In this document: positions 1-64,000 of the stretch, piece after piece | Position numbering within the stretch: position 1 is the stretch's first letter | Layout: the number at the start of each line of letters is the position of its first letter | NCBI RefSeq assembly: GCF_000585335.1 | Contig: NZ_KK073872.1 | Span: 3,029,283 to 3,093,282 of the forward strand | Length of the DNA stretch: 64,000 nucleotides | Direction of reading: 5' to 3' | DNA from: Cloacibacillus evryensis DSM 19522 | GTDB taxonomy: Bacteria; Synergistota; Synergistia; Synergistales; Synergistaceae | The notes under the pieces: model-generated | Seen by the model: the letters and a program-made list of their open reading frames with translations, nothing else | Databases searched by the model: none | Told to the model about the DNA's origin: nothing | Program-made: the position numbers and the translations under genes

Positions 1-359
1 CCGATCGCGGCTACCGTGGCGGGGCCGGAACCGGAGATCGCGCCGTAAAACAGGCAGGTCGTCACGACCGCGCAGGGAAGGCCGCCGGTCTTGTCGCCCG
101 CGAAGTAGGAGAACATATTGAAAAGCTTGTCGGAAACCCCGCCGCGCGCCATGATGATGCCGGAGAGCACGAAGAGCGGCACGGCGATAAAAGGAGTGGA
201 GTCGACGCCGCCGACCATCTGCCGCACGATGAATTCGATCTTGGCGGGAAAGGCCGGGTTGAGGAAGTGCGGGACCATCGCCGATATGCCCATGGTGATC
301 CCGACCGGTACAGTGAGCGCAAGACAGACGGCGAATACGGCGAATACATAACCAAGCAT
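1..359 (-). CDS. dctM: TRAP transporter large permease DctM, N-terminal part (cut by window edge)
   Basis: Large integral-membrane subunit of a TRAP transporter, which moves an organic acid across the inner membrane using an ion gradient. About 119 codons are visible. They start MLGYVFAVFAVCLALTVPVG and run through a hydrophobic segment, then GLPCAVVTTCLFYGAISGSG, the glycine-rich signature seen in the three complete DctM proteins of this window. The ATG at 359 follows the dctQ stop by one base and has a GGAGG-like sequence inside the end of dctQ, so the two are coupled. The matching binding protein is not between this gene and its promoter and must lie further left or elsewhere. Function is certain at family level; the substrate is unknown. 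Confidence 0.93.
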   Translation of the reverse strand, partial: MLGYVFAVFAVCLALTVPVGITMGISAMVPHFLNPAFPAKIEFIVRQMVGGVDSTPFIAVPLFVLSGIIMARGGVSDKLFNMFSYFAGDKTGGLPCAVVTTCLFYGAISGSGPATVAAI

Positions 360-360
360 T

Positions 361-828
361 TTATTTTCCTCCTTTAATATTGATCAAAAACTGCTGGGCG
401 CTGCGGAAGATCGCCAGCGAGAAGCCGACCACCGAAGAGCCGTAGATCACCCACATCGGCACAAGCAGGGCGGGGCTCGTCTGCCCGTTGTTCATCAGCG
501 TCCTGGTGACGTTGACCGCGCCATAGAGCCAATAGGCCATGACGATGATGACGAAAAGGTTGACGCCGGCCAGCAGCATATTGCGCTGCTTTTCCGTAAT
601 GGACGTGAGCAGGATGTCTATGCGTATGGAGCTTTGGCGCCTGATGCAGAGCCCGATGCTGAGGAACGCCGACCAGATGAAGAAAAATCTGGTGATCTCC
701 TCCGCCCACGTTGGAGAGTCATTGAACACATATCTCATGACTACCGAATAGGATATGATGACCGTGATAAGAAGCAGAAGCACAGCCATAAGAAATTCCT
801 CAAGATGATCGTCAAGCCAGCGCAGCAT
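361..828 (-). CDS. dctQ: TRAP transporter small permease DctQ
   Basis: Small membrane subunit (155 aa) of the TRAP system completed by the following dctM. Four hydrophobic segments are visible, with the family-typical stretch SPTWAEEITRFFFIWSAFLS near residues 40-60. I chose the ATG at 828 because AAAGGAGG precedes it; an upstream in-frame start at 858 would swallow this Shine-Dalgarno. A small hairpin (CTCCGC/GCGGAG, 851-865) lies just upstream of the ribosome site. Its promoter at 883-954 carries the same operator module found before the aroD, TTT and aldehyde dehydrogenase units, so the transporter is predicted to serve the same pathway (inference). Confidence 0.92.
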   Translation of the reverse strand: MLRWLDDHLEEFLMAVLLLLITVIISYSVVMRYVFNDSPTWAEEITRFFFIWSAFLSIGLCIRRQSSIRIDILLTSITEKQRNMLLAGVNLFVIIVMAYWLYGAVNVTRTLMNNGQTSPALLVPMWVIYGSSVVGFSLAIFRSAQQFLINIKGGK

Positions 829-882
829 TGATACTTCCTCCTTTTGATTTCTCCGCACAGCGGAGGTTTTGTTATTTCAAAT

Positions 883-954
883 TTCTGTTTAGTGGAAACA
901 TTAACTGATTATCGGAAACGATTTCAGGATACTGTATATTTTAAGCAAAGTCAA
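883..954 (-). promoter_or_regulatory. Promoter plus tandem operator, copy 1 (TRAP unit)
   Basis: Reading the minus strand: -35 TTGACT (954-949), 17-bp spacer, -10 TATCCT (931-926). Two 15-bp sites follow, at 917-903 and 897-883. In plus orientation these are AACTGATTATCGGAA and TTCTGTTTAGTGGAA, with their GGAA ends exactly 20 bp apart. Element spacing is identical to the modules at 10636, 14985 and 17803. The sites lie at and just after the predicted transcription start, which suggests repression. Confidence 0.75.
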
Positions 955-1402
955 TATATTTATCTATAAAGAATATATTTTTATAAGAAAAATACATAGA
1001 ATCCTTGAATATTTAAGTCGCCGCAAAAAAAGCCTCCGTGAGGGCCTAACGGTGCTTGGTCAGGTGAGTTTTTAAGAGTTTTTACCGATGTGATTTTTAC
1101 AATGACGAAAAAATCGTCAAAGAATAGCGGGACAAGGGCGGCTTTTCGGCCGCGATAGGGCGGGAAAGGGCGGCTGTACTTAGATACAAATATCTTAAAT
1201 CATCATAATTAAGATTCTTTTCCGCCCTAAAAATTCCGCTATTTGTTCTCTATTATCAACGACCGCAGGGAATACGCCGGCGCTGACCTGATTGCGATAT
1301 TTACACTGACATAAAATATCATCGGCCGCCGCGGAAAGGGAGCGGCCAATGTGACTGCATGATGCTTATGGAAATATGGCCGCCGTTCTCCGGCATGGCC
1401 GT
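955..1402. other. Intergenic stretch without a gene
   Basis: Between aroE and the TRAP promoter I see no credible coding frame. There is a weak hairpin followed by seven T residues on the minus strand near 1026-1050, and a GGCCGC/GCGGCC hairpin near 1324-1348; either could end aroE transcription. The rest is AT-rich or simple GC-rich sequence. Confidence 0.5.
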
Positions 1403-2329
1403 TTAAGCCGCCCTGTCCGGCTCTGCGCCGTCACCCGGCCTCTTTTGCAGCCCCGCGAGGAATTTTTCGCAGCTCTCGGCCATCGTATCGACCGGCGGCT
1501 CCTCTCCGGTCCAGATACGCACGGCCTCGGCTCCCTGATAAACCAACATCCACAGCCCGTCCAGCGTCCGGCAGCCGCGCGCGGAGGCTTCGCGCAGCAG
1601 ACGCGTTTCGCGCGGGTTATAGACGACGTCGCAGACCAAGTGGCGCGGCTGAAGCAGAGCGGCATCAAGGGCTGCCGCGTCGATGTCGGGCCACATCCCC
1701 AAAGAGGTCGTGTTCACGACGAAATCAACGCTGTCAAGCGCCAGTCTGATGTTCCGGCCGTCAAGCGCCGCCGCTTCCGCAAGCCCGCAGCGGCGCGAAT
1801 TCAAATCCGCGGCAAGCCGTCCGGCCTTTTCCGCCGTCCTATTGGCGATATAAAACTTTTCACAGCCGGCAGCCGCCAACGCCGAGGCCACGCCGCGCGC
1901 CGCGCCGCCGGCCCCGACGATGAGGCACCTCTTCCCCTGCGGCTCAAATCCCGCCCTTTCCCTCAGCGCGCGTACAAAGCCGGTCCCGTCGGTGTTGTAA
2001 CCGATCCTGCGGTCCCCCTTGAAGAGCACCGTGTTCACCGCGCCGGCCCCGGCCGCCGAAGGGTCCAGTTCGTCCAGCAGCTCCATGACCTTTACCTTAT
2101 ACGGTATCGTCACATTGCAGCCCATATAGCCCATCGCCGCCATCGCCCCGACCACCGCCGCCATGTCTCCGGGTTCTACCGAAACCGGAAGGTATATGGC
2201 GTCAAGCCCCATGGCGGCGTACGCGCCGTTATGCATCCGCGGCGAAGCCGAATGACCGAGCGGCCAGCCGATGAGCGCCGCTATCCTCGTATCAACTGAA
2301 ACTGGTATTTCTCTCTTCTGATATGTCAT
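1403..2329 (-). CDS. aroE: Shikimate dehydrogenase (copy 1, attenuator-controlled)
   Basis: NADP-dependent reduction of 3-dehydroshikimate to shikimate in the cytoplasmic chorismate pathway. The 308-aa protein has the substrate-binding GWPLGHSASPRMHN (residues 21-34, Ser27 and Ser29), NVTIPYK with catalytic Lys78, NTDGTG at 112-117 and the nucleotide loop GAGGAARG at 139-146, all as in true AroE. The start has GGGGAG upstream. It is preceded by a strong promoter, a Phe/Tyr/Trp-rich leader peptide and an intrinsic terminator (2413-2663). Attenuation by aromatic amino-acid supply therefore fits, and this is the best candidate for the biosynthetic copy among three paralogues (inference). It lacks the operator shared by the other nearby shikimate genes. 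Confidence 0.93.
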   Translation of the reverse strand: MTYQKREIPVSVDTRIAALIGWPLGHSASPRMHNGAYAAMGLDAIYLPVSVEPGDMAAVVGAMAAMGYMGCNVTIPYKVKVMELLDELDPSAAGAGAVNTVLFKGDRRIGYNTDGTGFVRALRERAGFEPQGKRCLIVGAGGAARGVASALAAAGCEKFYIANRTAEKAGRLAADLNSRRCGLAEAAALDGRNIRLALDSVDFVVNTTSLGMWPDIDAAALDAALLQPRHLVCDVVYNPRETRLLREASARGCRTLDGLWMLVYQGAEAVRIWTGEEPPVDTMAESCEKFLAGLQKRPGDGAEPDRAA

Positions 2330-2412
2330 TATACGATCTCCCCTATCCTGCGTAAGTTAAGCCAAATGTTGAAAAACGGATATTCACGGCAGCGCAAGCG
2401 ATCCTCCGGCAA

Positions 2413-2447
2413 ACAAAAAGACCGCCGCCCCTGCGGGCGGCGGTCTT
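2413..2447 (-). terminator. Intrinsic terminator in the aroE leader (attenuator)
   Basis: A perfect 13-bp stem (AAGACCGCCGCCC, 2418-2430, with its complement at 2435-2447) and a 4-base loop, followed on the minus strand by a T-rich tract. It lies between the leader peptide gene and aroE and ends transcripts before aroE unless prevented. This is the terminator arm expected of an attenuator. Confidence 0.85.
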
Positions 2448-2479
2448 GAAGTATTTTCTTGATCTTTATCCGGTCAGAA

Positions 2480-2581
2480 TCACTTCGCGAAAAACGCCAA
2501 ACACCCCGAGGCATCAAACGAGCGGGGAAAAGTAAAAAACCAGTAAAAGTAAAAGTTTTTATTCAACAACGCTTTTCCCAT
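2480..2581 (-). CDS. Aromatic-rich leader peptide of aroE (33 aa)
   Basis: Short frame with ATG at 2581 and a GAGAGG ribosome-site candidate about 9 bases upstream. Residues 10-18 read FYFYWFFTF: five Phe, two Tyr and one Trp in nine codons, much like the enterobacterial pheA leader peptide. It lies between a consensus promoter (2635-2663) and a strong terminator (2413-2447), directly upstream of shikimate dehydrogenase. A second hairpin (CCCCG arms, 2504-2508 and 2523-2527) falls just after the Phe/Tyr/Trp run and could act as pause or competing structure. Role inferred: ribosome stalling when charged Phe/Tyr/Trp tRNAs are scarce relieves termination. Confidence 0.75.
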   Translation of the reverse strand: MGKALLNKNFYFYWFFTFPRSFDASGCLAFFAK

Positions 2582-2634
2582 AACGTGAGCCCTCTCTTTC
2601 GCGGACGTGACCGTCCCTGATTTTCGTGAGGTGA

Positions 2635-2663
2635 ATGATACCGCGCCTTTCTGTTTATGTCAA
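2635..2663 (-). promoter_or_regulatory. Promoter of the leader peptide-aroE unit
   Basis: On the minus strand TTGACA (2663-2658), 17-bp spacer, TATCAT (2640-2635): a near-consensus sigma70 promoter. The predicted start lies about 45 bases before the leader ATG. The shared TTCC...GGAA operator is absent here. Confidence 0.75.
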
Positions 2664-2883
2664 GCCGGCGCGCGGCGGTCCAGAAGCGTCGATTCATATG
2701 TACCGCCGCTCATCGCCACTCGCCTATCCGCGCCAAAGTTGCATATTATCGAGGCACCTGCGAATAGGTCAAGCAACGTGCCGTTGGACAGCATCCGGCT
2801 GCGGCTGAGGGCGTACTTGAAAAAGTTATCCAGCCTGTCAACCGTCAGCTTGCTGTCACAGCAGTTGTATTTGACTACTTCGC

Positions 2884-2979
2884 TTACACCTTTGCAACAA
2901 ACATTATGAAAAATAGAATGAGCGCGAAGATCATCATTGTTATTACCGCCGCAATTAGGATCAGTATTACTCTTCTCAT
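2884..2979 (-). CDS. Small single-span membrane peptide (31 aa), second of a pair
   Basis: ATG at 2979 with GAGAGA upstream. The peptide begins MRRV and then has about 25 uninterrupted hydrophobic residues (ILILIAAVITMMIFALILFF), ending in AKV: one transmembrane helix with a positive N-terminus. It follows another tiny membrane peptide in the same frame, 54 bases apart. I recognise no family. Possible roles are a small regulator or subunit of a membrane protein, or a toxin-like peptide; this is speculative. Confidence 0.4.
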   Translation of the reverse strand: MRRVILILIAAVITMMIFALILFFIMFVAKV

Positions 2980-3033
2980 GATTTATTATTCTCTCTCGTT
3001 GAATTTTAATAACTCGTACAAGCGGTTTCTTTC

Positions 3034-3132
3034 TCAATCCCAGAAAAACAGGCATAGAGTGATCAAAAAACAGATCAGGGATAACATGATAAGGAACAGA
3101 GGCATACTTTTCAGCCTTATTTTCGCAGGCAT
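3034..3132 (-). CDS. Small single-span membrane peptide (32 aa), first of a pair
   Basis: ATG at 3132 preceded by GGAAGGAG at good spacing. It starts MPAKIRLKSM, then a hydrophobic run (PLFLIMLSLICFLITLCLFF) ending WD: a basic N-terminus and one membrane helix. Upstream there is a possible promoter TTGTTA-16 bp-TATAAA (3203-3176, minus strand). Unknown function. The good ribosome site and the adjacent similar peptide argue for a real gene, but nothing confirms expression. Confidence 0.42.
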   Translation of the reverse strand: MPAKIRLKSMPLFLIMLSLICFLITLCLFFWD

Positions 3133-3372
3133 AAAATCAACTCCTTCCGAGGCAAGAGATACCTCACAACCTATTTTTATAATTATTTACTAATAAATAA
3201 CAATAACATTTAGGGCGATTTTTCACAAAAATCTTTTATTTCTTAAAAAGAAATTTCATTTATCACTTATTCCCGTAAGGAAAACATCGGCGTGGTTTAC
3301 CCTCACCGTTGGATCACGCAAAAGATGCCGCGCGGGACGGCACGAAAAGTATATTTATAGGAAATTCAGACG

Positions 3373-3410
3373 CCGAGAGCCCCGCGTCGGGAATGACGCG
3401 GGGCTCTCGG
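3373..3410 (-). terminator. Long perfect hairpin downstream of the EamA gene
   Basis: A 16-bp perfect stem (3373-3388 with 3395-3410) and a 6-base loop. It lies about 100 bases past the end of the EamA gene, with only a weak T-rich tail on the minus strand. It probably ends the LysR-EamA transcript. Confidence 0.6.
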
Positions 3411-3513
3411 TCCGGCCGCTATGATGTTTTATCTATCGTGCGGATATTACCGCGTTTACGAATGTCTCACAAAAATCTTTAGACGCCCGCCGCCGGTCTT
3501 TCACGGCGCGCCG

Positions 3514-4419
3514 TTACCCTGCTCTATTTTTCCGCATCGTAGCGCAGGCGACCGCGGCCATTATAATCGCGCAGCCCGCCAGTTCGCAGCCGGTCGGATA
3601 TAGACCGAGGACGAGCGGAGTTATGATGAGCGCAAAGACCAGTTCGAGCGTGCAGATGAGGCTGACCAGCGAGGCAGAGATGAATTTCAGCGCGTTGAAC
3701 ATGAAGCCGAACCCCAAAAGGCCGGCGCCCAGCGCGGAATACTGCATCAGGGCGAACACCGCCCCGTCGACCGCCTTGAGATCGGACCATCCCATCAGCG
3801 CCGATTTCCCGGCGATGAGCATCGCGCCGCCGAACAAATGTATGTAAAAGAGCTGGATCAGCGGATTGGTCGCGCCGCCCTTCAGTATTCTCCGTGAGAC
3901 GAGCGTCTGTCCCGAGAGGCCGATCAGCGAGGCGGCGGCCCACAGCAGGCCTGCCGGTGAGACGGAGAGCATTCCTCCCTCCGTGCCCATGAAGCCGACA
4001 TAGAGGCCGCCGATTATCATGAAGCCCGCGGCGATCTGCGTTAGGGAGGGTTGTTCGCGGGTTATGAAGTAGGAGCCGGCCATCGTCACAAGCGGAAAGG
4101 TATAATGGATCATAAGGGCCTGGGGGACGGTAAGATAAAAGCAGGAGACCATGAAGCCGCAGGCGTTCATGACGACGGTCAGGAAACCAAGCAGTATATA
4201 TATACGCATAAGGCGGCGATCTATCCTGTACCAGCCCGCGCCGAGGCTGTGCCGGAGCCACGCGGACATCAGCAGCACGACGAGCACCGCGCGGTAACAC
4301 ATCACGGAGACCATGCTTACCCCCTGATTCCCGATAAACTTCGCAAGCGGGCTCATGCCGCCCCAGAGCACGGCGGTGCCGAGAGCCATCAGCACGCCGC
4401 GCGTATAGTTGTTTTTCAT
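3514..4419 (-). CDS. EamA/DMT-family metabolite exporter
   Basis: Inner-membrane drug/metabolite transporter of 301 aa with about ten hydrophobic helices arranged as two EamA repeats. The first begins near residue 8 (GVLMALGTAVLWGGMSPLAK); the second begins near residue 160 (LLWAAASLIGLSGQTLVSRR). The family exports amino acids or other small metabolites; the substrate cannot be read from sequence. The start has GAAGGGTGA upstream. It follows the LysR regulator by 13 bases on the same strand, so the two are probably co-transcribed and the regulator likely controls this exporter. Confidence 0.88.
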   Translation of the reverse strand: MKNNYTRGVLMALGTAVLWGGMSPLAKFIGNQGVSMVSVMCYRAVLVVLLMSAWLRHSLGAGWYRIDRRLMRIYILLGFLTVVMNACGFMVSCFYLTVPQALMIHYTFPLVTMAGSYFITREQPSLTQIAAGFMIIGGLYVGFMGTEGGMLSVSPAGLLWAAASLIGLSGQTLVSRRILKGGATNPLIQLFYIHLFGGAMLIAGKSALMGWSDLKAVDGAVFALMQYSALGAGLLGFGFMFNALKFISASLVSLICTLELVFALIITPLVLGLYPTGCELAGCAIIMAAVACATMRKNRAG

Positions 4420-4432
4420 TTCTTCACCCTTC

Positions 4433-5341
4433 TTATCTTTTGAATTCCGCGATGAGCCCCTGTTTTGAGCACAGTTTTATGTGATTCATGAAGCGGATCG
4501 CCGCCGGAGGCAGATACCTGTTCACATTATGGGCCATGTAGAGCGTGCAGTTCGCGTGGACTCCGTCGATCCTCAGGGTCCTGACGCTAAGTTTTTTCAG
4601 GGCGTCGGTGACCGCGACGAAGGCCACCCCGAATCCGGCGGAGACGAGGGAAAATATCGCCTCTTCATCGGGCGCCTCGTAGGCCACCTTCGGAGACACT
4701 CCGGCGCCCTTCAGTATCTTCTCCACGAGCCTCCTTAGCCCCGATTCCTCGTCATAAAGTATGTAGGGATAGGGGGCTATCTCCTGAAGGCATATGCTCT
4801 CCCTCTCCGCGAGAGCGTGGTCCGCGGGGACGATGACGGCCATCTCCTGTTTGAAAAGGGGAAACAGCGCCAAATCGGGCAGCTCCTTCTCGGTGGTGCA
4901 GAAACCGATGTCGAAGAGCCCATCTTTGAGGCCGTCTATTATCTTCGGAGAGTTCAGCTGTTTGAAGTTGAAGACTATCTTCTCGTTCTCTTTCCGGCAC
5001 AAAAAATCGCGCGCGAGCCGCGGTACGAAGCCGTAGCTCCACGGTGGATTGTAGGCGACGTTGATGTCGCCCTCCGTCTCGCTCGCCAGCCGCTTCATCT
5101 TTATGTTGATCGCGGTGAGCGATTCGAGCATCGGCGTTATCTGCTCATAGTAGAGGCGGCCGTATTTTGTAAGGGCGATGCTGCGCTTTTCGCGCTTAAA
5201 AAGAGGCACGCCGAGCTCGGTCTCCAAGTTGGAGATCGAGATGCTGATAGTAGACTGCGAGATCAGCAGCTCTTCCGAGGCCCTTCGGAAGCTCAGCAGA
5301 CGGGCGACGGCACAGAAATATGTCAGCTGCTGCAGCGTCAT
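4433..5341 (-). CDS. LysR-family transcriptional regulator
   Basis: 302-aa DNA-binding regulator. The N-terminal winged helix-turn-helix is clear (LQQLTYFCAVARLLSFRRAS, then ELLISQSTISISISNLE), followed by the periplasmic-binding-protein-like effector domain (residues about 90-290). I used the ATG at 5341, which gives the usual MTLQQLTYF start; a GTG at 5350 directly after GGGGGGAG is possible. It sits upstream of and next to the EamA exporter on the same strand. The inducer is unknown. Confidence 0.88.
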   Translation of the reverse strand: MTLQQLTYFCAVARLLSFRRASEELLISQSTISISISNLETELGVPLFKREKRSIALTKYGRLYYEQITPMLESLTAINIKMKRLASETEGDINVAYNPPWSYGFVPRLARDFLCRKENEKIVFNFKQLNSPKIIDGLKDGLFDIGFCTTEKELPDLALFPLFKQEMAVIVPADHALAERESICLQEIAPYPYILYDEESGLRRLVEKILKGAGVSPKVAYEAPDEEAIFSLVSAGFGVAFVAVTDALKKLSVRTLRIDGVHANCTLYMAHNVNRYLPPAAIRFMNHIKLCSKQGLIAEFKR

Positions 5342-5369
5342 GACGGACACGCTCCCCCCTTGAGACAGT

Positions 5370-5406
5370 ACGGAGGCGGCCTCATGAGATGAGAAGCCGC
5401 CTCCGT
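5370..5406 (-). terminator. Hairpin ending the TTT operon
   Basis: An 11-bp perfect stem (ACGGAGGCGGC, 5370-5380, with 5396-5406) just past the end of the last TTT-operon gene. It lacks a strong T run, so it may be a terminator of modest strength or a 3'-end stabiliser. Confidence 0.5.
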
Positions 5407-5415
5407 TATTATAGC

Positions 5416-6414
5416 CTATTTATGAGCGGGACGCGGGATGCCGAATTTCTCGGGCGATTCCTTCGCGCCGCCGGCGTCATAGAGCAGCCAAGAGCTGACG
5501 GACTGGTTCTGGTTGATGTATTTGCGCGCCGCGTCGCCCGTGAGGCCCAGCTTCACGCCGCCCATCGTCTTCGCGAATTCGTCGAACTTCGGATCCTTGT
5601 AAGCCTTGAGGTATGCCTTCTGAAGCGTGTCATAGGCCGCTTTCGGCGTACCTTTCTTTACAAATACCCCGAAGAAAGCTCCCCAGGGAAGGTAGGGCTT
5701 ATATTCCTTGGCGTAGAACTCCGTGATCGCGGGGACCTGCTTCACCGCCTGCACGCGCTCCGGCGAGATCACCGCGAGGGCGCGTACGTTGCCGGCGTTG
5801 ATGAAGTTCGCGCAGGAAAGGAGTCCGACCGCGACGGCGTCTATATGCTTGCCCATGATCGCCGTCACCGCGGGACCTTCGCCGTCGAACTGTATCTGCG
5901 GGAATTTCACGCCGTGCACCTTCTCGATCATCGTCGTCGCGACGAAGGGCAGGCCTCCGGGGCCGGTGGAGCCCATTTTGACCGTCTTGCCGGACTTCGC
6001 GGCGTCGATAAGCTCTTTAAAGGTTTTGTAGGGAGAATCCTTCGGGACGACGACCACGCCGACGTTGGCCATCATCAGCAGCACGGGGTCAAAATCGGCA
6101 TAGTCTATCTTCGCGAGCCCCGTGACCTTGTAAAGGTTCGGGTTCTCCGCGCCGAAGAGCAGCGTGTAGCCGTCGGCGGGAAGGTTGTTGACAAAGGTCG
6201 TGGCTATCGCGCCCGTCGCCCCGGTCTTATTCTGCATGATGACCGTCTTTCCGAGCTCTTTGCCCGCTATCGGCGTTATCGCGCGCGCGACGTTGTCCAT
6301 CGCTCCTCCCGCGCCCCACATAATGATCCCCTGGATGTTCTTCTCAGGATAGGCCGCGAAGGCCGCCTGCGCCATGAGTGCCGCGAACAGCACCGTCAAT
6401 AATAACTTTTTCAT
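5416..6414 (-). CDS. TTT substrate-binding receptor (TctC/Bug family), second copy of the operon
   Basis: Periplasmic receptor of 332 aa with an N-terminal signal peptide (MKKLLLTVLFAALMAQAAFA). The Bug-family fold follows: AYPEKNIQGIIMWGAGGAMD, QNKTGATGAIATT, then a substrate loop and PWGAFFGVFVKKGTP. It is strongly similar to the receptor at 9524-10522 and has the same length, so one TTT membrane unit is served by two receptors in one operon. The first loop differs (GGAMDNV here, GGGCDGV in the other), suggesting two related ligands. It is the last gene of the unit after aroE copy 2, 56 bases downstream. Confidence 0.92.
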   Translation of the reverse strand: MKKLLLTVLFAALMAQAAFAAYPEKNIQGIIMWGAGGAMDNVARAITPIAGKELGKTVIMQNKTGATGAIATTFVNNLPADGYTLLFGAENPNLYKVTGLAKIDYADFDPVLLMMANVGVVVVPKDSPYKTFKELIDAAKSGKTVKMGSTGPGGLPFVATTMIEKVHGVKFPQIQFDGEGPAVTAIMGKHIDAVAVGLLSCANFINAGNVRALAVISPERVQAVKQVPAITEFYAKEYKPYLPWGAFFGVFVKKGTPKAAYDTLQKAYLKAYKDPKFDEFAKTMGGVKLGLTGDAARKYINQNQSVSSWLLYDAGGAKESPEKFGIPRPAHK

Positions 6415-6470
6415 TCTGGTATTACTTCCTTTCTATAGCTTTACAGGTGGTATATTATACAACTATTATT

Positions 6471-7376
6471 TCAATTATGCTTTTGCAAACCTTCGAGAAA
6501 ACGTTCGCAGCCCGCGGCCATCACGTCGACCGGAGGTTCGAGCCCAGTCCAGATGCGGACGGCCTCCGCCCCCTGGTAGACGAGCATCCACATGCCGTCA
6601 AGCGTCCGGCAGCCAAGCGCGGCGGCTTCGCGCAGAAGGCGCGTTTCACGCGGGCTGTAGACGACGTCGCAGACAAAGTGCCGGGGTGACAGCAGCGAGG
6701 TGTCAAAGGCCACCGTCTCCTCGTTCGGGCGCATTCCGAGGCGCGTCGCGTGGACGACGAAGTCAGCCTCCGCGAGAGCCTCTCCGACATTTTTTTCGTC
6801 AAGGACCAGCGGAGCGGTCGTACCGTGGCGCAGCGCGTTCATATCATCCGCGAGACGCTCCGCCATCTCATATTCCTCCGCCCTGTTGGCGATAAAGAAT
6901 TTCGCGGCCCCAGCTATCGCGAGAGCGGAGGCGACGCCGCGCGCCGCGCCGCCCGCGCCGATCATCAGGCACCTTTTGCCGGCCGGGTCAAAACCGCCCT
7001 TCTCCTTCAAAGCGTGGACGAAGCCGGTGCCGTCGGTATTGTAACCAACCTTGCGCCCCTCTTTGAAGAGCACGGTGTTCACCGCCCCCGACTCCGCCGC
7101 CGAGGGGTGCAGCTCGTCCATGAGCTCCTTCACGACGACCTTGTGGGGAATGGTGACGTTGCAGCCCATGAAGCCCATCGTCTCCATCGCCCCCACCGCC
7201 TCTTCGACGTTCCGCGGCTCCACGGGCAGCGGAAGATAGAGAGCGTCAAGCCCCATCGCGGCATAGGCGTCGTTGTGCATCTCCGCGGAGGCCGAATGGC
7301 CGAGAGGCCACCCAATGAGCGCGGCGAGTTTCGTATTTACGGAAATCGGCAGCTCCCTGTTTCTATAGGGGCTCAT
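6471..7376 (-). CDS. aroE: Shikimate dehydrogenase-family enzyme (copy 2, in the TTT operon)
   Basis: 301-aa NAD(P)-dependent oxidoreductase of the shikimate/quinate dehydrogenase family. The binding loop GWPLGHSASAEMHN (residues 22-35), NVTIPHK with Lys79, NTDGTG (114-119) and GAGGAARG (141-148) are all intact, so it should bind shikimate-like acids. It starts 4 bases after tctA within a transporter operon that carries the shared operator. This points to catabolic oxidation of an imported hydroaromatic acid rather than biosynthesis (inference). It is closely similar to copy 1, from which it may have arisen by duplication. Confidence 0.92.
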   Translation of the reverse strand: MSPYRNRELPISVNTKLAALIGWPLGHSASAEMHNDAYAAMGLDALYLPLPVEPRNVEEAVGAMETMGFMGCNVTIPHKVVVKELMDELHPSAAESGAVNTVLFKEGRKVGYNTDGTGFVHALKEKGGFDPAGKRCLMIGAGGAARGVASALAIAGAAKFFIANRAEEYEMAERLADDMNALRHGTTAPLVLDEKNVGEALAEADFVVHATRLGMRPNEETVAFDTSLLSPRHFVCDVVYSPRETRLLREAAALGCRTLDGMWMLVYQGAEAVRIWTGLEPPVDVMAAGCERFLEGLQKHN

Positions 7377-7379
7377 GGC

Positions 7380-8873
7380 TCATGCGATCCCGCGCCATTT
7401 CTTGTATGTTTTCGTCTGCGTGAAGATCATCAGGAAGATGAAGACGCAGAGCGTCAGGCTTATCGGGCTCGTGACGAATCCCTCGAGGAACGGCACAAGT
7501 TCGTTCTCCGCCCCCTGCATCGCCCTCCTGTAGTTCGCGTCGAGCATCGGACCAAGGATTATTCCCAGCACCATCGGGCCCGTCGCGTACCCGTACAGGC
7601 GCATGAAGTAGCCCAGCACGCCGAATCCTATCATGTAGAAGATGTCCACCACGCTGTTCTGGATCGCGTAGGTACCTATCACGGAGAGGATTATCACTAT
7701 CGGCATGATTATGCTTTTGGGGATCTCTATTATTTTCGCAAAGGGCTTGACGCTGAGCAGGCCCAGGACGAAGAGCGCCACGTTCGCCACGACTAGAAGG
7801 CTCACTATCATCCAGAAGAGGTGCGGCGTCTCTATCATCAGCATCGGTCCCGGCTTGAGGCCGTGGATGAAGAGCCCGCCAATGATGATCGCCGTGATCG
7901 CGTCTCCAGGGATGCCCAGGGTCAGCATCGGGATGAAGGCCCCGCCTATGGCTCCCTTGTTGGCCGTCTCAGGGGCGACTATGCCTTCGTAAGCTCCCTG
8001 CCCGAAGGGCGTCTCGGGATTGCGCGTGGTGCGTTTGGCCTGGTCGTAGGCAAGCAGCGCCGCCACGTCCCCTCCGGTTCCAGGAAGCGCGCCGATGAAT
8101 ACTCCGAGCAGCGCGGAGCGCAGGCCGAGCGGTAGGAATTTAAGGAAGGTGGAGAGGTCGGGCACGATTTTGCTGAGGTTCTGTTTCGGCGGGTTTTCAC
8201 CGCCTCCTCTGAACTGGGTCAGCGCCTCGGAGATGCCGAAGAGTCCGATCATCGCCGTGACGAAGCTGATGCCAGCCATGAGGTTGAGGTTCCCGAAGGT
8301 GTAACGCAGTTCGCCCGTCGACGGGTCCATGCCCACCATGCTGATGAGGATGCCTATGGTTCCCGCCATGATGCCTTTGATGGGATCTCCTCCGCCGATG
8401 CTGCCGATAAGGAGGATGCCCATCAGCGCGAGCAGGAAGAAGTCACGCGGCGAGAATTTGAGCGCGAAGTTGGCGATTATCGGCGCGGCGCAGGCCAGCA
8501 CTGCCACTCCAACCATTCCCGCAAAGAGCGAGACTGTCGTGCAGAGGCCGATCGCTTTGCCGGCTTCGCCGCGCTGCGCAAGCGGGTAGCCCTCCATTCC
8601 CGTGGCGATCGCCGCAGGCGCTCCAGGGATGTTGAGCAGGATCGCCGTTATCGCTCCGCCGTAGACCGCTCCCACAAATACTCCGCACATGAGCGCGAGC
8701 GCGTTGTTGAGCTCCCACGAGAAGGTGAAGGAGATGAGCAGGGAGACCGCCATCGTGCCGGAGAGGCCAGGGATCGCTCCCACCCAGATGCCGGCGAAGA
8801 CTCCGGCCCAGACCAGGGCCATCACCTGCCAGTCCATGAAGGGAATCAAAAAGTATTGAAGATTCTGTAACAT
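7380..8873 (-). CDS. tctA: TTT large membrane subunit TctA
   Basis: 497-aa, multi-span (about 11-12 helices) permease of the tripartite tricarboxylate transporter family. The N-terminus (VWAGVFAGIWVGAIPGLSGT) holds the family PGLSGTMA signature. The second half has the paired LGIPGDAITAIIIGGLFIHG signature. It works with TctB (8887-9429) and the periplasmic receptors encoded at both ends of the operon to import a carboxylate. It starts 13 bases after tctB and is followed 3 bases later by aroE copy 2, so transporter and dehydrogenase are made together. Confidence 0.95.
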   Translation of the reverse strand: MLQNLQYFLIPFMDWQVMALVWAGVFAGIWVGAIPGLSGTMAVSLLISFTFSWELNNALALMCGVFVGAVYGGAITAILLNIPGAPAAIATGMEGYPLAQRGEAGKAIGLCTTVSLFAGMVGVAVLACAAPIIANFALKFSPRDFFLLALMGILLIGSIGGGDPIKGIMAGTIGILISMVGMDPSTGELRYTFGNLNLMAGISFVTAMIGLFGISEALTQFRGGGENPPKQNLSKIVPDLSTFLKFLPLGLRSALLGVFIGALPGTGGDVAALLAYDQAKRTTRNPETPFGQGAYEGIVAPETANKGAIGGAFIPMLTLGIPGDAITAIIIGGLFIHGLKPGPMLMIETPHLFWMIVSLLVVANVALFVLGLLSVKPFAKIIEIPKSIIMPIVIILSVIGTYAIQNSVVDIFYMIGFGVLGYFMRLYGYATGPMVLGIILGPMLDANYRRAMQGAENELVPFLEGFVTSPISLTLCVFIFLMIFTQTKTYKKWRGIA

Positions 8874-8886
8874 ATCGGTATACCCC

Positions 8887-9429
8887 CTACGGAAGGATCA
8901 CAAGGAAGACGTAACGGAAGATCGCGACGAGCACCGCCATCGCGGCCGCCGAGATGACGAACGACTGCCAGATATATTTGCCGCGGTGCAGGTAGATCAT
9001 GCCGGCCACCATAAAGACATAGGAGGAGGGGATGAAGTGCAGGCGCGGGAGCGCTATGCAGTAGGCCAGCAGAAGTGCGAGGATGACGATGACGTCTCTG
9101 GGGAGAAGGTATCTGAATACGCTGGGAGAGTCGGCCGCCGGCGCCTCTTTTTTGCATGATTTATAGATACATATCGCTCCGCAGATTATGATTATGGTCG
9201 AGGCCAGCTTCGGAAATACCGAGGGCGAGGAGAGGTTTTCGCTGGTCATGCCAAGCGCGAAGTAATACCCCAAAACTCCGAATACTGTCGCGATTATCGC
9301 AAAGGCCGTCTCTCCTGGCTTTCTGTGCCTCTCCGGCACGTAGCTTGAGAGATCGCGCGCCTCTTCATTATCTATCTCCGCAACTGCCTCGAGATCCTTA
9401 ACTGCCTGATTCTCTTCGGGATTGCTCAT
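8887..9429 (-). CDS. tctB: TTT small membrane subunit TctB
   Basis: 180-aa subunit with four hydrophobic segments and a hydrophilic, acidic N-terminus of about 45 residues, longer than in many TctB proteins. Typical TctB features are visible (FALGMTSENLSSPSVFPKLA; DVIVILALLLAYCIALPRLH). It sits between the first receptor and tctA. An intrinsic terminator (9468-9507) separates it from the receptor gene, which should leave less permease than receptor. Confidence 0.88.
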   Translation of the reverse strand: MSNPEENQAVKDLEAVAEIDNEEARDLSSYVPERHRKPGETAFAIIATVFGVLGYYFALGMTSENLSSPSVFPKLASTIIIICGAICIYKSCKKEAPAADSPSVFRYLLPRDVIVILALLLAYCIALPRLHFIPSSYVFMVAGMIYLHRGKYIWQSFVISAAAMAVLVAIFRYVFLVILP

Positions 9430-9467
9430 TTGATCATTAAACCTCCGTCTTTTGATACTCTATTCCT

Positions 9468-9507
9468 AAAAAAGCCGCCCTGCAGCGAAACCGCGCCGTA
9501 AGGCGGC
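9468..9507 (-). terminator. Intrinsic terminator between TTT receptor and tctB
   Basis: GCCGCC/GGCGGC stem (9474-9479 with 9502-9507) followed on the minus strand by six T residues. Inside the operon it probably causes partial termination, so the receptor message exceeds the permease message. Confidence 0.65.
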
Positions 9508-9523
9508 CCTATAAGGTCGGATC

Positions 9524-10522
9524 TTATTTAGGCTGCGTGATGTTGAATTCCTTGGGAGATTTTTTCGCTCCGCCGGCGTTAAAGATGAGCCAGCTCGCCG
9601 TCGATTCAAACTTCTTCGTGAAATTCGCCGCCTTCTGCCCGGTAAGTCCCATCTTGAAGCCGCCGGAGTTCGTCACGAACTCGGTGAAGCGCGCCTCGTT
9701 ATAGGCCTTTGTAAAGGCGTCCGTGAGCTTCGCCACGACATCCTTCGGCGTACCCTTCTTCACGAACACTCCGTAGAAAGGTCCCCAGGGAAGATACTGC
9801 TTGTATTCGGGGTAGATCTCCGTGATCGCCGGAACGTCGGGAAGCTGCGGGACGCGCTCTGTGCGCAGCACCGCGAGACCGCGCAGGCGGCCGGCTTTGA
9901 TGTACTCGACCGAGGTCGAGAGCGCAAGCGGCATCACATCGGCGTGTCCGCCCATCACCGCCGTCGCTCCGGGGCCGTCGCCGTCAAACTGGATCATGTT
10001 GAACTGGATATTGTGCAGGTTCTTCATCATCGCGCCCGCGACATAGGGAAGCCCGCCCGTGCCGGAGGTGCCCATCTTGATCTTGCTGTTCTTCTTCGCC
10101 GCCTCGACAAGGTCCTTCATCGTCTTGTAGGGCGTCTCGGGATTGACGCAGATGACGACCGCGCCCTCTACGGGGATGATGATGGGTTCAAAATCGTTGA
10201 AGCTGAGCGGGGAAAGTCCGAGCACCCTGTAGGTGGCGGGATTTTCCGCCGCGTAAAGCAGCGTGTAGCCGTCCGCGGGCATGTTAGCGACCATCGTCGT
10301 GGCGACCGCACCGGTAGCTCCCGTCTTATTCTGCAGGATGATCGTCTTGCCGAGATGCTTCTCCGCAAGCGGGGTTATGGCGCGAGACACGCCGTCACAG
10401 CCGCCGCCTGCACCCCACATGATGATGCCCTGAATGTTTTTCTCAGGGTAGGCCGCAAGCACCGACGTCGCCATACACATTACGATGAAAAGAGAAAGAC
10501 CCAACGCTTTGAAATTCTTCAT
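9524..10522 (-). CDS. TTT substrate-binding receptor (TctC/Bug family), first gene of operon
   Basis: 332-aa periplasmic receptor with signal peptide (MKNFKALGLSLFIVMCMATS, cleavage near VLA-AYP). Conserved Bug-family segments are AYPEKNIQGIIMWGAGGG, QNKTGATGAVATT and PWGPFYGVFVKKGTP. The ATG at 10522 has AAGGAGG upstream; longer frames lack a signal peptide at the right place. It is promoter-proximal in the five-gene operon receptor-tctB-tctA-aroE-receptor, driven by the operator-controlled promoter at 10636-10707. Ligand unknown; operon context suggests a hydroaromatic acid. Confidence 0.92.
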   Translation of the reverse strand: MKNFKALGLSLFIVMCMATSVLAAYPEKNIQGIIMWGAGGGCDGVSRAITPLAEKHLGKTIILQNKTGATGAVATTMVANMPADGYTLLYAAENPATYRVLGLSPLSFNDFEPIIIPVEGAVVICVNPETPYKTMKDLVEAAKKNSKIKMGTSGTGGLPYVAGAMMKNLHNIQFNMIQFDGDGPGATAVMGGHADVMPLALSTSVEYIKAGRLRGLAVLRTERVPQLPDVPAITEIYPEYKQYLPWGPFYGVFVKKGTPKDVVAKLTDAFTKAYNEARFTEFVTNSGGFKMGLTGQKAANFTKKFESTASWLIFNAGGAKKSPKEFNITQPK

Positions 10523-10635
10523 TACAAATGTACCCTCCTTGAATATGTTTTTGAAAAAACAGCCACAGCGCAACAGTGGGAGAAATATAAAAACTCCGGT
10601 GGCGTCGCTGTAAGGCAGATGCCTTCAATAATAGT

Positions 10636-10707
10636 TTCCATTTCATGGAAAAATCATCCGTTATTAGAAATTATCCATACAATACTTTGAAAGATTTCTT
10701 TTGTCAA
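10636..10707 (-). promoter_or_regulatory. Promoter plus tandem operator, copy 2 (TTT-aroE operon)
   Basis: Minus strand: TTGACA (10707-10702), 17 bp, TATTGT (10684-10679). In plus orientation the two 15-bp sites are ATCCGTTATTAGAAA (10656-10670) and TTCCATTTCATGGAA (10636-10650), again 20 bp apart. The outer site is a near-perfect palindrome extended to TTTCCAT/ATGGAAA. Overall length is 72 bp, as in the other three modules. Confidence 0.7.
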
Positions 10708-11191
10708 GTTTCCGTTCTTTGAACGTTATTCTCGAATACTAGGAAAATATGCATAATTTTCAACTTAATATACTAAATATTATTTTAAGAAATACAATTT
10801 TAGTATCATTTTATCCTAACTTTGCATTGATATAATTCAGAAAGTCGACTTTATACCTGACATTAATAAATATTAAACATCAATAGTATTGATCGAATGA
10901 TTTGGTAATTGATATACTCACTTTTTCTCATCCTGCCGGTTTATTTATCATTAGATTTTATTAATCATGATCGGTCACAAACGCTGCATAAAAGGCTATT
11001 TTAGAGAAAAAATCCGAAATATCGTTTGATAAAATCTATCAATACATATATTTTTTATACGGTGGAAACCACACATAACCGTCTATTTTGGCGGACACCG
11101 CTGCGTCATGACGGACGCACTCCGCATTAAAAATGGTACGGAGGCGGGATCACCCACTTGGTATAAAACCTCCGTAGTTTTTGTTTCGCTT
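10708..11191. other. AT-rich intergenic stretch
   Basis: No plausible gene was found. The sequence is AT-rich from 10708 to about 11060, then more GC-rich near the isomerase remnant, with a short TGCGTC/GACGCA hairpin near 11102-11119. It looks like decayed sequence between the remnant and the TTT promoter. Confidence 0.45.
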
Positions 11192-11419
11192 CTAGCAACG
11201 CGCCTTGCCGGCCGTCCAGACGCTTGAAAGGAGGTGCCGGCAGTCCAGTTCTCCGGCTGCGACGGCGATATTCGGTTCGTATTCGCTGACGTCGACATCG
11301 TCAAGAATGCGGGCCAGCTCGATGTCGTGTATTTTTACGCCCGTATCCCTCATCGCCTGTTTAGCCTGGCGAAGCAGTTGCATATCCTCCGACAGATCGT
11401 AATTCGGCTCTCCGGGACG
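11192..11419 (-). pseudogene. Remnant of a TIM-barrel sugar-isomerase-like gene
   Basis: An open stretch of about 75 codons with no start, beginning right after the toxN stop. It encodes a segment (MRDTGVKIHDIEL...SEYEPNIAVAA...CRHLLSSVWT) that aligns well with residues about 65-100 of the intact protein at 26436-27254 (KETGVPIIDIEL...NIWTGN). Both ends of the gene are missing. It looks like a casualty of toxIN insertion or an associated deletion. Confidence 0.6.
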
Positions 11420-11917
11420 TCAGCGAAACTCCAGGCTTTTTTCTTCAAGCAGGGCAAAGTCGCAGCAGCGTGCTTTGAGGTTTTGCGAGGCAAGGTCTTT
11501 TGTGATTATCGTGTGCAGGCGCACCGCGCGGCGGACGATCATGGATTCATGGGCGTTGCACCAGTCAAGCTGGTTGTTCAGCAACTCTTTATAGTTTCGC
11601 GCGGCCCTGTCGTCCGAGACTGATATTTTCATATCGACAGGCAGCAGAGAGGGAAAATCAATGGGGATCATGTTATTTAAATTTATTGCTCCCCATACGC
11701 CCTCGTTGATTTTTAAAAAATCCGGAGCGCTGGCGATGAGCAGGTGCTTCGGTTTAGGCGAGCTTAGAGGCGCGAAATATTTAAAAAAGCGCACTTCAAA
11801 TAGGATCCCGATGAATGGCCTCCCCTCTTTGCCGCTTCCTATCCATGGGACTCTTGTATCAAACTGCCGCAGATAAGCGCAGTAGCGCACTCCGGCGTTA
11901 TAGAACTTCAGGCTCAT
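11420..11917 (-). CDS. toxN: Type III toxin-antitoxin endoribonuclease toxin, ToxN/AbiQ family
   Basis: 165-aa sequence-specific RNase toxin that is neutralised by its repeat RNA. It shows the family pattern from end to end: LKFYNAGVRYCAYLRQFD at the N-terminus, GRPFIGILFEV, the active-site motif APLSSPKPKH (catalytic Ser and Lys), GAINLNNMIPI and the C-terminal CDFALLEEKSLEFR. The length matches ToxN (about 170 aa). I chose ATG 11917; an in-frame GTG lies three codons upstream. The 35-bp tandem repeats (toxI) and a terminator sit directly upstream, the standard toxI-terminator-toxN layout. Such loci give phage abortive infection or plasmid maintenance. Confidence 0.9.
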   Translation of the reverse strand: MSLKFYNAGVRYCAYLRQFDTRVPWIGSGKEGRPFIGILFEVRFFKYFAPLSSPKPKHLLIASAPDFLKINEGVWGAINLNNMIPIDFPSLLPVDMKISVSDDRAARNYKELLNNQLDWCNAHESMIVRRAVRLHTIITKDLASQNLKARCCDFALLEEKSLEFR

Positions 11918-11930
11918 CCATATCACCCTA

Positions 11931-11958
11931 TAAAAAGAGAGGGGATAAACCCCTCTCT
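11931..11958 (-). terminator. toxI-toxN intrinsic terminator
   Basis: A 9-bp stem (AGAGAGGGG, 11936-11944, with 11950-11958) followed on the minus strand by five T residues, between the antitoxin repeats and toxN. In type III systems this terminator sets the excess of antitoxin RNA over toxin message. Confidence 0.85.
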
Positions 11959-11959
11959 G

Positions 11960-12070
11960 CTTTTTCAGCTCCCACTTGCGGTAGGGTCCACCAACTTTTT
12001 CAGCTCCCACTTGCGGTAGGGTCCACCAACTTTTTCAGCTCCCACTTGCGGTAGGGTCCACCAACTTTTT
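11960..12070 (-). ncRNA. toxI: ToxI antitoxin RNA: three identical 35-bp tandem repeats
   Basis: Three identical 35-bp units at 11960-11994, 11995-12029 and 12030-12064, plus a 6-bp partial unit to 12070. Each contains CAGCTCCCACTTGCGGTAGG in plus orientation; the RNA is the minus strand. Repeat length and number (about 3.2 x 35) match known ToxI antitoxins, which are processed by the toxin into single-repeat pseudoknots. There are no spacers, so this is not CRISPR. Confidence 0.88.
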
Positions 12071-12075
12071 ATATT

Positions 12076-12106
12076 TTTATACTACCATAACGCGGCCTTT
12101 TGTCAA
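12076..12106 (-). promoter_or_regulatory. toxI promoter
   Basis: Minus strand TTGACA (12106-12101) followed by -10 candidates TAGTAT (16-bp spacer) or TATAAA (19-bp spacer), immediately before the repeats. A strong promoter is expected for the antitoxin RNA. Confidence 0.7.
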
Positions 12107-12196
12107 TGTCCGCCCGGGAACGCATGGTAAGGCCGCCAAGAGCGCGCCGCCGATGGCGCTGCCTAACGAGCCCGCTCCGAGAATTACCGTCCGCAT
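12077..12196 (-). pseudogene. Truncated 2-dehydropantoate 2-reductase-like (ApbA/PanE) fragment
   Basis: Only the first Rossmann element survives: MRTVILGAGSLGSAIGGALL, with the GAGSLGSAIG dinucleotide loop typical of ketopantoate reductases. After about 21 codons it runs into unrelated sequence that overlaps the toxI promoter. It begins 11 bases after the Gfo/Idh gene, so it was probably the next gene of that operon before toxIN arrived. Confidence 0.6.
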
Positions 12197-12207
12197 CCCG
12201 CGCACCG

Positions 12208-13395
12208 CTAGAGCCCGCGGAACGGAAGTTTCCGTCCCTCTTCCGCCGAGAGGTAGGCGGCGTACATCAGCTGCGCCGTCTCGCAGGCGATGTCGATATT
12301 GGAAAGCGGCTCGCGGCCGAGGGCGACGCATTCCATGAAGTCCTGGAACTCCTGGATCTGTCCGCGGAACCACTCCTCTTCGAGCATGACGTACTGATAG
12401 CCGCGTTTCGTCTCGACGTTGCCGGTGACGTAGATATCCTTCAGCGTCTCGTCGTTCGCGGCGTAGGAGACGAGCGAATTGTTCTGGCAGATGTTGCAGT
12501 ACATGTTGCCGCCCGTGGTGTTGACTTCGACGGTGTTGCGGATGCCGCCCGGTATCGCGTCGGAGGCGAAGACCGTCGCCTTCGTGCCGTCGCCGAAGGT
12601 CAGCTGCATCATGCCGGTGTCTTCCACGTCCCTGGGCTGCGCTACGATCGCGCCGCGCTCCGCGCCGGAGAGGTTTTTCAGCGCCGTGCCGACGTCGCCG
12701 TAAACGTCGTGGACGGAATATGCCTCGCCGCGCGCCGCCGTCTCTGTGCGTTTGAGGAAGAGCACCGCCGAAAGCGGATGACAGCCCTGACGGATCAGCG
12801 CGCCGCCGCCGGAATTTTTCCATTCGTCGGCGAGCCGCGTATGCGCGCCGCTGTGGCTCTCGTCTGCCTTCATGAGCATGATCTTATCCTTTGAGGCGCG
12901 CAGTATCTCGGCTGTCTTAGCCACCGCGGGGGCGTATATCCAGTTCTCCGCGTACATGAAGAGCAGGCCGCTCTTTTTTACCGCCTCACGCAGCCGTTCG
13001 AGGCGCGCCGTCACGACGTCGTACATCTGCCTCCGGCCCACCTCGCCGACCAACTGCGGATCGCCGGGTTCACCAAAGTATCCCGTCAGCGGTTTTTCAC
13101 ATATCACATGCTTGCCCGCCGCGAGCGCCTCTTCGATCATCGTATGGTGCATGTTCGTCGGCGTGCAGAGGTCTACAACATTGATAGTATCGTCTCTGAG
13201 AAGCTCTTTAAAATCCGCGCAGATACGCGGGATGCCGTATTTGGCCGCGACAGCTTCGGCAAGCTCGCGGTTAGGTTCGCAGAGGACGCTCACCTGCGCG
13301 TCGACGCCATAGGCGCGGTTGATGCCGTAGGCGTGGAACTTCCCCGCGAAACCGGCTCCGCAGAGCCCCACGCGGACCTTCTTATTCTCTGACAT
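12208..13395 (-). CDS. Gfo/Idh/MocA-family oxidoreductase
   Basis: 395-aa NAD(P)-dependent dehydrogenase of the inositol/glucose-fructose oxidoreductase family. The N-terminal Rossmann domain shows VRVGLCGAGFAGKFHA (8-22) and the catalytic-site lysine motif CEKP (99-102). The C-terminal beta-sheet domain has GGGALIRQGCHPL near residue 205. A GGAGG ribosome site precedes ATG 13395. Family members oxidise hydroxyls of sugars, inositols and related cyclic polyols. The location beside AroD, a TPP enzyme and an aldehyde dehydrogenase suggests a hydroaromatic or cyclitol substrate (inference). It lies 112 bases after the aldehyde dehydrogenase gene, across a hairpin terminator. Confidence 0.9.
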   Translation of the reverse strand: MSENKKVRVGLCGAGFAGKFHAYGINRAYGVDAQVSVLCEPNRELAEAVAAKYGIPRICADFKELLRDDTINVVDLCTPTNMHHTMIEEALAAGKHVICEKPLTGYFGEPGDPQLVGEVGRRQMYDVVTARLERLREAVKKSGLLFMYAENWIYAPAVAKTAEILRASKDKIMLMKADESHSGAHTRLADEWKNSGGGALIRQGCHPLSAVLFLKRTETAARGEAYSVHDVYGDVGTALKNLSGAERGAIVAQPRDVEDTGMMQLTFGDGTKATVFASDAIPGGIRNTVEVNTTGGNMYCNICQNNSLVSYAANDETLKDIYVTGNVETKRGYQYVMLEEEWFRGQIQEFQDFMECVALGREPLSNIDIACETAQLMYAAYLSAEEGRKLPFRGL

Positions 13396-13429
13396 TTCTT
13401 ATTTACCTCCGTTGAATAAAGACTCCTAT

Positions 13430-13471
13430 ATAAAATAATGGCGGTCTTCATAAAAGAAAACCGTCATTATT
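13430..13471 (-). terminator. Terminator after the aldehyde dehydrogenase gene
   Basis: A 12-bp stem with one mismatch (AATAATGGCGGT, 13434-13445, with 13460-13471) followed on the minus strand by TTTTAT. It separates the aldehyde dehydrogenase from the Gfo/Idh gene. Confidence 0.65.
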
Positions 13472-13507
13472 ATCGCTGATAATATTATATCCGGCACAGG
13501 ATATCCC

Positions 13508-14947
13508 TTAGAACTTGATGACTTCGCCCTGTTCTTTTGTAACCGAGGGATCGAAGAACTCTCCGAAGAGGACGTCCTCTGCGGGCTGGTCCTTCATGAT
13601 CGGGCGCGCCACCCAGGTGCTGTTCATGTAGTGTTTGAGCGCGATGTTCTCGGAGACCTGGTTGCCGCCCCAGGTGCCGCAGCCCATGCTCGAAGTCATC
13701 GGCATACCGTTTTCGGCGGAACCGGCGTTGGCCTTCGACTGCGGCTGGCGCACCATCACGCGGGTGACGGGGGCGCGCAGCGCGAGGCGCTGGATGTGGT
13801 CCTCGTCGAAGCTGTAGATGCCGCAGGAGTGTCCGCGGCCGCCGACCTTGTATATCTCATCCATCATCTTGAGCGCGTTCTCAAACTCGCCCTCGTACTT
13901 ATAGATGGTGAGCAGGGTGGTGAGCTTCTCACCGGAGAACTTGAATTCTTTGCCGATGCCCTCGCTGTGAACCATGACGAACTTGCGGTCCGCCGGGATC
14001 TCGAAGCCGGCCTTGCGGCAGAGCTCCTGCGGCGATACGGCGACGGTGGCGACGATGCGGTGTCCCTCTTCGTCCCACATCGCCTTCTTGAGCAGGGCGC
14101 GCTCTTCGTCGGTCGCGAGGTAGCCGCCCTCGGCGATGAGAGCCTTGACTGTTTCGTCGTAGATGGCGTCGCTGATGATGATGTTGCCGTCAGCCGAGCA
14201 GCCGGAGCCGAAATCGGAGGTCTTGCTGATGCGGGTATTGCGCGCCGCCTCGGCGGGGATCGCCGTTTCGTCGTAGATCATCGTCGCGTTGCCCGCGCCG
14301 GAGCAGTAGGCGGGTTTGCCTGAGCTGTGGGCCGCCTTGGTCATCGCGGGACCGCCGGTGGCCATGATCAGGTCGCAGCGTCTCATCGTCTCGGCGACGA
14401 GGTCCATGTTGACCTCATCCACACACTGGAGGAAGTCGGGATTCTCGCCGATGGAGACGAGCGCGTCGCGCATGATCTGCACGACCTTGTTGGTGGTCTT
14501 CACGGTACGGGGATGGGGGGAGAATACGACGACGTCGCGCGCCTTGAGCGCGTAGATGGCGGTGACGATCGGGGTCAGCTCGGGGTTGGTCATCGGGATC
14601 AGCGAGGTGATGATGCCGGCCGGCTTCGCGTAGCGAGTGATGCCCTTCTCGGGGATCGTCTCGATCGCGCCGACGCTCTTCTGACGCAGCGCGTCGCGGA
14701 GCACGCCGAGGATCTTGTGGCGCTTGCCGAAACGGCCGTTTCTGTCGCCCGCGCCCGCTTCGTCCACGCCCATCCAGCAGATCTCCTGGAAGGTCTTGGG
14801 GTTGCCCGCCGCCCAGGCGACACAGCGGACCATGCGATCCACCTGCTCCTGCGTATAATTTTCGATCACTTTTTCCGCCGCTCTCGCCTTCGCGAATATT
14901 TCGTCAAGTTTTGCCAGCTGTTCAGGGGTTACTTCATGCTTCGCCAT
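13508..14947 (-). CDS. Acylating-type aldehyde dehydrogenase (EutE/SauS-like)
   Basis: 479-aa aldehyde dehydrogenase of the CoA-acylating group, which oxidises an aldehyde to an acyl-CoA with NAD(P). The catalytic cysteine is Cys250 in SDFGSGCSADGN, placed as in acetaldehyde and sulfoacetaldehyde dehydrogenases. PAGIITSLIPMTNPE (109-123) matches the coenzyme-binding region of that group. The general-base Glu of classical ALDHs is not evident, as is usual for acylating enzymes. ATG 14947 has AAGGAG at long spacing; an ATG at 14959 abuts it too closely. It has its own copy of the shared operator (14985-15056). Expected partner: the TPP enzyme upstream, whose aldehyde product it could convert to a CoA ester. 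Substrate unknown. Confidence 0.86.
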   Translation of the reverse strand: MAKHEVTPEQLAKLDEIFAKARAAEKVIENYTQEQVDRMVRCVAWAAGNPKTFQEICWMGVDEAGAGDRNGRFGKRHKILGVLRDALRQKSVGAIETIPEKGITRYAKPAGIITSLIPMTNPELTPIVTAIYALKARDVVVFSPHPRTVKTTNKVVQIMRDALVSIGENPDFLQCVDEVNMDLVAETMRRCDLIMATGGPAMTKAAHSSGKPAYCSGAGNATMIYDETAIPAEAARNTRISKTSDFGSGCSADGNIIISDAIYDETVKALIAEGGYLATDEERALLKKAMWDEEGHRIVATVAVSPQELCRKAGFEIPADRKFVMVHSEGIGKEFKFSGEKLTTLLTIYKYEGEFENALKMMDEIYKVGGRGHSCGIYSFDEDHIQRLALRAPVTRVMVRQPQSKANAGSAENGMPMTSSMGCGTWGGNQVSENIALKHYMNSTWVARPIMKDQPAEDVLFGEFFDPSVTKEQGEVIKF

Positions 14948-14984
14948 AATAAAACACATCTCCTTAAAAGATTTTTTATTATTT

Positions 14985-15056
14985 TTCCGTTATACGGAAT
15001 ACATAACTGTTTATCGGAAACAAGTATAAGATAAACCTCTTTTATCTACTTGTCAA
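14985..15056 (-). promoter_or_regulatory. Promoter plus tandem operator, copy 3 (aldehyde dehydrogenase)
   Basis: Minus strand: TTGACA (15056-15051), 17 bp, TATCTT (15033-15028). In plus orientation the sites are AACTGTTTATCGGAA (15005-15019) and TTCCGTTATACGGAA (14985-14999), 20 bp apart; the second is a clean TTCCGT/ACGGAA palindrome. A further related sequence, TTCCATTATACGAAA, lies upstream at 15078-15092. Confidence 0.78.
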
Positions 15057-15097
15057 GTACCGTATATCAGAATTTATTTCCATTATACGAAATTCAG

Positions 15098-15125
15098 AAA
15101 AATCCGCCCCGTTTGACAGGGGCGG
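15098..15125 (-). terminator. Terminator of the aroD-TPP enzyme operon
   Basis: CCGCCCC/GGGGCGG stem (15104-15110 with 15119-15125) followed on the minus strand by ATTTTT, immediately after the TPP enzyme gene. Confidence 0.8.
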
Positions 15126-15138
15126 AAATATACTCGAC

Positions 15139-16971
15139 CTACTTTTTCGTCTTCTGCTCACGCAGCTCGGCCATGTACCAGGGCGTGGTATCTTCCCACT
15201 GCCACTGTCTCCAGGGCTTTTCTTCGCCGCGCTTGCGGTAGATGTCGTTGATGTTCCAGCAGCCCCAGGTGACGACGGGAGCGTTCTCCATGCGCACATC
15301 GATTACGCATGGCTTGTTGGAGGCAAGCGCCTCTTCAAGCATCGGCTTGAACTCTTCGGCCTTCGTCACCTTGTAGCCCTTGATGCCGTAGGCTTCGCCG
15401 ATCGCCGCGAAATCCGGGCTGTACTGCTCGCCGTTTTTCTTCTTAAAGAGGGTGCCGAACTGGTGGTCATAGTGCTGACGCTCAAGTCCCGCGATCGTGC
15501 CGAAGGCGCAGTTGTTCATGACGACCCAGACGACCGCGACCTCGTCCATCGCGCCCGTCGCGAAGGGAGATACGTTCGTGCCCATGCCGCCGTCGCCGAT
15601 GAGCGCGACGACCTTCTTATCGGGGTTCGCAACCTTGACGCCGATCGCCGCCGAGGGGCCGTAGCCCATCGTGCAGAGGCCGCCGGGGGCGACGAAGGTG
15701 CCGGGCTCGTAGATCTCAAACTGCTGCCCGACGCCGTTCTTGTTCCAGCCTACGTCCGCCACCACATACCCGTCCTTGGGCAGCGCCTCGCGGAGGTCCT
15801 TGAGGATGCGTTCCGGACGCATCGGGTACTGGGCGGAGTTCTGCGCCTCGACGAGCGTAGCCTTGTAGGCCGCCTTCGATTCGGCGATCGCCTTGACGAT
15901 CTCGGGGCGTTTGACGCCGTTCGGATACTTCTTCTTCGCCGCCGCGAGGATCGCCTCAAGGGCCTCCTTCGCGTCGCAGATCGCGCCGACGGCGGTCGGG
16001 AAGTTGCGCCCGATCTCCTCCTGATTGATGTCTATATGGATAAGCTTTGTCGGCGGCACGTCGAAGGTCTCTCCCTGATACCATGAGCTGCAGTCGGCCT
16101 CGGAGAGGCGCGTGCCCACCGCCATCATCACGTCGGCCTTCATCGCCGTGGTGTTGTTGAATTCAGTGCCCCAGAAACCGGTCATGCCTACCGCGAGCGG
16201 GCTGTCGTCAGGGATGGAGCCCTTGCCCATCAGCGTGTAAAGGACAGGGATCTCAAGATGCTCCGCAAGCTCCGTCAGAGCCTTCGCGCCGCCGGATGAG
16301 ATCACACCGCCGCCGGGATAGAGGATCGGGGCCTTGGCTTCGGCGAGCATCGTCGCGACCTCTTCCGCCGCGGCTTCGCTTAGCCCGGGCTTCGGAAGTT
16401 CGGGGAAGTTGTGCATACGCTGCTCAAAGAAGCGCGTGTCGATCTCCATCGAGAAGATATCCATCGGGATCGAGACGAGCACGGGGCCGGGGCGTCCGGT
16501 CACGGCAAGACGGAATGCCTTGTCCATCACCTCGGGGAGCAGTTCCGGACGGTCGACGCGCCAGGCGCGCTTCACGAATGGACGGTAAATCTCATACTGG
16601 CTCGCGTCGGCGTGCATGTTGACCTCCTGATGGGGGTGACGGCCGAAATAGCATGAGGGCACGTCGCCCGCGATGACGACCATCGGGATCGAGTTGAGGC
16701 CGGCCTCGGCGACGCCGGTGGTGGCGTTCGTCAGTCCGGGGCCAAGGTGCGTCATGACGACGCCAGGGACCTTGCAGTCTTTGCCGCGCGCGTAGCCGTC
16801 GGCGGCATGCGCCGCGATCTGCTCGTGGCGGACTGAGATATAACGAATTTTGCTCTCCTTGAGCGCGTCAAGGAAACCTATCACTGTGTGGCCGCAGAGA
16901 CCGAAGATATTTTCGACGCCGCGTGCCTCAAGAAACTTGACCAGCTGAAATGCTACCAGATCTTTTGCCAT
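15139..16971 (-). CDS. Thiamine pyrophosphate-dependent enzyme (acetolactate synthase/IolD-like superfamily)
   Basis: 610-aa three-domain TPP enzyme: PYR domain (1-170) with cofactor-activating Glu50 in SVRHEQIAAHAADGYARG, central domain (190-330) and PP domain (380-580) with the metal/TPP motif from VALIGDGGMGTNV to NNCAFG. The superfamily includes acetolactate synthase, glyoxylate carboligase, 2-oxoacid decarboxylases and the ring-opening hydrolases IolD and cyclohexane-1,2-dione hydrolase; the family alone does not fix the reaction. It begins 4 bases after aroD, with AGGAGG inside the junction, so dehydroquinate dehydratase and this enzyme are co-translated. That makes C-C cleavage of a hydroaromatic keto compound an attractive role (inference). 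Confidence 0.88.
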   Translation of the reverse strand: MAKDLVAFQLVKFLEARGVENIFGLCGHTVIGFLDALKESKIRYISVRHEQIAAHAADGYARGKDCKVPGVVMTHLGPGLTNATTGVAEAGLNSIPMVVIAGDVPSCYFGRHPHQEVNMHADASQYEIYRPFVKRAWRVDRPELLPEVMDKAFRLAVTGRPGPVLVSIPMDIFSMEIDTRFFEQRMHNFPELPKPGLSEAAAEEVATMLAEAKAPILYPGGGVISSGGAKALTELAEHLEIPVLYTLMGKGSIPDDSPLAVGMTGFWGTEFNNTTAMKADVMMAVGTRLSEADCSSWYQGETFDVPPTKLIHIDINQEEIGRNFPTAVGAICDAKEALEAILAAAKKKYPNGVKRPEIVKAIAESKAAYKATLVEAQNSAQYPMRPERILKDLREALPKDGYVVADVGWNKNGVGQQFEIYEPGTFVAPGGLCTMGYGPSAAIGVKVANPDKKVVALIGDGGMGTNVSPFATGAMDEVAVVWVVMNNCAFGTIAGLERQHYDHQFGTLFKKKNGEQYSPDFAAIGEAYGIKGYKVTKAEEFKPMLEEALASNKPCVIDVRMENAPVVTWGCWNINDIYRKRGEEKPWRQWQWEDTTPWYMAELREQKTKK

Positions 16972-16975
16972 TTTA

Positions 16976-17773
16976 TTACGCCTCCGTATGTGTGGGATGG
17001 ATTACGCTGAAACACTGACGAAGCTCCGCGACGGGGATCTGTCCCGGGGCCGATGACTGCGACCCCACCGCAAAGGTGAGATCCGATCCGAAGAGGCCGC
17101 CTACGAGGCGCGTCACCGCGCCGGTCGGGCCCATAGACATAGTGATGATGGGAATGCAGGGGAACTGGCGGCGCACCTCGAGCGTCGCGGAGAGAACGTT
17201 GAGGACGTCCTCCTCCTTCTGCGGCATCGCCGCGAGCTTAGCCACCTGCGCGCCCGCCGCGATCTGCTGCTTGAGTATCGAGACCAGCTCGTCGCGGGCC
17301 GGGGTCTTTTTAAAATCATGGAAAGAGACGATCAGCGAGGTCTGCGTGCCTTCAAGCGTTTCGAGGACCTTTTTTATCTTCTCTTCGCCGTATATCAGCT
17401 CCACATCGATAAAATCAACGAGCCCCTCCTTCACCGCGGCCTCATAGATACCGAACTTGGCCTCGTCGCTCACCTTCTTGAAGCCGCCCTCCCAGTCGCC
17501 GCGGCAGGTAAGGATGACCGGAGTCTCGCCGACGACGGCGCGCACCTCTTTTATCATCTCTGCCGAAGCCGTGACATCCTCGACAAAGTCCCACGCGTCG
17601 ATCCTGAGCTCGATAATATCCGGGGCGATCGAGGGAACATTCTTCGCCTCGGCGATCATCCTTTCGTGATCCTTTCCCACCAGCGGGATACAGACCATCG
17701 GCTTATCGCCGCCAAGAAGACCGTTCCGCGCCTGGATCGGGTGCCTCGGCTGCAATCGTTTTACCTGCTTCAT
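16976..17773 (-). CDS. aroD: Type I 3-dehydroquinate dehydratase
   Basis: 265-aa class I dehydroquinase, which interconverts 3-dehydroquinate and 3-dehydroshikimate by a Schiff-base mechanism. Diagnostic residues are present: ELRID (55-59), catalytic His152 in SFHDF, Schiff-base Lys179 in AKLAAMP, TMSMGPTG (211-218) and the substrate loop SAPGQIPV (241-248). ATG 17773 has AGGAGG at good spacing. It is first gene of the operon with the TPP enzyme and is controlled by the shared tandem operator rather than placed in an aro biosynthesis cluster. Co-expression with transporters suggests catabolic use (inference). Confidence 0.95.
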   Translation of the reverse strand: MKQVKRLQPRHPIQARNGLLGGDKPMVCIPLVGKDHERMIAEAKNVPSIAPDIIELRIDAWDFVEDVTASAEMIKEVRAVVGETPVILTCRGDWEGGFKKVSDEAKFGIYEAAVKEGLVDFIDVELIYGEEKIKKVLETLEGTQTSLIVSFHDFKKTPARDELVSILKQQIAAGAQVAKLAAMPQKEEDVLNVLSATLEVRRQFPCIPIITMSMGPTGAVTRLVGGLFGSDLTFAVGSQSSAPGQIPVAELRQCFSVIHPTHTEA

Positions 17774-17802
17774 AAAAAAGCCCTCCTGTTTTATCATATT
17801 CT

Positions 17803-17874
17803 TTTCGTTATGCGGAAACCGCGACTATTCTAAGGAAACGCATATACATTAACCCGATATTCCAAAATTGTCAA
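17803..17874 (-). promoter_or_regulatory. Promoter plus tandem operator, copy 4 (aroD operon)
   Basis: Minus strand: TTGACA (17874-17869), 17 bp, TAATGT (17851-17846). In plus orientation the sites are GACTATTCTAAGGAA (17823-17837) and TTTCGTTATGCGGAA (17803-17817), 20 bp apart. Geometry is identical to the three other copies. Confidence 0.75.
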
Positions 17875-17993
17875 GATACCATTTGACAGATTTTCTTTCT
17901 GTTCTGTGGAATTAATAATAATGGCACATTTGTAAATGATGACGCTGAATTTATTTTTCAGAAAAGAAAGATCAGATGTTATGCGACAAAAAA

Positions 17994-18947
17994 TTACACG
18001 CCGAGAAAGGCAATCCACACCGGGATGGTGACTGCGGATAGGAGCATCGTTATCACAGTCAGCTCGGCGGCGTGATCGCCGTCAAGGCCGATACCGCGCG
18101 CCAGGACGAAGAGTGTCGCCGCGGTCGGCGTCGCCGTCACAAGCACGGAGACGTTTTTCAGCGACAGCTCAACTCCCGCTGCGGTAAGGCAGAAATAGAG
18201 CATCGCGGGATGAACGAAAAGACGCGCGGCGATTTCTCGCCAGCAGGAAAGGAGCGCGCCGCGTGCGTTTTTCACATCGATTGAAGCGCCGAGGACGAGA
18301 AGCGACATCCCGGTGGCGGCGCTGCTCACCATGTGAAGCGCCTTGTCAAGGCTGTCGGGGAGGCTCTCCAGCCCAGCGAATACCAGCAGCATCCCGCATA
18401 GCGGCGCTACTACCATGGGGTTTTTTATGATCCTCAGACATGTGTTTTTCAGAAAAACTTTCAGGCTGTCCCTGCCCGCGAGAATGATTTCGCTGGAAAG
18501 CGGCGACAGCAGATTGTAAAGCGGTATCGCGACTGCGGCATAGAGTGAGAGCAGCACGACGAAGGGCGGGCCGAATACCGACTCCACAATAGGAAGCCCC
18601 ACGTAGATGGTATTGGGTCTCACAGAGGCCGCCGCTGTCAGCGCCATCTTACGCGCGTCACGTTCTTTAAATATAAAACGTTCAGTAATATAGGCGAGGA
18701 GCGCGGTAGCGAGCGCGGCGGCGACAATGGCCCCTACGAACGGAAGATGCCCCCTAAGGCCACCCTCTATATGGAAGGCGTTGCGGAAGAGCAGCGCTGG
18801 GGAAATTATCCAGAAGAGGAACTTGGATATAGCCGCGATGTCGGATTTTGTTATGAATCCCCTGACGGAGAGGATATTTCCGGCAGTCAGCAATATCGCC
18901 AGCGGCGATATAAGGATGAAGCCTCTCAGCAGTTGGCTAAAGGCCAT
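17994..18947 (-). CDS. AEC-family (auxin efflux carrier-like) transporter, copy 1
   Basis: 317-aa membrane protein with about ten helices, two inverted five-helix halves and the AEC patterns RPNTIYVGLPIVESVFG and NPMVVAPLCGMLL. Bacterial AEC proteins often move dicarboxylates or related acids. It follows the GntR regulator by 47 bases on the same strand and is probably controlled by it. It is about as long as, and strongly similar to, the AEC protein at 58277-59224. The substrate is not readable; the neighbourhood suggests an acid of the same pathway. Confidence 0.88.
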   Translation of the reverse strand: MAFSQLLRGFILISPLAILLTAGNILSVRGFITKSDIAAISKFLFWIISPALLFRNAFHIEGGLRGHLPFVGAIVAAALATALLAYITERFIFKERDARKMALTAAASVRPNTIYVGLPIVESVFGPPFVVLLSLYAAVAIPLYNLLSPLSSEIILAGRDSLKVFLKNTCLRIIKNPMVVAPLCGMLLVFAGLESLPDSLDKALHMVSSAATGMSLLVLGASIDVKNARGALLSCWREIAARLFVHPAMLYFCLTAAGVELSLKNVSVLVTATPTAATLFVLARGIGLDGDHAAELTVITMLLSAVTIPVWIAFLGV

Positions 18948-18994
18948 AGATTGTTACGGACAGTTTCTGCATGGTTTCGTTTTTGCTCTTCGCG

Positions 18995-19675
18995 TCAGTT
19001 TTCTTTTTTTGCGGTGTGCTTCAACTGATAAACCTTCAGTATCTGCGCGCAGTGTTCGCTGATACATTCGAGCGCCTCGCCGACGTCGCCGTTCCAGAAG
19101 GCGTTTATGAGGCGGCGGTGCTCGGCGACGATCAGGTCGGCGTCCCTTTTCGGATAGATCGACTGGACGTCGAGGCGCATCATGTCGTCGTAGATCTTGG
19201 ACCAGAGCGGCGCCAGCTTCGTGATCCCGAGCTTGTCCACGATCGCGCTGTGAAATTCCATATCCTTCTTCATAAACTCGGTGGGCGAATCCTTGAGCTT
19301 TTCCATTTCGTTCGTTATCGGGACGAGCGAACCGGCAAGCACCTGCGGCTCGCCCGATTCTATTATGCTCTTGATCGCGAAATGCTCTATCATGTCCCTC
19401 AATTTAAAAAGCTCGATGACGTCGGACTCCTTTATCTCGGAGACCACCGCCTTGCGGCGCTCCTCCCAGACGATCCAGCCTTCCTGCAGCAGGAGTTTCA
19501 GCGCCTCGCGCACCGGCGTGCGGCTGATCTTAAAATCCTCGGCGAGCGTCCTCTCCATCATAACGCTTCCGGGCAGAAGTTCGCCGTTGATTATCCTCTG
19601 CTTGAGCGTCTCATAAACCATTGAGGAAAGGCTCTGGTCTTTTTTATGTTCATCCTGATGCTTTGCGGCGTCCAT
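18995..19675 (-). CDS. GntR-family regulator, FadR/FCD subgroup
   Basis: 226-aa regulator. The N-terminal winged helix (residues 15-85) has VYETLKQRIINGELLPGSVM and EDFKISRTPVREALKLLLQE, the GntR signature. The all-helical C-terminal FCD domain (95-215) is present, with the usual acidic and histidine positions for a metal or carboxylate effector. It is first gene of a unit with the AEC transporter. It is the only GntR in the window and so a candidate for the shared operator, although FCD regulators more often bind GT/AC-type palindromes. Its own promoter region (19739-19804) includes the palindrome GTATAATATAC. Confidence 0.9.
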   Translation of the reverse strand: MDAAKHQDEHKKDQSLSSMVYETLKQRIINGELLPGSVMMERTLAEDFKISRTPVREALKLLLQEGWIVWEERRKAVVSEIKESDVIELFKLRDMIEHFAIKSIIESGEPQVLAGSLVPITNEMEKLKDSPTEFMKKDMEFHSAIVDKLGITKLAPLWSKIYDDMMRLDVQSIYPKRDADLIVAEHRRLINAFWNGDVGEALECISEHCAQILKVYQLKHTAKKEN

Positions 19676-19738
19676 GATCGGCGGCTCCCATCTTTGAATA
19701 TTTTTGACATTCCAAATGATAGTTAAACATTTTCCAAC

Positions 19739-19804
19739 TAGACAAAAAATACCTTAATATGTATAATATACCCATATTCTACACACTATACTTACATCTG
19801 TCAA
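19739..19804. promoter_or_regulatory. Overlapping divergent promoters of gntR (minus) and the glutaredoxin gene (plus)
   Basis: Minus strand: TTGACA (19804-19799), 17 bp, TAGAAT (19781-19776). Plus strand: TAGACA (19739-19744), 17 bp, TATAAT (19762-19767). The plus -10 lies within the palindrome GTATAATATAC (19761-19771), which also covers the predicted gntR start point, so one bound repressor could act on both. Confidence 0.6.
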
Positions 19805-19822
19805 ATTCCGGAGGCCAGAAAA

Positions 19823-20113
19823 ATGATCACGATTTACGGCAGCGACCAGTGTCCCAAGACGGTAAAGATCCTCGAACTCTGCAAAGAGCGCGGGATCGAG
19901 GCGAACTACAGAAATTTTGAGAAAGAACTGAAAAGCATCTGGGAGTTCGTCGTCATACGCGACGAAGATTCAAACTTCGACAAGACGAAAAAAAGCAAAA
20001 GGCTCGGCATCCCAGCCATCGTCTGTGAAAACGGCCACACCTTCGACGGCGGCGAGGAGCCCTTCGACGCGGAGGCCGTCATGCGCGTGATCGCGGAAAA
20101 CGCGAAGGACTGA
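19823..20113 (+). CDS. Glutaredoxin-like protein
   Basis: 96-aa thioredoxin-fold protein. It opens MITIYGSDQCPKTVKILEL, so the active-site region is C-P-K-T with a single cysteine (monothiol-like). The cis-proline segment LGIPAIV follows near residues 63-69. Family members bind glutathione or act as thiol reductants; a monothiol site could also suit Fe-S handling. A ribosome site (CCGGAGG) precedes ATG 19823. It is divergent from gntR and transcribed alone into a bidirectional terminator. Confidence 0.8.
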   Translation: MITIYGSDQCPKTVKILELCKERGIEANYRNFEKELKSIWEFVVIRDEDSNFDKTKKSKRLGIPAIVCENGHTFDGGEEPFDAEAVMRVIAENAKD

Positions 20114-20127
20114 CGATAATTTCCCCC

Positions 20128-20163
20128 AAAAAAGAGCCTCGGCAGAACGCCGTGGCTCTTTTT
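20128..20163. terminator. Bidirectional terminator
   Basis: AAAAAGAGCC...GGCTCTTTTT hairpin with A and T runs on both sides, between the convergent glutaredoxin and MFS genes. It serves both strands. Confidence 0.85.
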
Positions 20164-20173
20164 GCATTCTGTT

Positions 20174-21415
20174 TTATTTATAAAAGGCCCGGACCTTCGT
20201 TATCTGGTAAAAACTCCAGCCCTGAATGAGCAAAATAACGCCAAAACCGAGAAGAAAACCTTCTTCTTTATAATATCCGGCCGCTCCGGCGGAAAAGAGA
20301 TCGAGCACCGCGCCCGTGCCCCACTGGAAAACTATCACGCCGAGGTAGATGAGCATGTTTATCACTCCGATGATCCCAGCGTTTTTATCAAGCGGCGCGA
20401 GGGCGCGCACCGCGTTTCCCGTAAAGACGTAGCCCGCGCCGTTGAAAAAACCTATCGCGAAGCCCGCCGCTCCGAAAACGGCGGCGGCGTCTCCGAAACG
20501 CGGCGCGGCCATCCACAAAAGCCAGCTTAGCTGATTCAGCACACAGCACCAGAGAAAGGCCCTTTTTTCATGGCGGGGCGGACAGCGTTTGAAGAAGAAA
20601 CCGCCCGCCGCCGGACCGACGACGAGCCCGACGCTTATCAGCGTGGCGCAGAGGCGCGCCGAGGAAAGCTCCGCGCCGGCCGCGCTCTGTATCCAGCTGA
20701 CCGCCCACAGCCCCTGCAGCGCGGCGATGGCCGCGGCTGTCGAAGCCCAGGTGAGCATGACGACGCGCAGCGGAAAGAGCCGCCACGATGTTTTGGCCGT
20801 CGCGACAAGCTCCGAGACCACCTCCTTGACGGCGAGCCGCCGCGTTCCTGCGGAGAAGGCAAGGCGCGGATCGCGCTCTTTGAAGGCCAGCAGGATGGCG
20901 CCCAGCAGAAGCGCCGCGAAGGCAAGGGCGAAGAATACGCCGCGCGGCCCGGCAAGGTCGAGGCACCAGCCCAGCGGGGCGACCGCCGCCACCGTCCCCG
21001 AATGCCCGACCACAAGGCACATTCCCACCAGCGCCGGATAATTTTCCCGGGAAAAGGCGTAGGCGCAGTACATCAGAAGCGCCGTGAAGGCGCTCGCCAT
21101 CCCCAGGCCGCAGAGAGCGCGCCCCGCGCCGATGGCGAGGGCCGAGGCGGAGGCTCCCATCGTAAAACAGCCGGCGGCGGCCAGCAGCAGCGACGCTCCG
21201 CAGCAGACGAAGGGCCCCCTATTGTCCACCAGTACGCCCCAAACTCCGTAACTCGCGCCGTAGGTGTAGAAAAAGAGGCTCGAAAGAAAGGCGACGGCGG
21301 CCGCGGAGAGTCCCATCGACACGGCGAGCGGCGGCAGGACGACCACGCCCGAGACGCGCATCAGGTTGCTCATGAAATAGGCCGCCAGCAGCACGGCAAG
21401 GAAGAAATACTTCAT
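20174..21415 (-). CDS. MFS transporter
   Basis: Major facilitator superfamily permease of about 413 aa with twelve hydrophobic helices (first KYFFLAVLLAAYFMSNLMRV) and the loop VDNRGPFVCCGASL between helices 2 and 3 that corresponds to motif A. ATG 21415 overlaps the stop of the preceding TIM-barrel gene as ATGA, indicating translational coupling. It is the last gene of the nine-gene operon that begins with aroE copy 3, so it should move a substrate or product of that pathway. Substrate unknown. Confidence 0.85.
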   Translation of the reverse strand: MKYFFLAVLLAAYFMSNLMRVSGVVVLPPLAVSMGLSAAAVAFLSSLFFYTYGASYGVWGVLVDNRGPFVCCGASLLLAAAGCFTMGASASALAIGAGRALCGLGMASAFTALLMYCAYAFSRENYPALVGMCLVVGHSGTVAAVAPLGWCLDLAGPRGVFFALAFAALLLGAILLAFKERDPRLAFSAGTRRLAVKEVVSELVATAKTSWRLFPLRVVMLTWASTAAAIAALQGLWAVSWIQSAAGAELSSARLCATLISVGLVVGPAAGGFFFKRCPPRHEKRAFLWCCVLNQLSWLLWMAAPRFGDAAAVFGAAGFAIGFFNGAGYVFTGNAVRALAPLDKNAGIIGVINMLIYLGVIVFQWGTGAVLDLFSAGAAGYYKEEGFLLGFGVILLIQGWSFYQITKVRAFYK

Positions 21416-22245
21416 CTCACCGCGCACCGCGCCGGGCAAAAGATATTACTCAAGTACGCTATCCCATCGCGCGCTACGCTGTCCTCGTCGGGCACGGGAC
21501 GGCATTCTATCGTCACCCAGCCGTCGTAGTCGATCGAGCGCAGCGCCGCCGCCGCCGCGCGGAAGTTGAAATGCCGGTCGTCGGGCAGCAGCCGCCCGCA
21601 GTCCGAGACGTGGAAAAGGCTCATCCGCTCCTTTGCCAGCCGCAGCGCCGCCGCGACATCCCCCTCCTCGCTGATCATGTGATAGGTGTCGGCGTTGTAA
21701 AAGAGACGCTTTGAGCGGAACTTTTCGATGAAGCGCAGCGTCTCCGCCGTCGAATTATAGAGGTCGCCGTCGCGCCGGTTGATCTGCTCGAAGCAGATGC
21801 GCCCGTCGATCTCGTCGGCGTATTCGATTATTTTGTACATGCTTTCGGAGAGGCGCGATTCGTACTGCTCCGCGGTGTCGTCGGCCTCCATGCGGCCGCG
21901 CAGAAAACCTATCAATATCTGGCTGTCCAGCTCGCGCGCAAAATCCAGCTGGCGTTTGAGCCGTTCCACCGTCTTCGCGCGTACCGAGGAATCCTTCGCG
22001 CTCATATTGTGTCCCTCGAAGAGGTAACTGAGGCCGGTCGTCACAGCGGAGGCGCGCATCCCGTAACGTTCCAGGCTCCTGCGCACCGCCGCGTAGTCGT
22101 AATCGAGCGGGTTCTGTATCTGCAGCTCGATCGCCTCGTACCCGAACGCGGCGGCGCGCCGCGCGCACTCCTCATAGCTGCCGCGCAAAGGGAACGGGAA
22201 GTCTGCAGGCAGCGGAATATCCACTGCTATTATGCTGAATCTCAT
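21412..22245 (-). CDS. TIM-barrel protein of the sugar phosphate isomerase/3-dehydroshikimate dehydratase superfamily (copy A)
   Basis: 277-aa AP-endonuclease-2-like TIM barrel. Metal-binding positions are recognisable on successive strands: RICFEQINRR, FYNADTYHM, LFHVSDCGR and WVTIECRP, giving the Glu/Asp/His/Glu set of this superfamily. Relatives include IolE/IolI, hydroxypyruvate isomerase and the AsbF/QuiC 3-dehydroshikimate dehydratases. It sits in an operon with a shikimate dehydrogenase-like enzyme, so dehydration or isomerisation of a hydroaromatic keto acid is plausible (inference). ATG 22245 is preferred over an upstream TTG at 22254. Confidence 0.78.
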   Translation of the reverse strand: MRFSIIAVDIPLPADFPFPLRGSYEECARRAAAFGYEAIELQIQNPLDYDYAAVRRSLERYGMRASAVTTGLSYLFEGHNMSAKDSSVRAKTVERLKRQLDFARELDSQILIGFLRGRMEADDTAEQYESRLSESMYKIIEYADEIDGRICFEQINRRDGDLYNSTAETLRFIEKFRSKRLFYNADTYHMISEEGDVAAALRLAKERMSLFHVSDCGRLLPDDRHFNFRAAAAALRSIDYDGWVTIECRPVPDEDSVARDGIAYLSNIFCPARCAVR

Positions 22246-22282
22246 TATTCTCAACTCTTTTTGTCTTAGTTTATTGTAAAAA

Positions 22283-22912
22283 TCAGCGGTCGATCTCGAT
22301 CGGCATATATACGCAGTCGGTGATGCTGTGATATTGGTGCCACGGATAATAGCCGGTCTCGTCGTAAAACTTGTCGTGGACTATGCCCGGGGCCATGATG
22401 ACCTCCTGGTAGAAGGTCTCGTCGCTGTTTTCGGTGAACTTCTGCATCTTGCCGAAGCCGAGTATCTGCGCGTGTACCTCGTCAAAATCGGGCGTGTGCG
22501 TCTGATGCTTCCCCGACGGCGCCATCGGTTCGGCGTAACAGAAATTTATCCTCCTGCCGCCGACCGTTATCTGCGGCGATTTGTAATAGGGAATGCCGCG
22601 ATGGCGCTCGAAGCCCGAGACGTCGAAGAGCGACGGCCATGTGCTTTTCATAGATGCCCAGAACTCCGGCTTTCCAGCGTCTTTGTCGTAATCCCTGACG
22701 ACGAGCGCCTGCTTTATCCGCATGACGGCAACGTTCTGCACTACCGTGCCCTTCAGCGGAAGGAGCGGGATCGTCTTTACAAAGATATTCTCTCCCCCGT
22801 TCACCGAGAAGTTAAAGACGAGGCTCTTTTCCTTTATAAAATATTCCGCTTCGTTTTCGACATATTCGACGTCAAAGAACGGACGCGCGAAATCGAGTTT
22901 TGTTATGCTCAT
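22283..22912 (-). CDS. Cupin-like protein of unknown function
   Basis: 209-aa protein. The central part has KHQTHTPDFDEVHAQILGFG, which fits a cupin metal site (HxH, then Glu and His), and the C-terminal part adds HDKFYD and WHQYHS. The N-terminal 110 residues (KTIPLLPLKGTVVQNVAVMR) also look beta-rich. I do not recognise a characterised family. As the seventh gene of the hydroaromatic operon, between dctM and a TIM-barrel enzyme, it may be a metal-dependent isomerase or lyase (inference). A GGAAG ribosome site supports ATG 22912. Confidence 0.6.
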   Translation of the reverse strand: MSITKLDFARPFFDVEYVENEAEYFIKEKSLVFNFSVNGGENIFVKTIPLLPLKGTVVQNVAVMRIKQALVVRDYDKDAGKPEFWASMKSTWPSLFDVSGFERHRGIPYYKSPQITVGGRRINFCYAEPMAPSGKHQTHTPDFDEVHAQILGFGKMQKFTENSDETFYQEVIMAPGIVHDKFYDETGYYPWHQYHSITDCVYMPIEIDR

Positions 22913-22931
22913 TTTAAGACACTTCCTTTCG

Positions 22932-24221
22932 TTAATTGCCAATCAGGCAGAGTGTGACCTGCGGGACATAGGTTATGATTATAAGCGCGACGGCGAATAC
23001 CGCGAGCAGAGGCACCGCTTTTCTCGCGACGGTCATGGCGGAAAGCTTCGTCATCGCCGCGGCCACAAAGAGATTCATGCCCACGGGCGGCGTCACGAAG
23101 CCTATGGCGAGGTTCACGACCATCAGCACGCCGAAGTGCACCGGATTTATTCCCGCCATCATGATCACGGGCAGGAAGATCGGCGTCATGATGAGGATCG
23201 ACGCTCCGGTGTCTATAAGCATTCCTATCACAAGCAGGATCGCGTTTATTACGACCAGCAGCAGAATCTTGTTTTCCACGAGTCCCCCGAGGGTTTCCGC
23301 CACGAGCTGCGGGACATGAAGAACGGCCAAAACCTTCGCGAAGGCCGCCGCCGCGCCGATTATCAGCACACAGGGAACGAGAGTCCGCGACGTCTGTACA
23401 AGAATTGGAACGATATCCCTGTATGTGACCGTCTTATAGACGAAGAGGCTGATAAAGAGCGAGTACAGCACCGACACGAGAGCCGCCTCCGTAGGCGTTA
23501 CGATCCCTCCGTAGATGCCGCCGAGAACGATGATCGGCGTCATCAGCGCCCAGGAGCTGTGGCGCAGTATCTTCCAAAGTCCCTGCGCGCGCAGTTTGTC
23601 GACTGATGCGTTGATCTTTTCCTTATCCTCTCCGTGCTTCTTGCAGTAGAACCAGGCGTATCCCATTAGCATCGCACCAATAAGTATCCCGGGCATCACG
23701 CCGCCGACAAACATGTCGCCGACCGAGACGCTGCTGCTGTTTGAATACATTATGAATGGGATGCTCGGCGGGATTATCACGCCGAGGCCGCCGGCGACGG
23801 CGACGAGTGCGGCGCAGAAGCTAAGCTCATAGCCAAGGCTCACGAGAAGCGGGATCGTCATCATCCCTACCGCCGCGGTGGTGGCGGGGCCGGAGCCGGA
23901 GATCGCGCCGTAGAAGAGACAGGTGACGACGACAGCGCAGGGCAGGCCGCCCGTGCATTTGCCGATAAAGAACGAAAAGACGTCGAAGAGCAGCTTCGAT
24001 ATCTGGCCGTAGCCCATGATTATCCCCGAAAGCATAAAGAGCGGGATCGCAAGCTGCGTCGTCACGTCAAGCCCGGACACCATCGCCATGACTATATACT
24101 CAAGGTCGACGATAAATTTCGGGTCCAGAAAGCTTGGTATCGAAGAGGCGATTATCAGTGTGATGCCAATAGGCACGCCCACTAAAAGCAGCGCGATGAA
24201 TCCGACCGTAAGCAAAAGCAT
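22932..24221 (-). CDS. dctM: TRAP transporter large permease DctM
   Basis: 429-aa, about twelve-helix large TRAP subunit. Family signatures are visible: CLFYGAISGSGPATTAAVGM (residues about 100-120), GGLGVIIPPSIPFIMYS and GGIYGGIVTPTEAALVSVLY, then the C-terminal half GFVTPPVGMNLFVAAAM. The start codon overlaps the dctQ stop (TAATG). It forms the importer of the 28160-20174 operon with dctQ and dctP. Confidence 0.96.
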   Translation of the reverse strand: MLLLTVGFIALLLVGVPIGITLIIASSIPSFLDPKFIVDLEYIVMAMVSGLDVTTQLAIPLFMLSGIIMGYGQISKLLFDVFSFFIGKCTGGLPCAVVVTCLFYGAISGSGPATTAAVGMMTIPLLVSLGYELSFCAALVAVAGGLGVIIPPSIPFIMYSNSSSVSVGDMFVGGVMPGILIGAMLMGYAWFYCKKHGEDKEKINASVDKLRAQGLWKILRHSSWALMTPIIVLGGIYGGIVTPTEAALVSVLYSLFISLFVYKTVTYRDIVPILVQTSRTLVPCVLIIGAAAAFAKVLAVLHVPQLVAETLGGLVENKILLLVVINAILLVIGMLIDTGASILIMTPIFLPVIMMAGINPVHFGVLMVVNLAIGFVTPPVGMNLFVAAAMTKLSAMTVARKAVPLLAVFAVALIIITYVPQVTLCLIGN

Positions 24222-24718
24222 TACTTCGTACCTCCTCTATTTTCAGAACCACAGGCAAGCATCCTGATAGTAACATATCCGAGCTGTGCCAATCTGATCA
24301 TCGACAGGACTATCGAAAAAACGATCGTCCAGTATATGAGGTCAAGCGAATATGGCAGTGTCGTCGCCGCCGTGTGCCCCATCCGTTCCGCCAGAATCGT
24401 GGAAGGACGGATCAGGATCGTAAAATATACGAGCATCACGCCGTAAGACACAAGCGAGAGGATCATTTTAGCGCGCTCTGAGATAAACTCCATCACCACG
24501 TCGAGTTTTATCGCGATATTCTCCTTTATTGAAAGGCTGATCCCCAGAAATGTTATGCAGACGAAGACGTGACGGCACAACTCCTCCGACCATGAAAGGA
24601 ATGAGGAGAAAAAGACGCTCAGCGTTATCTGCGCCGTCATTACGACGACGAGAACCGCGATGCCAAGGGATATCAGCGATACCTCAAAATACTTGTCCAG
24701 CCAGTGCAGCAGTTTCAT
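24221..24718 (-). CDS. dctQ: TRAP transporter small permease DctQ
   Basis: 165-aa four-helix subunit with the LSWSEELCRHVFVCITFLGI region typical of DctQ. It overlaps dctM by one base and lies 80 bases after dctP, across a hairpin (24750-24771). Confidence 0.94.
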   Translation of the reverse strand: MKLLHWLDKYFEVSLISLGIAVLVVVMTAQITLSVFFSSFLSWSEELCRHVFVCITFLGISLSIKENIAIKLDVVMEFISERAKMILSLVSYGVMLVYFTILIRPSTILAERMGHTAATTLPYSLDLIYWTIVFSIVLSMIRLAQLGYVTIRMLACGSENRGGTK

Positions 24719-24749
24719 TATCCGACCCCCATAATCTTTATTGATTCCG

Positions 24750-24771
24750 GGCCGCCCATGGACGGGCGGCC
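24750..24771 (-). terminator. Hairpin between dctP and dctQ
   Basis: Perfect 8-bp GGCCGCCC/GGGCGGCC stem with a 6-base loop and no strong T run. It may stabilise the dctP message or cause weak termination, raising receptor over permease. Confidence 0.5.
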
Positions 24772-24798
24772 GTTGAACACCGTAAAATTATTGTCCGT

Positions 24799-25836
24799 TT
24801 AGTCTTTTATGCCGCATGTTTTAAGATATGCTTCAAGCAATTTCGGATCGACCTGCTTTGCGGCGCGCTCCCTGGCTCCCTTGAGCGTGGCTTTGCGAAG
24901 CTGGTCCCTGAGGCCGGGAATTTTGTCAAAGTCAATAAACTTCATGCCGCGCTCTTTGACAAGCTTGTCGCGGAAGCCCTCTTCCGACTTATCGGAATAT
25001 TCGCATATCATCTTTGCCGTCTCATTGGCCGCCTCCGCTATTATCTTCTGCGCCTCGGGCTGCAGCGACTTCCATGTCGCCTGTCCCGTAAAGAATATTA
25101 TATTGTGGAAGATATGGTTGCTGTTGGTCACATACTTCTGGACCTCGTAAAGCTTCTTGTCATAGACCTGGCTGTACGGATTCTCCTGCCCCTGAAGCAT
25201 TCCCTGCTGCAGCGCAAGGTATACCTCTGAGGCGTTGAGTGGCGTCGCCTTCACGCCCAAAGCTTCGAAGAAGGCGATATGGTTTTTGTTTTCCATCGTG
25301 CGCAGCTTCATACCCTTGAAATCGCCGATGCTCTTGATCTCCTTATTAGTCGAGATGATGCGGAAGTTGGAATCTGTCGTCGAGAGCAGATGATATCCGG
25401 CCTTCTCATATTCCCTGCCTATCACCGCGAGCCACTGAGGGTCGGCCAGAGCCTTCCTCGCGGATTTGACGTCCTTGAAGGTAAACGGGATGTCATAGAC
25501 GGCAAGCGCGGGGATGACGTTGACGACCATCGCGGGAACCGTGACCATGAAGTCCACCTTGCCGACCTTCATCGTTGAAAGGCAGTCGATATCCGTGCCG
25601 AGAATATTCTGTCCGAATACGTCGACCTTAAGCTTCCCGCCGCTCTTTTTCTCGACCAGTTCCTTAAAATTGTTGGCAAAACGCGCGTTCGTACAGTCGA
25701 GAGGCCCCGCATAGTGAAAGACCATCGTTCTCGGCTTGATTTCCGCCGCGGCGGCCGCGCCTCCGAAAATACCGCCGAATACCATCGAAATGACGGCTGT
25801 CGCCGTTAAGATCACGCCATAAATATTCCTCTTCAT
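24799..25836 (-). CDS. dctP: TRAP substrate-binding protein DctP
   Basis: 345-aa periplasmic receptor with a long signal peptide (hydrophobic core AVISMVFGGIFGGAAAAAEI). The DctP features are FKGMKLRTMENKNHIAFFEA, with the arginine that binds substrate carboxylate, and GQENPYSQVYDKKLYEVQKY. The substrate should therefore carry a carboxylate. It lies between a VOC gene and dctQ in the operon headed by aroE copy 3, which suggests a shikimate- or quinate-like acid (inference). Confidence 0.94.
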   Translation of the reverse strand: MKRNIYGVILTATAVISMVFGGIFGGAAAAAEIKPRTMVFHYAGPLDCTNARFANNFKELVEKKSGGKLKVDVFGQNILGTDIDCLSTMKVGKVDFMVTVPAMVVNVIPALAVYDIPFTFKDVKSARKALADPQWLAVIGREYEKAGYHLLSTTDSNFRIISTNKEIKSIGDFKGMKLRTMENKNHIAFFEALGVKATPLNASEVYLALQQGMLQGQENPYSQVYDKKLYEVQKYVTNSNHIFHNIIFFTGQATWKSLQPEAQKIIAEAANETAKMICEYSDKSEEGFRDKLVKERGMKFIDFDKIPGLRDQLRKATLKGARERAAKQVDPKLLEAYLKTCGIKD

Positions 25837-25921
25837 AAATCCATACCCCTTTACAATTTTATTTTTTCAATCGTTTATGCCGATTGACGTTTCCGTTCGT
25901 TTTATACCGCGGCGGGGAAGG

Positions 25922-26380
25922 TTACTCCGGCTTCTTCGTCACGACTTCGATGAAGGTCCCCATCTCTTTGCGGCAGTCGTAGTAGGCAAACTGCGTCAGC
26001 GCCCCGATACCGTTGAATGTCGGATCGCCGTATCTGCTCTTCATATAGGCGTTCAATTCGTCGAACGGGATATCGTCGGTGTCAAAACAGAGATGGTGAA
26101 GCCCCTCGCCGCACTCTTGCAGAAAATCATAATAGATGCTCTGGTCGTCGAGCGGCTGCATCAGCTCGATCTGCACACCGTTAAAATCCGCCACGGCCAT
26201 GCTCGATTCGATTCGATGGGGACGCCCGTTCTTAAATACCGGGCCGCATGTGCCGCGTGAGGAACTCAGGAAAAATTTCCGGAACTCCCCCGCGCCAAGG
26301 CCGACCCAATGCTCAATTGCCTTGTCGATATCCGTCACCACCATGCCTACCTGCTTCAATCTTTTTGCCGCTATCTTCAT
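25922..26380 (-). CDS. VOC-superfamily protein (glyoxalase/epimerase/HPPD-like fold)
   Basis: 152-aa vicinal-oxygen-chelate protein with two beta-alpha-beta-beta-beta modules. Likely metal ligands are Gln in KQVGMVV (where many relatives have His), Glu in GVQIELMQP, His in GLHHLCFDTDD and Glu in GTFIEVVT. It adjoins the TIM-barrel gene at 26436. Known two-domain QuiC-type 3-dehydroshikimate dehydratases fuse a TIM barrel to an HPPD-like VOC domain, so this pair could be a split version (inference). ATG 26380 follows GAGGTG. Confidence 0.75.
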   Translation of the reverse strand: MKIAAKRLKQVGMVVTDIDKAIEHWVGLGAGEFRKFFLSSSRGTCGPVFKNGRPHRIESSMAVADFNGVQIELMQPLDDQSIYYDFLQECGEGLHHLCFDTDDIPFDELNAYMKSRYGDPTFNGIGALTQFAYYDCRKEMGTFIEVVTKKPE

Positions 26381-26435
26381 GATATTCACCTCAAGTTGTA
26401 AGTTTTTAATCTATATGACGCCGTCCAAAACCGCG

Positions 26436-27254
26436 CTATGCGATGCCGTGCTCCGCAAAATATTTCTTGGAGCGGCTAAGCACCCGTCTTACATGCTCCT
26501 CCGCCCCAAGCCGCTTCGTGCGTTCCGCGTGCGGTATCTCAAGGCCCAAGACAGTCTCCGGCGGCAGCGCCGCCGCGTACTCCGCGACGGGCAGCGCGCC
26601 TTCGCCCGGATAGAGCCTTTCATTGCCGGCCGTGTACGCAAGGCCTCGCGGGTCGATCTCGGCGGGCGCGTCGCAGATGTGGGCCACCGGGGCGATCAGT
26701 TCGCGCGGGCAGGCGGCGACCTCCTCCGGCGTAACGCCGGAACGGAAGGTGTGGAGCAGGTCGAAGGCGACGCGCGTGTTCTTCCTGCCAGTCTTTTTTA
26801 TGAGCGCGAGGGATTCTTTCAGATCCTTAACGTCGGACCAGGTTACAAATTCCAAATTGACCGACATCTCAAACTCGGCGGCGAGATCGCAGAGCCCGGC
26901 AAACTTTTCTTCGTAGAACGAGACGTTCCCCGTCCAGATATTCGTCGTCAGGTTCCTCACACCGAGGCACGCCGCCGCCTCAAGGTCGGGCGCGAACTCG
27001 CGGATATCCTTTATAGAATCGTTGATTTTTATCAACTCGATATCGATGATGGGAACGCCAGTCTCCTTCACCGCCCGCTCCGTAAGCGCGAAAAGTTCCC
27101 TGTCGGAAGCGATGTCGTGGACCAGCTCCGCCGGCGCGCCGCGGTTGATCGTCCGCGGACTCACATAGTCGTAGCCCGCGGCGGCCGCGTTATATATCAT
27201 CTCCGGCAGCGTCCAGCACATTCTTGTCAGATGTACGAGCGAATACTTTCTCAT
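26436..27254 (-). CDS. TIM-barrel protein of the sugar isomerase/3-dehydroshikimate dehydratase superfamily (copy B)
   Basis: 272-aa AP-endonuclease-2-like barrel with candidate metal/catalytic residues in IIDIELIK, VNLEFVTW, VAFDLLHTFR, AHICDAPAE and LGLEIPHA. It starts 15 bases after aroE copy 3 and is followed by the VOC gene. Dehydration of 3-dehydroshikimate or a related ring compound would fit the operon (inference); hydroxypyruvate isomerase- or IolI-type activities are alternatives. A remnant at 11192-11419 and the partial gene at the right window edge look like relatives. Confidence 0.78.
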   Translation of the reverse strand: MRKYSLVHLTRMCWTLPEMIYNAAAAGYDYVSPRTINRGAPAELVHDIASDRELFALTERAVKETGVPIIDIELIKINDSIKDIREFAPDLEAAACLGVRNLTTNIWTGNVSFYEEKFAGLCDLAAEFEMSVNLEFVTWSDVKDLKESLALIKKTGRKNTRVAFDLLHTFRSGVTPEEVAACPRELIAPVAHICDAPAEIDPRGLAYTAGNERLYPGEGALPVAEYAAALPPETVLGLEIPHAERTKRLGAEEHVRRVLSRSKKYFAEHGIA

Positions 27255-27269
27255 CCCTTTTCTTCGCTC

Positions 27270-28160
27270 TTATGATTTGAGCCGGCCCTGCGCGCGCAGG
27301 AAATTCATCTCGGCGAGATACATGAAATCGGCCGGGGCCTCAATGCCGAACCAGAGGCGCATCTGCTCTATCGCGCCGTTGATATTCATCCAAAGGCCCG
27401 AAAGCGTCGCGCAGCCGCGCGCCTTCGCCTCGGCAAGCAGCTTCGTCTCCGCGGGAACGTAGACAACGTCGCAGACCGTGTGCGCGGGCGAAAGCCACTC
27501 CGTATTGAAAAGTACCGCGTCCGACTTAGGGTACATCCCGACCTTTGTCGCATGGACGACGACGTCGTAGTCGGCGAGATTTTTCTCTATCGTTTCGTCA
27601 TTCATATAATCAACGGTGCAGCGGCCCGGATAGAAGATCTCTATTCTGCTTTGCAGCTTCTCCGCGAGCGCGAAGTCCTCTTTGATGTTGAGCACCTTCA
27701 GGTCCTTCGCGCCGCTCTTTGCGAGGGCCGCCGCCACCGCGCTCGCCGCGCCGCCCGCGCCGAGAATGAGGAACTTATGCTCGGCGATGTTCATACCGCA
27801 GCGCGTCTCAAAAGCCTTGACACAACCGGAGCCGTCCGTGTTGTACCCGATGAGCCGTCCCTCCCCGTCGACGACGATAGTGTTGACGACCTCCGTACAG
27901 CGCGACGATTCGTCAAGGCCGTCCAGGTACTTGTAGACGACAGTTTTGAAGGGCATCGTCACGGAGGCGCCGCCGAAATGGAACCGCTTGAGATTCCTCA
28001 CGACATGCTCGAGGTCCTCCATTTCAATTTCGTACGGCGCGTAAAAACAGTCCATGCCCAGCGCCTGATAGACGCTGTTGTGCAGATATGCCGCCGCGCT
28101 CTGCCCCAGCGGATTGCCGAAAAGCCCGATAAATTTTGTGTTGACTGTCGAATTGAACAT
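27270..28160 (-). CDS. Shikimate/quinate dehydrogenase-family enzyme with altered binding loop (copy 3)
   Basis: 296-aa AroE-family oxidoreductase. Lys72 in SVTMPFK, NTDGSG (107-112) and GAGGAAS (134-140) are retained. The substrate loop reads GNPLGQSAAAYLHN, so the second Ser of the usual SxS pair is Ala and the His-Ser of GHS is Gln-Ser. In quinate-active relatives the same position is Thr, so substrate preference is probably not plain shikimate. GAGAAG upstream supports ATG 28160, although an in-frame ATG at 28232 would add 24 poorly conserved residues. It is first enzyme of a nine-gene operon with TIM-barrel, VOC, TRAP, cupin and MFS genes. Confidence 0.88.
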   Translation of the reverse strand: MFNSTVNTKFIGLFGNPLGQSAAAYLHNSVYQALGMDCFYAPYEIEMEDLEHVVRNLKRFHFGGASVTMPFKTVVYKYLDGLDESSRCTEVVNTIVVDGEGRLIGYNTDGSGCVKAFETRCGMNIAEHKFLILGAGGAASAVAAALAKSGAKDLKVLNIKEDFALAEKLQSRIEIFYPGRCTVDYMNDETIEKNLADYDVVVHATKVGMYPKSDAVLFNTEWLSPAHTVCDVVYVPAETKLLAEAKARGCATLSGLWMNINGAIEQMRLWFGIEAPADFMYLAEMNFLRAQGRLKS

Positions 28161-28235
28161 TTTTAGATCACTTCTCTCTTTTGGATTTGCTGTTTCTGTT
28201 TCACTAAAATTATTTTTAGGCCTTTTCGTCATGAT

Positions 28236-28292
28236 TTAGATATCCGCAGGCTTTATTTCCACCTGCTTAACGCGCTTTGCCGGTTTCTTCAT
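28236..28292 (-). CDS. Short basic ORF at the head of the operon (18 aa)
   Basis: ATG 28292 has AAGGAG nine bases upstream and encodes MKKPAKRVKQVEIKPADI. It lies between the operon promoter and aroE copy 3. Its ribosome site is better than that of the next gene. It is not aromatic-rich and no terminator follows, so it is not a classical attenuator peptide. It may act as a translational leader or small protein; function unknown. Confidence 0.4.
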   Translation of the reverse strand: MKKPAKRVKQVEIKPADI

Positions 28293-28370
28293 GCCACACC
28301 ACTCCTTATATAAAAATTTCTAATATATATAACGCACACTTATTTATATAAAATATTTATTAATCTTAAT

Positions 28371-28405
28371 AGGTATACCTTAATTAATATGGTGTGGATT
28401 GTCAA
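28371..28405 (-). promoter_or_regulatory. Promoter and palindromic operator of the aroE copy 3 operon
   Basis: Minus strand TTGACA (28405-28400), 17 bp, TAAGGT (28382-28377). The perfect palindrome AGGTATACCT (28371-28380), extended by TTAA on each side, overlaps the -10. GGTATACC cores are typical operators of FCD-type GntR repressors, and one such gene lies at 18995-19675. It differs from the TTCC...GGAA operator. Confidence 0.65.
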
Positions 28406-28671
28406 GCACCAGAATGGTACTTTAAAAAGTGCCATACGGGGGCGATGCTCCGCCGGGAGAAAACAAAGTGCTGTCGGAGTTTGCGCCGGGCAAACGTGTC
28501 AACGAAGATCAGGACATAGACGCTCCGATGGCCGCCGGCGCGGCCGGCTTTGCCGTTTGCAGCGGCGTGTGCTTTGGCAGAACGCAGCGCGCGGCGGCGG
28601 TCCTGAAGAGGCGCGCCTTTTCTGCTATAATGCAACACAGTTAAGTTGCGTTTTTATTTGAGGTGGGGCGG
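28406..28671. other. GC-rich intergenic stretch before modC
   Basis: No convincing gene. Open frames occur on both strands but none has a ribosome site or recognisable product. A plus-strand TATAAT (28626-28631) about 40 bases before modC is a probable -10 element of the molybdate operon, with a poor -35. Confidence 0.45.
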
Positions 28672-29370
28672 ATGTTGGAGATCGATGTCGTAAAAAGGCT
28701 CGGCGGCTTTTCGCTCGAGGTGAGGGCCAATATCGCTGAGGCGGGGATCACGGCGCTCGTCGGGCCGTCAGGCGCGGGAAAGAGCACGGCGGCAAAGCTC
28801 ATGGCGGGGTTGCTCGCGCCCGACCGAGGCAGGATCGCCTTTAACGGGACTGTATTCTTCGATTCCGCCGCCGGCGTGAACATTCCCGCCGAGCGGCGCG
28901 GGATCGGTTTCGTCTTTCAGGAGCACCGACTCTTCCCCCACATGTCGGTGATGAGGAATCTCGCCTACGGCTCTTTTGCCGGAGGCAGGCGGACGAAGGC
29001 GGATCTCCTGCGGACGGCGGAGATTTTCGGCATTTCGGCGCTGCTCGACCGCCGCCCCGACACGCTCTCGGGCGGCGAGAGCCAGCGCGTTTCGCTGGCG
29101 CGCGCGATATTGGCGGCGGAAAATTTCATTATTATGGACGAGCCGCTTTCGTCGCTCGACGAGGCGCGCAGGGACGACCTTATGGGCTATATCGAGAGGA
29201 TACCGGGACATTTCGGCCTCCCGATAATTTATATAACGCACAGCAGGGAGGAGGTAATGCGGCTCGCGAAAAATGTGATTTTGATCGAAGAGGGCCGGGT
29301 GAAGGGGCGCGGAAGCCCCGCTGGATTGATGGGGAGAGGCGGCAGTGCCTCTCGCGAATGTCAGGAATAA
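28672..29370 (+). CDS. modC: Molybdate ABC transporter ATP-binding protein
   Basis: 232-aa ABC ATPase with Walker A GPSGAGKST (about 33-41), Q-loop FVFQEHRLFPH, signature LSGGESQRVSLARA, Walker B FIIMDEPLSSLD and the switch histidine in ITHSREE. FQEHRLFPHMSV is typical of ModC. The usual C-terminal Mop-like regulatory domain is missing (232 versus about 350 aa), so molybdate feedback may be absent. ATG 28672 follows AGGTGGGG. First gene of modC-modA-modB-modD. Confidence 0.88.
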   Translation: MLEIDVVKRLGGFSLEVRANIAEAGITALVGPSGAGKSTAAKLMAGLLAPDRGRIAFNGTVFFDSAAGVNIPAERRGIGFVFQEHRLFPHMSVMRNLAYGSFAGGRRTKADLLRTAEIFGISALLDRRPDTLSGGESQRVSLARAILAAENFIIMDEPLSSLDEARRDDLMGYIERIPGHFGLPIIYITHSREEVMRLAKNVILIEEGRVKGRGSPAGLMGRGGSASRECQE

Positions 29371-29389
29371 TGAAAGGATGGATTTATCG

Positions 29390-30118
29390 ATGAAAAGGTT
29401 ACTTACGGCGCTGCTCGTCCTGCTGGTTTTCTGCGCGGAGGCGCGCGCCGCAACGCCCGCCGTCACCACGGGAGCAGGCTATATGAAGATGGTCCAGGAG
29501 TTGGCGGCGGCCTATAAGAGCGATACCGGCAAACAGGTGCAGGAGGTATACGGCGGCAATATCGGCCAGATGCTCGCGCAGATCGAGGCCGGCAACGGCG
29601 TGAATGTCGTGATAAGCGACAAGGGAGCGCTGAAAACCGCGAAGTCTGACGTGAGGATCGCGAAGATGCAGCCGCTTGGAGCGACTGTGCTGGTCCTGGC
29701 CTGGCGCAAGGGGATAGAACTCTCTTCGCCGAACGATCTGACGGGCGATAAGGTGAAGTCGGTCGCCTATCCCGATCCGAAGGCGGCGATCTACGGCCGC
29801 GCCGCCGCGAAGTATCTTGAAACAACCGGCCTCGGGGCGAAGATAGCGCCGAAGGTATCGCAGGTCTCGACCGTACCGCAGGTCTTTTCTTATCTGGTAT
29901 CGGGCGAGATGGACGCGGGCTTCGTGAACCGCGTCGTCGCGCGCGCGGGCAAGGATAAGATCGGCGGCTCGCTGGAGATCCCCTCGGGCTATCCGCCGAT
30001 CGAGATGGTGGCCGCCGTCGTTGAAGGGGCGGAGAACGACCCGGCCGTCGCCGATTTTCTTAAATTCCTCGGCGGTAACAGGGCGGGAGCCATAATGAAG
30101 AAGCACGGCGTGCAGTAG
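29390..30118 (+). CDS. modA: Molybdate ABC transporter substrate-binding protein
   Basis: 242-aa periplasmic oxyanion receptor with a signal peptide (KRLLTALLVLLVFCAEARA). It has the ModA-type order TTGAGYMKMVQELAAAYKSD, YGGNIGQMLAQIE, VVISDKGALK and YPDPKAAIYGRAA. A start at 29390 fits the signal peptide and has AAAGGATGG upstream. Position between modC and modB supports molybdate or tungstate binding; which of the two is not clear from sequence. Confidence 0.88.
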   Translation: MKRLLTALLVLLVFCAEARAATPAVTTGAGYMKMVQELAAAYKSDTGKQVQEVYGGNIGQMLAQIEAGNGVNVVISDKGALKTAKSDVRIAKMQPLGATVLVLAWRKGIELSSPNDLTGDKVKSVAYPDPKAAIYGRAAAKYLETTGLGAKIAPKVSQVSTVPQVFSYLVSGEMDAGFVNRVVARAGKDKIGGSLEIPSGYPPIEMVAAVVEGAENDPAVADFLKFLGGNRAGAIMKKHGVQ

Positions 30119-30160
30119 CGGGGAGAGATCCGCATCAAAGGGCTTTTTTCCCCCGCTCTC

Positions 30161-30811
30161 TTGTTTTCCATAAGGCTGACGCTGACGAGCTGCGGCGCGG
30201 CGCTGGCGCTCTTTCTCGCGCTGGGGCTGCCCGCGGCGTACTGGTTCAGCCGTTCGCGTTCGCCGGGCGCGAAGGCGGCGGCCTTTTTTATCACGCTGCC
30301 GCTCGTCTTCCCGCCGATCGCGCTCGGCTATATGCTGCTTCTGCTGCTCGGACGCAACGGCCCTCTGGGGGCTCCGTTCGAGCATTATCTGGGACTGCGG
30401 CTGGTCTTTTCGACCGGAGCGGTGATTTTGAGCGCCTTTGTCGCGGGGCTGCCGCTCTTTGTGCGCCCCGTGCAGGCGGCATTCCAAAGCCCGGGGATAA
30501 TGAAGCTCGAAGAGGCTTCCCGCGTGCTGGGCTGCGGCCCCGTCAAGACGTTTTTCTTCGTGACGATGCCGCTCGCAAAGCGGAGCATCCTCTCGGGACT
30601 GTTGCTCGCGGTGGCGCGCGCCTCGGGAGAGGTCGGCGTCACGATGATGCTCGGCGGCAATATCGCCGGGCGCACAAACACGCTGTCGCTGGAGATTTTC
30701 AACAGCGTCTCGCGCGGCGATTTCGACGAGGCGACCAGCCTCTGCCTGCTGCTGGGCTCGGTCAGCATGGCGATCTATTTTATTCTGGACAGACTGCAAA
30801 AGGAGAGCTGA
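30161..30811 (+). CDS. modB: Molybdate ABC transporter permease
   Basis: About 216-aa permease with five to six helices and the EAA coupling loop MKLEEASRVLGCGPVKTFFF. It pairs with ModC and ModA. The only ordinary start here is TTG 30161, without a good ribosome site. The reading frame continues upstream as IKGLFSPAL, which resembles usual ModB N-termini, and GGGGAGAG sits correctly before an ATC at 30134. Either the true start is non-canonical or the start region carries an error. Confidence 0.88.
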   Translation: MFSIRLTLTSCGAALALFLALGLPAAYWFSRSRSPGAKAAAFFITLPLVFPPIALGYMLLLLLGRNGPLGAPFEHYLGLRLVFSTGAVILSAFVAGLPLFVRPVQAAFQSPGIMKLEEASRVLGCGPVKTFFFVTMPLAKRSILSGLLLAVARASGEVGVTMMLGGNIAGRTNTLSLEIFNSVSRGDFDEATSLCLLLGSVSMAIYFILDRLQKES

Positions 30812-30813
30812 CG

Positions 30814-31650
30814 ATGTTTTATATTTCCGACGGTTATATCGACGGGCTGATAGGCGAGGACCTGCAGCTCATGGACCTCACGACGATGTCGATGGGTATC
30901 GAGGAGGCGCCGGGACTGGTCGAATGTTTCCCCAAAAGGGAGTGCGTGCTGGCCGGAGTCGAGGAGGCGGCGCGGATCTTTGAGAGGTGCGGCGCGCGGG
31001 CCGAAGTGCTGAAACCATCCGGCACGCGCGCGGAGGCGCGCGGGATATGCCTCCGCGCGCGCGGCACGGCTGGGCGCCTCCACGCCTGTTATAAGCTCGC
31101 GCAGAACGTGATGGAATATTCCTCCGGCATCGCTACGCGCACGGCGGAGATGAGCGCGGCGGCGCGCGCCGTAAATCCCGCCGTCCACGTCGCGGTGACG
31201 CGCAAGCACTTCCCCGGCGCCAAGGCGCTCTCGCTCAAGGCCGCGCTCGCCGGCGGAGCCTCGCTGCACCGCCTCGGCCTCTCGGATTCGATACTGGCCT
31301 TCGACCAGCACCGGATCTTTGCCGACGATTTCATCGCGCTGATCCCGAAAATGGCGGCGGCCTTCCCCGAAAAGAAGATCGAGGCGGAGGCGGAGAGCCC
31401 CGAGGAGGCGATGGGCTATCTGCGTGCCGGCATCGATATGGTGCAGTGCGAACGCTTCGCGCCGGCGGAGCTTGCTGCCTTCGTTAAAGAGGCAAAGGCG
31501 GAGTTTCCGCGGGCGGTCATCGCCGCCGCCGGCGGCATAAACGCCGCGAACGCCGCCGAGTACGCCGCGACGGGCGTCGACGTACTCGTGACCTCCTGGG
31601 TCTATTTCGGCAAGCCGGAGGATATCAAGATGAAGTTTTCGCGCGCGTAG
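30814..31650 (+). CDS. modD: ModD, NadC-like protein of molybdate operons
   Basis: 278-aa member of the quinolinate phosphoribosyltransferase fold, found with mod genes; its molecular role is not settled. Recognisable NadC-type segments are YKLAQNVMEYSSGIATRTAE, VAVTRKHFPGAKALSLKAAL, FDQHRIFADD, and AAAGGINAANAAEYAATGVD near the phosphate-binding end. It starts 2 bases after modB and ends the operon. Confidence 0.88.
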   Translation: MFYISDGYIDGLIGEDLQLMDLTTMSMGIEEAPGLVECFPKRECVLAGVEEAARIFERCGARAEVLKPSGTRAEARGICLRARGTAGRLHACYKLAQNVMEYSSGIATRTAEMSAAARAVNPAVHVAVTRKHFPGAKALSLKAALAGGASLHRLGLSDSILAFDQHRIFADDFIALIPKMAAAFPEKKIEAEAESPEEAMGYLRAGIDMVQCERFAPAELAAFVKEAKAEFPRAVIAAAGGINAANAAEYAATGVDVLVTSWVYFGKPEDIKMKFSRA

Positions 31651-31689
31651 GCCGGGCGAAACAAATATAGAGAAACCTATACGGATAAT

Positions 31690-31737
31690 GGACGCCGCGC
31701 CGTAAACCCCGGGAGGGGCAGGCGCAGGCGTCCTGTT
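31690..31737 (+). terminator. Terminator of the mod operon
   Basis: GGACGCC/GGCGTCC stem (31690-31696 with 31727-31733) with an internal CCCC/GGGG helix, followed by TGTTTT. Confidence 0.65.
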
Positions 31738-31914
31738 TTATCCGCGAAGCCAATATGACGGATTCCAAAACTGGTGTTTTTTTCCTTATTAATCACTAAA
31801 ATGACCGATTTTGTTCATTTTTACTTTATTATGATATTTGAATCGTGGGATATATCGTGATATTATATTTATGCAACATGGTTGCGTTTAATATTTTTCA
31901 AAAGGAGACACCAA

Positions 31915-33546
31915 ATGAACAACGCTCTATTCAAATTTGCAAGGCCGGAAAATGAACCCTCACTGAGCTATGCCCCCGGATGTCCCGAAAGAGAGCTGCT
32001 CAAAGAGGCTATCAGGCAAATCGAATCCGAGGTCGCCGAGATACCCCTCGTCATAAACGGCGAATTTATTTACACCGGCAACACCGGCAAGGTCGTGATG
32101 CCGCACGACCACGCGCATAAGCTGGCCGTCTATCACAAGGCGGGAGCGGAAGAGATGGAGCGCGCGATCGCGGCGGCGACCGCCGCCCACAAGAGCTGGA
32201 GCGACATGCCCTGGACGGAACGGGCCTCCATCGCGCTGAAGATAGGCGAGCTGATAGACAAAAAGTATCGCTATATATTGAACGCCGCCACGATGATGGG
32301 GCAGAGCAAGAGCGTATGGCAGGCCGAGATCGAGGCGGCGAGCGAAACGATAGATTATTTCCGTTTCGGCGTCCATTGCATGAACGAGCTCTACGGCGAC
32401 CAGCCGGCCTCCGAGGAGGGCGTCATCAACCGGCTTGAGTATCGCCCGCTCGAGGGTTTTGTCTACGCCATTTCACCGTTCAACTTTACGGCGCTGGCGG
32501 CGAACCTGCCGATGGCCCCCGTGATGATGGGCAACACCGTCGTCTGGAAGCCTGCGACGACCTCGCTGCTCTCAAGCTGGTATCTGATGAAGATATTCAT
32601 GGAGGCTGGCGTCCCCGCCGGCGTGCTGAACTTCATGCCCGGCCCCGGTTCCGTCGGCAGCAAGGTGGTGCTGAACAGCAAGGATCTCGCCGGCATCCAC
32701 TTCACCGGCTCGACGCAGGTCTTCAACAGCCTCTGGAAGGGCGTCGCCGAGAATCTCTCGACCTACCGTTCATACCCGCGGCTGGTCGGCGAGACCGGCG
32801 GCAAGGATTTCCTGTTCATCCACTCCTCGGCCGATATAAAGGCGGCCTCCACGGCTTTGATCAGGGGCTCTTTTGAATATCAGGGACAGAAGTGCTCGGC
32901 GACGTCGCGCGCCTATGTGCCCGCGAGCCGCTGGGGAGAGCTTCTGGCCGAGTTCAAGGCGATGATGCCGGAGGTGCGCATGGGCGACCCGCGCGATTTC
33001 CGCAACCTGGTCAACGCCGTGATCGACGAGGCCTCTTTCGACAACTGCATGGAGTATATCGAGTATGCGAAAAATTCCCCCGAAGCGGAGATACTCTTCG
33101 GCGGCGCCGGCGACAAGAGCGTCGGCTATTTCGTGCAGCCGACGGTGATCAAGACGACGAATCCGCGCTTCCGTTCGATGGAGGAGGAAATATTCGGCCC
33201 CATCCTCACCATCTACGTCTACGACGACGATAAATATATCGAGACCCTCAACCTCTGCGATGAGACTTCCCCCTACGCGCTGACCGGCGCGGTTTTCGCA
33301 ACCGACCGCGACGCGATAAACAAGGCGGAGAGCATCCTTAGATACGCGGCGGGGAACTTCTATATCAACGACAAGACGACCGCCGCCAGCATCGGCCTCC
33401 AGCCCTTCGGCGGCGCGAGAGCCTCGGGAACGAACGACAAGGCCGGCAGCAAACTCAACCTGATCCGCTGGTGCTCGCCGAGAACGGTCAAAGAAAATCT
33501 CCTGCCCCCGCATGATTTTAAGTACCCCTACATGCTGGAGGAATAG
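31915..33546 (+). CDS. pruA: 1-pyrroline-5-carboxylate dehydrogenase
   Basis: 543-aa ALDH-superfamily enzyme that oxidises glutamate semialdehyde/P5C to glutamate with NAD+. The catalytic Cys is in YQGQKCSATSR (about residue 327) and the general-base Glu in LVGETGGKDF (about 293). The NAD-binding EYRPLEGFVYAISPFNFTAL and the C-terminal PFGGARASGTNDKAGS match the stand-alone P5CDH type (about 540 aa). AAAGGAGA precedes ATG 31915. No proline dehydrogenase is adjacent. Monocistronic, ending at the terminator at 33640. Confidence 0.93.
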   Translation: MNNALFKFARPENEPSLSYAPGCPERELLKEAIRQIESEVAEIPLVINGEFIYTGNTGKVVMPHDHAHKLAVYHKAGAEEMERAIAAATAAHKSWSDMPWTERASIALKIGELIDKKYRYILNAATMMGQSKSVWQAEIEAASETIDYFRFGVHCMNELYGDQPASEEGVINRLEYRPLEGFVYAISPFNFTALAANLPMAPVMMGNTVVWKPATTSLLSSWYLMKIFMEAGVPAGVLNFMPGPGSVGSKVVLNSKDLAGIHFTGSTQVFNSLWKGVAENLSTYRSYPRLVGETGGKDFLFIHSSADIKAASTALIRGSFEYQGQKCSATSRAYVPASRWGELLAEFKAMMPEVRMGDPRDFRNLVNAVIDEASFDNCMEYIEYAKNSPEAEILFGGAGDKSVGYFVQPTVIKTTNPRFRSMEEEIFGPILTIYVYDDDKYIETLNLCDETSPYALTGAVFATDRDAINKAESILRYAAGNFYINDKTTAASIGLQPFGGARASGTNDKAGSKLNLIRWCSPRTVKENLLPPHDFKYPYMLEE

Positions 33547-33639
33547 AAAAGCGGCCGGAACGGCATGTTCCGCCGGTTAAAAACGCTTATACCGCTCTCC
33601 CAACTGGATAACGCCGTATCTGAGCAATGCGGCGACATG

Positions 33640-33669
33640 AAAAAGCCGGCGCGCCCACGCCGGCTTTTT
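33640..33669. terminator. Bidirectional terminator
   Basis: AAAAAGCCGGCG...CGCCGGCTTTTTT with 12-bp arms (33640-33651, 33658-33669), between convergent pruA and the M23 peptidase gene. Confidence 0.88.
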
Positions 33670-33708
33670 TATATTGTCATAGGAAAATGTTTGATATTTG
33701 CGCGCGTT

Positions 33709-34323
33709 TCAGCGTTTTGGCGGCGTGCCGTCTTTGGGCAGATACTTCAGCGGGTCCAGCGGCGTACCCTTCGCGTTGCGCACCTCAAAGTGAAGGTGGT
33801 TCGCCGTCGCGCGGCCCGTCCGCCCCACTTTGGCGATCACGTCTCCCTGCTTGACCCGCTGCCCGACCTTGACGTCGTTGGAGGAATTATGCGAATAGAG
33901 GGTCCATAGCTTGCCGTCGTGGTTTATGACGACGACTTTGCCGTATCCGCGGAAGCCCGCCCCTCCGTTTGAAACGACCTCGACGATGCCGTCAAGCACG
34001 GCGCGTATCGGGGTGCCCTTCGGGGCGAGAAGGTCCACGCCGGAATGGTTTGGCCTCCGGCGGCTGAATCCGCGGCTGAAGGCGCCGCCTTCGAGCGGCC
34101 ATTTCATGTTTTTTATAAAATCAGGCGCTCCGCCCGAAATCATCTCTTCTTTGTCCCACTCGACATCTCCCGGCGAGGCAAGCTTTCTTATCGCCGTCTC
34201 AAGCGGGTCCTCCTGAAACTCCTGGTAGTCGACCCCGTCTGCGTAAAGCGGCGCGGGGGCGAACAGCATCAACAGAAGCGGCAGCGCGCGGAGAACGGCG
34301 CGCGCCTTTGGGAACAACTTCAT
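33709..34323 (-). CDS. M23-family peptidoglycan endopeptidase
   Basis: 204-aa secreted LytM-type metallopeptidase with signal peptide (VLRALPLLLMLFAPAPLYA). The zinc site is complete: HSGVD (His and Asp) near residue 93 and HLHFE near residue 181, with GYGKVVVINHDGKLWTLYSH between. It cleaves or remodels peptidoglycan cross-links in the periplasm. The ATG overlaps the upstream hydrolase stop by four bases (ATGA). Confidence 0.9.
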   Translation of the reverse strand: MKLFPKARAVLRALPLLLMLFAPAPLYADGVDYQEFQEDPLETAIRKLASPGDVEWDKEEMISGGAPDFIKNMKWPLEGGAFSRGFSRRRPNHSGVDLLAPKGTPIRAVLDGIVEVVSNGGAGFRGYGKVVVINHDGKLWTLYSHNSSNDVKVGQRVKQGDVIAKVGRTGRATANHLHFEVRNAKGTPLDPLKYLPKDGTPPKR

Positions 34324-35087
34324 TGACCAGTCAACATGGAGAGCATCTCATCCATGATCTTTGAATCATGTCTGCCGTTGCGCATTTTCATCGAATGGTC
34401 AGCTCCTTCTATCACGAGATATTTTTTATTTTCTTCGGGTATGTTTATCGCCGCGAGCAGCGACCGGCAGGCGGCGTCGGAGAAGATACCGTCGTTCGTG
34501 CCGCGGAAGGCCACCGCCTCTTTCGCCCTGACGTCGTCAAGCATGTCGGGATCGATGGTCTCCCGCAGCGTCGAGAGGATCGGCAGCGACATCATCGTGC
34601 GTTCCGCCTCGGGCATCGAAACGAGCCCCGTGCCGCTGACGATGACCTTTTCGATCGGGGCCCCGCTGCCGCAGGCAAGCGCCAGCGCGATTATGCCGCC
34701 GAGCGAAAAACCCCAGATCCACAGCTTCGCGGGAGACAGGGACTCCACATGGCAAAGCGCGGCGGCGCAGTCGTCCAGTTCATTCTTAAAGTTTTTGCCG
34801 CGGAAAGCGTCCATCGCCCAGCCCGCGATATTGTCGTTGTAGTCTTCGCGGTCCACCGGCCGCCTGCTCGTCTCGCAGAGCCAGGGAGTGAATCCCCGCT
34901 CCGCCAGTATGCAGGCAAGATGGCGGAATTTATTGTGCGCCGACAGGTTTGCGCTGCTGTGGACGCCGTGGAGCAACAGCACATGCGTGCCGTTTTCCGT
35001 CTCGGGATAGAGGCGGCTCAGCTTCACTTCCCGGGTGCCGAAGCTGCCGGGCAGGATGGTCACTTCATTTTTGAATCTGTCTGCCAT
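34320..35087 (-). CDS. Alpha/beta hydrolase
   Basis: About 255-aa hydrolase with the nucleophile elbow GFSLGG, oxyanion-region HGVHSSA and a C-terminal His in GADHSMKM; the acid is probably an Asp in the RGTNDGIF region. It resembles esterase or dienelactone-hydrolase-like proteins, substrate unknown. ATG 35087 has no clear ribosome site; a TTG at 35219 would extend it by 44 poorly conserved residues. Translationally coupled to the M23 peptidase. Confidence 0.8.
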   Translation of the reverse strand: MADRFKNEVTILPGSFGTREVKLSRLYPETENGTHVLLLHGVHSSANLSAHNKFRHLACILAERGFTPWLCETSRRPVDREDYNDNIAGWAMDAFRGKNFKNELDDCAAALCHVESLSPAKLWIWGFSLGGIIALALACGSGAPIEKVIVSGTGLVSMPEAERTMMSLPILSTLRETIDPDMLDDVRAKEAVAFRGTNDGIFSDAACRSLLAAINIPEENKKYLVIEGADHSMKMRNGRHDSKIMDEMLSMLTGQ

Positions 35088-35246
35088 TATTTTTATTGTG
35101 CGGGAATTTTCGCCAAAGGCCGAATGATCAGCAGGGATCAGAGATGCCAGTTGCCTGAATAGCTTTGGGTCCGCCGCGCGCGGCCGCGTAACGATACGGC
35201 GCGGGAGCGGCAAACCCAAAGTTAAGACGCAAATGACGTTATATCT

Positions 35247-36167
35247 CTATTTTCCCTGATGTGCGGCAAGCGCGCAGGCCGAGGCGATCGAAAGGAGCTT
35301 CGCTTCCGCGGAGTCGGCGCGGCTCGTGAGCACCACCGGGGCTTTGGCTCCGAGGACTATGCCCGCCGTCTTGTTTTCCGCGAAGTAGACGATGGCCTTG
35401 GCAAGCATGTTGCCGGACTCGATCGTCGGGACGTGGAGGATGTCGGCATATCCGGCGACGTCTGATTTGATCCCCTTGTGGTGCGCCGATTCGGGCGAGA
35501 CGGCGTTGTCGAGCGCGAGGGGGCCGTCGATGAGGCAGCCCTTGATCTGGCCGCGGCGGTTCATCTGCGTAAGGATCGCCGCGTCAATGGTCGGCGGCAT
35601 GTCGGGGTTGACAACTTCGACCGCGGCTAGGGCGGCGACCTTCGGGCAGGCGACGCCGAAGGCGTGGGCGAGCTCGACGACGTTTTTGACGATGTCGATC
35701 TTTACCTTAAGTTCGGGATACATGTTGAAGGCCGGGTCCGAGATAAAGAATACGCGGTCATAGCCCTTCACCTGATGGATGTAGACGTGCGAGAGCGTCT
35801 TGCCGCTGCGAAGCCCCTTCTCTTTGTTGAGGACTCCGCGCAGGAAGTTGGCGGTGGCGACCATGCCCTTCATAACGATCTGCGCCTGGCCGCTGGAGAC
35901 GAGTTCAACGGCTTTGAGGGCCGAGGCGGCCTCTCCGCCCTTTTCGTCGATGACTTCATAGTTGGCGAGGTCCACGCCGAGTTTGTCGGCGACTTCTTTG
36001 ATTTTATCGGCGTTGCCGACGAGGAATGCGTTCGCGATTCCGGCCTTGCGGGCGTTCTCCACCGCTTCCATCACTTCCGTGTCTTCGGCGCAGGCGACGC
36101 TGATCTTTTTCGGTCCGACTTCCTTGGCGTATTCCAAAAGCTGATCGAGATTACGAATCTGTTCCAT
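35247..36167 (-). CDS. ptb: Phosphate butyryltransferase/phosphate acetyltransferase-family enzyme
   Basis: 306-aa acyltransferase that exchanges acyl-CoA and acyl phosphate in fermentative ATP formation. The Ptb pattern is clear: KGMVATANFLRGVLNKEKGL, VYIHQVKGYDRVFFISDPAF, AAVEVVNPDMPPTIDAAILT and the C-terminal AGIVLGAKAPVVLTSRADS. Ptb proteins are about 300 aa, as here. No butyrate kinase gene is adjacent. GGGAGG precedes ATG 36167; an upstream in-frame start at 36236 lacks conservation. Confidence 0.85.
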   Translation of the reverse strand: MEQIRNLDQLLEYAKEVGPKKISVACAEDTEVMEAVENARKAGIANAFLVGNADKIKEVADKLGVDLANYEVIDEKGGEAASALKAVELVSSGQAQIVMKGMVATANFLRGVLNKEKGLRSGKTLSHVYIHQVKGYDRVFFISDPAFNMYPELKVKIDIVKNVVELAHAFGVACPKVAALAAVEVVNPDMPPTIDAAILTQMNRRGQIKGCLIDGPLALDNAVSPESAHHKGIKSDVAGYADILHVPTIESGNMLAKAIVYFAENKTAGIVLGAKAPVVLTSRADSAEAKLLSIASACALAAHQGK

Positions 36168-36283
36168 CTGTAAAAAACCTCCCTGAATTTGCGGCCCGGT
36201 GTTGGAGCCAGAGCTTACTAAAGATATGTGATTCATTATACACTTAAATTTTTTATTTGTAGAATCTTTTAGCGCAATTAACC

Positions 36284-36904
36284 TTACGATTTTACGCCGA
36301 GCGATATTATTTTCGTGAAGGCCTTCTCGGGGGTCATATCCAAATATTCGACCTCCTCTTCGGGGAAAAAGAAGACCAGCCCCGTCGTGGGGTTGGGCGA
36401 GGTAGGGACGAAGACCGTCAGCTGCGCCGTGCCGTCCGCCAGCACCTCGCGCCGCGAGACGAAGCCGATGATGTAGCCGCCGGCCACAGGGACCTTCGCC
36501 GTGCCGAGGTAGCTGTTTTCACCGCCGCGCGCCGTGAAGGTCTGAAGGATGTCGCGGAAGGTCGTATACCAGCCGCCGACCACGGGGATCTTCGTGATGA
36601 TGAATTGTTCCAGCAGGTTCAGGATCGACCTTTCGCGGCGGCGCAGCTTCCTGCCGATGTAGATGAGGAGGAAGACGAGGAAGACGCTGATCGCCACCGT
36701 CGTCCTGCGCGACTGGGTGATGCCGAAGATCACGGAGCCGATAGATTCAAAGAAGTATATCAGATAATAGAAGAGGAAGATGAAGAGCGCGAGCGGCAGA
36801 AAGGCCACACAGCCAAGAAAAAAGTCGCGCCCCAGCCTGCCCATAAAACTCACATTGCCTTTATCAGGTTTTTTTGCCGTGTCGTTATTTTTATCCGGAT
36901 CCAT
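36284..36904 (-). CDS. DUF502-family membrane protein
   Basis: 206-aa protein with two membrane helices (CVAFLPLALFIFLFYYLIYF; TVAISVFLVFLLIYIGRKL) and the DUF502 beta region (GGYIIGFVSRREV...VFVPTSPNPTTGLVFFFPEE). Function is not established. AGGAG precedes ATG 36904. It is divergent from plsC, with 80 bases between the starts. Confidence 0.85.
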   Translation of the reverse strand: MDPDKNNDTAKKPDKGNVSFMGRLGRDFFLGCVAFLPLALFIFLFYYLIYFFESIGSVIFGITQSRRTTVAISVFLVFLLIYIGRKLRRRERSILNLLEQFIITKIPVVGGWYTTFRDILQTFTARGGENSYLGTAKVPVAGGYIIGFVSRREVLADGTAQLTVFVPTSPNPTTGLVFFFPEEEVEYLDMTPEKAFTKIISLGVKS

Positions 36905-36984
36905 TACAATCACTGCTCCTAGGCTTGTCAATTACGCCCGCTCTGCGTTATTCTATCGTCAGAAAAACAGAGGGAGGCGTCCGC

Positions 36985-37644
36985 GTGAAAACTCAAAGAA
37001 ACTGGGTCTATTGCATAACGCGTTTTTTAGTGTCTATATATTTTACACTCTACCACAGATTGTCGATATACGGGAAGGATAAAATCCCGCGGGACCGCAC
37101 GGTCATCGTCGCGCCGAACCACGCGAGTTACCTTGATCCGCCGCTGGTCGGCTATGCCTTCTACCCGGAATATCTGAAATTCGTTGCCTGGGCGAAGTTG
37201 TTTTCCTTTCCGCTCTTCGGAGCTTTCCTGCGCGCGATGGGTTCCGTGCCCGTCTCGCCGGACAACAAAAACAGCTCCGCCGCGCTGCTGCGCCTCGTGA
37301 TGGGCTTTCTTGAAGAGGGCTACAACGTCTTCATCTGCCCCGAGGGACACCGGACCGAGGACGGGCGTCTGCAGCCGCTCGAGGGCGGCGTCGCGATCAT
37401 GTCGCTCAAGACTGGGACTCCCGTGATCCCGACATACGTCTCCGGCACCTACCGCGCGCTGTCGCCGCGGATGAAATTCCCGCGTCCCCGCAAGCTGACG
37501 GTGACCTTCGGCGATCCGATCGATCCCGCCTCGCTGCCGGAAGGGCTGACGGAGAAGGAAAAACGCCGCTGTATCCTCGACAAGATAGAGGAATTTTACA
37601 AGGCGGAGGATGCGAAGGATAAGGAGAAGTATCCGCTGGACTAG
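36985..37644 (+). CDS. plsC: 1-acyl-sn-glycerol-3-phosphate acyltransferase
   Basis: 219-aa PlsC-type enzyme that makes phosphatidic acid at the inner membrane. It shows NHASYLD (the HxxxxD catalytic motif, about residue 40), the FLRAMGSVPVSPD region, CPEGHRTEDGRL (where many relatives have FPEGTRS, so Gly-His replaces Gly-Thr) and GTPVIPTYVSG. GTG 36985 follows GGGAGG at correct spacing and is preferred. Confidence 0.88.
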   Translation: MKTQRNWVYCITRFLVSIYFTLYHRLSIYGKDKIPRDRTVIVAPNHASYLDPPLVGYAFYPEYLKFVAWAKLFSFPLFGAFLRAMGSVPVSPDNKNSSAALLRLVMGFLEEGYNVFICPEGHRTEDGRLQPLEGGVAIMSLKTGTPVIPTYVSGTYRALSPRMKFPRPRKLTVTFGDPIDPASLPEGLTEKEKRRCILDKIEEFYKAEDAKDKEKYPLD

Positions 37645-37761
37645 CTTGTTTTTGCGCCGGTTTGATTTATAATATTGGAAATGTTTCAATTTATAGAGAA
37701 GGCTTCCGCTCCCGGGGAAATGTTCCGCGGGAGGGGAAAGGACGGCCGCATTCGATTACAG

Positions 37762-37795
37762 AAAGAGCCCTTTCCCGTGGGAGAGAGGCTCTTTT
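37762..37795 (+). terminator. Terminator after plsC
   Basis: AAAGAGCC...GGCTCTTT hairpin with an inner CTTTCCC/GGGAGAG helix, followed by TTATTTTTT. Confidence 0.75.
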
Positions 37796-37819
37796 ATTTT
37801 TTAAGGCGGAGGTGATGTG

Positions 37820-38083
37820 ATGGACGGGGAAAAGAGAGAGGAAAACAGGATCGGCGTCGCAGCGATCATCGTCGAGGACCCGGAGAGCGTCCGCGAGGTG
37901 AACGAAGCGCTGCATAATTTCAGCGGCCTCATCGTTGGGCGGCTGGGGATACCTTACAGGGAGCGCGGGGTGAACGTCATTTCGGTGGTATTCGACGGCG
38001 TGCCGGACCAGATAAGCGCGCTGACGGGGAAGCTCGGCAAAATCAAATCGGTGACGGTCAAGGCCGTCATGTCAAAAAAATAG
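37820..38083 (+). CDS. TM1266-type iron-only hydrogenase system regulator
   Basis: 87-aa ACT-like protein (RIGVAAIIVEDPESVREVNE, then GLIVGRLGIPYRERGVNVIS and VTVKAVMSKK). It matches the small family named for its occurrence beside [FeFe]-hydrogenase maturation genes; a regulatory role is assumed, not shown. GGAGGTGATGTG precedes ATG 37820. hydF lies two genes downstream on the same strand, consistent with the family. Confidence 0.82.
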   Translation: MDGEKREENRIGVAAIIVEDPESVREVNEALHNFSGLIVGRLGIPYRERGVNVISVVFDGVPDQISALTGKLGKIKSVTVKAVMSKK

Positions 38084-38107
38084 TTCAGCAGAAGGAGCAG
38101 ATAAGTT

Positions 38108-39031
38108 ATGAAAAGGATGATAATGGCATTTCTCGCGACACTGGCCTTCGCGGCCGCCGCCGGCGCCGCGGACTACCCCGCGAAGCTAGCCGTCACCTAC
38201 GTAAAAGCGCCGCTCAACGTTCCCTCGATCGTCGCAAAGTACAACAAGACCTTTGAGGCGGCCTATCCCGGCGTGGCGCTCACATTTCCCGAACTCACGG
38301 AGGGGCCGAAACAGACCGCCGCGCTCGCGGCGGGAGAGATAGGCATCGCCAGCTGCCTCGGCTCCACTTCGGCGCTGCTCGCCGCCTCCGAGGGACTCGA
38401 CATCAGGATCGTCGGCGTCTACTCGCGCGCGCCGAAGGCTTTCATGATCGTTGTCAAAGATCCCGCGATAAAATCTGTGCGCGACCTTAAAGGCAAAAAG
38501 GTCGCCGGGCCCAAAGGAACGATCCTTCACCAGCTGCTCGCCGCCGCCCTTGAAAAAGAGGGAATGAGCGTAAAGGACGTCCAGTTCGTGCAGATGGACC
38601 TCCCCTCCGGCGCTAACGCCCTGTCAAACGGCAGCGTAGACGCCGCCCTGCTGGCGGGACCGGCGGCCTACAACACGCTGGCCTCCGGCGCGCGGATGCT
38701 CAGGAACGGCGAGGGGCTGGTCGACGCGACGATCGTGATCGCGACTACCGAAAAGTTCATGAAGCAATACCCCAAGGCCGTAGAGACCTTCATGGCCGCC
38801 CATAAGAAAAGTATCGAATGGATGAAGAAAAACCCCCAGGCGGCGAAAGAGATGACGCAAAAGGAGACCGGGCTGCCGATGGCCGGCGTCGAAGCGATGT
38901 ACCCGTGGTATGACTTCGACCCGCGGATACGCAAGGCCGACATCGAGGAGCTGGTGCGCACGCAGCAGTTCATGCTCGACAACGGCCTTCAGCGCAAGAA
39001 GATCGACGACGTCAGGAAGCTGGTAAAGTAA
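38108..39031 (+). CDS. ABC-type substrate-binding protein, NMT1/TauA-like
   Basis: 307-aa periplasmic-type receptor with a signal peptide (MIMAFLATLAFAAAAGA). It has an NMT1-type fold (GIASCLGSTSALLAASEGLD; VRDLKGKKVAGPKGTILHQL), typical of receptors for sulfonates, nitrate, thiamine precursors or similar. No ABC permease or ATPase is nearby. It lies 24 bases after the TM1266-like gene and 1 base before hydF, so it is in the hydrogenase-maturation operon, which is unusual. Confidence 0.85.
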   Translation: MKRMIMAFLATLAFAAAAGAADYPAKLAVTYVKAPLNVPSIVAKYNKTFEAAYPGVALTFPELTEGPKQTAALAAGEIGIASCLGSTSALLAASEGLDIRIVGVYSRAPKAFMIVVKDPAIKSVRDLKGKKVAGPKGTILHQLLAAALEKEGMSVKDVQFVQMDLPSGANALSNGSVDAALLAGPAAYNTLASGARMLRNGEGLVDATIVIATTEKFMKQYPKAVETFMAAHKKSIEWMKKNPQAAKEMTQKETGLPMAGVEAMYPWYDFDPRIRKADIEELVRTQQFMLDNGLQRKKIDDVRKLVK

Positions 39032-39032
39032 G

Positions 39033-40259
39033 ATGGCGCTCATGGAGACGCCGCGTTCAAACCGGCTGCATATCGCCTTCTACGGCAGGCGCAACGCGGG
39101 CAAATCAAGCCTTATAAATATGGTTACGGCCCAGCGGACGGCGCTCGTTTCAGAACACGCAGGCACGACGACCGACCCCGTGATAAAGAGCATGGAACTG
39201 CTGCCGCTAGGCCCGATCGCCGTCATCGACACCGCCGGCCTCGACGACACGGGCGAGCTGGGAGCGCTGCGCATCGAGCGTTCCAAAGAGATGATGGACC
39301 GCACGGACCTCGCGCTGCTGGTGATAGCCGCGGATGAAACGGCGGACCTATCGTTTGAGAAAGAGTGGCTGGAAGAGCTGCACGCGCGCAAGACCACCGT
39401 CATCGGCGTCATGAACCAGATCGACAGACTGGACGCGGCGGAGATCGAACCGCGCCGCGCCGCGCTGGAGGCCGCGCTCGGCATCCCCTTCACCGCGGTC
39501 TCGGCGACAGACAAGGGTTACCGCGCCGCGCTGCTCTCGGCGATCGTCAAGAACGCGCCGACGGACTTTGAGAGCCCGACGCTCACCGGCGATCTATTCA
39601 AACCCGGCGAGGCCGTCGTGCTCGTCGCGCCGCAGGATATCCAGGCCCCCAAGGGACGCCTGATACTGCCGCAGGTACAGGTGATACGAGACATCCTCGA
39701 CAACAAAGGCATGGCGCTCACCTGCACCGCCGACCAGCTTCCCGGGATGCTCGCCGCGCTCAGAGAGCCGCCGGCGCTCGTGATAACCGACTCGCAGGTC
39801 TTCGCGCGCGTCAACGCGCTGCTGCCGCGCACGGTACCGCTCACCTCATTTTCGATAATAATGGCGCGCAGCAAAGGCGAGCTTTCGGCCTTCGTCGAAG
39901 GGGCGAAGGCGATCGAAAAACTCAAACCGACGGACAAGGTGCTGATCGCCGAGGCCTGCACCCACGCGCCGCTCAACGAAGACATCGGCCGCGAAAAACT
40001 GCCGCGCTGGCTCCGCGAAAGGGCGGGCGGGAGTTTGACGGCGGAGATAGCCACCGGCCTCGACTTTCCGAAGAATCTCAAAGAATACGCCCTCATCCTC
40101 CACTGCGGCGGCTGCATGTTCACGCGCAAACAGCTGATGAGCCGCATCATCGAGGCGCAGGAGGCCGGCGTGCCAATCACCAACTACGGCGTCGCCATCG
40201 CGCAGCTGAACGGCATTCTGGAACGGGTCACGGAGATGTTCGCTCACAAGCCAGCGTAG
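39033..40259 (+). CDS. hydF: [FeFe]-hydrogenase maturation GTPase HydF
   Basis: 408-aa maturase and scaffold that carries the two-iron precursor to HydA. GTPase motifs: GRRNAGKSS (18-26), VIDTAGLDD and the NQID base-recognition motif. The C-terminal FeS domain has EACTHAPLNEDIGREKLP and HCGGCMFTRKQ, giving the His/Cys cluster ligands. Family length is about 400 aa, so this gene is complete. Its last 134 bp of homologous sequence (40111-40244) recur at 44320-44453, where the frame ends FAKR instead of FAHKPA. The present C-terminal tail may therefore have been supplied by the inserted element. HydE and HydG are not in the window. Confidence 0.95.
   Translation: MALMETPRSNRLHIAFYGRRNAGKSSLINMVTAQRTALVSEHAGTTTDPVIKSMELLPLGPIAVIDTAGLDDTGELGALRIERSKEMMDRTDLALLVIAADETADLSFEKEWLEELHARKTTVIGVMNQIDRLDAAEIEPRRAALEAALGIPFTAVSATDKGYRAALLSAIVKNAPTDFESPTLTGDLFKPGEAVVLVAPQDIQAPKGRLILPQVQVIRDILDNKGMALTCTADQLPGMLAALREPPALVITDSQVFARVNALLPRTVPLTSFSIIMARSKGELSAFVEGAKAIEKLKPTDKVLIAEACTHAPLNEDIGREKLPRWLRERAGGSLTAEIATGLDFPKNLKEYALILHCGGCMFTRKQLMSRIIEAQEAGVPITNYGVAIAQLNGILERVTEMFAHKPA
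40111..40244 (+). repeat. 134-bp direct repeat, left copy (hydF 3' end)
   Basis: Identical to 44320-44453 except one base (A at 40175 versus G at 44384). It starts within the CGGC codons of hydF and ends just before the stop codon. It marks the left boundary of the 40245-44319 insert. Confidence 0.92.
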
Positions 40260-40287
40260 GCAAGTGCAAAACAAAAAGAACGATTGG

Positions 40288-40324
40288 CGAGGAAGATTAT
40301 TGAATAAATCTTTCTCGTTTTTTT
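40288..40324 (+). terminator. Terminator after hydF (left copy)
   Basis: CGAGGAAGATT/AATCTTTCTCG stem (40288-40298 with 40307-40317) followed by seven T residues. Confidence 0.85.
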
Positions 40325-40573
40325 GTAAAACTGCTTTTTCTTATCATTTCCAACCTTTAACACATGATCATAAAATATAATTCAATTATTAATCCATATT
40401 TATAAATAAAACCCTGCAATATTTTATAATAATGCCACATTGTGATAGACAAAAAATTGGTAGACAAAAAATTATTTTTATGCTAAATTTATGTCGGTAC
40501 ATAAATACTATGAAATGGGGTAATTACCATATTCCTATATAAAGAAGATATCAAGTCTGCACTGAGGCCCTTC

Positions 40574-41179
40574 GTGCCTATCGTCGATACTATAGCCTCT
40601 CAGTTTGGAATAAATTGCGAGGTAGTACTACATGACCTTAGTATGCCACAAACATCCCTGGTGGCAATTTCCGGGGAGATAACAAAAAGGGCTTTGGGCG
40701 CTCCTATAACAAACTATGTGATAGACTTGTTGAAAAAACATGGCGACGGCGTCTTGGATTCGTATATTTATCCGTCCACTACAAAGGATGGCAAGAACCT
40801 AAAATCATCGACAACGTTTATACGTGATCGTAAAAAACATATAATCGGCTGTCTATGTATAAACTATTGCCTGGATAATATCTCCGCAGCCATCCATTCA
40901 CTTGAGGAGCTAATGGCTATTCCCGAATCCGCAAACGCGACAAAAGAGGAATATACCAACGACATCAATGAGATGGTGGGAAATATCATAGAAACAGCAC
41001 TCGGTAAAGTAAATAAACCTATAGCTCAAATGGAGAGATCAGAGAAGATCAATTTTGTAAAAGAGTTGGATGCCAGAGGATTATTTCTCGTAAAAGGCAG
41101 CGTCGAAATGGTCGCAGCCAAACTCGATATATCAAAATATACCCTTTATACCTATATAGATGAAATTAAAAAAGCATAA
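40574..41179 (+). CDS. YheO/DauR-like transcriptional regulator (PAS_6 + HTH_22)
   Basis: About 201 aa. The N-terminal YheO-like PAS domain shows NCEVVLHDLS and a C-terminal helix-turn-helix is visible (GSVEMVAAKLDISKYTLYTY). DauR-type members control D-amino-acid catabolism, which suits the neighbouring D-cysteine desulfhydrase-like gene. The start is uncertain: GTG 40574 lacks a ribosome site, and the frame continues upstream to about 40528 with family-like sequence (KEDIKSALRPFVPIVD) but no ATG/GTG/TTG. An out-of-frame ATG at 40510 could mean a small frameshift. Probably activates the three genes downstream. Confidence 0.75.
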   Translation: MPIVDTIASQFGINCEVVLHDLSMPQTSLVAISGEITKRALGAPITNYVIDLLKKHGDGVLDSYIYPSTTKDGKNLKSSTTFIRDRKKHIIGCLCINYCLDNISAAIHSLEELMAIPESANATKEEYTNDINEMVGNIIETALGKVNKPIAQMERSEKINFVKELDARGLFLVKGSVEMVAAKLDISKYTLYTYIDEIKKA

Positions 41180-41304
41180 GTTTAAGGATTGAGCGCAACA
41201 AAATAGGTTCAGACACACATAGTTGCTGAGACAGGGTCAGCGCGCGGCTCTGACAGCGGAACAAGACGTAAAAATCTATACGGATAATATGGAGGATAAC
41301 ACTT

Positions 41305-41685
41305 ATGAAAACGGTAATAAAAACCCCAACAGCACCAGAAGCTATCGGCCCGTATTCACAGGCGATATTGGCAGGCAATTTGATTTTTACATCAGGACAG
41401 CTGCCCATCACACCGGCATCGGGCGCTCTGGTGGAAAATGATATCACCGCCCAGACTAATCAGGCAATAAAAAATCTCGAGGCAGTCCTCCTCGCAGCGG
41501 GGGCTTCTCTGTCTAGCGTGGTAAAGACATCCGTTTTTATTGCGGATATGACGCTTTTCCCCGTCGTCAATGAAGTATACTCAAAATATTTTGCCGAAAA
41601 TGCGCCAGCAAGATCATGCGTGGAAGTTTCAGCTCTGCCTAAAGGGGCATTGATTGAAATTGAAGCGGTCGCAGTGAGGCAATAG
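41305..41685 (+). CDS. ridA: RidA-family enamine/imine deaminase
   Basis: 126-aa RidA (YjgF/UK114) protein, which hydrolyses the reactive 2-aminoacrylate released by PLP-dependent dehydratases and desulfhydrases. Conserved: IGPYSQAILAGNLIFTSGQL, then ARSCVEVSALPKGALIEIEA with the catalytic Arg. It starts after AGGAT and lies 10 bases before the PLP enzyme, whose 2-aminoacrylate intermediate it would clear. A neat functional pairing. Confidence 0.93.
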   Translation: MKTVIKTPTAPEAIGPYSQAILAGNLIFTSGQLPITPASGALVENDITAQTNQAIKNLEAVLLAAGASLSSVVKTSVFIADMTLFPVVNEVYSKYFAENAPARSCVEVSALPKGALIEIEAVAVRQ

Positions 41686-41695
41686 GTCATGTAAA

Positions 41696-42688
41696 ATGCA
41701 AACTTTAAAAATGCCAAGAGTCCGGCTACTAAACAGCCCGACGGCGCTTGAACCACTGGTAAGGATTCAGGAAGAGATAGGGTGCGGTCCGGTCTATATA
41801 AAGAGAGACGACTGTATGCCGCTAGGCCTGGGAGGCAATAAAGTCCGGAGCCTCGAATTTTGGATGGGGGAAGCTATAGATAAAAAATCCAACGTAATCG
41901 TGGTTGCGGGCGCACCCGTCTCCAACCAATGCCGCCTTGCCGCGGCAGCCGCCGCAAAGCTGGGTATAAAATGTTTGATACTGCACAGCTCTGACCCTAT
42001 AGATTTACCGTCCGGAAATCTTCTCCTGAATTATCTGCTGGGAGCTGAGATCCGTTTTATTGGAAAGGTCGATGAGGATAAAAGAAATCAGATCGCAGAA
42101 GATGTAATGACGCAGCTCAAAAAGGACGGGCACACTCCATATTTAATCGGAGACCCCACCGTCGGTGCAGCAGGGTATATACAGGGCGCGTTTGAACTCT
42201 ACGAGCAATCACAGAAATACGATGTTGGGCTCAAACATATCTTTATACCAGGATCCATGGGAACTACTGAGGCAGGTTTTTTAATTGGGAACACGCTGCT
42301 GTCTTCTCCGTTTACGGTACACATAATAAGCGTAGAATACAAGAGGCAAGTTCTCTCGAACATAATTCAGAACATCTATAAAAAAGCGTCCGAATACTTG
42401 AAGCTGGACACTCCGCCTGACTCTTGGAGGGAGCACACCGTAATTTACGACGATTATCTGGGAAATGGATATGACGTTCCAACAAAAGAGTCAACGGAAG
42501 CCATAAAAACAGCGGCATCGCTGGAAGGGTTTTTTCTGGAAAATACTTACACAAGCAAAACATTCGCCGGAATGCTTGACCTGCTCAGAAAAAAAACCTT
42601 TAAGCAAAATGAAGTTTCATGTTTCATCCATACAGGCGGCGTGCCCGCACTATTCTCTCAACAAAACTATTTAAAAGAACTATTTTAA
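41696..42688 (+). CDS. dcyD: D-cysteine desulfhydrase/ACC deaminase-family PLP enzyme
   Basis: 330-aa fold-type II PLP enzyme. RDDCMPLGLGGNKVRSLEFW places the Schiff-base Lys in GGNK (about residue 51). GAPVSNQCRLAAAAAAKLG and the phosphate-binding PGSMGTTEAGFLIG follow. Typical DcyD cleaves D-cysteine to pyruvate, H2S and ammonia; ACC deaminase is the sister activity and cannot be excluded by eye. RidA and a DauR-like regulator next door favour D-cysteine or another D-amino acid. Confidence 0.85.
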   Translation: MQTLKMPRVRLLNSPTALEPLVRIQEEIGCGPVYIKRDDCMPLGLGGNKVRSLEFWMGEAIDKKSNVIVVAGAPVSNQCRLAAAAAAKLGIKCLILHSSDPIDLPSGNLLLNYLLGAEIRFIGKVDEDKRNQIAEDVMTQLKKDGHTPYLIGDPTVGAAGYIQGAFELYEQSQKYDVGLKHIFIPGSMGTTEAGFLIGNTLLSSPFTVHIISVEYKRQVLSNIIQNIYKKASEYLKLDTPPDSWREHTVIYDDYLGNGYDVPTKESTEAIKTAASLEGFFLENTYTSKTFAGMLDLLRKKTFKQNEVSCFIHTGGVPALFSQQNYLKELF

Positions 42689-42730
42689 AAATACCATAAT
42701 AATCTATATAATTTAAGGAGGTATACGACT

Positions 42731-44188
42731 ATGGCAGCCTTGTTAAAGCTTACGCCTATTCTTGCTCTCGTTGCGATGCTTTTAAATGGAATGGATATAC
42801 TGATAGCTGCTCCGATTGCCACCGTATTCGCTGCCGTTTTGGCAATTGTCTTGGACCACAAGGGTGTTCAAGAAACAATAGATGCCGCTGTTGAAAACGC
42901 CAAAGGGCTGATGATGATATTTTTTCTGCTGATGGTAGCCTATGCCATGGGAGAGGTTTTCATGGCGACAGGGGTAGGGGCCTCGATAATAAACATTACA
43001 ATGAACCTTGGCGTAACAGGAAAAACTGTCGCAACGGTAGCATTGATTCTGACATCGGTTCTGTCTGCGGCAACCGGCACATCATGGGGAACCTTTGCTG
43101 CGTGCATTCCAGTTTTCGCATGGCTCAGCCACATAACAGGCGGAAGTCCCATCCTTACTGTCGCCGCCATTGCCGGAGGTTCGTGTTTTGGCGATAATAT
43201 CGGGCTCATTTCCGATACGACCGTTTTAAGCTCTGGCATTCAAGATGTCGAGGTCATTGACAGAGTTCGCCATCAGGTAGTATGGTCGCTTCTCTGCCTC
43301 CTTGTGGCGGCACTGTGTTTCTATTTTATGTCAAGCGCCATGGGACTTTCAAATACTCCGTCCGATGCGACAAAGGCAGTATCTGCAATTCCCCCGGAAA
43401 TATGGGATGTTCTAAAAACTAAACGGCCTTCCGCGGTAGCTCTTTTGGAACAAGTTAAAAACGGTGTTCCTATGTATATGATAGTACCGCTTATTCTTGT
43501 CATCGGAATGGCCGTATACGGAATTTCAACACTGCCGTGCCTTTTCGTTGGATTGTTCTCTGCCTTGTTGTTCGGTTTGATGGCCGGGACAATTCCATCA
43601 ATATCATCATATCTGGCTCTTGTCACAAAAGGCTTCGCCGATGCGGGGTCATGGTCTGTCGCAATGTCAATGTGGACCGGCGCATTTGGCGGTATAATGA
43701 AACTGATGAATGCTTTCGAGCCAATCTCAAAATTAATTCTGCTCACCGCGCATAATGTCAGAACCCTGATATTCAACAACGGCATTCTCTGCCTCTTATG
43801 CAATGCCGCTCTGGGAGATTGTACAGGGCAAATTGTGACGGTAGGCCCAGTCATAAAAGAAATGGTCGAAGAAAACGTACAGGGAAGCGAAAAAGATCTC
43901 TACACACTTCGCCTGCGCAATGCAACCATGTCCGATGCGTTCGGAGTTCTTGGATCCCAACTTATCCCGTGGCACGGCTACATGATTTTCTTTACAGGGC
44001 TTGCAATGGCAGTTTATCCCTTGTATAACTTCACGCCTATGGCGATAATTTCCTATAACTTTTACCCTATGATAGCTTGCGTATCAATGATGGTGCTAAC
44101 TATCACAGGATGGGATAGGTACATACCGCTATTTAAATTGCCCTCGGAACCAGAGGTCCAATTAAAAAAGAATATTGCCAAACAATGA
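42731..44188 (+). CDS. NhaC-family Na+/H+ antiporter-like transporter
   Basis: 485-aa, 10-12-helix protein of the NhaC superfamily. It shows SAATGTSWGTFAACIPVFAW and AGGSCFGDNIGLISDTTVLS, the glycine/aspartate-rich ion-binding segments, repeated in the C-terminal half (LCNAALGDCTGQIVTVGPVI). Some members are amino-acid or organic-acid exchangers rather than pure antiporters. Given its place after a D-amino-acid enzyme, uptake of the amino-acid substrate is plausible (inference). GGAGG precedes ATG 42731. Confidence 0.88.
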   Translation: MAALLKLTPILALVAMLLNGMDILIAAPIATVFAAVLAIVLDHKGVQETIDAAVENAKGLMMIFFLLMVAYAMGEVFMATGVGASIINITMNLGVTGKTVATVALILTSVLSAATGTSWGTFAACIPVFAWLSHITGGSPILTVAAIAGGSCFGDNIGLISDTTVLSSGIQDVEVIDRVRHQVVWSLLCLLVAALCFYFMSSAMGLSNTPSDATKAVSAIPPEIWDVLKTKRPSAVALLEQVKNGVPMYMIVPLILVIGMAVYGISTLPCLFVGLFSALLFGLMAGTIPSISSYLALVTKGFADAGSWSVAMSMWTGAFGGIMKLMNAFEPISKLILLTAHNVRTLIFNNGILCLLCNAALGDCTGQIVTVGPVIKEMVEENVQGSEKDLYTLRLRNATMSDAFGVLGSQLIPWHGYMIFFTGLAMAVYPLYNFTPMAIISYNFYPMIACVSMMVLTITGWDRYIPLFKLPSEPEVQLKKNIAKQ

Positions 44189-44232
44189 TAATGATTAGCT
44201 GTTCGCCGCACCATCTGTCAATTTAAATGGCC

Positions 44233-44276
44233 GATATGACACAAACACTTTTTTATCAAGTTGTTTGTGTCATATC
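44233..44276 (+). terminator. Perfect 15-bp inverted repeat after nhaC
   Basis: GATATGACACAAACA (44233-44247) and its exact complement (44262-44276) with a 14-base loop, 45 bases after nhaC and just inside the right end of the island. It has no T run, so it is either a terminator-like hairpin or an element-end structure. Confidence 0.55.
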
Positions 44277-44319
44277 ATATAGAACAATTACAATCCGACA
44301 CATACCACCACGTAATACA

Positions 44320-44453
44320 GCTGCATGTTCACGCGCAAACAGCTGATGAGCCGCATCATCGAGGCGCAGGAGGCCGGCGTGCCGATCACCAACTACGGCG
44401 TCGCCATCGCGCAGCTGAACGGCATTCTGGAACGGGTCACGGAGATGTTCGCT
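44320..44453 (+). repeat. 134-bp direct repeat, right copy (orphan hydF 3' end)
   Basis: Repeats 40111-40244 with one mismatch. It encodes CMFTRKQLMSRIIEAQEAG through ERVTEMFA, then KR and a stop (frame ends 44462), followed by a terminator. It has no start and is not a gene now. It is probably the ancestral chromosomal end of hydF. Confidence 0.92.
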
Positions 44454-44486
44454 AAGCGGTGACGCCAGGCGCCGAGGCCGTTCCAT

Positions 44487-44522
44487 GAAAAGGGCGTGAG
44501 ATGCCTCACTCCCGCCCTTTTC
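44487..44522 (+). terminator. Terminator after the orphan hydF end
   Basis: GAAAAGGGCG...CGCCCTTTTC hairpin with an inner TGAG/CTCA pairing, followed by a short non-T tail. It is likely the original hydF terminator, which supports the idea that the right copy is native. Confidence 0.65.
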
Positions 44523-44641
44523 AGCATGTTCGCCTGGTATCCATATATATACGTAGTGTATAATGGCCCAAATCAAGCGGAACTGCCTGTTTGTAAAGAA
44601 TGCCGGATCACGCCGCCGCCGAAGGGAACATGGGATATCGT

Positions 44642-46561
44642 ATGAAGAAGCATCTGCTGCTCCGCACAAACCTGATAATCTGCACCCTGTTGCTCTCCGG
44701 TTTCGTGATCGTATCGCTGATCGGCTATCACTCCAATACCGGGGCGATGAAAAAAAGCCTTGAGCATGTCTCAACTCTCACGGCGGAGAGTATCTATTAC
44801 CAGATCAACTCCTTCTTTTCCAGGCCGCTGAACGTGTCGCTGACGATGTCCAACGACAGCCTGCTGAAGCTGCTCCTCACCAGGGAGGGCGACCATCTCG
44901 GCGATAGAAAATATCTCGCCCAGCTGCAAAATTACCTCCACGCCTACCAGAAACAATATGGCTATGATTCGGTCTTTTTGATTTCGACACGCACGCACCG
45001 CTACTACCACTTCAACGGCCTGGACAGGGTGCTGACGCCGGACAATCGGGAAAACACATGGTACTACAACTTCCTTAAAGATAAGTCCGATTATTACCTG
45101 AACGTGGACAACGACGAGGCGGCCGGAGACGAGATCACCGTCTTCGTAAATTGTAAGATCAAAGACAGCGACGGCGCGATCATGGGCGTCGTCGGCGTCG
45201 GCATGCGCGTGCGCAACCTGCAGGAACTGCTGCGCTCCTATGACCGGCAGTACGGCCTCAACGCCATGTTGGTCGACGAAGAGGGCACGATCCAGATATC
45301 CTCGGAAGAGACCGGCGATAACAGAGCCAGCCTCTTTGACTCGCCTCATTACGCCGCCTCCCGCGGCAGCGTTCTCGGAGAAAAAAAGAAACCGCAGATA
45401 TTATGGACCAAAGACGGCAGTAACGAGATCTTTGTGGCGGCTCGCTATATACCGGAACTGAAATGGCATCTGCTGGTCGAGAAGGACGCGGGGCAGATAC
45501 ACCGGCGGTTCGTGCGGCAGTTCCTGCTCGGGTTTGTCGTGACCATGCTGATCACAGGGCTGATACTATACATCATCAACTGGCTCATTATCCGTTATAA
45601 CAAAAAGATACTTGAGCTGACCGTCTCACAGGAGCTTGAATATCAAAACCTGCTGCGCGAGGCCACAGAGGGTCTGTATGAAAATGTCTTCGAGCTGAAT
45701 ATCACCAAAGACTGCGCCAACGGCGACAGCACCAGACGTTATTTTGAAAGCCTGGGGAGGGACGGAGATGTTTCCTACAGCGCGGCGCTCAAGGTAATCG
45801 CGCAAAACCAGATCAAAGAAGAGTTCGCGCAGGGTTATCTCGCCGCTTTCACGCCGGAAAATGTGATAAACGCCTATCAAAGCGGGCGTTCGGAACTCTT
45901 CTATGATTTTATGATCACCGATGGCGGGGAGAGCTGGCGCTGGATGCGCATCAGGGCGAAGATTTTCTACTGGGACTCCGACAAGTCCGTGCACATGATC
46001 GCCTACCGTCAGGATATCACCGCGGAAAAGGAGCGCGAGGCGGGAATGCTGAGAATGGCGCAGAACGACCCGCTTACGGGGATACTCAACAAATCCGCCA
46101 CAAAGGCGCACATCTGTAAGATACTGGAAGAGACGGACCCTGCCGCCGCCCATGCGCTGCTGATGATCGATGTCGACCATTTCAAGCAGATCAACGACAG
46201 CTACGGGCACGCCGTCGGCGACGGCGTATTGCGGGAGATCGCCGCGAAGCTGAGATTTCATTTCCGCGAGGATGACGTATGCGGCAGAATAGGCGGCGAC
46301 GAATTCATGGTGTTCCTGAAAGATATCTCCGGTGAAGAATGGCTGAATGACAAACTGGAACGCCTCGTGACATACCTGCACAACGACATAACTATTGACG
46401 GCCGCGCTTACAAGGTCTCGTCCAGCATCGGCGCCGCCCTCTATCCCGAAGCCGGAAACGATTTCGACTCGCTCTACCGCAACGCGGACGCCGCCCTCTA
46501 CCTGAGCAAGGAACACGGGAGAGACCGCTTCACGATCTACCATCTCCCGCGGGAGGAATAA
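44642..46561 (+). CDS. Membrane sensor diguanylate cyclase (dCache-PAS-GGDEF)
   Basis: About 640-aa two-helix membrane protein. Helix 1 is near residues 5-25 (LIICTLLLSGFVIVSLIGYH), then a periplasmic dCache-type sensor (about 30-290, with GYDSVFLISTRTHRYYHFNG), helix 2 (FLLGFVVTMLITGLILYIIN), a PAS-like region (about 350-465) and a C-terminal GGDEF domain. RIGGDEFMVF carries the intact catalytic motif and no EAL domain follows, so it should make c-di-GMP. Alternative in-frame ATGs lie at 44600 and 44630; the latter follows GAAGGGAA closely. Confidence 0.9.
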   Translation: MKKHLLLRTNLIICTLLLSGFVIVSLIGYHSNTGAMKKSLEHVSTLTAESIYYQINSFFSRPLNVSLTMSNDSLLKLLLTREGDHLGDRKYLAQLQNYLHAYQKQYGYDSVFLISTRTHRYYHFNGLDRVLTPDNRENTWYYNFLKDKSDYYLNVDNDEAAGDEITVFVNCKIKDSDGAIMGVVGVGMRVRNLQELLRSYDRQYGLNAMLVDEEGTIQISSEETGDNRASLFDSPHYAASRGSVLGEKKKPQILWTKDGSNEIFVAARYIPELKWHLLVEKDAGQIHRRFVRQFLLGFVVTMLITGLILYIINWLIIRYNKKILELTVSQELEYQNLLREATEGLYENVFELNITKDCANGDSTRRYFESLGRDGDVSYSAALKVIAQNQIKEEFAQGYLAAFTPENVINAYQSGRSELFYDFMITDGGESWRWMRIRAKIFYWDSDKSVHMIAYRQDITAEKEREAGMLRMAQNDPLTGILNKSATKAHICKILEETDPAAAHALLMIDVDHFKQINDSYGHAVGDGVLREIAAKLRFHFREDDVCGRIGGDEFMVFLKDISGEEWLNDKLERLVTYLHNDITIDGRAYKVSSSIGAALYPEAGNDFDSLYRNADAALYLSKEHGRDRFTIYHLPREE

Positions 46562-46746
46562 AATGATGTTTTTGTACGTGCCAGCATGACAACTGCATCA
46601 AAGGACATAAACCCCCTGTCACTTCACAGGAACATAGAGCCGGAATCTTTGATTTTGTGTGCTTTGCTTAACTTCATGCGAACGCCGGCGTATTTTCTTT
46701 TACTTTCATGACCTGAGAAGAAGCCGCTCGCTACGTTATGGAACTC

Positions 46747-47645
46747 TCAGCCGCCCCTTTTATCGCCGTTTTCTTCAGATACGGCTCTCTCCGGCAATGC
46801 TGCCGCATCCACTACGATATCAGTGACAAGCTGCCTGAAATCGGGCGCTTTCTGAGCGGTGACGGCGGGCATTCCGGTTCTCTCTTCAAGCGCTTGTCTT
46901 GCAATTCCGGCAACTTCGCCGCCTTTCGCCGCTACCCGCTGATTTTCAGAAAAACCCTGCGGCCGCTCCGCTTTGGAGACATCGGTCGTTGAGGTTTCCG
47001 CAAGCATGTTCAGAACGATCTCAGTCGTCGTCATGTTATCGCGCAGGTTTTCTTTCTTTAGTCCTTTCAGGCGCTTGTATTGCTTTGTGGACATTCCCGA
47101 CCATGCACTGGTAATCTCGTCGGTAAGGATTGCGTATTCCAGATCTTTCTGGACACCGCGCTCATGCCATTCATCAGTCAACTCTTTACGCACCTGGATC
47201 GATTGCAGCCGTTGATTGATCCATTCCCGCGTATAACCTTTCTTTACATAGGTTTCAAGGGCACGGCAATGGTCTGTTCGGGATCTATTGTTTCCTCAAT
47301 GCGCTCTCTGCCGACCTGTGCCAGCCACATCTTGAACGGCTCAGCTTTGGGAGAGGGGATGGATTGAATGATACGCAAGAGCTGCTCCGTATCTGCGACG
47401 TCGGTCAAGCGTTTCTTGCCGTCGGCGGCCGTCATTTTCAAAGCGTTACAGTTTGTAACGGTTTCATTGCCCTCATCTTTCAGGCGCTTCTTCATTACGC
47501 GCCAATATGTGTTAGGATTAGGGTTTTCTGTCAAAGCTGCAATTATATCCACAATTGAAAAATACCATTCTTCCATTTCCGCGTCCCACGCGGTGCGAAT
47601 GCGTTTATCCTCAAAGAGCCGGATATTGTCTCTCTGTTCTTCCAT
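46747..47645 (-). pseudogene. Frameshifted BRO/DinD-type DNA-damage or phage antirepressor-like gene
   Basis: Two consecutive frames together make one protein of about 299 aa. The N-terminal BRO domain (WYFSIVDIIAALTENPNPNT; LTDVADTEQLLRIIQSIPSP) ends at a stop at 47244. The C-terminal DinD-like part (GYTREWINQRLQSIQVRKEL; EYAILTDEITSAWSGMSTKQ; LRDNMTTTEIVLNMLAETST) continues in another frame down to 46747. Adding one base near 47266 restores the frame (DRALETYVKKGYTREW). Either a recent one-base deletion or a sequencing error. Such genes are commonly phage-derived. Confidence 0.8.
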
Positions 47646-47874
47646 GTCGGCGCCAACCTCTCCTTCGAAGGAGGGTCTCATTATATCGCATATATTGTCC
47701 CCTTCAGCACCCCTTATCAGCCATACGCCATACGCTCAGCGCGGGATGATATATACCTTGACAATTGCTGACACGTTTGCAAAGTATCCGTCAAAACCCT
47801 AAGGGAACACTTTTTATATTCTATGTTATAATGTCGCTTTAGCATAATAGCTGGATAACAACGGAGTGATCGAT

Positions 47875-49143
47875 ATGAGATACTATAAAGAAACCAAAGC
47901 AACAAATTTCTCGCAGGACTCGCGCGTATTCACGGCGGTGAAAGAGATCGTCGAACACGTGCGCGCCGAAGGCGACGCGGCGGTATCCGACTACAACGTA
48001 AAATTCGGCGGGCAGGCGGCCTCCTCCTTCCTTGTGCCGCAGAGCGAGCTCGACCGCGCCTATGACGAAACATCGCCGGAACTGCGCGCCGCGATCGAGC
48101 GCGCGGCGGCAAACATCAGGAAATTCGCGGAACTGCAGAGGGATTCCCTCTGGCCGCTCGGCGAAGTCGAAGTAGAAGAGGGCGTCTTTCTCGGCCATTC
48201 GGTGATACCGGTCGATTCCTGCTGCTGCTACGTTCCCGGCGGCAATCACCCGCTCTTTTCCACGGCGCTTATGCTCGTGATACCGGCGAAGACGGCGGGA
48301 GTGCCGCGCGTCTGCGCCGCCGTACCGCCGATGCGCGGCAGCGCGCTGCCCCATCCCGCGACGCTCGCGGCGCTGAAGGCGGCGGGCGCGGACGAGGTCT
48401 ACGCCGTCGGCGGCGCGCAGGCGATCGCCGCCTTCGCCTACGGCACCCAAACGATCGCTCCCGTGGCTATGATCGTCGGCCCCGGCAACAAATATGTTAC
48501 GGAGGCCAAACGCCAGGTCTACGGCAAGGTCGGAATAGATTTCATCGCCGGTCCGAGCGAAGTGCTTGTCATCGCCGACGAAAACGCCTCGCCCGCCGTC
48601 GTCGCGGCCGACATCCTCGCGCAGTCAGAGCACGACTATGACGCGGCGGGAATCCTCGTCACCACCTCGGAAAAATTCGCGCGCGAAACGGCAGCCGAAG
48701 TGCTCCGCCAGCTTGCGGAACTCGACACAGCGGAGATCGCCGCGAAGTCATGGGATGACAACGGCAGAATAATAATCGCCGATTCACTCACAGAGGCGGC
48801 GGAGATAGCCAACATGATCGCCCCAGAACACCTCGAGATAAACGTGAAAGAACCTTTCGCGCTGATGGGCTCGCTGCGCAATTACGGCTCGCTCTTCATC
48901 GGCGAGGGCTCAGCGGAAGTCTTCGGCGACTATGTGGCGGGCACGAATCACACCCTGCCGACGATGGGCGCGGCACGCTACACCGGCGGACTCTCGGTGA
49001 TGAACTTCCTCAAAGTCTGCACCTTCCAACACATCACCCCGCAGGGCGCGGCCAAACTGGCCCCCGCCGCCGAGACGATGGCCACAGCCGAAGGCCTCAC
49101 CGCCCACGCCAAAGCCGCCGCGGCGAGGATGAAGAGAAGATAA
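47875..49143 (+). CDS. hisD: Histidinol dehydrogenase-family enzyme
   Basis: 422-aa NAD-dependent, zinc-binding dehydrogenase. Conserved: YVPGGNHPLFSTALM, VYAVGGAQAIAAFAYGTQTI, GPGNKYVTEAK, AGPSEVLVIADE, AQSEHD (zinc ligands), APEHLEI (catalytic Glu-His) and CTFQHIT. It stands alone, with no other his gene nearby. HisD-family relatives such as sulfopropanediol dehydrogenase act on other alcohols, so histidinol is the default but not a certain substrate. ATG 47875 follows GGAG; a plus-strand TATAAT (47827-47832) lies upstream. Confidence 0.88.
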   Translation: MRYYKETKATNFSQDSRVFTAVKEIVEHVRAEGDAAVSDYNVKFGGQAASSFLVPQSELDRAYDETSPELRAAIERAAANIRKFAELQRDSLWPLGEVEVEEGVFLGHSVIPVDSCCCYVPGGNHPLFSTALMLVIPAKTAGVPRVCAAVPPMRGSALPHPATLAALKAAGADEVYAVGGAQAIAAFAYGTQTIAPVAMIVGPGNKYVTEAKRQVYGKVGIDFIAGPSEVLVIADENASPAVVAADILAQSEHDYDAAGILVTTSEKFARETAAEVLRQLAELDTAEIAAKSWDDNGRIIIADSLTEAAEIANMIAPEHLEINVKEPFALMGSLRNYGSLFIGEGSAEVFGDYVAGTNHTLPTMGAARYTGGLSVMNFLKVCTFQHITPQGAAKLAPAAETMATAEGLTAHAKAAAARMKRR

Positions 49144-49192
49144 AATCATACGGCGGCATTCGCTGTGACAGTGCGGCCGCTTAGATGACCAT

Positions 49193-50605
49193 TTAGTTGC
49201 CGGGGAACATCATATCAAGCGTGACCAATTTCAGTCTGGCGTTTTCCTTCGCCAGACTGAAAAGGGCGGGCGAGAACTCCTTTTTAGAAAAAAGATAATA
49301 ATAGCGTTCCAAATAGCCGGGGAAAAGATATTCCCTCCTCATCCAACATGCCGCGTCGGAGGCCGAAATATTCTCATTTTCGCGCCATTTCGCCTCACCG
49401 ACGATGAGCTTTTTATTGAAATCATCCGCCGCGACGACATCTATATCCGTTTGACATTTTTTTACAGGATCATTTCCCCACCAACGGCCAAAGGTCAAAG
49501 GCGTGAAGGGAAGGCTGCCCGCAAGAGCGGCACGAATCAAATACTGCATGCAGACCTCCTCAAAGCAGGGCTTGCCGATATGCTCGGGGATAGAGGCTAA
49601 AATTCGCGGTGCGATCTCCGCCGTGAAGCCCCTTTCTATTATCGGGCGATTTGGAAATACAAACCTGTACCAGAAAAGAAAGGCGTTGTCCGTTATCGCA
49701 TAAACGCCGCGTTTGCTTCTCTCTCCGTCCTCGCCGAATGGAACTTCTTTGCGAAGCAGATTCATAGACGAAAGGGTATGAATATACTTTATCGTCTTAG
49801 CCGAGCTTTCCCCGATTTTTGTGGAAATTTCATTAAGCTTCGAAGCTCCCGAGGCAATGGCACTCATCAGAGAGTTATAAAGAGCGGGCTCCCGCAGTTC
49901 CTGACGCAGCAACATCATAGGTTCGGCATACATATATGAGGTCGTGTCAAGAAATAGTCTTTTGATATTATCTTCAAAGGATTGAGCCCTGTCGATCTGA
50001 GCCAGATAATGAGGCGTTCCGCCGAGACATCCATATAACTTTATCTTGTCTTCGTTGGAAAAGCCATCCATAAAACAGGCCGCGTCAAGATAATCAAAAC
50101 CCTCCAGCTTTATCTGCGCCGTCCTTCTGCCGAAAAGCGGACTTTTCGCCCCAAGAACTTCCGTCTCCATCCAGCTGATTTGACTTCCGCAAAGCAGGAT
50201 AAAAATCTTTGAATTCTTTAGATACCTGTCAATGGCGTTCTGCAATATCGAAGGAAGCGATTTGTTGGCCCCCGCCGCATACGGAAATTCGTCAAAGACC
50301 AATATAAAGCGTTTTTTCTCCGCATTTTCAGCAAGGAAACAAAAGGCATCCTCCCAACTTTCAAAACCCCCGGCGGTAAGCGGAATTTTGAAAAATGAAT
50401 AGACCGCCTTTGAAAACCCAGCAAGGTTAAGGCTGTCATTTGCTTCCTGCGCCGTAAAAAAAACAGCGGGTTTCCCTTCAACAAAGCGGTTAAGCAATGT
50501 CGTCTTGCCAATCCGCCTCCTACCATAGACCACCGCCATCTGAAAGTTTTCATTTTTATATAAATTTTCAAGCGTTCCCAGCTCTTTTTGGCGTCCAACA
50601 AACAT
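49193..50605 (-). CDS. AAA/P-loop ATPase with DUF234 domain
   Basis: 470-aa protein. The N-terminal P-loop VYGRRRIGKTTLLNRF (about 24-39) and Walker B RFILVFDEFPY are followed by a middle winged-helix region (about 250-320: LNEISTKIGESSAKTIKYIH). The C-terminal DUF234 part is PD-(D/E)XK-like, with QTDIDVVAADDFNKKLIVGE and AKW. The family is widespread in anaerobes and archaea, often in mobile or defence-like contexts; its role is not established. Its promoter lies in a perfect palindrome (50618-50654), suggesting autoregulation by the winged helix (inference). Confidence 0.85.
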   Translation of the reverse strand: MFVGRQKELGTLENLYKNENFQMAVVYGRRRIGKTTLLNRFVEGKPAVFFTAQEANDSLNLAGFSKAVYSFFKIPLTAGGFESWEDAFCFLAENAEKKRFILVFDEFPYAAGANKSLPSILQNAIDRYLKNSKIFILLCGSQISWMETEVLGAKSPLFGRRTAQIKLEGFDYLDAACFMDGFSNEDKIKLYGCLGGTPHYLAQIDRAQSFEDNIKRLFLDTTSYMYAEPMMLLRQELREPALYNSLMSAIASGASKLNEISTKIGESSAKTIKYIHTLSSMNLLRKEVPFGEDGERSKRGVYAITDNAFLFWYRFVFPNRPIIERGFTAEIAPRILASIPEHIGKPCFEEVCMQYLIRAALAGSLPFTPLTFGRWWGNDPVKKCQTDIDVVAADDFNKKLIVGEAKWRENENISASDAACWMRREYLFPGYLERYYYLFSKKEFSPALFSLAKENARLKLVTLDMMFPGN

Positions 50606-50617
50606 CGCTCCACCTCC

Positions 50618-50654
50618 GTACTGAATTACGATTATTATACTCGTAATTCAGTAC
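50618..50654 (-). promoter_or_regulatory. Palindromic promoter of the AAA ATPase gene
   Basis: Perfect 14-bp arms GTACTGAATTACGA (50618-50631) and complement (50641-50654) enclose a 9-base loop. The minus-strand -10 TATAAT (50639-50634) lies in the loop and a TTTGTC-like -35 lies just outside. The left arm also touches the region before the ribosome site. It looks like an autoregulatory operator. Confidence 0.65.
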
Positions 50655-50708
50655 GAGACAAACAGCAAGAGAGCGGTTGCTGCAAAATTTGCAACAACTG
50701 AATTACAG

Positions 50709-51074
50709 CCTTAATCTCCAAGTTCACCACGTCACAAAAAACAACAATACCTCACTGTTGCGTTGTTAGCGCAGGGTTTATGATATGTCCAGCGAAAGAA
50801 ATACTATAAACCAGTGAGGTGTTATTATTATGAATCAATAGGCATTGAAAACACAAAAACAAGGCAGGCTATGTCAGACCATGAAATCGTTGAGAGCGTA
50901 GCCGCTATGCAAATTCTCGGGAGCGATTCTGCAGACGGCATGGGACGAATCAAAGGCGACAAAGTACTTCAAGCGCTGATATGCAGGATCCCTTTAAAGA
51001 GCACTGTCCATAATTTTCTGGCGGAGTTTGACGACCCTTTTCAAAGGAACGTTTCGAGAACTTGGAGATTAAGG
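50709..51074 (+). mobile_element. Internally deleted insertion sequence (366 bp, possibly IS1380-like)
   Basis: 17-bp perfect terminal inverted repeats: CCTTAATCTCCAAGTTC at 50709-50725 and its complement at 51058-51074. Between them is a reading frame encoding a transposase N-terminal-like segment (SDHEIVESVAAMQILGSDSA; LICRIPLKSTVHNFLAEFDD) that resembles IS1380-family transposases; the catalytic part is missing. No clear target-site duplication is seen (ACAG left, CCTG right). Probably mobile only in trans, if at all. Confidence 0.7.
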
Positions 51075-51092
51075 CCTGTCAAGAACCATTGA
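50875..51092 (+). pseudogene. Truncated transposase N-terminus
   Basis: About 70 codons with similarity by eye to the start of IS1380-type transposases. The frame crosses the right inverted repeat and stops at 51092. It has lost the DDE catalytic core and is not functional. Confidence 0.55.
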
Positions 51093-51150
51093 CTCATAAA
51101 TGAATAATGTCCATAATGAGTCAGTGGCTCTATTTAGGAGGTGGCGACCG

Positions 51151-52068
51151 TTGGAAATACATCAGCTGAAATACGCGCTTGCCGTAGCGAAGAACCGGAG
51201 TTTTGTCCGTGCGGCCTATGAATTGTGTATTACGCCCCCCGCCCTGTCGCAACAGGTGAAAAAACTCGAAAAAGAATTAGGCGTAACTATTTTCGAACGC
51301 ACAACTCGCAGCATCAACCTGACTCCTGCGGGCAAAGAATTTATCCATTATGCACAGGATACGATAGCCTCTATTTATAAAATAAACGCCTCTATGAACA
51401 AATACGTTGGAGCAGAATCCGGCGTCATCTCCCTGGGTATATTTCCGGCAATAGGTCCTTTTGGACTAATAGGCGTTATCGGAGCCTTCCAAAAAACATA
51501 CCCGGATATAACGCTGGATTTACATGAAGCGGAATGTATTGACCTGCAAGATATGCTGGAACGTGGAATTATTGACGCGGCTTTCAGTACATATACCGCT
51601 GCCGCTAACGAGAACAAACATGACATGCAAATCGAGGAACTCCCGCTAGTTCACGACGAGTTGGTTCTAGTAACAAGTTCTAATCATCCGTTTGCATCTC
51701 GCAAAATCATAGATTTGATTGAAGCAAAAGATGAAGATTTCATAATGCAGGACCCGTCATCGGGAGCTTACGTAGACATGATGACTGCATGTAAGACCGT
51801 AGGATTTGAACCAAAAGTCAAATTTCACGCAATGTCAAATTTAACACGCTTTGGCCTTGTCGCCGAGGGGCTGGGAATTTCTTCTGCCTCTTACACGGTT
51901 GCTGTTAGCTACTTAATCCATGACATAACCTGTGTAAGGTTTAGGCCACACATTCCTAGAACATTAAATTTGGTTCTTCCGCTAAAGGATAAATTGTCAC
52001 CAGCGCTCGAAAATTTCAAGTCTTTTTGTATCCAGTGGGCGGAAGCGCGTAAAACTATGCTTCTGTAG
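51151..52068 (+). CDS. LysR-family transcriptional regulator
   Basis: 305-aa regulator. The N-terminal helix-turn-helix has EIHQLKYALAVAKNRSFVRA and CITPPALSQQVKKLEKELGV; the effector domain follows from about residue 90. I start at TTG 51151, which follows AGGAGGTGGCGACC at correct spacing and gives the canonical LysR N-terminus; ATG 51100 lacks a ribosome site. It is convergent with the TRAP operon that ends at 52118 and is the nearest candidate regulator for it. Immediately downstream of the deleted IS. Confidence 0.9.
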   Translation: MEIHQLKYALAVAKNRSFVRAAYELCITPPALSQQVKKLEKELGVTIFERTTRSINLTPAGKEFIHYAQDTIASIYKINASMNKYVGAESGVISLGIFPAIGPFGLIGVIGAFQKTYPDITLDLHEAECIDLQDMLERGIIDAAFSTYTAAANENKHDMQIEELPLVHDELVLVTSSNHPFASRKIIDLIEAKDEDFIMQDPSSGAYVDMMTACKTVGFEPKVKFHAMSNLTRFGLVAEGLGISSASYTVAVSYLIHDITCVRFRPHIPRTLNLVLPLKDKLSPALENFKSFCIQWAEARKTMLL

Positions 52069-52117
52069 ACAGCCCGGCCGCGAAAACCTGCCGGCCAGGC
52101 TGTTCGCTTTGTTATAT

Positions 52118-53389
52118 TTACATTCCAAGAAATTTAGGCAATGCCATACTTATAACCGGTATATAAGTTATTGCCATAACATCAGCTACTACAATCAGTA
52201 TATATGGTATGAGATTGCCTATCATGTTCTCCATTTTTATTTTTGCCACCTGAGAGACCACAAACAAATTCACCCCAAACGGAGGAGTTATCTGTCCCAG
52301 CGCGCTGTTGCAGACCATGATGATGCCGAAATGGATAGGATCCACTCCCAAAGACACCGCCACAGGGGCAAGTATGGGGGCAAGTATTATCATAACGGGA
52401 CCTCCGTCGAAGAACATTCCACAGAAGAACAACAGAATGTTGATCAGCAACAAAAACACATATTTATTGCCTCCCAGGCTGAGGAAGAAATCTGCCACCA
52501 GCTGGGGAATACGATTCATGGTAAGAACATATGCAAAGAGCCCCGCTGTTGAGAGTATTATCATTACGACGGCAATTGTTATGCTGGCTTTATAAAATAT
52601 CGACAGTAAATCTTTGAAGTTGATATCCCGGTAAATAAACAACCCCACAACCACCGCGTAAGCTGACGCAACGGCTGCCGCTTCCGTCGGAGTAAATATC
52701 CCGCAATAGATTCCGCCGAGTATTATCACCGGCATCAAAAGAGCCCATACAGCGCTGCGGAACGCCTCCAACTTTTCACGTAAACTGTAGCGCCGGTCTC
52801 CGGCATACCCCTCTTTTTTTGAGACATAGACGGCATACAGTATTAGGCTCAATCCGATAAATATTCCCGGCACAACTCCCGCTATAAAGAGCTTGCTTAT
52901 CGAATTATTGGTACCCACACAATAAAGGACCATCGGAATGCTCGGCGGTATTATGACTCCTATTTGTGCCGCAGTCGCGGTTGTTGCGGAGGCAAAACGC
53001 ACATCGTAACTTTTCTTGACCATGGCTGGAATCATTATGGAACCTATGGCGGCGGCAGTAGCCGCTCCGGATCCTGAGACCGCCGCAAAGAACATGGAGG
53101 CTATTATGGTAACGATGGCAAGCCCGCCCTTTGTATCACCAACACAGGTATTTGCAAAGTTTATCATGCGCGTTGATATACCGCCCTGCTCCATGATAGC
53201 CCCGGCAAGTATAAAGAACGGTATCGCAAGCAGCGGAAAGGAATCGAGCGAAGCAAATAACCTTTGCCCGACAAGGGCCGCCGGCATTCCCATCTGTACG
53301 ATCATCGTCAGAGAGGATAGGCCTATAGAAACGGCGATAGGGACCGTCAGCAGAAAGAGTGCCACAAAAGAAATTACAAGGTATATCAT
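52118..53389 (-). CDS. dctM: TRAP transporter large permease DctM
   Basis: 423-aa large TRAP subunit with the usual segments MFFAAVSGSGAATAAAIGSI, QIGVIIPPSIPMVLY, GGIYCGIFTPTEAAAVASAY and QITPPFGVNLFVVSQ. Its ATG overlaps the dctQ stop as ATGA. Last gene of the CoA-transferase operon that begins at 58036. Confidence 0.95.
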   Translation of the reverse strand: MIYLVISFVALFLLTVPIAVSIGLSSLTMIVQMGMPAALVGQRLFASLDSFPLLAIPFFILAGAIMEQGGISTRMINFANTCVGDTKGGLAIVTIIASMFFAAVSGSGAATAAAIGSIMIPAMVKKSYDVRFASATTATAAQIGVIIPPSIPMVLYCVGTNNSISKLFIAGVVPGIFIGLSLILYAVYVSKKEGYAGDRRYSLREKLEAFRSAVWALLMPVIILGGIYCGIFTPTEAAAVASAYAVVVGLFIYRDINFKDLLSIFYKASITIAVVMIILSTAGLFAYVLTMNRIPQLVADFFLSLGGNKYVFLLLINILLFFCGMFFDGGPVMIILAPILAPVAVSLGVDPIHFGIIMVCNSALGQITPPFGVNLFVVSQVAKIKMENMIGNLIPYILIVVADVMAITYIPVISMALPKFLGM

Positions 53390-53895
53390 TCACTTAGACT
53401 CCCTTCCACAGAAGATTCTTCCGGAGCTATGAACGAAGCGATCGTATTCAGCGTCAACAAAAAACTCCCCGCATAGATTCCAAGATAGGGTATATACATT
53501 GGAATCTCCAGTGCCGCGGAGACCTGGCCCCTGGTTATTCTTAAAGTATATGTGGTGCAGAATATAACTACTACATAGAAAAAAATAGAAAATATTCCGG
53601 CAATCCCATTAAATAATAGGTTAAGCATATGCCTAGAATATCCTTTAGATGATAACACCGCCACCGCTATTTCGAGCCGCGTCAGTAGTCCCTCTCTGGC
53701 AGCCAGGCTTGCCGCAAAATACACGACATAAACTATAAGATATCGTGCTAACTCTTCCGTCCAGCCCAATGGGATATGAAGAAAACGGCAGGTCACCTGG
53801 AGAACAATGACTATCAACGCGATGAAAAGCATGATTATTGTTAGAAATTTAACAATTTTATTTATACAGTTCATGCTTCCTAAGAAAAATCTCAT
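53386..53895 (-). CDS. dctQ: TRAP transporter small permease DctQ
   Basis: 169-aa four-helix subunit; LGWTEELARYLIVYVVYFAA matches the DctQ signature near residue 40-60. It lies 93 bases after dctP, across a strong hairpin terminator, and overlaps dctM by four bases. Confidence 0.93.
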   Translation of the reverse strand: MRFFLGSMNCINKIVKFLTIIMLFIALIVIVLQVTCRFLHIPLGWTEELARYLIVYVVYFAASLAAREGLLTRLEIAVAVLSSKGYSRHMLNLLFNGIAGIFSIFFYVVVIFCTTYTLRITRGQVSAALEIPMYIPYLGIYAGSFLLTLNTIASFIAPEESSVEGSLSE

Positions 53896-53919
53896 TATTT
53901 ACCTCTCTTTCCACGACTG

Positions 53920-53972
53920 TAGCAAAAAGGGAAACGCGCATAGGTGGGAGTTATTCAGCCTATGCGCGTTTC
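53920..53972 (-). terminator. Intrinsic terminator between dctP and dctQ
   Basis: Perfect 14-bp stem (GAAACGCGCATAGG, 53931-53944, with 53959-53972) followed on the minus strand by CCTTTTTG. Inside the operon it should make dctP message more abundant than dctQM. Confidence 0.75.
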
Positions 53973-53988
53973 AAGGCGGCGGTACAGG

Positions 53989-55008
53989 CTATTTGCTCTT
54001 AGAAACCTTAGCCACTTCGGCCGTCAGTCGTTTTACAAGATCGCCGCCGACATCTTTCGCCGTCTTATCATATACTGGAGCGCATATCTTCTTAGCCTTA
54101 TCGAGTTCAGCCTGAGAGAATTTCGTGAAGGTGTTGCCCTTCTTCTTAAGCATGGCTATGTTTTCTTTTATGATTTTTCCGTTATTCTGCTTATGCCAAT
54201 CCCTGACTTCAAGTGCCGTATCCTTTACGATTTTTTTCTGCTCAGGAGTCAGCTTGTTAAGAAAATTATCACTGAAAAGGACCATCATTGTGTGATAGAA
54301 GATCGGGAATTCAGCTATATTTTTTTGTATTTCATAGACTTTTGTCGTAACAATATTTGGAATAGTATTGGCTTGGGCGTCAACGACCCCTTGCTGTAAG
54401 GCCGTGAAAAGTTCACCGAAAGGCATAACTGTCGGCAACATTCCAAGGGCTTTCCATGTATCCTGATGGGTAGTCGCCTCAAGGGAGCGAACTTTGATAT
54501 TCTTCAGCTGTTCTACCGTGGCAATATTGATTTTATTGTTTGTCAGCCAGTAATAGCCGCTTTCCCAAAAGCAGAGAGCCGTCACACCTGAACCGTCTAT
54601 GGCATGGAGAAGTTCTTCTCCGACCTTGCTTTCCTGCACCTTAAAGGCGACGTCACGATTGGGGAATAGGAAGGGAAGGTCAAAAACCATCAACTTCTTA
54701 GCAAAAGGAGAGAGCGTCCCCGTTGAAACCATCGTTCCCTGTACCCCGCCAGACTGCAGCGCCTCAAATACCTCTCTGTCTGAACCAAGCTGGCCGTCAT
54801 AGAACATTTCAACCTTTATGGCCCCGTTAGTACGTTTTTCAATGAGATCCGCCATACGCTGGTAAGCTATTGCATAGGCATGTTCCTTACCGACAGTTAA
54901 TGCCATCTTACACACGATCGGCTTTGCCGCATACGCCTGAGAAGAAGAGGTGAGCGCGAAGAAAACCGCCAGAGAAAATACCACAAACCTGCAAAATAAC
55001 TTATTCAT
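53989..55008 (-). CDS. dctP: TRAP substrate-binding protein DctP
   Basis: 339-aa periplasmic receptor with a signal peptide (FVVFSLAVFFALTSSSQAYA). It has the DctP features NIKVRSLEATTHQDTWKALG, with carboxylate-binding Arg, and GVVDAQANTIPNIVTTKVYE. AAAGGAG precedes ATG 55008. Context with a CoA-transferase and MaoC/FabK-like enzymes suggests a carboxylic acid that is activated to a CoA thioester after uptake. Confidence 0.93.
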   Translation of the reverse strand: MNKLFCRFVVFSLAVFFALTSSSQAYAAKPIVCKMALTVGKEHAYAIAYQRMADLIEKRTNGAIKVEMFYDGQLGSDREVFEALQSGGVQGTMVSTGTLSPFAKKLMVFDLPFLFPNRDVAFKVQESKVGEELLHAIDGSGVTALCFWESGYYWLTNNKINIATVEQLKNIKVRSLEATTHQDTWKALGMLPTVMPFGELFTALQQGVVDAQANTIPNIVTTKVYEIQKNIAEFPIFYHTMMVLFSDNFLNKLTPEQKKIVKDTALEVRDWHKQNNGKIIKENIAMLKKKGNTFTKFSQAELDKAKKICAPVYDKTAKDVGGDLVKRLTAEVAKVSKSK

Positions 55009-55056
55009 TACACAATCGCTCCTTTTATATTTGATGTTGACTGCAAAAATATATAT

Positions 55057-55494
55057 TTACTCTTCCATGGGGAAAAATTTCAATATGTGGCGTGCCGCCA
55101 CACAAACCTCCCCCTTTTCATTAAAAACTTCAAGTTTCGCAAAGGATTTAAGGTTATCATTATCCAACTCGTCTATCGTATACACAGCGGTCACGGTCTC
55201 TCCAAAAAACACCGGGCGTATGAACCTAAGCTTATCAAAGCCATAAGAGACGCTGGGCATCGGAGAGCTGGCCTGCTCCTGAATCAAAGTAGACGCAGTC
55301 ACCCCGATGGCGAAGGTAAGCACTCCGTGTACCATTCTCGTTTTATATCTGGTTTTGCGCATGAATGCCTCGTTCGTGTGCATTTTACTGAAATCACCCG
55401 TAACTCCGGCAAAAAGATACACATCGGTCTCTGTCAATGTTTTACTGAAAGAGCAGGTATCTCCGATATTGAAAGGCAGTTGAAGGTTATCCAT
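55057..55494 (-). CDS. MaoC-like (R)-specific enoyl-CoA hydratase/dehydratase
   Basis: 145-aa hot-dog-fold protein with the hydratase motif AGVTGDFSKMHTNEAF (Asp and His as the catalytic DxxxxH pair) and FIRPVFFGETVTAVYTI typical of the MaoC domain. It hydrates or dehydrates a CoA-linked 2-enoyl/3-hydroxyacyl group. Directly after the FabK-like gene (1 base). Confidence 0.88.
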   Translation of the reverse strand: MDNLQLPFNIGDTCSFSKTLTETDVYLFAGVTGDFSKMHTNEAFMRKTRYKTRMVHGVLTFAIGVTASTLIQEQASSPMPSVSYGFDKLRFIRPVFFGETVTAVYTIDELDNDNLKSFAKLEVFNEKGEVCVAARHILKFFPMEE

Positions 55495-55495
55495 T

Positions 55496-56449
55496 CTACT
55501 TCACCAGCTCCGGAGCCGTTTTTAGAAGCGATTCAGCTTCTTCAATAACTTCGCGGATTATTTCTGCCGCCGGCTGTATCCTGCGAAGAGGCACAAGCCC
55601 TTCGCCGCACTGCACAATACCGTTCATGCCATCAGGGCCGACTCCCTCCTCGGCAACCTTACGGCTGCACCCAGTGGCAAATTCATTTAATCTCGCAAGC
55701 GGCGCTCCGGAGACCTCCATCTCAAGATACTTATCAGAAAATGCAGAACGCAGTCCCCTCATTCCCATGCCGCGTGACCATCCCGTCGTTATGGAATCTG
55801 TATCCGTCGCATTAATTATTGCCTGAGCATTGGAATGGTGGCTTTCACATTCTTCCGAGAGCAGGAAGCGGCTTCCTATCTGTACGCCGCAAGCTCCCAT
55901 TATCAAAGCAGCGGCTAAACCACGCCCGTCCGCTATTCCTCCAGCGACAACAACTGGAAGCCCTACTTCTGGAAGCACGTTGGTCATGAGCGCCATCGTC
56001 GTCAGGTTGCCGATGCGCCCGCCGGACTCCATCCCTTCAATCACGATCATATCTGCCCCTGCCGCTTCAATACGTTTTGCGAGCTTCGTATTTGGTATTA
56101 TACATACCACTTTTATACCTGCCGTCTTAAACTTGGGAATAAATGGACGCGGATCGCCGGCGCCAAGGGTAACAAAACTGATTCCTTCATCTATTATCGC
56201 GTCAACTATTTTATCGCGCAGAGGCGTCGTCTCTAATGAAACGTTTATGCCGAATGGCTTATCTGTAAGCTCCTTAGTTTCCCGTATCTGATCGCGTACC
56301 CAGCTGTCATCGCGCCCGCCTGATCCTAACACGCCAGCCCCTCCGCCGTTAGAAACGGCTGCAACAAGTTTTGCTGTCGTTATCCACGCCATCGCTCCCA
56401 TTAATATCGGATATTCGATCCCGAGAAGCCGCGTAAGTTTTGTTCTCAT
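55496..56449 (-). CDS. FabK/nitronate monooxygenase-like FMN flavoprotein
   Basis: 317-aa TIM-barrel FMN enzyme: IEYPILMGAMAWITTAKLVA, NVSLETTP, EGMESGGRIGNLTTMALM, VVVAGGIADGRGLAAALIMG and GVQIGSRFL. FabK enoyl reductases and nitronate monooxygenases share this fold, but both usually carry His in the GGH motif; here it is Arg (GGRIG), so the activity may differ. In this operon reduction of a 2-enoyl-CoA is a reasonable role (inference). Confidence 0.8.
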   Translation of the reverse strand: MRTKLTRLLGIEYPILMGAMAWITTAKLVAAVSNGGGAGVLGSGGRDDSWVRDQIRETKELTDKPFGINVSLETTPLRDKIVDAIIDEGISFVTLGAGDPRPFIPKFKTAGIKVVCIIPNTKLAKRIEAAGADMIVIEGMESGGRIGNLTTMALMTNVLPEVGLPVVVAGGIADGRGLAAALIMGACGVQIGSRFLLSEECESHHSNAQAIINATDTDSITTGWSRGMGMRGLRSAFSDKYLEMEVSGAPLARLNEFATGCSRKVAEEGVGPDGMNGIVQCGEGLVPLRRIQPAAEIIREVIEEAESLLKTAPELVK

Positions 56450-56461
56450 TAACCAATCCTC

Positions 56462-58036
56462 CTAATACCTTGTTTTTAGTTTTACGGACATTAGTTTATC
56501 TTTAAAAAGGCGTTCATCCATCGTTCGCAAATTTTTCGATACGATTGGCTTGAATCCGATATAAGGAAAAATATCCTTCTCCATATCGACACCTGGGGCA
56601 ATTTCAATCAACTCGATTCCCTCGTCCACAAGATGAAAGACACAACGTTCCGTGATGTATATGACCTGCCTGCCATTTTTCATCGCATTAGCCGCATTAA
56701 ATGTTATCTCGGGCAGGTAATCAACAAATTTAACAAATCGCCCCTCTTTAGCAATGTGAACGATACCATCATTAAGTTCCACTTTTAGGCCCCCTGCGGT
56801 GAGAGTTCCACAAAATACCACTTTCTTGGCATTCTGGCAAATATCGATAAATCCTCCCGTCCCCATAGCCCTTCCATTAAACTTATGAACATTAACATTA
56901 CCATGTTTGTCAACTTCAGCAAAACTCAGGAAACATATATCCAATCCTCCGCCATCATAAAAATCAAACTGGGACGGCATATCAATGACCGCTTTCATGT
57001 TTATGCTTGCTCCAAAATATATTCCCTGAGCGGAAACCCCACCAATAGGTCCCGTTTCCACCGTTAGCGTGAATTGGTCACTCACCCCCTCCTCCCTGGC
57101 AACAACACCTATTCCATCTGCAATACCTACCCCTACATTGCCAATATCGCCAGCGGTGATCTCCATAAGAGCGCGTCTCGCTATGACTTTTCGCTCGCTC
57201 AACGGTATTTTAAAACTGTCTGCGGCAAAATCCTCAACATAATCTCCTGACATAAACCTATTGAGAGGGGCATTGTAAAGCTGAGGCTGATCAGGTACAA
57301 CGACCAGCGCATCCACAAGGTAACCAGGAATACGCACGTCTTTAGGGTGAAGGCTCCCTGCTTTGACGACCTTTTGCACTTGGCATATGACCTTGCCTCC
57401 GTTATTGTGGGTAGCCATAGCAACGGCAAGATTGTCAACAAAGGTAATTTCATCTTCCATTGTTATGTACCCCTCTGTGTCCGCAGTCGTACCTCGAATA
57501 AACGCTACATTTGGCGAGACTGACTTATAAAGCAAAAACTCTTTTCCCTCAACTTTCGTCAGAGTGATTAGATCTTCCTTTGTAACATCATTGAGTTTCC
57601 CGCCTTGATTTCTTGGATCAAGAAATGTCCCCAGTCCTACATGGGTAAGAATTCCAGGCTGCCCTGCGGCTGCGGCCCTTACAAGACTTGTCATGACCCC
57701 CATTGGCAAGTTATATGCTTCAATTTCATTTCTGTCGGCCATGTCAGCCAAACGAGGCGACTGCCCCCAATGTCCGCCGATAACTCTTTTTACCAACCCT
57801 TTCTGGGCAAGTGGGGACATTCCCTTATCTGCCCTGTCGCCAAGCCCGGTGGAATGCCAGAAGGTCAAATATTTAGGACGAGATGTCTTTTTGTATCGTT
57901 CTGCAAGCGCATCAATCAGAACACTTGCTTCCGTTATACCTCCACCTGCGCCACAAAAAGCCACTACATCATTGTCTTTTACATATAACGCCGCTTCTTC
58001 AGCGGAAATTTTGGGAACAAAGCCAACATATGCCAT
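56462..58036 (-). CDS. Acyl-CoA:acetate/3-oxoacid CoA-transferase (YdiF/Pct type)
   Basis: 524-aa single-chain family I CoA-transferase that moves CoA between carboxylates. Features: CGAGGGITEASVLIDALAER near residue 28-47, HVGLGTFLDPRNQGGKLN, and the catalytic-site region TVETGPIGGVSAQGIYFGAS, whose Glu is the thioester-forming residue. Length matches Pct/YdiF (about 520). First gene of a six-gene operon with FabK-like, MaoC-like and TRAP genes, so it probably activates the imported acid. Confidence 0.9.
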   Translation of the reverse strand: MAYVGFVPKISAEEAALYVKDNDVVAFCGAGGGITEASVLIDALAERYKKTSRPKYLTFWHSTGLGDRADKGMSPLAQKGLVKRVIGGHWGQSPRLADMADRNEIEAYNLPMGVMTSLVRAAAAGQPGILTHVGLGTFLDPRNQGGKLNDVTKEDLITLTKVEGKEFLLYKSVSPNVAFIRGTTADTEGYITMEDEITFVDNLAVAMATHNNGGKVICQVQKVVKAGSLHPKDVRIPGYLVDALVVVPDQPQLYNAPLNRFMSGDYVEDFAADSFKIPLSERKVIARRALMEITAGDIGNVGVGIADGIGVVAREEGVSDQFTLTVETGPIGGVSAQGIYFGASINMKAVIDMPSQFDFYDGGGLDICFLSFAEVDKHGNVNVHKFNGRAMGTGGFIDICQNAKKVVFCGTLTAGGLKVELNDGIVHIAKEGRFVKFVDYLPEITFNAANAMKNGRQVIYITERCVFHLVDEGIELIEIAPGVDMEKDIFPYIGFKPIVSKNLRTMDERLFKDKLMSVKLKTRY

Positions 58037-58105
58037 CTTAACGCCGTCTCCTTAAGATCTTTGATTAGTTTATTTTTTATAGTTTGCTCCGGAATTACGG
58101 CTATA

Positions 58106-58134
58106 AGGATATAGATTTTTAAGCGTTAAGTCAA
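58106..58134 (-). promoter_or_regulatory. Promoter of the CoA-transferase operon
   Basis: Minus strand TTGACT (58134-58129), 17 bp, TATCCT (58111-58106), about 70 bases before the gene. These are the same hexamers as in the TRAP promoter at 883-954, but the GGAA-type tandem sites are absent. Confidence 0.6.
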
Positions 58135-58276
58135 TTCAGTCATAATTAATAATTTAATTAAGCAGTGCTTATCAATCAGAAAAATTTAGGCGCCCACCCT
58201 TAATCAAACAACGGGTGAACGTCATAGGGACAGTTATCCACTTTGTGTTCCGATATATGGGCTTTTTATATAAATG

Positions 58277-59224
58277 TCATATTCCCAAAAACGCTATCCA
58301 CATCGGGATCGTCACGGCGGAGAGCAGCGTGGTAAGGACGGTTATTTCCGCGGCGCGGCTGCCGTCGAGGCCGATGCCTTTTGCCAGGACGAAGAGGGTC
58401 ACCGCGGTCGGCGTCGCAGTGACGAGTACGGCGACGTTTTTCAGCGCAGCGTCGACACCCGCGGCGTTCAGGCAGCAATAGAGTATCGCCGGATGGATGA
58501 AGAGCCGCATCAGCACTTCGCGCCAGCAGGATGCGAAGGCCTTTTTCGCGCGGCCGACCTCTATCGACGCCCCTAAAGTGAGAAGAGCCATGCCGGTCGC
58601 CGCGTTTCCCACCATTTGCAGTGATTTGTCCAGTGTCGGAGGCAGCGTTTTCATACCCAGCGACACTAGGAGGATGCCGCAGACCGGCGACATTACCATG
58701 GGATTTTTCAGGATGCTTTTTACGGCATTTTTCAAAAAGCCCCGCATGTCGCCGCGGCGCGCCAGTATCAGCTCGCTGGAGAACGGAGAGAGAAGGTTAT
58801 AGAGCGGCATCGCGACAGCGATGTAGAGCGCGAGCAGCCCGATCGCCTGGTTCCCGATCACTGTCTGGACGGTCGGCAGCCCCACGTAGATGGTATTAGG
58901 ACGCATCGCCGCCGCGGTGGTAAGGGCGACCCTGCGTCTGTCTTTTACGCGGAATAGCCAGCGCTCCGCGGCGTAGGCGGCCAGCATCGCCAGCAGCGCC
59001 GAACAGACGACGGCCCAGAAAAAGGAAGTCTGCGTCCGCATATTCTCATTTATCTGAAAGGCGTTGCGAAACAAAAGCGAGGGTGAAATTATCCAAAAAA
59101 GAAATTTAGAGAGCGTCGCGATATCGCCCGGCGTGATGAACCCCTTTCTGAAAAGCAGGTTTCCCGCCGTCAGGAGAAGGGCCAGCGGAAGTATCAGGAC
59201 AAAACCCCTTATTAACGTATCCAT
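58277..59224 (-). CDS. AEC-family transporter, copy 2
   Basis: 315-aa, ten-helix AEC protein, strongly similar along its whole length to the protein at 17994-18947 (RPNTIYVGLPTVQTVIGNQA; NPMVMSPVCGILLVSLG; the shared C-terminal ending WIAFLGI/WIAFLGV). It follows the SDR gene by 93 bases. Likely a paralogue or a second member of a family serving related acids. Confidence 0.88.
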   Translation of the reverse strand: MDTLIRGFVLILPLALLLTAGNLLFRKGFITPGDIATLSKFLFWIISPSLLFRNAFQINENMRTQTSFFWAVVCSALLAMLAAYAAERWLFRVKDRRRVALTTAAAMRPNTIYVGLPTVQTVIGNQAIGLLALYIAVAMPLYNLLSPFSSELILARRGDMRGFLKNAVKSILKNPMVMSPVCGILLVSLGMKTLPPTLDKSLQMVGNAATGMALLTLGASIEVGRAKKAFASCWREVLMRLFIHPAILYCCLNAAGVDAALKNVAVLVTATPTAVTLFVLAKGIGLDGSRAAEITVLTTLLSAVTIPMWIAFLGI

Positions 59225-59248
59225 CGGTATACTCCAATCTATAAGGCA

Positions 59249-59276
59249 GGAGCCCGCCGATGCCGGCCCGGGCTCC
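59249..59276 (-). terminator. Hairpin between SDR and AEC genes
   Basis: GGAGCCCG/CGGGCTCC stem (59249-59256 with 59269-59276) and a GC-rich loop, without a T run. Weak terminator or processing hairpin. Confidence 0.45.
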
Positions 59277-59317
59277 CGTCTGGATTCTTATTGCGTGAAC
59301 AACGCTTTTGTGGTTCC

Positions 59318-60061
59318 CTAAATATAGGCCCCGCCGTTGACGTCGAGTACCTCTCCTGTCGTCCACGCGGCTTCGTCGCTGGCGAGGTAGAGGATGGCGT
59401 AGGCGATCTCGCCCATCTCGCCGACGCGCCCAAGAGGGATGTTCTTTATCAAACCGTCGATCAGATGCTGCTCCATGCCGAAGAACATACGCCCCTTGAG
59501 TGGTCCGGGCGCGATGACGTTGGCGGTTATCTCCCACGGGGCAAGCTCCCGTGCAAGCGTCTGGGTCAGACCGACGATCCCCGCCTTTGCCGCGGCGTAG
59601 TTCACACCTACTCCGGGACGGCCGGTGCGGCCGCCGATGGAGGAGATGTTGACTATGCGTCCGTACTTTCTCTCTTTCATTCCGGGAGTGACCGCCTTGC
59701 AGGAGTTGAATATCCCCGTAAGGTTGATGTCTATCACATCCTGCCATTCCTGTATCGTCAGCACGTCTATCGGCTTGTGTATCAGGATGCCGGCGCAGTT
59801 CACCAGGATGTCTATGCGTCCGAATTCTTTCATCGCAGCCTCCACGGCAGCCTCTATCTCCTCATATTTGCGGGCGTCGGCCACATATTCGCGCACCTTA
59901 TCCTCTTTGCCCGCGTAGGCGTCTTTCACCCTCTCAAAAACACTTTTGTCGTAGTCGACGAGGATGACGGTGGCGCCCTCTTCGATGAATTTTACGGCTG
60001 TGGCCGTCGCGATATCGGAGCCGCCGCCGATGAACATCGCGATCTTATCTTTTACTCTCAT
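59318..60061 (-). CDS. Short-chain dehydrogenase/reductase
   Basis: 247-aa classical SDR: FIGGGSDIATATAVKFI as nucleotide-binding loop (with Asp where Gly-x-Gly is usual), NCAGI, catalytic Ser in NISSIGG and the Tyr/Lys pair in YAAAKAG. It oxidises or reduces a hydroxyl/carbonyl. It lies 40 bases after dctM, so it probably acts on the imported compound. ATG 60061 follows AAGGAG. Confidence 0.9.
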   Translation of the reverse strand: MRVKDKIAMFIGGGSDIATATAVKFIEEGATVILVDYDKSVFERVKDAYAGKEDKVREYVADARKYEEIEAAVEAAMKEFGRIDILVNCAGILIHKPIDVLTIQEWQDVIDINLTGIFNSCKAVTPGMKERKYGRIVNISSIGGRTGRPGVGVNYAAAKAGIVGLTQTLARELAPWEITANVIAPGPLKGRMFFGMEQHLIDGLIKNIPLGRVGEMGEIAYAILYLASDEAAWTTGEVLDVNGGAYI

Positions 60062-60101
60062 AAACAATACATCTCCTTAGACAGACGAGGAATTTCCTAT
60101 T

Positions 60102-61394
60102 TTACATGCCCAGCAGCGCAAGGCTGATTTTCGGCACATAGACGATGACCAGCAAAGCGACGGTGAAGGCCGCGATAAAGGGGATCGCCGGTTTCGAAAC
60201 CGCGATCGGCTTGTCTTTTATCAGGCCGCTCGCGACGAAGAGGTCGAGGCCGAAGGGAGGCGTCGAGAGCCCTATCGCGAGGTTCGTCACCATGATGACG
60301 CCGAAGTGGACGGGATTCACGCCGACCTGCGTCACAAGCGGCAGGAGTATCGGCGCCATTATCAGTATCGCGGGACCGGTGTCCATGACCATGCCGAGGA
60401 AGTAGAAGATGACGACGATCACCAGCAGAACCTGCCATTGCGCCGTGAAATAGGTGAGGATGAAATTGGAGAACATCGCCGGAGCTTTGATGAGGGCCAG
60501 CATGCGGCCAAAGGCCGTGGCGAAGGCCAGCAGGAAGCAGAGAGGCGCGTATGTCCTCACCGCGCTGCCAAAGTACCCCCAAAGCTCGTTGTACTTTATC
60601 GACTTGTAGACGAAGAGCGCGATGAAGAGCGCGTAGAATATCGAAATACAAGCAGCCTCCGTCGGCGTGACGACACCGGAATAGATTCCTCCGAGGATTA
60701 TTATCGGTGAGAGAAAAGCCCAGAAACTTTCCCTGAAGAGCGGCCAGAAACCCCTTTCATGGAGCTTGTTGTAGTTAGCCATGATCTTCTCCTTGTCTTC
60801 ACCGTGGATCGTGCAGTAGACGACAGCATAGACCATGAGACAGATGCCGATGAAGAGCCCGGGCAGGACTCCGGCGAGGAAGAGCGCGCCAGTGGATACG
60901 CCCGTCGCCAGCGAGTAGAGAACGAAAGGGATGCTCGGCGGGATTATGACGCCAAGGCCTCCGGAAACAGCCACCATCGCCGCGCAGAAGCGTTTGTCAT
61001 AACCGAGAGAGATAAGGAGCGGTATCGTCATGCCGCCGACGGCGGCCGTCGTCGCGGGGCCTGAGCCGGAGATCGCGCCGTAGAATAGGCAGGTCATGAT
61101 GACCGCGATCGGCATGCCGGCCCGCCTTTTGCCGACAAAGTAGGCAAAGACGTTGAAGAGCTTCTCCGAGATGCCGCCTTCCGCCATGAGGACGCCGCCA
61201 AGGATGAAGAGCGGGATCGCGATGATCGGCGTCGAGTCCGCGCCGCTGAAGGTGTTCTGAATGAGCGTCTGGATGCTGCTCGCTCCGGGCGCTCCCGCGA
61301 TCAGCGGCACAAGGGTGCTGACGATCATCGCAATGGCGATCGGTACGCTCATCACAAGGAAGAGCAGAAAGATAAAGAATACTATGCCAGCCAT
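60102..61394 (-). CDS. dctM: TRAP transporter large permease DctM
   Basis: 430-aa large TRAP subunit (CLFYGAISGSGPATTAAVGG; GGLGVIIPPSIPFVLYS; GGIYSGVVTPTEAACISIFY; GLSTPPFGLDLFVASGL). It starts 3 bases after dctQ. Highly similar to the DctM at 22932-24221. Confidence 0.96.
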   Translation of the reverse strand: MAGIVFFIFLLFLVMSVPIAIAMIVSTLVPLIAGAPGASSIQTLIQNTFSGADSTPIIAIPLFILGGVLMAEGGISEKLFNVFAYFVGKRRAGMPIAVIMTCLFYGAISGSGPATTAAVGGMTIPLLISLGYDKRFCAAMVAVSGGLGVIIPPSIPFVLYSLATGVSTGALFLAGVLPGLFIGICLMVYAVVYCTIHGEDKEKIMANYNKLHERGFWPLFRESFWAFLSPIIILGGIYSGVVTPTEAACISIFYALFIALFVYKSIKYNELWGYFGSAVRTYAPLCFLLAFATAFGRMLALIKAPAMFSNFILTYFTAQWQVLLVIVVIFYFLGMVMDTGPAILIMAPILLPLVTQVGVNPVHFGVIMVTNLAIGLSTPPFGLDLFVASGLIKDKPIAVSKPAIPFIAAFTVALLVIVYVPKISLALLGM

Positions 61395-61397
61395 AAC

Positions 61398-61937
61398 TTA
61401 TATGCCCTCCTTTTTCATCGTTTCCTGCATCTCTTCCATCATCTTGAGATGCTCGCTCTTTCTGCCGCGCATCTCCATCACAAGTTCGACGATGAGCTGG
61501 AGCGTGCGCACGATGCTGAGGAAGAAGCCGATGCAGAGCGCGCTGTAGACCAGGTACATCGGTATCCTCAGCGCGGGAGAGACGCGCCCGCTTATCACGA
61601 GCGAACGGTAGACTATCAGCGAATAGTAGGCGAAGACCGAATAGATGCCGAGGCTGAGGAACTGGATGCTTATCTCCAGTATCTGCCGGACCCTTTCCGG
61701 AAGGAACTCGGCGAGGACGTCAACGCGGAGCATGTTTCTCATGTATATCGTGTAGCTCATGCTGAAGAAGACGGTCCATATCCACATATAGCGGCTCAGT
61801 TCCTCCGGCCAGGTGAGCGGCATGTTGAAGAAGTAGCGCATTATGACCTGCAGAAACATCGTGCATGAGATGCCGATCATGAGGAGGATGAGGACGCTCT
61901 CCTCAAAATGTTTGTCAAGCCAGCGAATAATTTTCAT
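61398..61937 (-). CDS. dctQ: TRAP transporter small permease DctQ
   Basis: 179-aa four-helix subunit with LTWPEELSRYMWIWTVFFSM. It has a longer than usual charged C-terminal tail (about residues 150-179). It lies 115 bases after dctP, across a hairpin. Confidence 0.94.
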   Translation of the reverse strand: MKIIRWLDKHFEESVLILLMIGISCTMFLQVIMRYFFNMPLTWPEELSRYMWIWTVFFSMSYTIYMRNMLRVDVLAEFLPERVRQILEISIQFLSLGIYSVFAYYSLIVYRSLVISGRVSPALRIPMYLVYSALCIGFFLSIVRTLQLIVELVMEMRGRKSEHLKMMEEMQETMKKEGI

Positions 61938-61959
61938 AGATAGCTGTCACCTCTTGATT

Positions 61960-62009
61960 TCTTTAAAAGGGAGGCCGCGGAAGAGGTTTTTCCCTTATTT
62001 TCCGCGGCC
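61960..62009 (-). terminator. Hairpin between dctP and dctQ
   Basis: Perfect 10-bp stem GGCCGCGGAA (61973-61982) with 62000-62009, flanked by AAAGGG/CCCTTT-like extensions and a short T tract on the minus strand. Probably lowers dctQM expression relative to dctP. Confidence 0.6.
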
Positions 62010-62052
62010 CTTTAAGCTGGTGCGATGGGCTTCCGTGGTTTGCCCGGTAAGG

Positions 62053-63105
62053 CTACTTTTTCTTCGAATTGGCGCTGAGTTCTTTGACCATCATGTCGAC
62101 TACCTGATTCCCGGCGATCTTGCGGATGCTGTCCCACTGCGGCTTGACGGAGGCGCGGAACTGACCGAAGGCCTTGTTGTCATATTCGATCAGAGTCATG
62201 CCGCGTTTGAGGAGCTCCTTCTTCGATTTATCGGCGAGCTGCGGCATCGAGTTGCCGATCTCCGTCCTCGCCTTTTTCACGGCAAGCTCCAGAGCCTCGC
62301 GGTATTCCTTCGGCAGTGAGTCATAGAACTTCTTGTTCATCACTATGTGCATGATATAGAGGTTGTGGTGCGTGGCGCAAAGGTACTTCTGTACCTCGTT
62401 GAAATTGTTGGAGAGAACGATGTCATAGGGGTTTTCCTGCGCCTCGACGAGCTTCTGCTGCAGCGAAAGGTAGAGTTCGCCTATCGTAATCGGCGTAGGG
62501 GCCGTTCCCATCGCCTTCCAGCCGACGACGAAATTGTTGGAGGGCAGGGTCCTGATCTTCATACCTTTGAAGTCCGCGGGGCCGTTGAGCTTTCTGTTCG
62601 ACGTCGTCTCGCGGAAGGTCGCCCCCTGCATGTAGCCAAGAAGCTGGAAACCGGCCTTGTTGTATTTCTCCTGGAGGAACTTGTTCATCGGTCCGGCGTT
62701 CAGCGTCTTATCGATCGTATTCTTGTCATAGGTGGAGAACATGAAGAGCATGTCGAAGACCGAGACTTCGGGTATGAAGTCCACCATCGAGTAGACCTGC
62801 TCCGAGCTGATATTGACGCTGCCGTCCTGGAGCTGCTGCGCCGTCTCCTGCGCGGTGCCGAGCTGTGCCGCCGGCATCACCTCGATCGTCAGCTTGCCGC
62901 CGGTCTCGGCTTCCGCGTATTTCTTGATAAGCTCCGCCATCAGGGCGTTCGCCTCGCTCTTGGGCGAGGTGTGCGGATAGAGCAGCGTCATCGGCTTGAG
63001 CTTCGCGTATTTCGCGGGATCGGCCGTCGCCGTTGAGAAAGAGGCCAGGACCATCGCCGCCGTCGCCAATATCATTGAAAGATAGAACATTTTTCCGTGC
63101 TTCAT
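62053..63105 (-). CDS. dctP: TRAP substrate-binding protein DctP
   Basis: 350-aa periplasmic receptor with a signal peptide (FYLSMILATAAMVLASFSTATA). It has DFKGMKIRTLPSNNFVVGWK (carboxylate-binding Arg) and KLVEAQENPYDIVLSNNFNE. Receptor for the TRAP permease downstream; flanked by SDR genes on both sides of the transporter. Substrate unknown, expected to carry a carboxylate. Confidence 0.94.
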   Translation of the reverse strand: MKHGKMFYLSMILATAAMVLASFSTATADPAKYAKLKPMTLLYPHTSPKSEANALMAELIKKYAEAETGGKLTIEVMPAAQLGTAQETAQQLQDGSVNISSEQVYSMVDFIPEVSVFDMLFMFSTYDKNTIDKTLNAGPMNKFLQEKYNKAGFQLLGYMQGATFRETTSNRKLNGPADFKGMKIRTLPSNNFVVGWKAMGTAPTPITIGELYLSLQQKLVEAQENPYDIVLSNNFNEVQKYLCATHHNLYIMHIVMNKKFYDSLPKEYREALELAVKKARTEIGNSMPQLADKSKKELLKRGMTLIEYDNKAFGQFRASVKPQWDSIRKIAGNQVVDMMVKELSANSKKK

Positions 63106-63160
63106 ATTATGTATCCTCCTGTTTTTTGAGATTAATAAAGAAAACGATTCACTGTTAAAG

Positions 63161-63931
63161 CTAACGGATAAGCCATCCCCCGGTAATAAGAGTCGTCTCG
63201 CCCGTTATATACGAGGATTTGTCCGACGCGCAGAAGACGAAGAAATCCGCCACCTCTTCGGGCGTGCCGAAACGTTTCGCGGGAATATCGTTGAGATTGC
63301 GTTTGTTGTAATATTCGTTGTTAGCCCCCGACATAGCGGTGGCGATCCTCCCGGGAGCGGCGGCGTTGACCGTGACGTTATATTCCGCAAGCTCGTAGGC
63401 CATCGAGCGTGTCAGCGATATTATTCCCGCTTTCGAGGCGGAATAGCAGGCCGCCGCGGGACCGTGTTCGCTGCCGGTAAGCCCTACGATAGAGGACATA
63501 TTGATTATTTTGCCGTATCTCTGCTCGATCATGTAACGGCTGACGAGCCGCGATACGTAGAACACGGAGTTAAGATTGACCTCCATGACTTCGCGCCATG
63601 TGTCGATCTCCAATTCGTAAAATGGGATTTTAAAACCGCCCGGTTTTTTCGGCGAGATCCCCGCAATATTTGCCAGAATATCGATCCTGCCAAGCAGTTC
63701 TGCCGATTGTTTTACAGCCGTCTCTACCTCGTCCGGCTTTGAAACGTCGCAGCGGATCGGATATGCCTTCACTCCCAGGGTTTCCGCCTCGGCGGCGACG
63801 GCGGCGTTCTTTTCGTCATTGCGGCCGTATATGACGACGTCCGCGCCCTCTTTTGCGTAGGCGAGGGTTATGGCTCTGCCGATTCCAGCGTTTCCGCCGC
63901 TTACGATCGCTTTTTTACCTTCAAGAATCAT
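63161..63931 (-). CDS. Short-chain dehydrogenase/reductase
   Basis: 256-aa classical SDR with an intact loop SGGNAGIGRAI (11-21), NIAGI, Ser in NMSSIVGL, and Tyr/Lys in CYSASKAG, ending ETTLITGGWLIR. Similar to bacterial 3-oxoacyl or polyol dehydrogenases. It heads the visible part of the SDR-TRAP-SDR-AEC series and follows a TIM-barrel-like gene at the window edge. A GGAGG-like site precedes ATG 63931. Confidence 0.9.
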   Translation of the reverse strand: MILEGKKAIVSGGNAGIGRAITLAYAKEGADVVIYGRNDEKNAAVAAEAETLGVKAYPIRCDVSKPDEVETAVKQSAELLGRIDILANIAGISPKKPGGFKIPFYELEIDTWREVMEVNLNSVFYVSRLVSRYMIEQRYGKIINMSSIVGLTGSEHGPAAACYSASKAGIISLTRSMAYELAEYNVTVNAAAPGRIATAMSGANNEYYNKRNLNDIPAKRFGTPEEVADFFVFCASDKSSYITGETTLITGGWLIR

Positions 63932-63963
63932 TATTTTTTCACCTCCCGTTTTTTAAACAGATT

Positions 63964-64000
63964 TTATTCTGTTCCGTGCGCCTTGAAATATTCTTTCGCC
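63964..64000 (-). CDS. C-terminal end of a gene cut by the window edge (possible TIM-barrel isomerase)
   Basis: Only AKEYFKAHGTE and a stop are visible. This resembles the end of the TIM-barrel protein at 26436 (SKKYFAEHGIA), so a sugar phosphate isomerase-like protein is suspected. The fragment is too short for certainty. Confidence 0.4.
   Translation of the reverse strand, partial: AKEYFKAHGTE

What the first reader, a model, noticed from the sequence alone, without database searches (positions are those of the whole stretch)
2413..2663. Phe/Tyr/Trp leader-peptide attenuator in front of shikimate dehydrogenase
A near-consensus promoter is followed by a 33-codon frame with FYFYWFFTF at codons 10-18, a hairpin just after that run, a strong intrinsic terminator, then aroE. 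This is the layout of a ribosome-mediated attenuator. The peptide mixes all three aromatic amino acids, which suits control of the common pathway rather than one branch. It also separates the biosynthetic aroE from its two catabolic-looking paralogues.
Basis: partly seen in the sequence, partly recalled or inferred. Interest (0 to 1): 0.75.

Follow-up and report, generated by a model that had tools for sequence, protein, structure and literature searches.

The report
Aromatic leader-peptide attenuator controlling shikimate dehydrogenase
In front of a shikimate dehydrogenase gene this bacterium (phylum Synergistota) has a short leader gene packed with Phe, Tyr and Trp codons and a transcription stop signal, most likely a switch that turns the gene on when aromatic amino acids run short; relatives indicate it was copied from a Tyr-only switch on a transporter gene and re-tuned, which happened twice.

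Summary
A near-consensus promoter, a 33-codon frame with FYFYWFFTF at codons 10-18, a hairpin, a 13-bp intrinsic terminator and aroE follow one another on the minus strand. In 20,000 local shuffles no short frame reached 8 aromatics in 9 codons. A Tyr-only version of the same element precedes transporter genes across the family, including a second copy in this genome. The mixed Phe/Tyr/Trp version precedes aroE only in this genus and, independently, in another family of the phylum; a tree of the leaders requires two origins of the aroE copies. The terminator covaries strongly; the antiterminator pairing is conserved, but in the window copy it is no stronger than shuffles. Of four AroE homologues in the genome only this one has the NADP-type NRTxxK motif, and the aro operon, which has its own mixed aromatic leader, lacks aroE. 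The mechanism is classical ribosome-mediated attenuation, so the kind is known. New are the phylum, the aroE target and the repeated re-tuning of one RNA cassette by codon changes. I found no earlier report in the papers searched. Nothing is shown by experiment.

The parts
2635..2663 (-). sigma-70-type promoter TTGACA-17-TATCAT
   Evidence: the same -35/-10 pair precedes the copies in G001 and in front of the transporter in this genome
2480..2581 (-). leader peptide gene, 33 codons, MGKALLNKNFYFYWFFTFPRSFDASGCLAFFAK
   Evidence: conserved in G001; Tyr-run homologues across the family
2528..2554 (-). sensor run, codons 10-18: Phe-Tyr-Phe-Tyr-Trp-Phe-Phe-Thr-Phe
2504..2527 (-). 1:2 hairpin CCCCG / CGGGG just after the run (pause or anti-antiterminator)
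   Evidence: 99% of cells paired in 20 distinct leaders, G-U changes on one side only
2481..2498 (-). segment 2 of the antiterminator, GGCGUUUUUCGCGAAGUG, overlapping the leader stop codon
   Evidence: register conserved
2435..2452 (-). segment 3: ACUUC plus the 5' arm of the terminator (AAGACCGCCGCCC)
   Evidence: GAAGU/ACUUC 97% paired; extension to the terminator arm 82%
2418..2447 (-). intrinsic terminator, 13 pairs, followed by a U tract
   Evidence: 8 of 13 pairs show changes on both sides across relatives
1403..2329 (-). aroE (shikimate dehydrogenase), the controlled gene
   Evidence: NRTxxK motif; closest solved structures are AroE proteins 2egg and 1nvt
6471..7376 (-). aroE paralogue (68% identical) beside tripartite tricarboxylate transporter-like genes; NRAEEY in place of NRTxxK
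27297..28148 (-). second aroE paralogue in the window (41% identical), no NRTxxK motif

Best explanation
This is a ribosome-mediated transcription attenuator of the trp/phe type that controls aroE. RNA polymerase starts from the promoter at 2663-2635 and a ribosome translates the leader. If charged tRNA-Phe, tRNA-Tyr or tRNA-Trp is scarce, the ribosome stalls in codons 10-18. It then stands on or next to the CCCCG arm and leaves segment 2 (GGCGUUUUUCGCGAAGUG) free to pair with ACUUC plus the 5' arm of the terminator, so the terminator cannot form in time and aroE is transcribed. If all three are abundant, the ribosome runs to the stop codon, which lies inside segment 2, covers that segment, and the 13-bp terminator forms. 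Shown from sequence: the layout, its conservation, terminator covariation, and the match between codon run and type of gene controlled. Inferred: stalling, the kinetic competition, and the response of aroE. The element arose as a copy of a Tyr-only leader that precedes a sodium:solute symporter gene, with its codon run changed to a Phe/Tyr/Trp mixture; it serves an aroE that stands outside the aro operon.
For: Layout and chance. Frame and aromatic residues kept in G001 with 4 synonymous changes and 1 non-synonymous change, the latter outside the run. A covariance model finds the element in 21 of 53 family genomes and 31 of 188 phylum genomes at E<=0.001, a few of the weakest being false. Terminator, 1:2 hairpin and GAAGU/ACUUC: 96.7% of cells paired, 9 pairs with changes on both sides, 0 of 500 shuffles as good. 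Antiterminator 88% paired against 37-60% when slid; all 15 duplexes tested lie below the shuffle mean, most in one register. With the ribosome placed in the run, 58-70% of the terminator 5' arm pairs upstream before segment 4 is made; [quoted passage not shown] In G014 and G010 the frame after the run is shifted while the RNA GCCTCGGGG...GGTGTTTTC stays, so the RNA and not the peptide tail is selected. Five aroE leaders in two families carry W, F and Y in the run; 20 transporter leaders carry no W there. In the other family the antiterminator is stronger than shuffles in all five leaders tested (z -2.5 to -4.2). The tree needs two origins of the aroE label, with 0 of 200 bootstrap trees giving one. 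The aro operon of the same genome has its own mixed leader (FYFTCWNWDYYF), kept in G001.
Against: In the window copy the pairing of segment 2 with the terminator arm alone is no stronger than shuffles (z +0.6), and with the ACUUC extension only z -0.8, P 0.18. The antiterminator has few compensatory changes. At equilibrium the terminator always wins, so the switch relies on kinetics. Only two species carry this aroE copy. The nearest aroE orthologue outside the genus (G011, 58%) has no such leader. No expression data were available.
Confidence: 0.86

Rival explanations
1. [quoted passage not shown]
For: The peptide ends PRxxDASGxLxFxxK are similar between copies.
Against: In G014 and G010 the tail is read in another frame while the RNA is conserved, so the tail peptide is not what is kept. 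Aromatic codon content changes with the downstream gene. The stop codon lies inside the pairing segment, as expected of an attenuator.
Confidence: 0.05
2. The terminator merely ends upstream transcription or is constitutive, and the leader frame is translated without regulatory effect.
For: The terminator is very strong; equilibrium folding always gives it; the antiterminator is ordinary against shuffles in the window copy.
Against: Promoter, leader frame and terminator occur together as a cassette before several genes. Aromatic codons are conserved across the family with synonymous variation. The other family has clear antiterminators.
Confidence: 0.06
3. The attenuator is real but the aroE it controls is a quinate/shikimate-utilisation enzyme like its 68% paralogue, not the biosynthetic one.
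For: A close paralogue sits 4 kb away in a transporter cluster, and genes of a transporter follow aroE after a gap.
Against: Only this copy has NRTxxK; the aro operon lacks aroE; a relative carries aroE fused to aroK, and in several relatives the aro operon also has a mixed aromatic leader; starvation-induced control fits biosynthesis.
Confidence: 0.12
4. A T-box or other riboswitch controls aroE, and the leader frame is incidental.
For: Strong RNA structure upstream of an amino-acid gene.
Against: No Rfam family reaches its gathering score anywhere in the window; the aromatic run is far beyond chance.
Confidence: 0.01

Closest known systems
trp and phe operon leader attenuators of enterobacteria (trpL, pheL; aromatic genes of gamma-proteobacteria, Panina 2001, cited in PMC1262725)
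   Same: Leader peptide rich in the regulated amino acid, 1:2, 2:3 and 3:4 pairing scheme, intrinsic terminator before the first gene.
   Different: Different phylum, no recognisable sequence homology (no Rfam match), target aroE, and all three aromatic amino acids in one run.
uORFC-13-1 motif upstream of aroF in Acholeplasma (PMC8632094)
   Same: Predicted uORF attenuator on a shikimate-pathway gene.
   Different: Phe codons only, aroF, another phylum, no mixed run.
Tyr-tRNA-sensing attenuation hypothesised for E. coli aroF-tyrA (Camakaris 1980, cited in PMC2659441)
   Same: Aromatic control of a common-pathway gene by attenuation.
   Different: Different gene and lineage; no mixed leader described there.
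Tyr-only leaders before SSS symporter or TRAP genes in Synergistota (found here)
   Same: Same promoter, frame and RNA scaffold; 79% identical DNA to the copy in the same genome.
   Different: Run is YYYYFYAY or similar, no Trp; downstream genes are transporters.

Membership tests
ribosome-mediated transcription attenuator | promoter and a short translated leader frame with ribosome-binding site upstream of the structural gene | tested here: met
   frame conserved with mostly synonymous change; translation itself not shown
ribosome-mediated transcription attenuator | run of codons for the end product, conserved in relatives | tested here: met
ribosome-mediated transcription attenuator | intrinsic terminator between leader and gene | tested here: met
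   covariation
ribosome-mediated transcription attenuator | antiterminator that excludes the terminator and is masked when the ribosome reaches the stop codon | tested here: inconclusive
   Conserved register and predicted co-transcriptional pairing, but energy not beyond shuffles in the window copy; clearly beyond shuffles in the second family
ribosome-mediated transcription attenuator | termination responds to charged tRNA level | not testable with these tools
   needs term-seq or reporters
Rfam leader families (Trp, His, Thr, Leu leaders) and T-box | covariance model match above gathering score | tested here: not met
   no match in the window
TnaC-like arrest peptide | conserved peptide residues at and before the stop codon | tested here: not met
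   tail frame shifted in G014 and G010 while RNA is kept
biosynthetic AroE | NADP-type NRTxxR/K motif in the cofactor loop and membership of the aroE equivalog | tested here: met
   the significance of the motif is from general knowledge of the family

The most novel reading that the evidence does not exclude
A modular attenuator cassette in Synergistota has been re-aimed at least twice by changing codons: a Tyr-only leader serving transporters was duplicated in front of aroE and its run changed to Phe/Tyr/Trp, once in this genus (from a symporter leader) and once in another family (from a TRAP-transporter leader), while the RNA switch stayed the same.
Probability: 0.72. Interest if true: 0.62.

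Novelty: new member of a known kind. Interest (0 to 1): 0.52.

Why it matters
Leader-peptide attenuators have been described mainly in proteobacteria and some Gram-positive groups; full-text searches found none described for aromatic genes of Synergistota. Here one RNA scaffold carries different amino-acid sensors on different genes, with parallel changes in two lineages. That makes the link between codon run and regulated gene directly testable, and shows how a gene that stands outside its operon can come under end-product control. It also marks which of four AroE homologues is likely biosynthetic, and suggests aromatic, probably tyrosine, uptake as a role for symporter and TRAP genes of unknown substrate.

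Tried and rejected
Rfam scan for a known RNA class: nothing. A DNA pattern scan of named genomes gave Synergistaceae contigs plus three chance hits inside coding sequence (Clostridia, Rhodobacteraceae and Brocadiia contigs). DNA-similarity hits in G031 and at G021:C6 are false, and so by inspection are model hits in G184, G043 and G176. Hits on the opposite strand of true copies are the palindromic terminator and were ignored. I first tested the antiterminator on the terminator arm alone; it did not beat shuffles in the window's family, and this is reported rather than dropped. Sixty aroE loci of relatives (some repeated) were scanned for aromatic leaders: only the genus copies and the f11 copies have convincing ones.

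Full report
What is there. On the minus strand of the window, in order: promoter TTGACA-17-TATCAT (2663-2635), a 33-codon frame from 2581 to 2480 with FYFYWFFTF at codons 10-18, a CCCCG/CGGGG hairpin (2527-2504), a 13-bp terminator (2447-2418) and aroE (2329-1403). The aromatic run is the densest of 656 short frames in the window, and 0 of 20,000 local shuffles equal it.

Where it recurs. The window lies at 3.03-3.09 Mb of a 3.49-Mb contig. The same genome holds a second copy, 79% identical, at 3410823. Its peptide is MGKALFNNNYYYYFYAYPRTYDASGFLVFSTK, and it precedes a 31-codon small frame and a sodium:solute symporter gene. A covariance model built from 13 copies (A3, R1) finds the element in 21 of 53 genomes of the family and 31 of 188 of the phylum. 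Most verified copies precede the same small frame plus symporter, and their runs are Tyr-rich without Trp. The aroE copy with the mixed run occurs in the two species held of this genus.

The second family. In family f11 of the same phylum, G077, G078 and G080 each carry two leaders. One, with runs such as VWFSFNYYYFYFTW, lies before aroE. The other, Tyr-only, lies before a TRAP-transporter binding-protein gene. G079 has only the latter. Their stems differ in sequence from those in the window's family. A tree of 28 leaders groups each set of aroE leaders inside its own family's transporter leaders; well-supported branches force two origins and no bootstrap tree gives one. All five aroE leaders have Trp in the run and none of 20 transporter leaders has. 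These counts are not independent samples: they represent two events.

RNA structure. On 20 distinct copies, the terminator, the 1:2 hairpin and GAAGU/ACUUC form 96.7% of possible pairs, with 9 pairs changed on both sides, beyond all 500 shuffles. The antiterminator joins GGYGUUUU and GAAGU of the leader tail to ACUUC and the terminator 5' arm. It is 88% paired against 37-60% for slid controls, with few compensatory changes. As a duplex it beats the shuffle mean in 15 of 15 copies but is individually weak (mean z -1.0; window copy -0.8, P 0.18). Against the terminator arm alone it does not beat shuffles in the window copy. In f11 it does so clearly (z -2.5 to -4.2). In simulated snapshots, a ribosome in the run leaves the terminator arm 58-70% paired upstream before its partner is made, and a ribosome at the stop codon leaves 8%. 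At equilibrium the terminator forms in every case, so the switch must be kinetic, as in the trp leader (general knowledge). In G014 and G010 the reading frame downstream of the run is shifted while the RNA motif stays, which speaks for RNA pairing and against a peptide-arrest mechanism.

Is this the biosynthetic aroE? The genome has four AroE homologues. Only this one has NRTxxK in the cofactor loop (ANRTAEKAGRL, against NRAEEYEMAE and two without the motif); that this marks NADP-dependent biosynthetic enzymes is general knowledge. The aro operon at 1.18 Mb (tyrA, aroA, aroC, a chorismate mutase/prephenate dehydratase-shikimate kinase fusion; gene names from my reading of the translations, chorismate synthase confirmed by Pfam) has no aroE. 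A relative has aroE fused to a shikimate kinase. That aro operon has its own leader, MSVAINFKSSSFYFTCWNWDYYFSLSQFAMV, followed by a terminator, kept in G001 as MATNLKSSYFYFTGWNWDYYFSRSQFVMA. Aro operons of other genera have leaders with runs such as VYYYTTLFSF and VYSYTAWFSF before a terminator. So aromatic attenuation of the shikimate pathway looks common in the family, and the separate aroE seems to have come under it by way of a transporter leader. The order of these events is inference.

Literature. Full-text searches found no description of aromatic leaders in Synergistota. The nearest are the uORFC-13-1 motif before aroF in Acholeplasma (PMC8632094), aromatic attenuators of gamma-proteobacteria (cited in PMC1262725) and a hypothesis for E. 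coli aroF (cited in PMC2659441). Most subscription papers are not in that library, so absence is weak evidence.

Verdict. A classical ribosome-mediated attenuator, new in its lineage and target, well supported by comparison, untested by experiment. The most interesting part is the repeated re-tuning of one RNA switch by changing codons.

Noticed in passing
L069 15940-16035 (minus strand; this genome, C1 about 1.186 Mb): A second mixed aromatic leader (MSVAINFKSSSFYFTCWNWDYYFSLSQFAMV) and terminator before the aro operon; conserved in G001; other genera have related leaders before their aro operons.
   Followed up: partly
L046 2024-2194 and 2354-3805: Tyr-only copy of the leader before a 31-codon small membrane protein frame and a sodium:solute symporter; suggests that the symporter and its small partner take up tyrosine.
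   Followed up: partly
L104, L106, L147, L159: Tyr-only leaders before TRAP-transporter DctP-like genes in family f11, suggesting aromatic amino acid uptake by TRAP transporters.
   Followed up: partly
L069 10918-12579 (minus) and 9764-10921 (plus): Apparent fusion of chorismate mutase, prephenate dehydratase and shikimate kinase, adjacent to a separate chorismate mutase/prephenate dehydratase-like gene on the other strand.
   Followed up: no
window 2660-3500: About 0.8 kb between the EamA-type gene and the leader that is absent at the same place in G001, holding two possible small membrane-protein frames (2884-2979 and 3034-3132, minus strand).
   Followed up: no
window 2582-2628: A 5' hairpin (GGACGGUCACGUCC) ahead of the leader ribosome-binding site; transporter copies have a different-sequence hairpin (CGAAAA...UUUUCG) in the same place.
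   Followed up: partly
L046 542-1870 (minus strand): A transposase-like gene immediately upstream of the symporter leader copy; a possible agent of cassette copying, not tested.
   Followed up: no

Follow-up and report, generated by a model that had tools for sequence, protein, structure and literature searches.

We report that a stretch of about 10.5 kb in Cloacibacillus evryensis DSM 19522 (about 17978-28437 of the window, that is, of the whole 64,000-nucleotide stretch of DNA that was analysed) appears to form a self-contained catabolic cassette. Its gene content, its conservation and co-inheritance, and the presence of two different motifs, one at this operon and one at the neighbouring aroD/ALDH branch, are directly observed. 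Our model, to which we give an even chance of being right, is that the cassette is read as a single transcript, that its own GntR regulator acts at a putative operator in the promoter, and that this control would be separate from that of the neighbouring branch, which is marked by TTCCGTATAACGGAA.

Results

Organization of the operon

Nine ORFs follow one another on the minus strand from 28160 to 20174, with an AroE-like gene first and an MFS gene last. With the start codons judged likely, the gaps between them are 15, 46, 85, 80, -1, 19, 37 and -4 nt, which bears out the earlier note's description of a nine-gene, one-strand operon with small gaps or overlaps and supports a single-operon layout. 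The bidirectional terminator that the note had placed at its end is also present. The features are as follows, where G173 is a second genome, from another genus of the same family.

28400-28405, minus strand: -35 element TTGACA, conserved in G173
28377-28382, minus strand: -10 element TAAGGT, 17 bp from the -35, conserved in G173
28375-28384, minus strand: half-site ATTAAGGTAT, common to the gntR promoter
28371-28380, minus strand: AGGTATACCT, putative operator (GT-AT-AC); GGTATACT in G173
27270-28160, minus strand: AroE-like dehydrogenase (aroE3); ORF extends to 28232
26436-27254, minus strand: TIM1, AP_endonuc_2 TIM barrel, distant relative of Lmo2234
25922-26389, minus strand: VOC (Glyoxalase_4) protein
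24799-25836, minus strand: DctP, TRAP solute-binding protein
24221-24718, minus strand: DctQ, TRAP small permease
22932-24221, minus strand: DctM, TRAP large permease
22283-22912, minus strand: cupin-like protein without a Pfam family; ORF extends to 22942
21412-22245, minus strand: IolO-like TIM barrel, epimerase homologue; ORF extends to 22254
20174-21415, minus strand: MFS transporter; ORF extends to 21439
about 20129-20163, no single strand: two-way hairpin terminator between MFS (minus) and arsC (plus); the terminator scan lists it on the minus strand
19823-20113, plus strand: presumably an ArsC/Spx-like gene (named from the look of its sequence), divergent from gntR, in the conserved unit
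19749-19758, minus strand: second ATTAAGGTAT, in the gntR promoter region
18995-19675, minus strand: gntR, FCD-type regulator with GntR and FCD domains, candidate repressor
17994-18947, minus strand: AEC (Mem_trans) transporter, with which the conserved unit ends

All three TRAP components score above their Pfam cut-offs (PF03480, PF04290 and PF06808). The start of aroE3 is probably the ATG at 28160, at which the broken copy in G173 begins as well, and not 28232; the leader would then be about 200 nt long. An 18-aa ORF within this leader (28292-28236), which has a good ribosome site, was rejected as an attenuator on finding that its start codon and frame are lost in G173. The sole Rfam match in 17000-29500, rnk_pseudo at 20128-20228 on the minus strand, was likewise set aside (27.8 bits against a threshold of 55).

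The alternative of several transcripts, in which aroE-TIM-VOC, dctPQM and cupin-IolO-MFS are divided from one another by internal ends or starts, seems improbable to us. The 85 and 80 nt gaps would leave room for such ends or starts, and each can form a hairpin; a weak promoter-like match precedes dctP (25883-25856), and the middle segment from VOC to the cupin-like gene differs in G173. However, inspection by eye shows no clear T-run after either hairpin on the operon strand, all remaining joins are of at most 46 nt, and the hairpin between dctP and dctQ looks like an intercistronic stem that stabilises mRNA and may act as one. Minus-strand terminator matches inside the operon genes are taken for chance; the scan of the region found 24 terminators on both strands against 14.8 expected.

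Promoter and putative operator

The -10 element agrees with the consensus at only three of six bases and is for this reason absent from a consensus promoter scan. The last four of its bases are overlapped by AGGTATACCT (28380-28371), so the earlier claim that the site covers the -10 holds. The claim that the core is typical of FCD GntR repressors also stands: GT-AT-AC conforms to the operator rule NyGTN(2-3)ACNy, and the GT-2nt-AC spacing is a known class of FCD sites, both according to the available text of PMC4494728. Symmetry is complete within the 10-bp core (5/5 pairs) and then drops to 5/8, and a palindrome extended past 10 bp without a gap was rejected as not symmetric.

The half-site ATTAAGGTAT occurs exactly five times in G000, the genome of the window, and three times in G173, and two of the sites in each genome are those at the operon and gntR promoters. 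A 10-mer common to the gntR promoter and the fixed 26-bp operator has P=0.022. Between two whole promoter regions, a shared 10-mer is not rare: shuffling gives P=0.12 for any 10-mer common to both, and of 1260 overlapping stretches of the window, 53 have at least 10 bases in common with the operon promoter region.

A search for other promoters with the core, as the earlier note had proposed, yielded no regulon. Exact GGTATACC is not enriched genome-wide, since it has 18 sites in 3.49 Mb and the reversed control has 26. Three of the 18 fall within the window (0.33 expected, Poisson P 0.005): that of the operon promoter, one inside dctP and one at the join of tctB and tctA. The 17 sites other than that of the operon promoter comprise 14 inside mechanical ORFs of at least 179 aa and three outside them, namely the one at the tctB/tctA join, one at 737943 with no promoter-like match nearby, and one at 2716755, which does fall in a promoter-like match, a weak one (9/12). 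The core was thus rejected as a genome-wide regulon motif, being not enriched and mostly intra-ORF. The second AGGTATACCT, at 25217 inside dctP, was treated as chance; it falls on the stretch coding for EVYLALQ, which we take to be a common DctP motif.

Conservation in a related genome

Collinear DNA blocks in G173 correspond to 17978-22882 (90.7%), 25926-26488 (84.0%) and 27956-28437 (86.9%), and its conserved unit, which has the promoter at one end and the AEC transporter gene at the other, also holds arsC, the FCD GntR gene and parts of the operon. Conservation of the operon promoter block is above expectation. Within the promoter core only one of 61 bases differs, a C to T that turns GGTATACC into GGTATACT and keeps GT-AT-AC; this sole change hits the palindrome, which is therefore not invariant. 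In G173 aroE and the first TIM-barrel gene are deleted, the aroE copy being broken, a different transporter is present, and the stretch that separates VOC from the cupin-like gene differs. The deletion together with the different transporter suggests that cassettes have been exchanged under one promoter.

The linked GntR regulator

The GntR protein carries both a GntR HTH domain (PF00392, 61.3 bits) and an FCD effector domain (PF07729, 54.8 bits), each above cut-off, and a D..H..H..H set of residues, presumably the FCD metal ligands, is invariant in 11 aligned proteins. The earlier note had tied the operon to an FCD GntR gene 9 kb away. The gene is indeed present, 8.7 kb from its start to the AGGTATACCT site; as a link, its proximity is weak, because the genome has 27 FCD matches and the chance of one within 9 kb is about 14%. 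In the available text of PMC4494728, FCD GntR systems likewise combine a GntR-FCD regulator, a linked carboxylate-type catabolic operon and a short GT..AC promoter palindrome, whereas here the site is putative, its core is not invariant and the gntR promoter has only a half-site. E. coli NanR, as described in the part of PMC8012715 available, is also an FCD GntR acting at a GGTATA word that overlaps a promoter; it binds two or three direct repeats, a single one being bound poorly, in contrast to the inverted GGTATACC found here. On balance the sequence evidence favours, rather than proves, that the operon is under the control of the linked GntR.

The neighbouring aroD/ALDH branch

The adjacent aroD/ALDH branch carries TTCCGTATAACGGAA sites, a palindrome unlike the operon core. 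Genome-wide these show no excess at up to three mismatches (45+45 against 42+45 in the control), and six of the 15 places with at most two mismatches fall in the 53 kb around the island. On our first reading TTCCGTATAACGGAA could be an operator of the GntR clade; judging from gene neighbourhoods, it is probably read by an IclR regulator, which we prefer. Matches to the IclR orthologue were found in 40 of 185 genomes at E<=1e-40, and a TIM homologue lies within 15 kb of 20 of the 31 matches tabulated (each of at least 46% identity, with 19 weaker ones set aside), the TIM matches compared being a part only, from genomes relevant to the comparison. The IclR reading is weakened by the location of its gene, 2.5 Mb away in G000 (genome positions 514984-515721). 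Since the branch next door differs from the operon in both its palindrome and its candidate regulator, two separately regulated branches likely coexist, as the earlier note had held.

Predicted enzymes

AroE3 reaches none of the cut-offs of the 17 NCBIfam shikimate/quinate dehydrogenase models that it hits, one of them bifunctional; its best scores are 236.5 bits against 252 (NF001319) and 197.9 against 200.2 (TIGR00507). In Pfam it passes Shikimate_dh_N (70.8 against 27) and just misses Shikimate_DH (23.9 against 24.3). K72 and D109, which we take to be the catalytic Lys and Asp, are invariant in an alignment of nine. The Ser-x-Ser and C-terminal Gln, presumably the substrate-holding residues, are missing, HSASP and VYQGA of aroE1 being replaced by QSAAA and INGA, respectively. 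By these comparisons AroE3 is a non-canonical AroE-type dehydrogenase that has lost substrate-contact residues. An AroE3-type gene likewise has a TIM gene as its neighbour in G070, G073 and G074.

TIM1 is similar to Lmo2234 (2g0w; E 1e-7), which reportedly was described by Xue in 2020 as a Listeria QuiC2-type dehydroshikimate dehydratase. TIM1 also adjoins an AroE homologue, but the match covers 123 residues only, the AroE3 partner is not canonical and the activity of TIM1 is predicted. No NCBIfam family matches it at 1e-3. E135, D165, H168, H192 and E239 are invariant in 15 relatives and may include counterparts of the metal ligands of AsbF, which are Glu142, Asp172 and Glu253 (PMC9324987). 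The hydroaromatic metabolism proposed earlier would thus apply at most to the aroE/TIM half, and even there AroE3 scores below all 17 cut-offs and has lost substrate contacts.

The cupin label given earlier finds no HMM support: for five members of the family Pfam yields nothing at E values up to 1, the profile matches nothing in the PDB, and the single sequence matches only a VOC chain (E 0.91). The single-sequence structure model has a pLDDT of 34, and the family has a conserved His/Glu pattern only. Relatives were found by a phylum-wide search and an alignment scan of named genomes; a single-protein search recovers one of 40, the protein itself, and none in the named genomes. The IolO-like gene scores 186.3 bits with the NCBIfam IolO model NF041099, below the 300-bit cut-off, and matches TM_0416 (2zvr), which we take to be IolO, 5-keto-L-gluconate epimerase, at E 5e-36. 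It differs from IolO in this subthreshold score and in its setting, with a cupin-like partner and no GFO dehydrogenase in the operon.

The cupin-like and IolO-like genes form a module; among 32 named loci, it is accompanied by a GFO/IDH-type gene at 17 and by aroE at two. In Cuneatibacter sp. NSJ-177 the order is AKR-dctPQM-GFO-aroE-TIM-cupin-cupin-IolO-GFO, which again joins a transporter of this type to genes for AroE, TIM, cupin-like and IolO-like proteins in a single same-strand run; it differs in its AKR and GFO dehydrogenases and in having no VOC or MFS match by tblastn. Several of the Clostridia records with the cupin-like family are from gut or rumen by their titles.

Discussion

Our model infers a transcript, a binding event, an inducer and a chemistry. 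The TRAP system would import a carboxylate, which the non-canonical AroE-type dehydrogenase and the metal-dependent TIM-barrel enzyme would oxidize and then isomerize or dehydrate; the keto product would be processed by the cupin-like protein and the IolO-like epimerase, with VOC and MFS assisting. One sigma-70-type promoter would give a single transcript of nine genes. The cassette FCD GntR would bind GGTATAC over the -10, and its own promoter through the same half-site, until released by a carboxylate inducer, and its control would be separate from that of the TTCCGTATAACGGAA branch, the latter probably under IclR.

Two other explanations of the promoter site must be weighed. It is possible, though somewhat unlikely, that the operon forms a single regulated unit whose AGGTATACCT site is recognised by another regulator, and that GntR serves, for example, the aroD/ThDP branch via TTCCGTATAACGGAA. 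TTCCG-like palindromes occur within 4 kb at four of nine other GntR-clade loci with up to two mismatches, and at six with up to three, compared with none of nine for the reversed control, and the clade could therefore recognise that motif instead; another lies at 17803, before aroD and 1.2 kb beyond gntR. The HTH core SRTPVREAL is identical in six of the nine other clade members, and the many FCD matches in the genome point the same way. Against this, gntR in G173 stays with the operon and its promoter while aroD is outside the unit, and the IclR orthologue is another, perhaps better, candidate for the TTCCG motif. We regard it as unlikely that AGGTATACCT is no operator at all, the block being kept as the -10/start region of an AT-rich promoter with control elsewhere. 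Such a view would accommodate the lack of genome-wide enrichment of GGTATACC, the end of symmetry past the core and the C to T that breaks it in G173, but not so readily the near-perfect conservation that begins at the -35, takes in both sides of the site and continues some 20 bases beyond it, or the recurrence of the rare half-site at the gntR promoter. We retain the linked GntR as the candidate regulator.

The regulation proposed is of an ordinary kind, in which a catabolic operon has a GntR linked to it, and the chemistry is uncharacterised; the operon was not found in the available text of the literature on hydroaromatic catabolism in anaerobes or in this phylum (including PMC10054779). 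A bolder and rather improbable idea is that the operon encodes some steps of a route by which anaerobes would handle hydroaromatic or cyclitol acids without oxygen, along the lines of the inositol pathway; AroE3 would make a cyclic ketone, TIM1 would dehydrate or isomerize it, and the cupin-like and IolO-like proteins would open or reshape the carbon ring. The cupin-IolO-GFO triad would then be an unrecognised catabolic module, combined with various dehydrogenase and transporter cassettes in Clostridia and in this phylum, here under one conserved promoter.

In G173 the promoter and regulator have been retained while the substrate-specific cassette differs. The operon looks built for the uptake and breakdown of a ring-shaped or sugar-like acid, and its enzyme set could matter, since a cupin-like family without a Pfam model, found with IolO- and GFO-type genes in Clostridia, occurs here with an AroE/TIM pair; this set is a concrete candidate for how anaerobes may process hydroaromatic or cyclitol acids.

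Operon structure and conservation

The earlier note had proposed a nine-gene operon with its own operator near a gene for a GntR repressor, and every element that it named was found in the window. The nine consecutive ORFs lie on the minus strand, with intergenic gaps of 15, 46, 85, 80, -1, 19, 37 and -4 nt when likely starts are used, and the promoter is TTGACA-17-TAAGGT, with its last four -10 bases overlapped by AGGTATACCT. Between MFS and arsC lies a two-way terminator, and the gene for the FCD-type GntR begins 8.7 kb away from the putative operator.

28371-28380, palindromic site at the operon promoter, putative operator
28160-20174, minus strand, operon: aroE3, TIM1, VOC, dctP, dctQ, dctM, cupin-like, IolO-like, MFS
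19823-20113, plus strand, arsC
18995-19675, minus strand, FCD-type gntR
17994-18947, minus strand, AEC transporter

The dctP-dctQ gap (24719-24798) holds a GC-rich hairpin, GGCCGCCCGTCCATGGGCGGCC, without a T-run, which could perhaps raise dctP mRNA.

The same unit, but with different upstream genes, is present in G173, a genome of the same family and another genus. Three collinear BLASTN blocks (17978-22882, 90.7%; 25926-26488, 84.0%; 27956-28437, 86.9%) delimit a conserved unit from the operon promoter to the AEC end, arsC and gntR included; four further matches, short and weaker (59-217 bp, 68-80%), fall in TIM and TRAP genes. G173 has lost aroE and TIM1 by a deletion that joins the aroE 5' part directly to the TIM1 3' part, and because truncated ends of both persist there, the window state is the older one for these two genes. 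In the interval from VOC to the cupin-like gene, G173 carries an AKR, a different TIM barrel with 38% identity to TIM1, and TRAP genes that are just 39-56% identical to those of the window. Over 61 bp the promoter core has a single mismatch (P = 0.002 if 13% divergence is assumed, 0.019 if 9.3%), which changes GGTATACC to GGTATACT and retains GT-AT-AC.

Candidate regulators of two branches

The putative operator is not special as a word: the whole genome (3,488,464 bases) contains 18 copies of GGTATACC and 26 of the reversed control. Three of the 18 lie in the 64-kb window (0.33 expected, P = 0.005), but of these one falls within dctP and another where tctB and tctA join. Apart from the site at the operon promoter there are 17, and 14 of them are contained in ORFs of at least 179 aa; the others are the tctB/tctA join, 737943, near which no promoter-like match was found, and 2716755, located between two ORFs and inside a weak promoter-like match.

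The linked GntR is the favoured candidate for controlling the operon via the putative operator. It is 97% identical between the window and G173, where it is co-inherited with the operon promoter unit, and the half-site ATTAAGGTAT, with five copies in the source genome and three in G173, occurs in both at the operon and gntR promoters. A 10-mer common to the gntR region and the 26-bp operator has P = 0.022 (shuffling of the gntR region), but any 10-mer common to the gntR and operon promoter regions has P = 0.12 (shuffling), and 53 of 1260 overlapping window stretches have at least 10 bases in common with the operon promoter region. A GT-AC spacing of 2 nt is described among FCD regulators (PMC4494728), and NanR reads GGTATA repeats (PMC8012715). 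Two counts speak against the linked GntR: the genome has 27 FCD matches, and TTCCG-like palindromes lie no more than 4 kb from other loci of its clade (4/9 at up to two mismatches, 6/9 at up to three, 0/9 for the reversed-motif control; nine loci besides that of the window).

The neighbouring aroD/ALDH branch has a different palindrome, TTCCGTATAACGGAA, found with 0-2 mismatches in the window upstream of the ALDH1 and aroD genes (14985-14999, 15078-15092, 17803-17817) and at three more places up to 4.2 kb beyond its right end; together these are 6 of 15 such places in the genome, and at three mismatches the genome-wide count equals the control, with no excess. Similar sites also precede TIM or ThDP genes in five other genomes (G001, G011, G020, G021, G173); among the other scanned TIM loci (L080-L083, L087-L092, L094-L097), only L090 has a match, which is intragenic. 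The preferred candidate regulator of this branch is an IclR protein, 84% identical between G021 and the source genome, where its gene is distant from the island. IclR matches occur in 40 of 185 phylum genomes, 20 of the 31 tabulated matches of at least 46% identity have a TIM homologue within 15 kb, and the gene order in G070, G073 and G074 is ALDH1-TctC-TctB-TctA-TctC-TIM-aroE3-IclR; the palindromes before ALDH1 and aroD possibly form an IclR regulon. With a distinct palindrome and an IclR candidate for the other branch, the earlier reading of two separately controlled branches therefore looks right.

The surrounding island (G000:C1:3012109-3097438) contains the window, three GntR paralogues (3027452, window 18995, 3094451), a second aroE3 (58%) at 3012109, two further TIM paralogues (3093255, 3096476) and a TIM-barrel gene remnant with an internal stop codon (window 11207-11425; G000:C1:3040489-3040707). 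The ThDP enzyme and CoA-acylating-type aldehyde dehydrogenase at 13508-16971 are 93-94% identical to those at 14500-17911 of L079, the locus of G021 (another genus), reflecting either recent transfer or strong constraint; TIM, GntR and DctM genes of that locus are just 44-53% identical to the window's.

Enzymes and possible substrate

AroE3 retains the catalytic Lys and Asp columns, but SAA replaces Ser-x-Ser and the C-terminal Gln is absent. It reached none of 17 NCBIfam shikimate/quinate dehydrogenase cut-offs, and its relatives at E<=1e-80 occur in 10 of 185 genomes, its own included (48-58% identity besides itself). Homologues of TIM1 were found in 65 of the 185 genomes, and it matches Lmo2234 weakly. 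The cupin-like protein, without a match in Pfam, occurs in 5 of 185 phylum genomes and at 32 named loci, mostly Clostridia by record title, of which two have aroE and two TIM nearby. IolO-like (at least 45% identity) and GFO-like (at least 40%) genes both lie within 6.5 kb at 17 of the 32, several contigs being short. In Cuneatibacter sp. NSJ-177 (L160) the run is AKR-dctPQM-GFO-aroE-TIM-cupin-cupin-IolO-GFO.

Loci with the cupin-like, IolO-like and GFO/IDH module (17): L160, L158, L161-L169, L171, L172, L174-L176, L183

Among solved structures the best match to DctP is 7bbr, a sugar-acid binder of Advenella. Uptake of sugar acids by a TRAP system in Advenella is mentioned in PMC5812351. The 'hydroaromatic' label is only half right, fitting at most the aroE/TIM half: AroE3 falls below the cut-offs, and the cupin-like and IolO-like genes belong to a module that recurs with GFO-like genes. 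The operon reading of the earlier note stands: this is a genuine regulated catabolic operon of an ordinary type whose enzymes are uncharacterised, and its substrate could be a hydroaromatic, cyclitol or sugar acid.
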